A stretch of DNA of 19,344 bases from the NCBI GenBank assembly GCA_021849435.1, contig JAJZSX010000008.1:1-19344 (forward strand), given 5' to 3'. Of the stretch, positions 1 to 19,344 are shown piece by piece; the first letter of the stretch is position 1; the number at the start of each line of letters is the position of its first letter. Position numbers and translations under genes: made by a program. The notes beneath the pieces were generated by a model, which was given only the letters and a program-made list of their open reading frames with translations, made no database searches and was not told where the DNA came from. Origin of the DNA: Actinomycetes bacterium (GTDB taxonomy: Bacteria > Actinomycetota > Acidimicrobiia > Acidimicrobiales > RAAP-2).

Positions 1-1113
1 GGTCCAGACGATGTTGGTACCGGTCGTCGAGTGCTCCAGGCGCAGATAGGGCCGAAGCGATCGGGCCAGCGCGAGCGCGGCCAAGCCAGAACCCACGATC
101 GGGTTCGGGCCGTGGTCGCCGAGGACGACCGCGTAGGCCGTGACCGTCTGCGTGCCGACGACGAAGTTGATCGCCATGACGTCACAGCCACCGGCGGCGC
201 CGGTGAACCCGGACTTCACCCCGATGACACCGCCCTCGCCGACGAAGGGGGTGTAGGACGACACCACGCCGGCGCCGGGCAGCGCCACCTGGGGCAGCAT
301 CACGATGTCACGCACGATCGGCTCGGCGTTCATGAGGTCGATGGCAAGGATCGTCTGGTCTCGAGCGGTCGACACGTCTCGGCTATCGATACCGGTGACT
401 TCCACGTAGTGTGTCGAGCGCAGTCCGAGCACGTGTGCGTCACGGTTCATCACCTTGACGAAGGTCGTGAGGCTGAATCCCGTCATCTCGACCAACATGT
501 GCGCGTAGTCGCCCGCCGAGTGCACGAGCAGTCCGCGCAGCAGGGTGCCCTCGCAGAGGGTCATCCCCCGAACCAGTCGCACGTTGGACTGATCGGTCAC
601 GAGGTCGTGCTGGTAGACGGCGTAGTCGCCCGCGCTCACGACGTGGCACGGGCCGCGCTGGTTGATCGCGAGCGGCAGTCGATGCAGGACGACCCACGTG
701 GTCATCAGCTTGGTGATGCTGGCGATCGGCAGTTGGGGCTGATTAGGCGAGGTGGCAAAGATCCGCAACTGCGGTATCGAGACCGCTGAGCTCAGGCCAC
801 TGGGCCAGGGGATCACCGCGGGGTGCGGGATCGTCGTGGTGGTCGTCGAGGTCGGGACCGTCGTGGTCGTGGTGGTCGTCGAGGTCGGAGTCGTCGTTGT
901 CGTCGAGGTCGGGACCGTTGTGGTTGTGGTCGTCGGGGCCAGGGTCGTCGTCGTGGTCGTGGCAAGGGCGGGGCTGGCCGAGAAGGCACCAGCTGGTGCA
1001 ATCACGAGGAACGACCCCATGAGCACGCTCGAGAGGGAGAGCGCCACCACGCCCCGACGGCGATTCCACAAGGCGCTCACCGCATCACTGTACTGGCGGG
1101 TCGCAACCGTCAT
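1..1113 (-). CDS. D-alanyl-D-alanine carboxypeptidase, secreted, 3' end outside the window
   Basis: This is a penicillin-binding-protein-type serine D,D-carboxypeptidase (peptidase S11, DacA-like). The family removes the terminal D-Ala from peptidoglycan pentapeptides outside the membrane. The frame is open for 371 codons from an ATG at 1113 to the window edge. A signal segment lies at about residues 24-51, followed by a Thr-rich linker of repeated TTTTT-VPTS units at about 52-98, then the catalytic domain. The SxxK motif is SITK at 132-135 and the KTG box is KSG at 300-302. The second motif reads SAGD at 199-202 where the family usually has SxN, so the usual Asn appears to be Gly. A GTG at 1080 is an alternative start, but neither start has a strong ribosome site. 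The gene is divergent from an L,D-transpeptidase about 100 bp away, which suggests joint peptide-stem remodelling. The C-terminal region lies outside the window, so a membrane anchor cannot be judged. Confidence 0.88.
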   Translation of the reverse strand, partial: MTVATRQYSDAVSALWNRRRGVVALSLSSVLMGSFLVIAPAGAFSASPALATTTTTTLAPTTTTTTVPTSTTTTTPTSTTTTTTTVPTSTTTTTIPHPAVIPWPSGLSSAVSIPQLRIFATSPNQPQLPIASITKLMTTWVVLHRLPLAINQRGPCHVVSAGDYAVYQHDLVTDQSNVRLVRGMTLCEGTLLRGLLVHSAGDYAHMLVEMTGFSLTTFVKVMNRDAHVLGLRSTHYVEVTGIDSRDVSTARDQTILAIDLMNAEPIVRDIVMLPQVALPGAGVVSSYTPFVGEGGVIGVKSGFTGAAGGCDVMAINFVVGTQTVTAYAVVLGDHGPNPIVGSGLAALALARSLRPYLRLEHSTTGTNIVWT

Positions 1114-1214
1114 GGGTCATGGCGTCACCGTCCAATCTGAAGGGAGGCTTCGTTCCATGTGAGTAAAATGCGCCCTGACGCTGGAAGTCCGGGCGCGACC
1201 AGTAATCTTGCTTT
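1114..1214. promoter_or_regulatory. Shared divergent promoter region of the carboxypeptidase and L,D-transpeptidase
   Basis: This 101-bp gap separates two head-to-head cell-wall enzymes, so it must hold both promoters unless transcription starts elsewhere. I could not pick out a convincing -35/-10 pair or palindrome. Neither gene has a strong Shine-Dalgarno sequence, so short or absent leaders are possible. Confidence 0.45.
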
Positions 1215-2192
<978 letters not shown>

Positions 2193-2344
2193 GGCGATTC
2201 GAACGACCACAACCGCCGGCGAGACGACGTGCGCTGGATTTCAGACGTGATCGCCGCGACGAACCGCCCGACGATGTCTGCCCCGCGCTACGCCACTCCG
2301 GCTCGGTCGGAACCTCCCGCGCAACGACGTCGGTCACGCGATGA
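2193..2344. other. Convergent intergenic gap
   Basis: The L,D-transpeptidase and DUF1801 genes end towards each other across about 150 bp. I see no coding frame, no clear stem-loop with a T-tract and no repeat here. Confidence 0.5.
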
Positions 2345-2755
2345 CTAGCTGACTGCCCGCTCCAACAGCGCCACCAACCGCCTCTTGTCGGCGGCCGTCA
2401 GCTTGGTCACGGCGTACGCGCTCGGCCAGAAGTTGCCCTCATCAAGGTGCGCGGCTTCCTGGAAGCCGATGGTCGCGTACCGCACCTTGAACTTGGCGGC
2501 GCTCTGGAAGAACACGACGACCTTGCCCTCGTCGTTTATGTAGGCCGGCATGCCGTACCAGGTCTTCGCGCCGAGTGTGGTGTGCTTCTTCACCAGTTCG
2601 TGCAAGGTTTCGGCCAGATCCTTGTCAGTCCCGGACATCTCGGCGATGGCGGCGAGGCAGGCCACCTCGAGGTCGGCGCCGACCTTCGCAGCCTTCACTT
2701 CAGCCGCCGCCGCCCTCATCGCGGCTCGCTCCTCTTTGCTGAAAGTGGCACTCAT
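2345..2755 (-). CDS. DUF1801 (YdhG-like) family protein
   Basis: This is a 136-aa soluble protein of the DUF1801/YdhG type. The recognisable core is TWYGMPAY near residues 65-72, then GKVVVFFQSAAKFKVRYATIGF and a C-terminal WPSAYAVTKLT. The family has a small alpha/beta fold and has been linked to iron handling in one Bacillus protein, but no reaction is established, so no function is assigned. The N-terminal 35 residues are charged and Ala-rich, probably helical. The start is an ATG at 2755 with GGAG four bases upstream. The gene stands alone on the minus strand. It is preceded by a 107-bp stretch closed by a 12-bp inverted repeat, described separately, which may be a leader structure controlling it. 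Confidence 0.8.
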   Translation of the reverse strand: MSATFSKEERAAMRAAAAEVKAAKVGADLEVACLAAIAEMSGTDKDLAETLHELVKKHTTLGAKTWYGMPAYINDEGKVVVFFQSAAKFKVRYATIGFQEAAHLDEGNFWPSAYAVTKLTAADKRRLVALLERAVS

Positions 2756-2773
2756 CGCACTCCGTTCATTTCA

Positions 2774-2880
2774 GGTCCGTTGGCAGGGTAGGCGACGTCG
2801 TGGTGGCGACGCTGCTTGATCGCGCCACGGTACAACGGAAACGCGGGCCGTACGTACAAAAGTGCCGATGCCAACGGACC
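2774..2880 (-). promoter_or_regulatory. Candidate structured 5' leader of the DUF1801 gene
   Basis: On the minus strand GGTCCGTTGGCA (2880-2869) is perfectly complementary to TGCCAACGGACC (2785-2774), giving a 12-bp closing helix around 83 bases. Two more helices can be drawn inside. GTACGG (2853-2848) can pair with CCGTTGTAC (2838-2830) with a bulge, and GTGGCG (2828-2823) pairs with CGCCAC (2808-2803) around a 14-nt loop. The closing helix ends 18 bases before the ATG and about 11 before its GGAG, a typical position for a leader that controls translation. It matches no riboswitch class I know. A relic of a small inverted-repeat element is an alternative, but no target-site duplication is visible. 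Confidence 0.4.
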
Positions 2881-3124
2881 CCTGTCACGGTTCGGATGAC
2901 ATCGATGGTCGCCCTCGTGGCGTCATCGTCACACTGGCTCGCCCCCAGCGCGAGGGGTAACGACGTTTCAAGTGAATGGTCGAGAAAACCCCGGTCACTG
3001 CACAACTGCCCACACGCTCCCGCTGTCCGCCGGGGCGCCCGCCGGATTCGAATATCTGCACCTAACCGAACTGACCCGGGCCAAACTGCCACACGGGTGG
3101 TTGCACGAGCGGGTCAAGGCTTCT
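2881..3124. other. Non-coding gap between the leader candidate and tRNA-Cys
   Basis: With the leader candidate, the whole gene-free stretch is 2756-3124. Open frames on both strands here have no recognisable protein features, and the plus-strand frame runs through the tRNA. The minus strand contains ATTCGAATCCGG (3053-3042), which resembles a tRNA T-arm but has no matching acceptor or anticodon arm. No terminator with a T-tract is visible behind the tRNA. Confidence 0.5.
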
Positions 3125-3198
3125 TGGAGGCGGCGTCCGGATTCGAACCGGAGTACGGGGCTTTGCAGGCCCCTGCCTAACCACTCGGCCACGCCGCC
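3125..3198 (-). tRNA. tRNA-Cys (anticodon GCA)
   Basis: The minus strand folds as a complete cloverleaf. The acceptor stem pairs GGCGGCG (3198-3192) with CGCCGCC (3135-3129), the discriminator base is U (3128), and the terminal CCA is encoded (3127-3125). The anticodon arm is GGGGC-CTGCAAA-GCCCC, giving GCA, complementary to 3164-3166. The T-arm reads CCGG-TTCGAAT-CCGG. A U discriminator is typical of tRNA-Cys. It starts 13 bases after the stop of the small membrane-protein gene in the same direction, so it could share a transcript with it. Confidence 0.97.
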
Positions 3199-3211
3199 AG
3201 AAACGACAATC

Positions 3212-3373
3212 CTACCGGCTCGCGCGACGCCCCCGGCTCACCACCAGCCACAGAATCCCCAGGATGACCGCGACGACCACGACTTTCATGATGAGTGCGA
3301 TCGCCGACGCGATGAGCGAGCCGAGAATCACCACTGCGAGCACCGCTAACGCGATCACCAAACCCGTTTTCAT
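3212..3373 (-). CDS. Small hydrophobic membrane protein, 53 aa
   Basis: This short frame starts at an ATG at 3373, with GAGAGG about seven bases upstream, and stops at TAG. The product starts MKTGLVIALAVLAVVILGS and has one hydrophobic stretch at about 4-28, a single Lys at 30, a second stretch at about 31-46 and a basic tail SRGRRASR. This predicts two short membrane helices with the positive tail in the cytoplasm. I do not recognise the family. It lies 76 bases after dinB and 13 before tRNA-Cys, all on one strand, so it may be the last protein gene of the SOS cluster or have its own promoter in the gap. The clean hydrophobic pattern and ribosome site support coding, but the short length limits certainty. 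Confidence 0.6.
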   Translation of the reverse strand: MKTGLVIALAVLAVVILGSLIASAIALIMKVVVVAVILGILWLVVSRGRRASR

Positions 3374-3449
3374 TGCCCGCCTCTCAATCGGTCGACCGTT
3401 GACCTCCGACGTAACCTACCGCGCCACGAGGTGCCGTCGACCGTCAGCG

Positions 3450-4793
3450 TCACGGCGAGTTCGGTGACGAGTCGGGGCCAAAGGCGTGGCGACCCCGCTG
3501 GGTCGCCACGTGCAATCCTTCCTCGTCGAGCTCGGCGACGGTCCCCAACGCCGATCGGCCGAAGCGCTGACGCACCTCGTCGATCGCGTCGCGCAGGCCT
3601 TCGAAGTCGATCTGGCGCGCCCGCGACGCCTGTTCGGCTCCCTCGCGGGTGTCCGAGGACTCGACCGCAACTGGCAGGGTGAGTTGGATCTCGTGGGCGC
3701 TGCGTTCGATGAAGGATGAAGCGTAGAGCCCCACCAATCGCACCGACTGGTTGAGCTCGATTGTCTCGGCGAGCGCCGCGCCGATCATCGCGATGGCCCC
3801 GTCGTCGTCGACGCCAAAGGAGAGGGTCTGCGAGCGCGACACGGAGCGCAGGTCGTCGAAGCGCACCACGAGGGTGATGGTTCGTGCGAGCTGGTGGCTC
3901 GCACGCAGTGCCCGCGCTACCACCGCCGCGTGCGCGCGTGCCGCGCTCTGGACCTCACGGACGTTTCGCAAGGACCGCGCGAATGTTTCGTCGTGGCCGA
4001 GCGACTTCGCGCCCCGGTCGACGACGACCTCGCGCCGGTCGTCGCCACGAGCGTAGGCCACCAGCGTGGCCGCCATCGCCGGCCCGACGTGGACCGCGAG
4101 CGTCGCCTCCTCAAGCGGCGCGAGGTCGCGCACCCAGCGCAGACCGAGTCGGTTGAGCTTGGCGGTGGTGGCCGGTCCCACACCCCAGAGCGCCCCGACC
4201 GGCAGCTCGGCCAGCCACCGCTGCTCGGTCGCTCGGTCGACCCAGACGACCCCAGCTCCCGGCGTGATGCGCCCGCCCACCACGGCGGGCTTGGACCGCT
4301 TCGAGGCCAGCTTCGCAAAGAGCTTGTTGCGCGCGAGTCCGACACCGCAGTTGAGGTGCAGCTCGTCCTCGATGCGCCCACGCAGCGCCCACGCGGCATC
4401 CACGGGTCGAGTCCCCAGTCGCCGCAACCCGCGCAGGTCGGCGAACAACTCGTCGAGTCCGATGGCCTCGACCGTCGGCGTGAGGTCGGTGACGATCTCG
4501 CGGAAGCGTCGCGAGTACTCCTCGTACCGGTCGAAGCGACCCGGCAGGATCACGAGGTCCGGGCAGCGCCGTCGTGCCAGAACACTCGGCATCCCACTTC
4601 GAACTCCAAATCGCCGCGCCTCGTAGCTGGCGCTCGCAATCACACCGCGTTCGCCACCACCCCCGACCGCGATCGCCCGCCCCGCGAGAGACGGGTCGTC
4701 GAGGATCTCCACCGACGCGAAGAAGGCGTCGAGGTCGACGTGCAGAACGGGCGCTTCGTCGACCGTCGGCTGGTCAGCTGGTGAGCTGGACAC
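3450..4793 (-). CDS. dinB: DNA polymerase IV (Y-family translesion polymerase)
   Basis: DinB copies past damaged template bases with low fidelity. The 447-aa product has the Y-family palm motif VLHVDLDAFFASVE near the N terminus (metal-binding Asp20) and the second acidic pair at Asp114-Glu115 in AIGLDELFADL, a variant of the usual SxDEAxLD. GVGLARNKLFAKLASKRSKP and the helix-hairpin-helix stretch LWGVGPATTAKLNRLGLRWVRDLA follow, then the little-finger domain. Retention of the acidic residues argues for an active polymerase rather than the inactive ImuB type. The frame is open further upstream, but those codons overlap the deacetylase gene. The GTG at 4793, with GAGG about nine bases before it, removes the implausible Arg/Ser-rich extension. 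This start overlaps the upstream gene by 20 bp, suggesting translational coupling. SOS control is inferred from the double LexA operator at the head of the cluster. Confidence 0.93.
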   Translation of the reverse strand: MSSSPADQPTVDEAPVLHVDLDAFFASVEILDDPSLAGRAIAVGGGGERGVIASASYEARRFGVRSGMPSVLARRRCPDLVILPGRFDRYEEYSRRFREIVTDLTPTVEAIGLDELFADLRGLRRLGTRPVDAAWALRGRIEDELHLNCGVGLARNKLFAKLASKRSKPAVVGGRITPGAGVVWVDRATEQRWLAELPVGALWGVGPATTAKLNRLGLRWVRDLAPLEEATLAVHVGPAMAATLVAYARGDDRREVVVDRGAKSLGHDETFARSLRNVREVQSAARAHAAVVARALRASHQLARTITLVVRFDDLRSVSRSQTLSFGVDDDGAIAMIGAALAETIELNQSVRLVGLYASSFIERSAHEIQLTLPVAVESSDTREGAEQASRARQIDFEGLRDAIDEVRQRFGRSALGTVAELDEEGLHVATQRGRHAFGPDSSPNSP

Positions 4794-5481
4794 TGCGAAA
4801 CGCCTCGCCGTAAGCGACGCCGACCGGTCGGCCCGCCTGCTCCGCCCGACCGTAGACGACCTCGCGGATCTCCGCGGCGTCCCCACCGAGCTGGGAGGCG
4901 TGCGCGAGCACCGCCGCGGCCTTGCGGTCGATCGTGCGCGAGATGTCAACGACAACATCCGGCTCCTGGGTGCCGCTCAACAGCAGGTGACGCACCTGGT
5001 GCGCCGCACCGTACTCGGGGAAGTAGAGCGGCATCGCGGCGGCCGGGGCCACGGCGTCGAGCAGCGCCCAGCCCGTCTCACGATGGTCGTGATGGTTGAT
5101 GTAGACACCCGCGAAGAAGGTGGCGGTCGGGTCGTGACCGACGACGACGTCGGGTCGAAGCGACCGGATGAGTCCCACCAACTCACCGCGCAGGACGGCG
5201 TCGTTCACGACGTCGCCGTCGGGGTGGTCGAGACCCACGACGGACTCCACGCCCAAGAGCGCCGCGGCTGACTCGAACTCCGAGCGCCGAACGCCCCGCA
5301 GTGACTTAGCGTCGGTCTGGCCAGAGTGCGAACCCTTCGAACCGTCACAGACGACCACCATGTGAACGGCGCAACCCTCGCTCGCCCACTGGGCGAGCAC
5401 CCCACCGGCCGCGACGTCGGCGTCATCGGGGTGGGCGTAGACCGCGAGTGCGCTCTGGGGTTGTAGGCGCAAGTTGCGCAT
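4774..5481 (-). CDS. PIG-L/LmbE family zinc-dependent deacetylase
   Basis: The PIG-L family hydrolyses N-acetyl groups on sugar amines or amide bonds of sugar-thiol conjugates, as in MshB and Mca of the mycothiol pathway. The 235-aa product has the zinc motif AHPDD at 16-20, a GSKGS loop at about 47-51 and the second metal motif HHDH at 130-133. It is shorter than typical MshB or Mca (near 290-300 aa), so neither name is justified. The chosen ATG at 5481 is one base after the nrdR stop and has GGAG seven bases upstream; an open extension to 5628 only repeats nrdR in another frame. No signal peptide is seen, so it is cytoplasmic. It sits between nrdR and dinB, overlapping dinB by 20 bp, so it should be expressed with SOS genes. 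The substrate is unknown; a thiol conjugate or cell-wall sugar is possible. Confidence 0.88.
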   Translation of the reverse strand: MRNLRLQPQSALAVYAHPDDADVAAGGVLAQWASEGCAVHMVVVCDGSKGSHSGQTDAKSLRGVRRSEFESAAALLGVESVVGLDHPDGDVVNDAVLRGELVGLIRSLRPDVVVGHDPTATFFAGVYINHHDHRETGWALLDAVAPAAAMPLYFPEYGAAHQVRHLLLSGTQEPDVVVDISRTIDRKAAAVLAHASQLGGDAAEIREVVYGRAEQAGRPVGVAYGEAFRSVQLTS

Positions 5482-5482
5482 G

Positions 5483-5953
5483 TCAGCTCCGCAGTTTTGG
5501 CGCGGTCGACTTGACGAGCATTCCAATCTCGCGCGCGAAGTCCTCGGTGCCCTCAAAGCCCTTGTAGACCGACGCGAAACGAACGTAGGCGACGTCGTCA
5601 ACGGGTCGGATCGCGTCGAGGGTGGCACGTCCGATCTCCTCGCTCGACACGTCGCGGTTCAAGAGGCGCATCGACTCCTCGACGCTCGCGGCGATCCCCA
5701 CCATGACGCGCTCGTCGACCGGCCGGTTCTTGCACGCGGCCCGGATTCCCATAAGGATCTTGGACTGATCGAAGGGCTCGCGTTCCCCGGAACGTTTGAC
5801 GACGACGAAGCCGACCTCCTCGATCCGCTCAAACGTCGTGTAGCGCTGGCCGCACCCCGCGCACTCGCGGCGACGGCGAATCGCCACCCCGTCTTCGGCC
5901 AGGCGCGAATCGACGACACGGTCGTCGTCAGCCGAGCAGAAGGGGCATCGCAT
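5483..5953 (-). CDS. nrdR: Transcriptional repressor NrdR
   Basis: NrdR represses ribonucleotide reductase genes when its ATP-cone domain senses (d)ATP. The 156-aa product has a zinc ribbon (CPFC at 3-6 and CAGC at 31-34) with the Arg-rich DNA-binding segment RRRREC between them, followed by TTFER and an ATP-cone at about residues 48-138 (VVVKRSGEREPFDQSKI). The length is normal for the family. I chose the ATG giving MRCPFC, the usual NrdR N terminus; a GTG three codons earlier is possible. It follows the LysM gene by 31 bases. In mycobacteria and corynebacteria nrdR also sits beside the LysM division suppressor and lexA. I found no convincing NrdR box in the window, and no ribonucleotide reductase gene is present. 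Confidence 0.95.
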   Translation of the reverse strand: MRCPFCSADDDRVVDSRLAEDGVAIRRRRECAGCGQRYTTFERIEEVGFVVVKRSGEREPFDQSKILMGIRAACKNRPVDERVMVGIAASVEESMRLLNRDVSSEEIGRATLDAIRPVDDVAYVRFASVYKGFEGTEDFAREIGMLVKSTAPKLRS

Positions 5954-5984
5954 CTCCGCCACGATACACGCAAAATTCGACAAA

Positions 5985-6410
5985 TTATGGTATAAGGACG
6001 TGCTCACCCGGGACCACCACATTCGAGTGCAGCTCCCTGACGAGCGCGCGACGAGCCAGCGCGGGATCGAGCGGATTGGCGAGCCGCGCTATCGAGTCAA
6101 CAGTGTCGCCTGCCTGGACGACGTAGACCATGCCCGAGGCGAGCGACGTGCCCGTCGCCAGGTCGGTGGGCAGGCCCGTGCCCGTCGTGCCGCCAAAGGC
6201 GGGGCCGGGCCACGCGAGCAGTACTAGTCCGACCGCTATCGCGACGCCGAGCAGCACACCCTGACGCTGGCGACGCCGACGAGCCCGCGCGAGGCGGCGA
6301 CTCGTGACGTTGACGCCCGTGCGCCACGCAACGTTCGTCTCAGAGACGAGCCGCAGACGGGGGGTGACGGGTGGACGGAACTCGTACTCCGTCAATGCGA
6401 CTGCGGACAC
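5985..6410 (-). CDS. LysM membrane protein, probable SOS cell-division suppressor (DivS/ChiZ-like)
   Basis: The 141-aa product has a basic N-terminal cytoplasmic part (RRLARARRRRQRQ at about 38-50), one membrane helix at about 51-72, a short Gly/Thr linker, and a single LysM domain at about 95-141 (YVVQAGDTVDSIARLANP...VVVPGEHVLIP). LysM binds peptidoglycan, so the domain should face the wall. The architecture and position match YneA, DivS and ChiZ, SOS-induced proteins that delay division; DivS and ChiZ also neighbour lexA and nrdR. The start is GTG with GGAGG five bases upstream. Two LexA boxes lie within 55 bases upstream and surround its promoter. No hydrolase domain is seen, so a division-blocking role is inferred from context rather than motifs. 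LysM proteins of other function remain possible. Confidence 0.85.
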   Translation of the reverse strand: MSAVALTEYEFRPPVTPRLRLVSETNVAWRTGVNVTSRRLARARRRRQRQGVLLGVAIAVGLVLLAWPGPAFGGTTGTGLPTDLATGTSLASGMVYVVQAGDTVDSIARLANPLDPALARRALVRELHSNVVVPGEHVLIP

Positions 6411-6423
6411 CGTTGCCTCCTTC

Positions 6424-6467
6424 TAGACGAACACCTGTTCGTATACTAGCGAACAGGTGTTCGTCTA
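6424..6467. promoter_or_regulatory. Double LexA operator as an 18-bp perfect inverted repeat
   Basis: Two 14-bp LexA boxes, CGAACACCTGTTCG (6428-6441) and CGAACAGGTGTTCG (6450-6463), are exact reverse complements. The symmetry extends four bases further out on each side, so TAGACGAACACCTGTTCG (6424-6441) mirrors 6450-6467 with an 8-bp centre. The box centres are 22 bp apart, about two helical turns, so two LexA dimers would lie on the same face. The form matches the actinobacterial/Bacillus SOS consensus CGAACnnnnGTTCG and the boxes at lexA in this window. Confidence 0.95.
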
Positions 6468-6471
6468 ACAA
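6443..6471 (-). promoter_or_regulatory. Promoter of the LysM-nrdR-deacetylase-dinB cluster
   Basis: On the minus strand TTGTTA (6471-6466) and TAGTAT (6448-6443) are separated by exactly 17 bases, a good housekeeping-sigma promoter. One LexA box fills the spacer and the other covers the expected start of transcription, so bound LexA should block the polymerase completely. Confidence 0.75.
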
Positions 6472-6479
6472 GGGCCCGG

Positions 6480-7847
6480 TTACCAACCGGCTGATCGCCC
6501 CGCTTCACCAGCACTTTCCCTGATGGCGCGGCCGACGCGGCCGAAGTCACCCCACGGGCGACGTCGCCGACCCGTACGCAGCGCGTCAGCCACCTCGTCC
6601 AGGGTGCGCACCATGACGATGCGATGCGACCGCACCAGTTGGGCGCACTCGCGCGCGAGCTCGACGTCGGGGTGATCGGCCGAGTCGGTGACCTGACCAT
6701 CGCTCACCCACACGATCGGCTCCCCGGTCCTGCGGTGGGCGATCGCCCAACGAAGGACCGGCCCGTCAACGCCATTGCCGACGTTGCCGCTCGGTACCTC
6801 GCACACGACGCCACCACGGTCGGCGAGCACCCACGCGTTCGGCGTCGTGCCGCGGTCGCCCGGCCGGTGGCTGTAGCCGACGACGAGTGAATCGGGGGCA
6901 CGTCGAGCGAGTGCAGCGAGCGTCTCGCGCTCGAGGTCCATCGAACCGGACTGGTCGATCACCACCACGCCACCGTGTCGACGCGACGACGCGGCAAAGG
7001 CCCGACGCTGCTCGTCAGTGAGCAAGCGGCCGGGATAGGCGAGGACGACGCCACTGACCGCCGCTCGGCGGTGGCGCACGCCGCTCGTTCGTGCCCGAAC
7101 CGCCAGGGACGACTCGGCGAAGTACAGGTCGGCGAAGTGCCCACTCGGTGGTCGCCGGGCGCCGGGCTGAAGGGAGCGCTTGAAACGGCGAAGCGACTCC
7201 GCGTCGCTAGGTAACCGGACGTCACTGACCGATGTCACCAGTCGAGCCAAGGGGATCGTGTACTCGCCGTAACCCAGCGGCACCCCGTCGACACGGGCCA
7301 CTGTCGCGCCCAACTCGTCGGCGCTGGCGTCGCGCACGAGCGACTTCGCGCGCGAGCCGACGGCCCGAAGCGGCGCCACCCACGTCGGATTACCCCGACG
7401 TATCCCGGCCACGAACTCGCGTTCGGCGCCCGTGCCGAGGACCGCCAGCAGGAAGCTCGCGGCCTCGGGCCAGTTGCCGCTACGCGCGAGGCGCTCACCC
7501 CCCAGGCGCTCACTCCCGTCGCGCAGCTGACCGGCGTCAAAGCCCAGTCGCAGGAGGATCGTGTTCACGCGCATCTCCTCCGCGCACTCCAGGGCGCGCG
7601 ACGGGAGATCCGCCACCTGGTCGAACCACTCGTGACGGTGCGGGCTCACGCGCACGTGAATCAGCTCATGAACCCGCACGACGCGCGCACGCTCGTCGCG
7701 CTCCCACGGTACGCGCAGCACGCGACGACCGAGGTCGCAACTCGCATCCCCGCGCCACGACGATCCTCGCTCGATGTGCCACGGCTCGCTCGGGAAACCG
7801 TCGGCACGACCGGTCACCAGTTCAGGGAAGACGTCGACGTCGCTCAC
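6480..7847 (-). CDS. HExxH metallopeptidase-like protein with C-terminal VWA domain
   Basis: The 455-aa product combines two parts. The N-terminal part carries VHELIHVRVSPHRH with HELIH at about 60-64, and an ALECAEEMRVN helix at about 86-95 that could give a third zinc ligand. The C-terminal part from about residue 290 is a von Willebrand A-like domain with VVVIDQSGSM (metal-site DxSxS at about 297-301) and WVSDG near 380. This arrangement resembles the COG3864 type (putative metallopeptidase plus DUF2201-like VWA), which usually pairs with a MoxR ATPase. Here the ATPase lies directly upstream and overlaps by 4 bp (GTGA), so the two are translationally coupled. No signal peptide or membrane helix is seen. 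Substrate and proteolytic activity are unknown. It ends 12 bases before the SOS operator but is read from its own upstream unit, so it is not obviously SOS controlled. Confidence 0.8.
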   Translation of the reverse strand: MSDVDVFPELVTGRADGFPSEPWHIERGSSWRGDASCDLGRRVLRVPWERDERARVVRVHELIHVRVSPHRHEWFDQVADLPSRALECAEEMRVNTILLRLGFDAGQLRDGSERLGGERLARSGNWPEAASFLLAVLGTGAEREFVAGIRRGNPTWVAPLRAVGSRAKSLVRDASADELGATVARVDGVPLGYGEYTIPLARLVTSVSDVRLPSDAESLRRFKRSLQPGARRPPSGHFADLYFAESSLAVRARTSGVRHRRAAVSGVVLAYPGRLLTDEQRRAFAASSRRHGGVVVIDQSGSMDLERETLAALARRAPDSLVVGYSHRPGDRGTTPNAWVLADRGGVVCEVPSGNVGNGVDGPVLRWAIAHRRTGEPIVWVSDGQVTDSADHPDVELARECAQLVRSHRIVMVRTLDEVADALRTGRRRRPWGDFGRVGRAIRESAGEAGRSAGW

Positions 7848-8572
7848 AGCGCCGCGACCCGCAGGGCGTCGAGCACACCGCCGGCCTTGGCGTCGCCGAA
7901 GACCAAGTCGGCGGCCCGAGATGCGCCGTAGTGGCGTCGTAGTTGGTCGAACGCGTAGAAGCTGCGCAGCGATATCCGACGTGACTCGTCGCCGAGCGAA
8001 CCCGCGAGTGCCGGTCCTCGAAGGTCCTCACTCAGGCTCTCGACGGCGTTGAGGTGCGGACGGTCGACACGTAGACGCACCGCGAATCGATCGCGCAAGG
8101 CGGCGGGCAGCTCTTCGAGGTCCTCGACGTTGGTCGTCATGACGACCGAGAACTCGGGACCCGGCGTCACCCACTCCCCCGTCTCGGGATTGCGCCACCG
8201 CGCGGAGTCCGCCGAGTCAGTGATCGCGAGCAACGTGCTCAAGGCGTCGCCCGAGGCTCGGTCGACCTCGTCGATCACCAGCCGGCCGCCACGGCCACCG
8301 TGGGCGCTCCAGGCGCGGATCGCCGGCCCCTCACGCCAGCGCCACCTCCCGTCGCCCGCCGGCATCCAGGTCCCGGTGATCTCACCGGTCGTCAGGTCCT
8401 CGGTGCACACCAACCGCTCGGCGGGTCCGTGCGCGACGCCGGCGTGCAACGCCGCGTAGGTCTTTCCCGTCCCCGGGGGACCGTACAACACCACCCGGTC
8501 GATCCCCGCCGCCAGCACGTCGGCTACGTCACGCCAGCATTGGCCCAACTCTCGCTGTTCTTCGATGATCAT
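7844..8572 (-). CDS. MoxR-type AAA+ ATPase
   Basis: MoxR ATPases act as chaperone-like remodelling machines, typically with a VWA partner protein. The 242-aa product has Walker A GPPGTGKT at 31-38, Walker B LVIDEVDRA at 98-106, sensor-1 Asn148 in TTNVED and an Arg-finger region ALRDRF at about 158-163. It is shorter than many MoxR proteins (about 300-330 aa), with a reduced C-terminal lid. The start is an ATG at 8572 with AAGG/GGAG just upstream; a TTG eight codons earlier is less likely. It overlaps the HExxH/VWA gene by 4 bp and follows the marR stop by 45 bases. The pair most likely forms one complex, in which the ATPase drives the VWA partner. Whether it shares a transcript with the exporter-marR pair is uncertain. 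Confidence 0.9.
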   Translation of the reverse strand: MIIEEQRELGQCWRDVADVLAAGIDRVVLYGPPGTGKTYAALHAGVAHGPAERLVCTEDLTTGEITGTWMPAGDGRWRWREGPAIRAWSAHGGRGGRLVIDEVDRASGDALSTLLAITDSADSARWRNPETGEWVTPGPEFSVVMTTNVEDLEELPAALRDRFAVRLRVDRPHLNAVESLSEDLRGPALAGSLGDESRRISLRSFYAFDQLRRHYGASRAADLVFGDAKAGGVLDALRVAAL

Positions 8573-8617
8573 TTCTCCACCTTTCCGACGACCCAACGGT
8601 CGGCGCAGGTGGCGCGA

Positions 8618-9064
8618 TCACTGTGAACAATCGTGCGAGATCTTCTCCAGGACCGGCAGCGCCCGTTCCAGGAGCCGGCGCTCCGACTCACTCAGGGCAT
8701 CGAGCTGGGCGCCAAGGCCCGTGGCACGCTCCTTGCGCAGCACTTTGAGCGTCTCGCCGCCCACCTCGGTCAGAGAGATCAGCGACGCTCGCTTGTCGTC
8801 GGGGTCCGACGAGCGCGTGACGAGACCCGCCTCCTCAAGTGAGGCCACGACCCTCGTCGCGGCGGGCGCCCCCAAGGACTCCTGGGACGCGAGCGCGCTG
8901 ATGCGCAACGGTCCGCGCTCGTCCACAGTGACTAGCGCCGAGAGCTGGGAGGGGGTCAGCCCGGCCGCAGCGTGCTGGCGAATCGTACGCATCAGTCGAC
9001 CGACGATCAGATTCAGCCTGGCCGCGACCGTGACGCCGTCTTCGTCGCCGGTGAGCGGTTTCAT
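8618..9064 (-). CDS. MarR-family transcriptional regulator
   Basis: The 148-aa product is a winged-helix MarR protein: recognition region [24 protein letters not shown]...[15 protein letters not shown] at about residues 36-83, wing [15 protein letters not shown] at about 84-98, and dimer helices at both ends. MarR proteins usually bind short palindromes as dimers and release them on binding phenolic or drug ligands. Its ATG overlaps the exporter stop by 4 bp (ATGA), so it is translated with the exporter and probably represses that operon through the palindrome at 10848-10865. The ligand is unknown. Confidence 0.93.
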
Positions 9065-10821
9065 CGCACGACGTCACTCTCGAGGGCGACCTCACCGGGC
9101 ACAGCGCCGCCGGCGATCGTCAGGTCCTCCACGTGCTGCTGGATTGACAGTTCCGAGTGGACGTAGCGACGGCCGCGCAGCGCGGAGAAAATCGCACCGA
9201 TGATGGCCATCGCAAACGCCATGGTGAAGACGATGATCAGCCCGTGGTGGAATGGCGAGAGGATGAGGTTCGGGAAGAAGTGCTTGCCCGTCAGGGTCAC
9301 CCACTGGGCGCTCGACACGTGCGCGACCGACTGGCTACCCAGCAGACTCTTGAGCGGGTTGAAGCCGAGGAACGACGAGAAGAGGCTGCCGACCGCGGGC
9401 AGGTTCGCCACAGCGTGGGCCTGGGCTGCGGCGACGCCGTGCGCAGACAGACCCTTGTACATAGCTGACGGCAGCGTGTTGGTGAGCCCCACGATCATCA
9501 GCGAGAAGAACACCCCGATGGATAGCACCATGCCCGAGTTCATGAACGCTGCCTGGATGCCCGCCGCGCCACCACGTTCATTGGCCGCCACGCTGTTCAT
9601 GATCGCCGTCGAGTTAGGCGCCGAGAACATCCCGCCGCCTAAACCGTTCAGCGCCACGAGCAACGCGAAGTCCAGGTAGTGGAAGTTCGTGGGGAGCATC
9701 AGGAGCCCAATGAAGCTGAAGGCGAAGAGCAGCAGACCCGTCGTGGACAGGATCCGAGCCCCGTGACGGTCCGAGAGATAGCCCGAAACGGGTCCGGCGA
9801 CGAGGAAGCCGAGAGTCAGGGGCAGCAGGTAGATGCCCGCCCATAGCGGCGTCGAGGCGTAGCTGTAGCCGTGCAGCGGCAGCCAGATCCCCTGGAGCCA
9901 GATGATCAGCATGAACTGCAAACCCCCTCGGGCTATCGCCGAGAGCAGTCCGGCGACGCTCCCGGTGAAGAACGCCCGGATCTTGAACAGCCGGAGGTTG
10001 AACATCGGCGACTCGACACGCGTCTCGATGACGAGGAAGACGGCGAGGAAGAGCACGCCGACAATGAACGCGGCCAGCACCCGCGGCGAGGTCCACCCCA
10101 TGGAGCTCGTACCGTATGGCTGGATGCCGTAGACGATCGCCGCGAGCAGTGAGGTCAGACCAATGGCGAACGTGGCGTTACCCCACCAGTCGATCGTGGC
10201 GTTCGCCCGCTCACCGTTGTCGCGAAGACTCACGTAGCCCCAGATCGTGCCGAAGATGCCCACCGGTACCGAGACCCAGAAGACGAGTCGCCAGTCGCCA
10301 ATCGATAGCAGGCCACCGAGGATGAGGCCAACGAACGAGCCACCGATCGCCGCCACCTGGTTGATTCCCATCGCGAAACCCCGCTGGTCCGGCGGGAATG
10401 CGTCCACGATGATCGCACTCGAGTTGGCGAACAACATGGCGCCGCCGACCCCTTGCACGAGTCGCCACATCACGAGCCACATGGCGCCGGCACCGTGGCT
10501 GAACGGGTCCAGTGCGAGCAGGATTGAGGCGACCGAGAACACCGCGAAGCCCAGGTTGTAGATCCGTACTCGTCCCTTTATGTCGCCGAGTCGTCCGAGG
10601 CTGATCACCAGCACGGCCGTGACCAGGAGATAACCCTGAAGGAGCCACAAGAGGTAGCCGACGTTGCCCGGTGACAACGGGTTAATACCGACGCCGCGGA
10701 AGATCGCCGGTAGCGAGATCAAGATGATCGAACCGTTGATCGTGGCCATGAAGATCCCCAACGTGGTGTTGGTAAGCGCGATCCACTTGTAGCGTTCCGG
10801 GTGAGCGTGCTTGAGAGCCAT
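9061..10821 (-). CDS. MFS exporter, DHA2 (EmrB/QacA) 14-TM type
   Basis: Members of this family expel drugs and other hydrophobic compounds by proton antiport. The 586-aa product is strongly hydrophobic with about 14 membrane helices. Motif A reads [15 protein letters not shown] after the second helix, and an antiporter-type motif C ([29 protein letters not shown]) is present. A long extracytoplasmic loop occurs around residues 455-520, and the C-terminal tail is cytoplasmic. The ATG at 10821 is preferred; a TTG four codons upstream is possible and neither has a strong ribosome site. The coupled marR gene and the upstream palindrome indicate ligand-inducible expression. The substrate cannot be read from sequence. 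Confidence 0.92.
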
Positions 10822-10843
10822 CAACGGGTCCAATCGCGATTAG

Positions 10844-10869
10844 ATAGTTACTTGTTGACAAGTAAGTAT
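10844..10869. promoter_or_regulatory. Palindromic MarR-type operator of the exporter-marR operon
   Basis: TTACTTGT-TG-ACAAGTAA (10848-10865) is a perfect 8+8 palindrome, and the symmetry continues as ATA/TAT after one mismatch on each side, covering 26 bp. It lies 23 bases before the exporter ATG. On the minus strand a TATACT (-10-like) lies at the outer edge, so the palindrome would cover the transcription start. Length, AT-rich centre and position suit a MarR dimer. Confidence 0.8.
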
Positions 10870-11021
10870 ATTCGCGGCCGGGCCCCTCGTGTCGGTTCTA
10901 CGCGTGTTCCATTCCCGAAGATGTCACGAGACGCGGCGAGACCGGTCGCGAGATACCGCGATGACCTTCGGGTCCTCGTCGCACGGGCCCACCATGCTCG
11001 CCAGGCCCGGCGGGCCGCGGC
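10870..11021. other. Intergenic gap with an extended imperfect hairpin
   Basis: The stretch lies between the exporter promoter and the end of livF. It holds an interrupted stem from 10914 to 10972: CCCGAAG pairs with CTTCGGG, GTCA with TGAC, and GCGG (10933-10936) with CCGC (10956-10959). There is no T-tract, so it is not a standard intrinsic terminator for livF. No coding frame with recognisable features is seen. Confidence 0.4.
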
Positions 11022-11735
11022 CTAGGACTCGACGTTCTCGCCGAGGTAGACCGCCCGGACCCGTGCGTCGGTCAGCAGGTTCGACGCGATGTCCCCGAAC
11101 ACAATCTTGCCGTTCTCCATCACGTAGCCGCGGTCGGCCAGTCGCAGCGCCTGGGAGGCGTTCTGCTCGACCACCAACACGGTCGTACCGCTGTCGCGGA
11201 TCTCACCGATGATTCGAAAGATCGTGTCGACGATCATCGGCGCGAGCCCCATCGACGGCTCGTCGAGCAGCAGCAATCGGGGCTGGCCCATCAGCGCCCG
11301 CCCGATGGCCAGCATCTGCTGCTCACCGCCCGACAAGTTGCCGCCTATCTGCTTGCGACGCTCTTTCAAGATGGGGAACGTCTCGTACATCCGTTCCATA
11401 TCGTCGGTGTAGGAACCACGCCGTCTGAAGGCGCCGATCTCCAGATTCTCCTCGACGGTCATCTGCGGAAAGATTCGCCGGCCCTCGGGGACGTGGCCGA
11501 TACCAAGGGTCGTGAACATGTGAGCCTTGGTGGTGGTGACGTCCTGCCCCTCGAACATGATCCGGCCGCTTTGGGGCGCGTGCAGACCAGACAGCATCCG
11601 GAGCGTCGTCGTCTTGCCCGCCCCGTTGGCGCCGAGCAACGTCACGATCTCGCCCTGGTTTACTTCGAAGGAAATACCGTGTAACGCAGTGATCGCGCCG
11701 TAGCGAACCACCGCATCGTGTACCTCGAGCATCAC
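11022..11735 (-). CDS. livF: Branched-chain amino acid ABC transporter ATPase LivF
   Basis: LivF is one of two cytoplasmic ATPases that drive the branched-chain amino acid-type importer. The 237-aa product has Walker A GANGAGKT near residue 35, signature LSGGEQQ, Walker B LLLLDEPSMGL and the LivF-typical switch region LVVEQNASQAL, where Gln replaces the usual His. The length is normal. The ATG overlaps the livG stop by 4 bp. It is the last gene of the operon. No convincing terminator follows, only weak GC-rich hairpins. Confidence 0.95.
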   Translation of the reverse strand: MMLEVHDAVVRYGAITALHGISFEVNQGEIVTLLGANGAGKTTTLRMLSGLHAPQSGRIMFEGQDVTTTKAHMFTTLGIGHVPEGRRIFPQMTVEENLEIGAFRRRGSYTDDMERMYETFPILKERRKQIGGNLSGGEQQMLAIGRALMGQPRLLLLDEPSMGLAPMIVDTIFRIIGEIRDSGTTVLVVEQNASQALRLADRGYVMENGKIVFGDIASNLLTDARVRAVYLGENVES

Positions 11736-12538
11736 GATCGGTCCCCCGTCTCAGTCGCGGTCGAACCGAGATAGGCCTCGATGACCTTGTCGTTCGCCCG
11801 GATCTCTTCCGGAGTGCCCTGGGCGATGACGCTACCGAAGTTGAGCACGTAGAGCCGCTCGGCGAGTGACATCACGAGCTTCATGTCGTGTTCGATCAAC
11901 AGGATCGAGACGCCCATCTCATCGCGAACCTTGCGAATCAGCTTCGTCAACTCGAGTTTCTCCGACGGATTGGTCCCGGCGGCGGGCTCATCGAGCAGGA
12001 GCACTTGCGGTCCCGTCGCCAGCCCGCGGGCGATCTCCAGGCGCCGACGATCCCCGTAGGACAGCGACGAGGAGATCACGTTCGCCTTGGCTCGCAGCCC
12101 CACGAAGTCCAGGAGCTCTACCGTGCGATCATCTGAGAGCTTCTCGTCACGCCGGGTGGCGGGTCCGCGCAACATCGCGCCTACCACGCCGATCCCGCGA
12201 TGTGACTCTGCGCCGATCTTGATGTTTTCAAAGGCCGTCAAGGCGCTGAACATCCGAGACGCCTGGAACGTCCGGGCAACACCAGCCGCGCTCACGCGGT
12301 GAGGCTTCTTGCCAATGACGTTCATGGGCTTGGCGTCTTTCCCCTGAAAGGTGATGGTCCCCTCCTGGGGCTGATAGACGCCCGTCAGGGAGTTGAACAG
12401 CGAGGTCTTGCCGGCACCGTTCGGGCCGATGACCGCCAGGATCTCACCACGCTCTTGGTGCAGTGTCACGTCGTTCAGGGAGACCACGCCACCAAAACGA
12501 AGTGTCACGTGGCCAACGTCGAAGATATTGTCGCTCAC
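11732..12538 (-). CDS. livG: Branched-chain amino acid ABC transporter ATPase LivG
   Basis: This is the second ATPase of the importer and pairs with LivF. The 268-aa product has Walker A GPNGAGKT, a variant signature LSYGDRR typical of LivG, Walker B LLLDEPAAG, and the H-loop LLIEHDM. The C-terminal segment FGSVIAQGTPEEIRANDKVIEAYLG is characteristic of LivG. The start is GTG at 12538, overlapping the livM stop by 4 bp (GTGA), so the proteins are translated together. Confidence 0.95.
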   Translation of the reverse strand: MSDNIFDVGHVTLRFGGVVSLNDVTLHQERGEILAVIGPNGAGKTSLFNSLTGVYQPQEGTITFQGKDAKPMNVIGKKPHRVSAAGVARTFQASRMFSALTAFENIKIGAESHRGIGVVGAMLRGPATRRDEKLSDDRTVELLDFVGLRAKANVISSSLSYGDRRRLEIARGLATGPQVLLLDEPAAGTNPSEKLELTKLIRKVRDEMGVSILLIEHDMKLVMSLAERLYVLNFGSVIAQGTPEEIRANDKVIEAYLGSTATETGDRS

Positions 12539-13878
12539 GGCGTGTCTCCCGTCAATACTTCGTTCATATGGCCCTCGCCCTGCTCGGCGAGCCCGATCTC
12601 GCGGTGACGTCGACGCGACGGAACGAGACCCGCCGGACGGAAGATCATCATCACGACAAGCAACGCGCCCAGGTAGATGTAGAGGTCCTGTGGCTGGTAC
12701 CCCGCAGGCGGCGAGTGCAGCAGGAACATCGAGCCGGTCTGGATGACGATCGCACCGAGCACCACGCCGGTGATCGAGCCCATGCCACCGAAAATCACCA
12801 GCACGAGGATGTTGATCGAGAACTGCAGCGTGAAGCTCGACGGGAAGATGGTGTTCGATTGGCTCGCGGTCACGACACCGGCGAAGCCCGCGGTGGATGC
12901 TCCGATTGCGAACGCCATGACCTTGTACTTGAGCGGGTTGATGCCCACCGATTCTGCGGCGACCTCGTCCTCGCGGATGGCGGTCCAGGCACGGCCGACC
13001 CGCGAATGCTCCAGCAGTTTGAACCCGATCAGGAACAGGATGACGAATACGATCGTCAAGTAGTAATAGGGCACCGGCGTGAGACCCCAGAGGTACTTGA
13101 TGGGGCCCACGTGCAGCGAGAAGTGCGGAATCGTATTGGTGCCCTGCGAGCCACCCGTGATGCCATACAGGTTGTTGGCAAAGATGGTGATGATCTCACC
13201 GAAGCCCAACGTCACGATGGCCAAGTAGTCACCGCGGAGCCGCAGGGTCGGCGCCCCAAGGATGATGCCGGCGCCCATCGCGAGCGCGATCGCGATGGGA
13301 ATCGCGTAAAAGTTGTTGAAGTGGATGCCGAACGGTGCCGCCGTCGGCAGCGCTCCGGTGACCCATGCCGTCGTATACGCACCAATCGCGTAGAACGCCA
13401 CGAACCCCAGGTCCAGCAGACCCGCGAAGCCGACCACCACATTGAGACCGAGTGCGAGCAACACGTAGACCGCGATCTGTTCGACCATGGCGGCCTGCCA
13501 GAACGGGTCAGTGATGAGCCGTGGCAGCAACAGTGCGACCACGAGGAGGACGAGAATCATCCCCCAGCGAACTGGGCGCGTGTGCGTGGCGGCCCGAGGA
13601 ACGCTCATGGCCTTCGACGCCGCGGTCCGAACCTGTTCGCCCCACGTGAGCCACGTCGTCCAAATCGCGAACATGACCAGCGCTATAAAGAGGAAAACCA
13701 CCCATCGCTGTGTCCGAAAGAGTCCAAAGAACGACGAGGCCTCGCCGAAGGAGCCGGTGAAACCCGCCGTCGGGGAAAGAGCGCTGCCCGGGGGCCCAGT
13801 CATCAACTCGAGCACCGCCATGGCTGCAATCGCAGAGAACAGCCGCTTCACGTGCGCATTGGCAAAGAAGCGCTTCAC
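12535..13878 (-). CDS. livM: Branched-chain amino acid ABC transporter permease LivM
   Basis: LivM forms the membrane channel with LivH. The 447-aa product has the LivM core from about residue 150 (QIAVYVLLALGLNVVVGFAGLLDLGFVAFYAIGAYTTAW). Further helices and the cytoplasmic EAA-like coupling segment (HSRVGRAWTAIREDEVAAESVGINPLKYK at about 290-320) follow. The first 140 residues are an N-terminal extension with extra membrane helices, making it similar in length to the longer LivM form. The ATG overlaps the livH stop by 4 bp. Confidence 0.95.
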   Translation of the reverse strand: MKRFFANAHVKRLFSAIAAMAVLELMTGPPGSALSPTAGFTGSFGEASSFFGLFRTQRWVVFLFIALVMFAIWTTWLTWGEQVRTAASKAMSVPRAATHTRPVRWGMILVLLVVALLLPRLITDPFWQAAMVEQIAVYVLLALGLNVVVGFAGLLDLGFVAFYAIGAYTTAWVTGALPTAAPFGIHFNNFYAIPIAIALAMGAGIILGAPTLRLRGDYLAIVTLGFGEIITIFANNLYGITGGSQGTNTIPHFSLHVGPIKYLWGLTPVPYYYLTIVFVILFLIGFKLLEHSRVGRAWTAIREDEVAAESVGINPLKYKVMAFAIGASTAGFAGVVTASQSNTIFPSSFTLQFSINILVLVIFGGMGSITGVVLGAIVIQTGSMFLLHSPPAGYQPQDLYIYLGALLVVMMIFRPAGLVPSRRRHREIGLAEQGEGHMNEVLTGDTP

Positions 13879-14837
13879 GCCGACCTCCCCAGCCGCTCAC
13901 CGAGGATGCCGGTCGGACGGAAGAGCAATACCGCCACCAAGATCCCGAAGGCCACCACGTCCATGTAGGCGGCCTGTACGAAGACAACCGAGAGACTCTC
14001 GACGACGCCGAGCAGAAATCCGCCGATCATCGCGCCGCGCAGGTTCCCGATACCACCCAGCACGGCGGCGGTGAATGCCTTCAGGGCTGGAACGAATCCC
14101 ATCGTGTTCGATACACCGGTGCCCATGCCGAAGAGGAATCCGGCCGCGCCGCCGAGTGCTCCGCCGACGATGAAGGTGAGCACGATCGTTCGGTCGATGT
14201 TGACACCCATCAGCGACGCGGTCTCGGCGTCCTGGGCGACCGCCCGGATGCTGCGACCGAGCTTGGTCTTAGCCACAATCCGGTCCAGCGTGAGGAACAT
14301 GACCGCACCAGCGAGGAGGATGATGACGTAGTACATCTGGACCGGGGCGCCGAAGATGTGGAAGATCGGGTGGTTGATGTAGGGCTGGGGCATCGAGATC
14401 GGCACCCGGCCGAACTCCTTGCCCGCCATGTTGTAGAGGAAGTAGGACGCACCGATTGCGCTAATCAGATACGCGAGGGCGGGCGCTCGTCGTCGCCGCA
14501 ACGGCCGGTACGCGACCCGTTCGACGAGCGTGGCCATTACTGCACCGACGATGCCTCCAACGACGATCCCGAGCACGATGAGTCCGACCGACGCGATGCC
14601 CGACGGGACCGCGGTGCCCACCAACGACTTCATCACGAAGTAGCCGGCGAACCCGCCCGACATGAAAATCTCCGAGTGGGCGAAGTTGATGAGGCGAAGA
14701 ACGCCGTAGACGAGCGTGTAGCCGACCGCCACCATGCCGTAGAGAACACCATTGGCGAGGCCGCCCACGAACAGCGCCCAGAACTCAAGACGAAGCGTGG
14801 CGAAGTGCCCCGTGAGATAGTGCCCGAATGCTCCCAA
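13875..14837 (-). CDS. livH: Branched-chain amino acid ABC transporter permease LivH
   Basis: LivH is the partner permease of LivM. The 320-aa product begins with a short hydrophilic part, then the family pattern GGLANGVLYGMVAVGYTLVYGVLRLINFAHSEIFMSGGFAGYF. The cytoplasmic coupling region is TKLGRSIRAVAQDAETASLMGVNIDRTI at about 193-220. About eight membrane helices are expected. It follows livK by 92 bases that contain a strong hairpin, so it probably receives only part of the livK transcription. The start is ATG at 14837. Confidence 0.95.
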   Translation of the reverse strand: MGAFGHYLTGHFATLRLEFWALFVGGLANGVLYGMVAVGYTLVYGVLRLINFAHSEIFMSGGFAGYFVMKSLVGTAVPSGIASVGLIVLGIVVGGIVGAVMATLVERVAYRPLRRRRAPALAYLISAIGASYFLYNMAGKEFGRVPISMPQPYINHPIFHIFGAPVQMYYVIILLAGAVMFLTLDRIVAKTKLGRSIRAVAQDAETASLMGVNIDRTIVLTFIVGGALGGAAGFLFGMGTGVSNTMGFVPALKAFTAAVLGGIGNLRGAMIGGFLLGVVESLSVVFVQAAYMDVVAFGILVAVLLFRPTGILGERLGRSA

Positions 14838-14877
14838 CAGTGCCCCCTAGAACGGTCCGACGAAAGTGTAATCAAAT

Positions 14878-14912
14878 ACGGAAGGGCCGGGGGAAACCCC
14901 CGGCCCTTCCGT
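14878..14912 (-). terminator. 16-bp perfect hairpin between livK and livH
   Basis: Bases 14878-14893 pair perfectly with 14897-14912 around a 3-nt loop, forming a GC-rich 16-bp stem starting ACGGAAGGGCC. It begins 17 bases after the livK stop. On the minus strand it is followed by TATTTGATTAC, a poor T-tract. It most likely ends part of the transcripts or protects the 3' end of livK mRNA, so binding protein would be made in excess over the permeases. Confidence 0.8.
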
Positions 14913-14929
14913 TCAAACAACTTCAGTGA

Positions 14930-16111
14930 CTACTCAAGACCGATCTGAACGATCTTTCCGTTCTTGACCTGGTTCACGTAGATCGCCGAACCCGCGATGT
15001 TGCCATTGGGCTGGAAGCGAATCACCTTGGTCATACCCTTCATGACCAGCTTGTGCAACTGCGCAACGATGCCCGCGCGGGTGATCTTCTTCAACTTCTT
15101 CATCGCCGCGATGATCGCGTTCGTCGCGTCGTAGGACTCGGGCGCGTAGGTCGCGTTGGCGGCGCTGAAGTGCGCCAGGGCCTGGTACTTACGGTTGAAC
15201 ACCTTGCTCGTTGAGCTCGAGCACGCGCACGTCAGGTAGACGCCGTTTGCGGCCGACGCGGGCGTCGTGTTCTGAATCAACGCCGGTGACAGTGCACCGT
15301 CGTCGGACATCACGATGCCCGTGTACCCGGCCGACTGCAGCTGGCCGAGGAACAGACCGAGGTCGCAGTAGTAGCCGCCGTAGAACATGGCGTCAGCACC
15401 GCTCGCCACGACCTGTGCCGCCGCCGAGGTGTACTCGGTCGAAGACGCAGTACCGTTCTGGCACTGTGAGGTACCAGGAACAGTCGCCGGGGTCACCGTC
15501 GCGCCGTCCTTGGTCGCCTGTGACGCGAAGGCCGAAGCCACGCCCGAACCGTAGGCCGTACCGTCGTTGACGACGTAGACCTTGGTCTTCTTCAGCTTCT
15601 TGACCACGTAGTTAGCGTCAGCCGGTCCCTGGACGTTGTCGTCAGCAACCACGCGGAAGAAGTTGTTCCAGTGGTTGGTCGCCAACTTCGGGTTCGTCGC
15701 CGAAGGACTCACGGTCGCCAGGTGGGCCTTGTGGTAGAACGGCTCAGAAGCTGCCGTCGCACCCGAGAACGCCGGTCCAACGACTGCAACCAGGTTCTTG
15801 TTCGCGATAGCGGCTTGCGCCTGGGTTGGTGCGATGGTCGGGTCGCCTTGGTCGTCATAGGTCGCAATCTTCAACTTGAAGGGAAGCTTGCCTGACGCGT
15901 TCGCCTGGTTGATCGCCAGCTGGACCGCGAACACCATGTTCAACCCGAGCTGCTGGTTCCCACCCGAGAGCGGTCCTTGATATCCAATGACGTAGGTCGG
16001 CTTGCCCGCAGCCCCCGAGGTTGACGCGATGCCGACAGCCGGCACCGCCATCAACAGCAGGGCACTGGTCGTAACCGCCGCCACCGTCTTGTTCAAACGA
16101 GGCTTAATCAA
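14930..16111 (-). CDS. livK: Branched-chain amino acid ABC transporter substrate-binding protein
   Basis: This is the extracytoplasmic receptor (LivJ/LivK, periplasmic-binding type I fold) of the importer. The 393-aa product has a signal peptide MIKPRLNKTVAAVTTSALLL...AVGIAS, then YVIGYQGPLSGGNQQLGLNM, typical of the family. VAVVGPAFSGATAASEP and a C-terminal RFQPNGN follow. The TTG at 16111 is the preferred start because GAGGAGG stands just upstream and it places the basic n-region directly before the hydrophobic core; an in-frame extension to 16261 lacks any sense as a protein. No lipobox Cys is visible near the signal cleavage region, although Gram-positive binding proteins are usually lipid anchored. 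The ligand may be Leu/Ile/Val, another amino acid or an amide, since the family is broad. Confidence 0.9.
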   Translation of the reverse strand: MIKPRLNKTVAAVTTSALLLMAVPAVGIASTSGAAGKPTYVIGYQGPLSGGNQQLGLNMVFAVQLAINQANASGKLPFKLKIATYDDQGDPTIAPTQAQAAIANKNLVAVVGPAFSGATAASEPFYHKAHLATVSPSATNPKLATNHWNNFFRVVADDNVQGPADANYVVKKLKKTKVYVVNDGTAYGSGVASAFASQATKDGATVTPATVPGTSQCQNGTASSTEYTSAAAQVVASGADAMFYGGYYCDLGLFLGQLQSAGYTGIVMSDDGALSPALIQNTTPASAANGVYLTCACSSSTSKVFNRKYQALAHFSAANATYAPESYDATNAIIAAMKKLKKITRAGIVAQLHKLVMKGMTKVIRFQPNGNIAGSAIYVNQVKNGKIVQIGLE

Positions 16112-16297
16112 CTCGTCCTCCTCAACTGTGTAATAACTCCCCCAGGCGCACGGGTGTGTCGCATACTGGACACCCCCGAGCCACCCCAGCGGATTCGTAC
16201 TGGCCACCTTGGCCATCGCAGCACAGTAGCAGTACGAAGGAATGTGTATTGGGTCATCCAACTACCGTTCGACCCAAATAACGTGACCTGCGTCTTA
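16112..16297 (-). promoter_or_regulatory. livK upstream region with inverted repeats
   Basis: TTGGGTC (16249-16255) and GACCCAA (16271-16277) form an inverted repeat with centres 22 bp apart, fitting one dimer site across two helical turns. Nearer the gene, GGGTGT (16152-16157) and ACACCC (16170-16175) could form a leader hairpin. I could not identify a confident -35/-10 pair. The LexA box at 16298-16311 lies at the far edge, but its alignment fits the lexA promoter better. Confidence 0.35.
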
Positions 16298-16311
16298 CGA
16301 ACAGGTGTTTG
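16298..16311. promoter_or_regulatory. LexA box, distal, at lexA
   Basis: CGAACAGGTGTTTG differs from the perfect SOS palindrome by one base in the right half. It overlaps the -35 element of the lexA promoter. Its centre is 41 bp from that of the proximal box, about four helical turns, so both dimers would face the same side. Confidence 0.85.
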
Positions 16312-16337
16312 ATTCTCAGCGCTGCAGTCGCTACGAT
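16309..16337 (+). promoter_or_regulatory. lexA promoter
   Basis: TTGATT (16309-16314) and TACGAT (16332-16337) are separated by 17 bases. The distal LexA box overlaps the -35 element and the proximal box covers the expected transcription start at about 16344, the layout expected for self-repression. Confidence 0.7.
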
Positions 16338-16338
16338 A

Positions 16339-16352
16339 CGAACAGTTGTTCG
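16339..16352. promoter_or_regulatory. LexA box, proximal, at lexA
   Basis: CGAACAGTTGTTCG matches the consensus CGAACnnnnGTTCG exactly and lies 17 bases before the lexA ATG, directly downstream of the -10 element. Confidence 0.93.
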
Positions 16353-16369
16353 TTCGTGAAAGGAGTGCC

Positions 16370-16993
16370 ATGGCTGAGGTCCTCACCCCCATGCGCCGTC
16401 AGATCCTCGAGTTCATCATCGCCTGTCAGCGCGAACGGAACTTCCCTCCCACGATCCGAGAAATCGGCGACCACGTGGGGTTGAAGTCACCCGCAACGGT
16501 CGCGAACCACATCACAGTGCTGCGCGACGCGGGTTATATCGCGAAGAATCCCCAGCAACCCCGGACGCTGACGGTGCGCCTGGACGCTGATTCGATGGCG
16601 CCAGACGCTTCCGTGCGAAGCATTCCCTTCGTCGGCGACGTGGCTGCCGGAACCGGCGTGCTCGCCACCGAGAGTCTCCACGAGATGATGACCGTGCCCT
16701 CGCAACTCGCCGGACGGGGCGACAGCTTCGTCCTCCAGGTTCGAGGCGAGTCGATGATCGGCGCGGGGATCATGCCCGGCGACCTGCTCGTCGTGAATCG
16801 CCAGGCCACCGCCGAGACCGGTGAAATCGTGGTCGCCGGGTTGCCCGAAGGCGAGGCAACGGTCAAGCGCTTCTTCCCCCAAGGTGCCCGCGTCGTGTTG
16901 AAGCCAGAAAATCCGTCGATGGAACCGATGGAATTCGACTCGGCTGACGTGGCGATATTCGGTCGTGTGATTGCCGTCATGCGTGCCTATTAA
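16370..16993 (+). CDS. lexA: SOS repressor LexA
   Basis: LexA represses DNA-damage genes and cleaves itself when stimulated by RecA filaments. The 207-aa product has an N-terminal winged helix at about 5-70 (FPPTIREIGDHVGLKSPATVANHITVL) and a C-terminal S24 peptidase domain. The self-cleavage site is Ala93-Gly94 in GDVAAGTGVLA, the catalytic Ser128 lies in RGESMI and Lys166 in EATVKRFF, so the repressor should be fully cleavable. The ATG at 16370 has AGGAG five bases upstream; an earlier in-frame start would begin inside the proximal LexA box and is rejected. The gene is about 10 kb from the LysM-nrdR cluster, whereas mycobacteria and corynebacteria keep these genes adjacent. Two LexA boxes indicate self-control. 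Confidence 0.97.
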   Translation: MAEVLTPMRRQILEFIIACQRERNFPPTIREIGDHVGLKSPATVANHITVLRDAGYIAKNPQQPRTLTVRLDADSMAPDASVRSIPFVGDVAAGTGVLATESLHEMMTVPSQLAGRGDSFVLQVRGESMIGAGIMPGDLLVVNRQATAETGEIVVAGLPEGEATVKRFFPQGARVVLKPENPSMEPMEFDSADVAIFGRVIAVMRAY

Positions 16994-17023
16994 GCGTTTT
17001 CTACCCGATTTAGAATTCACATT

Positions 17024-17425
17024 ATGCACGTTCTCTTAATCGGTGCCGACCTCTATCTCGTCGGTCTCGGACTCACGGTGGCGATCGTCGTGTATCCCGC
17101 GTTCCATCTCGTGGGAGCAGGTCAGTGGCTCGCGTACCACGACGCCCACGTCCGACGGATCTCGGCTGCGGTCGCCCCGGCCTGGGCAATTCAGGGTGTC
17201 GGCTCACTCTGGTGGCTGCTCCACGGACCCCACCGACTCCTCGCCCTCGCTCACGTCGCGCTCGCCGCACTGGCCGTCGTACTCACCATGTTCCAGGCGC
17301 TACCGATCCATCACCGACTCTCGAGACATCACGACGACCAGGACATCACTCAACTCGAACGGTGGCACATCCTTCGCACGGTCCTGTGGATCGGGTGCGC
17401 AACGATCGTTATGCTCGCGCGCTAG
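17024..17425 (+). CDS. Small integral membrane protein, unknown function
   Basis: The 133-aa product is mostly hydrophobic with about four membrane helices (near 3-24, 45-65, 70-93 and 115-131). The conserved-looking loop WLAYHDAHVRRISAAVAP follows the first helix, and a His-rich polar loop HHRLSRHHDDQDITQLERWH precedes the last helix. I do not recognise a named family. The ATG lies 30 bases after the lexA stop with no clear ribosome site or terminator between, so it may be read through from lexA and thereby be SOS induced. Its TAG stop overlaps the dapE stop on the other strand within one CTAG. Confidence 0.75.
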   Translation: MHVLLIGADLYLVGLGLTVAIVVYPAFHLVGAGQWLAYHDAHVRRISAAVAPAWAIQGVGSLWWLLHGPHRLLALAHVALAALAVVLTMFQALPIHHRLSRHHDDQDITQLERWHILRTVLWIGCATIVMLAR

Positions 17426-18471
17426 CGGATCCAGGCCCCGAGCACCCGCGCGAAGTGCTCCAGCTCACTCGCCGTCACTCGCTCGTCGGGGTGGTGGGCG
17501 AGTAACGGATCGCCAGCGCCGAAGTTCGCCGCCGGTATGCCGAGCTCCTGGAACGTCGCCACATCCGTCCAGCCGACCTTCGCGCGCGCCGCACTGTTCG
17601 AAAGTTTCTCGAGGTCCCGTAACTGCGGCTCATCGAAGCCGGGGAGCGCCGCTGGCGCCCAGTCCTGCACCTCGACCGAGTCCCCGGCGTCAAGAAGTGG
17701 ACCCAGCAACGCCCGGAGCGCCGATTCGGCGTCAACGTGGGTTCGGTCCGGTGCGAAGCGGTAGTTGATCACACACCGCGCGACATCAGGCACGACGTTG
17801 CCCGCCACCCCACCGTCGACCATCACCACTTGCATCTGTTCGGTGAACTCAACGCCGTCGATCGCGACGACTCGGGGCACGTAGTCAGCGACCCGCGTGA
17901 TGACCGCACCGAGCCGGTGAATGGCGTTGGTCCCCATGAACGGCCGCGCGGTGTGCGCACGAACGCCCGACATGGTGACGGCCGCACGCAAGGTGCCCTG
18001 GCAGCCGACCTCGACGACGCCGCCCGTCGGCTCAGCCAACACCGCCACGTCGCCGACCACGAGGTCTGGCCGCAACTCGATCAATTCTCGGAGTCCCGAT
18101 TCCGTGCGCGCTATCTCCTCGCGCGCGTAGAACACCCAGGTCAACTCGACCTGATGTGGCCTGTCGTCGCTCGCGAGATCCACCATCACCGACAGTGACC
18201 CCTTCATGTCGCACGCGCCGATCCCCGTGAGCATGTCGCCCTCTATACGGGCGCGATTCGGGTCCCCGGGAACGGTGTCGAGGTGTCCGGCGACGATCAA
18301 CCGGGTCGGGTGCGATCCGGTCGTCCGGGCCACCACGTTGTCCCCTATCCGCTCGATGTCGAGACGTGGGTTCGACGAGAGCCGTTGGACGACGTAGTCG
18401 GCGATCGCCGACTCGCGGCCACTCACCGAGTCGATCAAGACGAGGTCTAGCACCCGATCGAGCCGCGTCAC
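17422..18471 (-). CDS. dapE: Succinyl-diaminopimelate desuccinylase DapE
   Basis: DapE hydrolyses N-succinyl-L,L-diaminopimelate to L,L-diaminopimelate and succinate, the step that frees diaminopimelate for lysine and peptidoglycan. The 349-aa M20-family product shows the metal ligands His63 and Asp65 in AGHLDTVP, Asp88 in GACDMKGS, the catalytic pair Glu118-Glu119 in YAREEI, and the C-terminal ligand His in LLAHHPDERV. VGWTDVATF precedes it. The dimerisation domain lies at about 165-275. The start is GTG, overlapping the dapD stop by 4 bp (GTGA). The dapD-dapE pairing supports the desuccinylase call over other M20 peptidases. Confidence 0.92.
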   Translation of the reverse strand: MTRLDRVLDLVLIDSVSGRESAIADYVVQRLSSNPRLDIERIGDNVVARTTGSHPTRLIVAGHLDTVPGDPNRARIEGDMLTGIGACDMKGSLSVMVDLASDDRPHQVELTWVFYAREEIARTESGLRELIELRPDLVVGDVAVLAEPTGGVVEVGCQGTLRAAVTMSGVRAHTARPFMGTNAIHRLGAVITRVADYVPRVVAIDGVEFTEQMQVVMVDGGVAGNVVPDVARCVINYRFAPDRTHVDAESALRALLGPLLDAGDSVEVQDWAPAALPGFDEPQLRDLEKLSNSAARAKVGWTDVATFQELGIPAANFGAGDPLLAHHPDERVTASELEHFARVLGAWIR

Positions 18472-19292
18472 GTGGCGACACCGTGTTCGCGCAGCACCTG
18501 GTTCAGGGCGACTTTGTCGTGTCGTTCGCCCTCGCTGAGGCGACGGATGATCAAGACACAGGGTAGGTAGAACTCGCCGCCGGGGAACTCCCGCCGCCTA
18601 CTCGCCGACACCGCCACGCAGTAGTCGGGGACGTGCCCGCGCGAGACCTCCTCACCGGTCGCTGCGTCGATTACTGGGATCGACGGGTTGAGGATCGTCC
18701 CGGCGCCGAGCACCGAGCCCCGTCCGACCCGGGCGCCTTCTACGACCATGCACCGACTGCCGATGAACGCGTCGTCCTCGATGACCACGGGCACAGCGTT
18801 CGCGGGCTCGAGCACCCCACCGATTCCGACCCCTCCGGCCAGGTGGACGTTCGCCCCGATGTGCGCACAACTGCCCACGGTCGCCCAGGTGTCGACCATC
18901 GTGCCCGGCCCGATCCAGGCACCGATGTTGACGTAGCTCGGCATCAAGATCACGCCGGGGCTGAGGAAACTACCTCGTCGAGCCGACGCGCCCGGCACCA
19001 CGCGAACGCCGCGACGCTCGTAGTCTCGCTTCAACTCGAGCTTGTCCAAGTACTCAAAGGGCCCAACCTCGCTTCGCTCGAGGCCGCGCAAGCGAAAGAG
19101 CAGCAGGATCGCTCGACGGACCCACTCGTGGACCGTGACGTCGCCGCCGGGTTCGACGTCGAGCACCCGCAACTGGCCGTCATCGAGCATCGTGATGGCC
19201 AACTCGACATCGCGACGCGCCTCGACGTCATCGGGGGTCAGGGTGGCGATCTGCTCGTACCACGCGTCGATTCGATTCGCCAGGGTCGTCAT
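18468..19292 (-). CDS. dapD: Tetrahydrodipicolinate N-succinyltransferase DapD
   Basis: DapD transfers succinate from succinyl-CoA to tetrahydrodipicolinate, opening the succinylase branch of lysine synthesis. The 274-aa product has a helical N-terminal domain and a left-handed beta-helix of hexapeptide repeats at about 95-235. It carries the block VRVVPGASARRGSFLSPGVILMPSYVNIGAWIGPGTMVDTWATVGSCAHIGANVHL, closely resembling the proteobacterial DapD form, whose E. coli member is also about 274 aa. Mycobacterial DapD is longer and rather different. The start is ATG at 19292 with only a weak ribosome site; TACGAT 12 bases upstream could be a -10 element giving a very short leader. It is coupled to dapE. 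Confidence 0.95.
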   Translation of the reverse strand: MTTLANRIDAWYEQIATLTPDDVEARRDVELAITMLDDGQLRVLDVEPGGDVTVHEWVRRAILLLFRLRGLERSEVGPFEYLDKLELKRDYERRGVRVVPGASARRGSFLSPGVILMPSYVNIGAWIGPGTMVDTWATVGSCAHIGANVHLAGGVGIGGVLEPANAVPVVIEDDAFIGSRCMVVEGARVGRGSVLGAGTILNPSIPVIDAATGEEVSRGHVPDYCVAVSASRRREFPGGEFYLPCVLIIRRLSEGERHDKVALNQVLREHGVAT

Positions 19293-19344
19293 GGCTTCAT
19301 CGTACCGTCGGGTCAGATCGCACCCGTGAGCCGCGACGCGGTGA
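19293..19344. other. Upstream edge of the dapD operon
   Basis: These 52 bases hold the presumed dapD promoter region, with TACGAT on the minus strand as a possible -10. A GTG on the plus strand near the edge could begin a divergent gene, but too little sequence is present to say. Confidence 0.3.

Follow-up and report, generated by a model that had tools for sequence, protein, structure and literature searches.

DivS, ChiZ and YneA are described in an excerpt of PMC3989709 as damage-induced division inhibitors, with the genes of DivS and YneA lying near lexA. For Streptomyces coelicolor, an excerpt of PMC9110341 describes an nrdRJ operon in which nrdR has its own promoter carrying NrdR boxes. 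The window we analyzed, a stretch of 19,344 nucleotides from an actinobacterial genome assembly (contig JAJZSX010000008.1), contains four genes on its minus strand that encode a small LysM-type membrane protein, the ribonucleotide reductase repressor NrdR, a PIG-L/LmbE-family deacetylase and DinB, a Y-family DNA polymerase (Pol IV). The nrdR gene presumably also adjoins the ChiZ (Rv2719c) locus in Mycobacterium. The locus in the window is a variant of the known lexA-divS/chiZ-nrdR locus, and its new part is the PIG-L gene and dinB behind nrdR. An earlier note on this DNA had read the four genes as one operon behind one LexA-controlled promoter; the comparisons below make it unlikely that the locus is a single, simple unit under damage control.

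The genome search proposed in that note found the order LysM-nrdR-PIG-L-dinB behind a pair of LexA boxes in 30 relatives, which together with the window gives 31 loci. The arrangement occupies 12 of 110 class-wide nrdR neighbourhoods. Among the remaining 98, an opposite-strand lexA lies nearby in 93, mostly together with a LysM gene, and many have the ribonucleotide reductase gene nrdJ behind nrdR. The core of lexA, LysM gene and nrdR is common in the class, in agreement with the note's description of a known actinobacterial locus. Its remark that dinB and PIG-L are not standard here also stands, as they are a conserved addition in this position and our literature search found no paper combining the terms; a term search of the Streptomyces venezuelae LexA paper PMC9380542 also gave no match. 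In locus L234 the gene before TesB is a phosphofructokinase. In a LexA+NrdR tree of 92 loci a single branch (SH-aLRT 97) separates the four-gene loci from all others; in a larger LexA+NrdR tree four long-branched rows without the arrangement are placed within this clade. The DinB tree recovers the four-gene rows as one group with support of only 79, and the PIG-L tree does not recover them as one group, although a single group is not rejected (p-AU 0.247). The conservation of the order indicates that the arrangement is real, inherited and specific to one lineage of uncultured actinobacteria, and the trees support a single origin as what would most simply account for it.

Open reading frames and family profiles confirm the four same-strand genes and their spacing in the window, with gaps of 31 nt between the LysM gene and nrdR and 1 nt between nrdR and PIG-L, and an overlap of 20 nt between PIG-L and dinB. 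The LysM gene (5985..6410, minus strand, GTG start) follows a Shine-Dalgarno sequence, AAGGAGG, at 6416..6422 on the same strand, and an SD-like site precedes this gene in 21 of the 31 loci. The C-terminal LysM-like domain is weak in the window protein, where it has no match at E<=0.001 and an E-value of 0.033 in another scan; of 41 relatives in the alignment, 36 have it at E<=1, the strongest match being 9.9e-05. An AlphaFold2 model of modest confidence (mean pLDDT 71.5, pTM 0.37) has a helix at residues 35-66 and a C-terminal strand-helix-helix-strand. In being short, with one transmembrane segment and a C-terminal LysM domain, and in being encoded behind SOS boxes and beside nrdR, the protein resembles the DivS/ChiZ/YneA type, and we infer that it acts as a division suppressor of this kind. 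The product of nrdR (5483..5953, minus strand) scores 157.8 bits against the TIGR00244 equivalog (cut-off 124.65), matches NrdR structures in the PDB, and has the Zn-ribbon cysteines and ATP-cone of NrdR; the cysteines are invariant in all 31 loci. For dinB (3450..4793, minus strand, GTG start), Pfam IMS matches at 1.6e-45, and one of ten listed NCBIfam cut-offs is passed (NF002677, 263 versus 256). The protein has the IMS domains and catalytic carboxylates of Pol IV, and residues D45, D47, D139 and E140 are invariant among the 31 loci. The profile scan used the longest forms of the PIG-L and dinB reading frames.

Upstream of the LysM gene lies a candidate promoter, P1, whose elements are all on the minus strand: a -35 hexamer TTGTTA (6466..6471), and a -10 hexamer TAGTAT (6443..6448) 17 nt from it. 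Both LexA boxes are perfect matches to CGAACN4GTTCG; the distal box (6450..6463) is within the P1 spacer and the proximal box (6428..6441) covers the predicted transcription start. The earlier picture of a promoter enclosed by two LexA boxes is right about the boxes and needs correction in its geometry: the -35 is just upstream of the distal box, outside the pair, and only the -10 lies between the boxes. A box pair with at most one mismatch each precedes the LysM gene in 31/31 loci, both boxes being perfect in 29, at a start-to-start spacing of 22-33 nt; the distal box is preceded by a TTG within 9 nt in 29/31, and a TANNNT -10 at 16-18 nt spacing occurs in 23/31. First-order Markov simulations, which give an expectation of 0.06 perfect boxes per window and no pair within 36 nt in 300 runs, rule out a chance origin of the boxes. 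A generic consensus promoter scan returned no site at >=9/12 and picked up neither P1 nor the second promoter described below; by manual count P1 scores 8/12. The boxes over P1 match those of the host's own lexA (16370..16993, plus strand; TIGR00498 183.2 bits, cut-off 110.95), which lies about 10 kb from the four genes behind a perfect box (16339..16352, plus strand) and one with 1 mismatch (16298..16311, plus strand). In 7 of the 31 loci lexA is immediately divergent from the four genes, and in genomes of the clade the motif also occurs near recA, ruvC, SRAP, uvrD and an imu/dnaE2-type cassette. Another perfect box, at 7412-7425 inside a VWA gene, was rejected as functional; the VWA matches in our search contain no perfect box.

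The claim of one promoter for all four genes is not supported by the sequence, which has a second conserved signal. At 5961..5966 (minus strand), 7 nt before the nrdR ATG, the sequence TATCGT forms a leaderless-type -10 (P2). A TANNNT ending 6-7 nt before the nrdR start is present in 31/31 four-gene loci versus 72 of 934 background ORF starts and a mean of 2.4/31 in shuffled sequence. Its first T stands 12-13 nt before the start, in agreement with the position of about 12 bp given for leaderless signals in excerpts of PMC3160421 and PMC3898074. SD-like sites precede nrdR in only 1/31 loci and PIG-L in 5/31. P2, a candidate start site, consists of a short motif kept at a constant distance from nrdR, and it has no LexA box. 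The P2 -10 is directly preceded by a perfect NrdR-type palindrome in 2 of the 31 loci; none of 515 shuffles did better than 2 mismatches. This pattern suggests a second, ordinary promoter inside the locus, before nrdR. The earlier note had named separate promoters and strong internal terminators as evidence that would count against its reading; the conserved -10 partly supplies the former, and a search of 3300-6700 found no terminator-like site.

Relatives outside the clade often keep a different gene behind nrdR. The first 3 kb behind nrdR include a ribonucleotide reductase (RNR) gene in 40/78 loci without the four-gene order versus 0/31 with it; the two RNRs tested are of class II, B12-dependent. 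An RNR in this position could hardly rely on the SOS promoter alone. The palindrome seen at P2 recurs in 11/13 RNR loci of relatives, the pattern having been derived from those same loci; NrdR boxes at RNR genes are a feature of the relatives only, as the window has no RNR gene. In the four-gene clade, PIG-L and dinB occupy the place where relatives often keep nrdJ. The ancestral nrdR-RNR state is not certain because 27 of the 78 other loci have no RNR behind nrdR despite enough sequence.

The PIG-L gene (4774..5481, minus strand) encodes a member of the PIG-L superfamily (PF02585, 1.3e-25) with the motifs HPDD and HxDH, which have a role in zinc binding by these enzymes and are invariant in the 31 loci. 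The AlphaFold2 model has a pLDDT of 91.0; the best PDB match, 3wl4, is labelled uncharacterized (6.5e-25), and the best named match is diacetylchitobiose deacetylase (1.9e-23). Bit scores are below all NCBIfam cut-offs listed (BshB1 94.6/182.5, BshB2 64.4/195.25, MshB 44.5/224.35, Mca 45.0/277.15), so that by these scores the protein falls in none of the thiol-pathway deacetylase families. That it is MshB or Mca of the mycothiol pathway was rejected on these scores and on MshB-family paralogues that outscore it, themselves below cut-off, in 13/13 genomes searched. MshC-family matches below cut-off occur in the same number of genomes (13/13); they do not establish mycothiol synthesis because all 14 control genomes match too. 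Elsewhere in the class, where genes around dinB in GC-rich contigs were located by homology, PIG-L and dinB lie close together, with NUDIX directly before dinB in 18 of 20 PIG-L/dinB blocks. At 34 dinB loci elsewhere in the class, the 3 kb preceding dinB never contain a perfect LexA box, and dinB was rejected as a class-wide SOS gene.

We favor, with somewhat better than even confidence, a lineage-specific remodelling of the lexA-divS/chiZ-nrdR locus into nested promoters, P1 being switched by the SOS response and P2 basal. P1 would be of the sigma70 type, with one LexA box over its spacer and the other over its start; RecA-triggered LexA cleavage would release synthesis of the LysM-domain division suppressor, and the transcript would read on through nrdR, PIG-L and dinB. 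P2 would give basal, tightly coupled expression of these three genes. The clade would have lost the nrdR-nrdJ linkage, and PIG-L and dinB, elsewhere a block of their own without LexA boxes, would have joined behind nrdR. NrdR, the deacetylase and Pol IV would then be made at a basal level that DNA damage increases, at the same time as it halts division. The sequence itself establishes the gene order and its conservation, the boxes, the P1 hexamers, the P2 motif and the intact catalytic residues. The activity of both promoters, read-through and its translation, the way in which the exchange with nrdJ went and the protein functions in this host are predicted steps, and PIG-L and dinB may plausibly be induced by damage. 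As nrdR lacks a Shine-Dalgarno sequence, the long message from P1 may be translated inefficiently, and its read-through might add little.

The single operon of the earlier note, in which one SOS promoter would tie translesion synthesis and a deacetylase to division arrest and dNTP control, fits the tight co-directional packing, the lack of a detected terminator-like site and the conserved box pair. However, the -10 before nrdR in every four-gene locus with an SD-like site in only one, the NrdR-type palindromes at P2 and the RNR genes behind nrdR in relatives all argue against it, and we consider it very unlikely. The same scarcity of SD-like sites before nrdR and PIG-L, which may leave a long message poorly translated, and the 34 box-free dinB loci speak for two separate, touching units, P1 serving LysM only and P2 serving nrdR-PIG-L-dinB, with no meaningful SOS effect. 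Such a split, which we regard as unlikely, is disfavored by the absence of a detected terminator-like site and by the short LysM-nrdR gap, 28-57 nt in 28/31 loci (93 in L018; the script did not resolve L007 and L012).

A further account would see PIG-L and dinB as passengers, compaction having deleted the genes between two old neighbouring blocks so that the adjacency carries no regulatory benefit; it is compatible with nested promoters, a single operon or two units. Genome G092, outside the clade in both LexA+NrdR trees, carries on a single strand, in a stretch of about 11 kb, nrdR, a threonine-aldolase-like gene, PIG-L and dinB, and loss of the genes in between would yield the four-gene order. 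The nrdR-PIG-L spacing of -4 to +3 nt, however, is kept in 30/31 loci (18 nt in L018), across a clade whose NrdR proteins can be as little as 59% identical to that of the window, or 54% in L203 and L206, and we think the passenger account improbable. It is rather doubtful that PIG-L is a true SOS effector which, placed with Pol IV, adds a deacetylation step to the combination of division arrest, dNTP control and translesion synthesis, with a cell-wall sugar or damage-related metabolite as the tentative candidate target. If it were, L258 (genome G072), where a perfect LexA box and another with 1 mismatch precede lexA and then directly PIG-L, would be a second lineage reaching a similar state by a different route.

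Under the nested-promoter reading, the locus illustrates a route of growth in which a gene pair free of LexA boxes is added behind an SOS gene and an internal promoter would maintain basal expression. Possible LexA read-through into dinB can be tested here, in a class where the 34 dinB loci examined elsewhere lack perfect boxes, and the locus draws attention to a PIG-L deacetylase, as yet uncharacterised, that may have a role in DNA damage. The locus shares an SOS-box promoter, a small one-TM LysM-type suppressor and an adjoining nrdR with the actinobacterial lexA/divS-chiZ (Rv2719c)/nrdR locus and Bacillus yneA-lexA; unlike the actinobacterial locus, it continues with PIG-L and dinB after nrdR, and the window's lexA is distant. 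The relatives with RNR behind nrdR resemble S. coelicolor nrdRJ, whereas the four-gene clade has PIG-L-dinB there instead. Diacetylchitobiose deacetylase, MshB/Mca and BshB share the HPDD and HxDH motifs with our PIG-L, which differs from MshB/Mca and BshB in scoring below their cut-offs. With LexA-regulated imuA'-imuB-dnaE2 the locus has translesion genes in common, and in clade genomes a LexA box precedes such a cassette; Pfam matches only its PHP-domain gene, and we take its genes to be ImuA', ImuB and DnaE2. Unlike that cassette, the four-gene locus carries a Pol IV-type DinB whose catalytic residues are intact and whose gene follows those of a putative division suppressor and NrdR.

Four genes occupy 3450-6410 on the minus strand of the window. 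They encode a small membrane protein of LysM type, NrdR, a deacetylase of the PIG-L family and DinB; 31 nt lie between LysM and nrdR and 1 nt between nrdR and PIG-L, and PIG-L and dinB overlap by 20 nt. Two perfect LexA boxes (6428-6441 and 6450-6463) are located upstream of the LysM gene. The gene set, gaps and boxes described in the earlier note were all re-found at 3450-6463. In sequences simulated by a first-order Markov model with the window's composition, such boxes numbered 0.06 per window, and none of 300 runs contained a pair. The window's lexA (16370-16993, plus strand) has boxes of the same form. Directly upstream of the operon's box pair, on the same strand, are an AAA ATPase (Pfam AAA_5) and a putative VWA-type partner (together 6480-8596). 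The partner ORF (6480-7847) has no family match, its VWA identity being our reading; it is present at 19 of the 31 operon loci (the window and 30 relatives), in several of them between lexA and LysM, which looks like an insertion between these two divergent genes. The perfect LexA-like box that it contains (7412-7425) is probably due to chance, since no perfect one occurs in the VWA matches of the 20 relatives with the highest NrdR identity. The region between this gene pair and lexA (8618-16261) encodes a regulator of the MarR type, an MFS exporter and an ABC transporter set for branched-chain amino acids.

The earlier note placed all four genes behind one promoter and named a separate promoter before nrdR among the findings that would speak against this. 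The putative promoter P1, interleaved with the LexA boxes, has a TTG no more than 9 nt before the distal box at 29/31 operon loci and a TANNNT -10 between the boxes, at a spacing of 16-18 nt, at 23/31; no such -10 was detected at the remaining eight (L011, L013, L015-L018, L196 and L199). A second putative promoter, P2, is a LexA-free TANNNT ending 6-7 nt before the nrdR start at all 31 operon loci (shuffles: mean 2.4, maximum 7; background: 72/934 ORF starts), which in part contradicts the single promoter. A P2-type TANNNT 5-8 nt before nrdR also occurs in 56/66 non-operon loci and in 3/6 intermediates, where PIG-L lies further off; nrdR starts were located by motif in 103 of 130 loci, and the other 27 were dropped from this count. 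At the corresponding position PIG-L has the motif at 1/31 and LysM at 0/31 operon loci, and a Shine-Dalgarno-like site precedes nrdR at 1/31 and LysM at 21/31. According to published surveys (PMC3160421, PMC3898074), leaderless genes, which are common in actinobacteria, have such signals about 12 bp upstream. A generic sigma70 scan of both strands at 3300-6700 returned no promoter, which counts against P1 and P2. The description as one LexA-controlled operon should become that of a putative SOS promoter plus a putative internal nrdR promoter.

Five genomes of the operon-bearing clade contain 7-16 perfect LexA boxes each, versus 0-3 for a reversed control pattern. Among 20 boxed loci that were fetched, five Pfam-confirmed proteins lie beside boxes, namely RecA, RuvC, SRAP, a UvrD helicase and a PHP-domain protein, and these neighbours mark the box motif as an SOS signature in the clade; other boxes among the 20 have no clear SOS gene alongside. 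We take the PHP-domain protein to be DnaE2. DinB is then not the sole candidate SOS translesion enzyme of the clade.

The best 80 loci from an NrdR search of GTDB contigs were retained, and the 20 of highest NrdR identity (54-81%; L001-L019 and L036) were analysed. The order box pair-LysM-NrdR-PIG-L-DinB is found in 19 of them, the exception being L019; the LysM gene of L017 was overlooked by tblastn and recovered by profile. Class-wide, this order occurs in 12 of 110 nrdR neighbourhoods. The 110 come from 148 sampled Acidimicrobiia genomes, 123 of which had NrdR; those not included were 12 genomes of small size (0.8-1.1 Mb) and one whose match lies at the end of a contig (G001 was entered as L001). 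In 93 of the 98 non-operon neighbourhoods lexA is encoded on the opposite strand no more than 2.6 kb away; 67 have a LysM gene (an undercount, the profile having been made from the operon clade) and 74 a pair of boxes neither of which has more than one mismatch. Hence lexA-LysM-nrdR, the known pairing described in the earlier note, is the common arrangement of the class, to which PIG-L-dinB has been added. Of the 12 operon neighbourhoods, just 2 retain lexA within 2.6 kb.

The operon variant is most simply explained by a single origin. In a LexA+NrdR tree of 115 loci (130 less 15 small-genome loci) the 31 operon loci fall within a 35-row group with support 96, whose other four members (L019, L134, L135 and L215) are all flagged long branches; in a 92-row tree without L164, L174, L190 and 20 far rows they form one side of a branch with support 97. 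The DinB tree groups them with support 79. In the PIG-L tree they do not come out as one group, but a single group is not rejected (p-AU 0.247). Some of the loci may be close kin; L001 and G001 denote one genome, which was counted once.

In at least 20 non-operon genomes of the class sample, PIG-L and dinB share a strand and are 0.85-2.1 kb apart. A NUDIX gene is directly upstream of dinB in 18 of 20 fetched blocks (exceptions L220 and L225) and absent from every operon locus. These blocks (L220-L239, from other Acidimicrobiia) show the recurrent order PIG-L, NUDIX, dinB, DUF3040, preceded for example by a TesB thioesterase, phosphofructokinase or threonine-aldolase-like gene; family searches confirmed the names in L234 and L221 only. 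No perfect LexA box was found within 3 kb upstream of dinB in 34 non-operon loci (the 20 blocks and 14 further), three of which had less than 3 kb of sequence; four other fetched loci lacked dinB. Genome G092, which neither LexA+NrdR tree places in the operon clade, has a stretch of about 11 kb with nrdR, a threonine-aldolase-like gene, PIG-L and dinB all on the same strand; its arrangement is a plausible precursor state. Locus L258 (genome G072) is a second route placing PIG-L behind a LexA-box promoter: boxes are followed by lexA (TIGR00498, over cut-off), PIG-L and a DUF3040-like ORF, and G072 has no nrdR match at E<=1e-20.

A ribonucleotide reductase (RNR, PF02867) was found in 13/13 genomes searched, as a single match in 12 and as two adjacent pieces in G061; further RNRs per genome are possible because the control set missed that of Corynebacterium glutamicum, among others. 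The RNR proteins of G008 (operon clade) and G016 (non-operon) are class II, B12-dependent, over cut-off. Of 78 non-operon loci, 40 have an RNR gene no more than 3 kb behind nrdR, 27 lack one there and 11 offer too little sequence; the gene is so placed in 2/6 intermediates and in 0/31 operon loci, one of which is too short for this count. PIG-L-dinB appears to have replaced it in the operon clade. A perfect CCACWASATVTWGTGG palindrome, which we read as a candidate NrdR box, is present at 11/13 RNR loci, a count that is not independent as the consensus was derived from the same loci; the two exceptions are L306, a partial match, and L307, a short piece. In 10 of the 11 whose start region was inspected (exception L299) it is upstream of nrdJ, the RNR gene, and the paired layout agrees with published NrdR boxes (PMC9110341). 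The LysM-nrdR gap of L203 and of L206 contains a perfect palindrome of the NrdR type that ends 20 nt before nrdR, which suggests autoregulation of P2 by NrdR; the window has none with two or fewer mismatches.

The catalytic and metal residues of PIG-L, DinB and NrdR are unchanged across the 31 sequences. The nearest PDB sequences to PIG-L are an uncharacterized protein and then diacetylchitobiose deacetylases. It scores below all four listed cut-offs for thiol-pathway deacetylases, and assignment as MshB or Mca was rejected; 13/13 genomes also have proteins scoring above the operon PIG-L as MshB-family, still below cut-off. Open-licence PMC yielded no paper joining nrdR, LexA, LysM and dinB, and none joining PIG-L, the SOS response and LexA, and listed two that join Acidimicrobi-, LexA and SOS; in open-licence papers such an absence is weak evidence that the dinB and PIG-L addition is, as the earlier note has it, an undescribed SOS arrangement. 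The LysM protein is modeled, with modest confidence, as one long helix plus a C-terminal LysM-like arrangement. YneA reportedly binds FtsW with its transmembrane segment and uses its LysM domain to block septal wall synthesis (PMC13396833), and the LysM domain of ChiZ is reportedly unnecessary (PMC3989709). We infer a similar role for the LysM protein here. The locus as a whole is a genuine variant of an SOS locus already known, and this variant is conserved.
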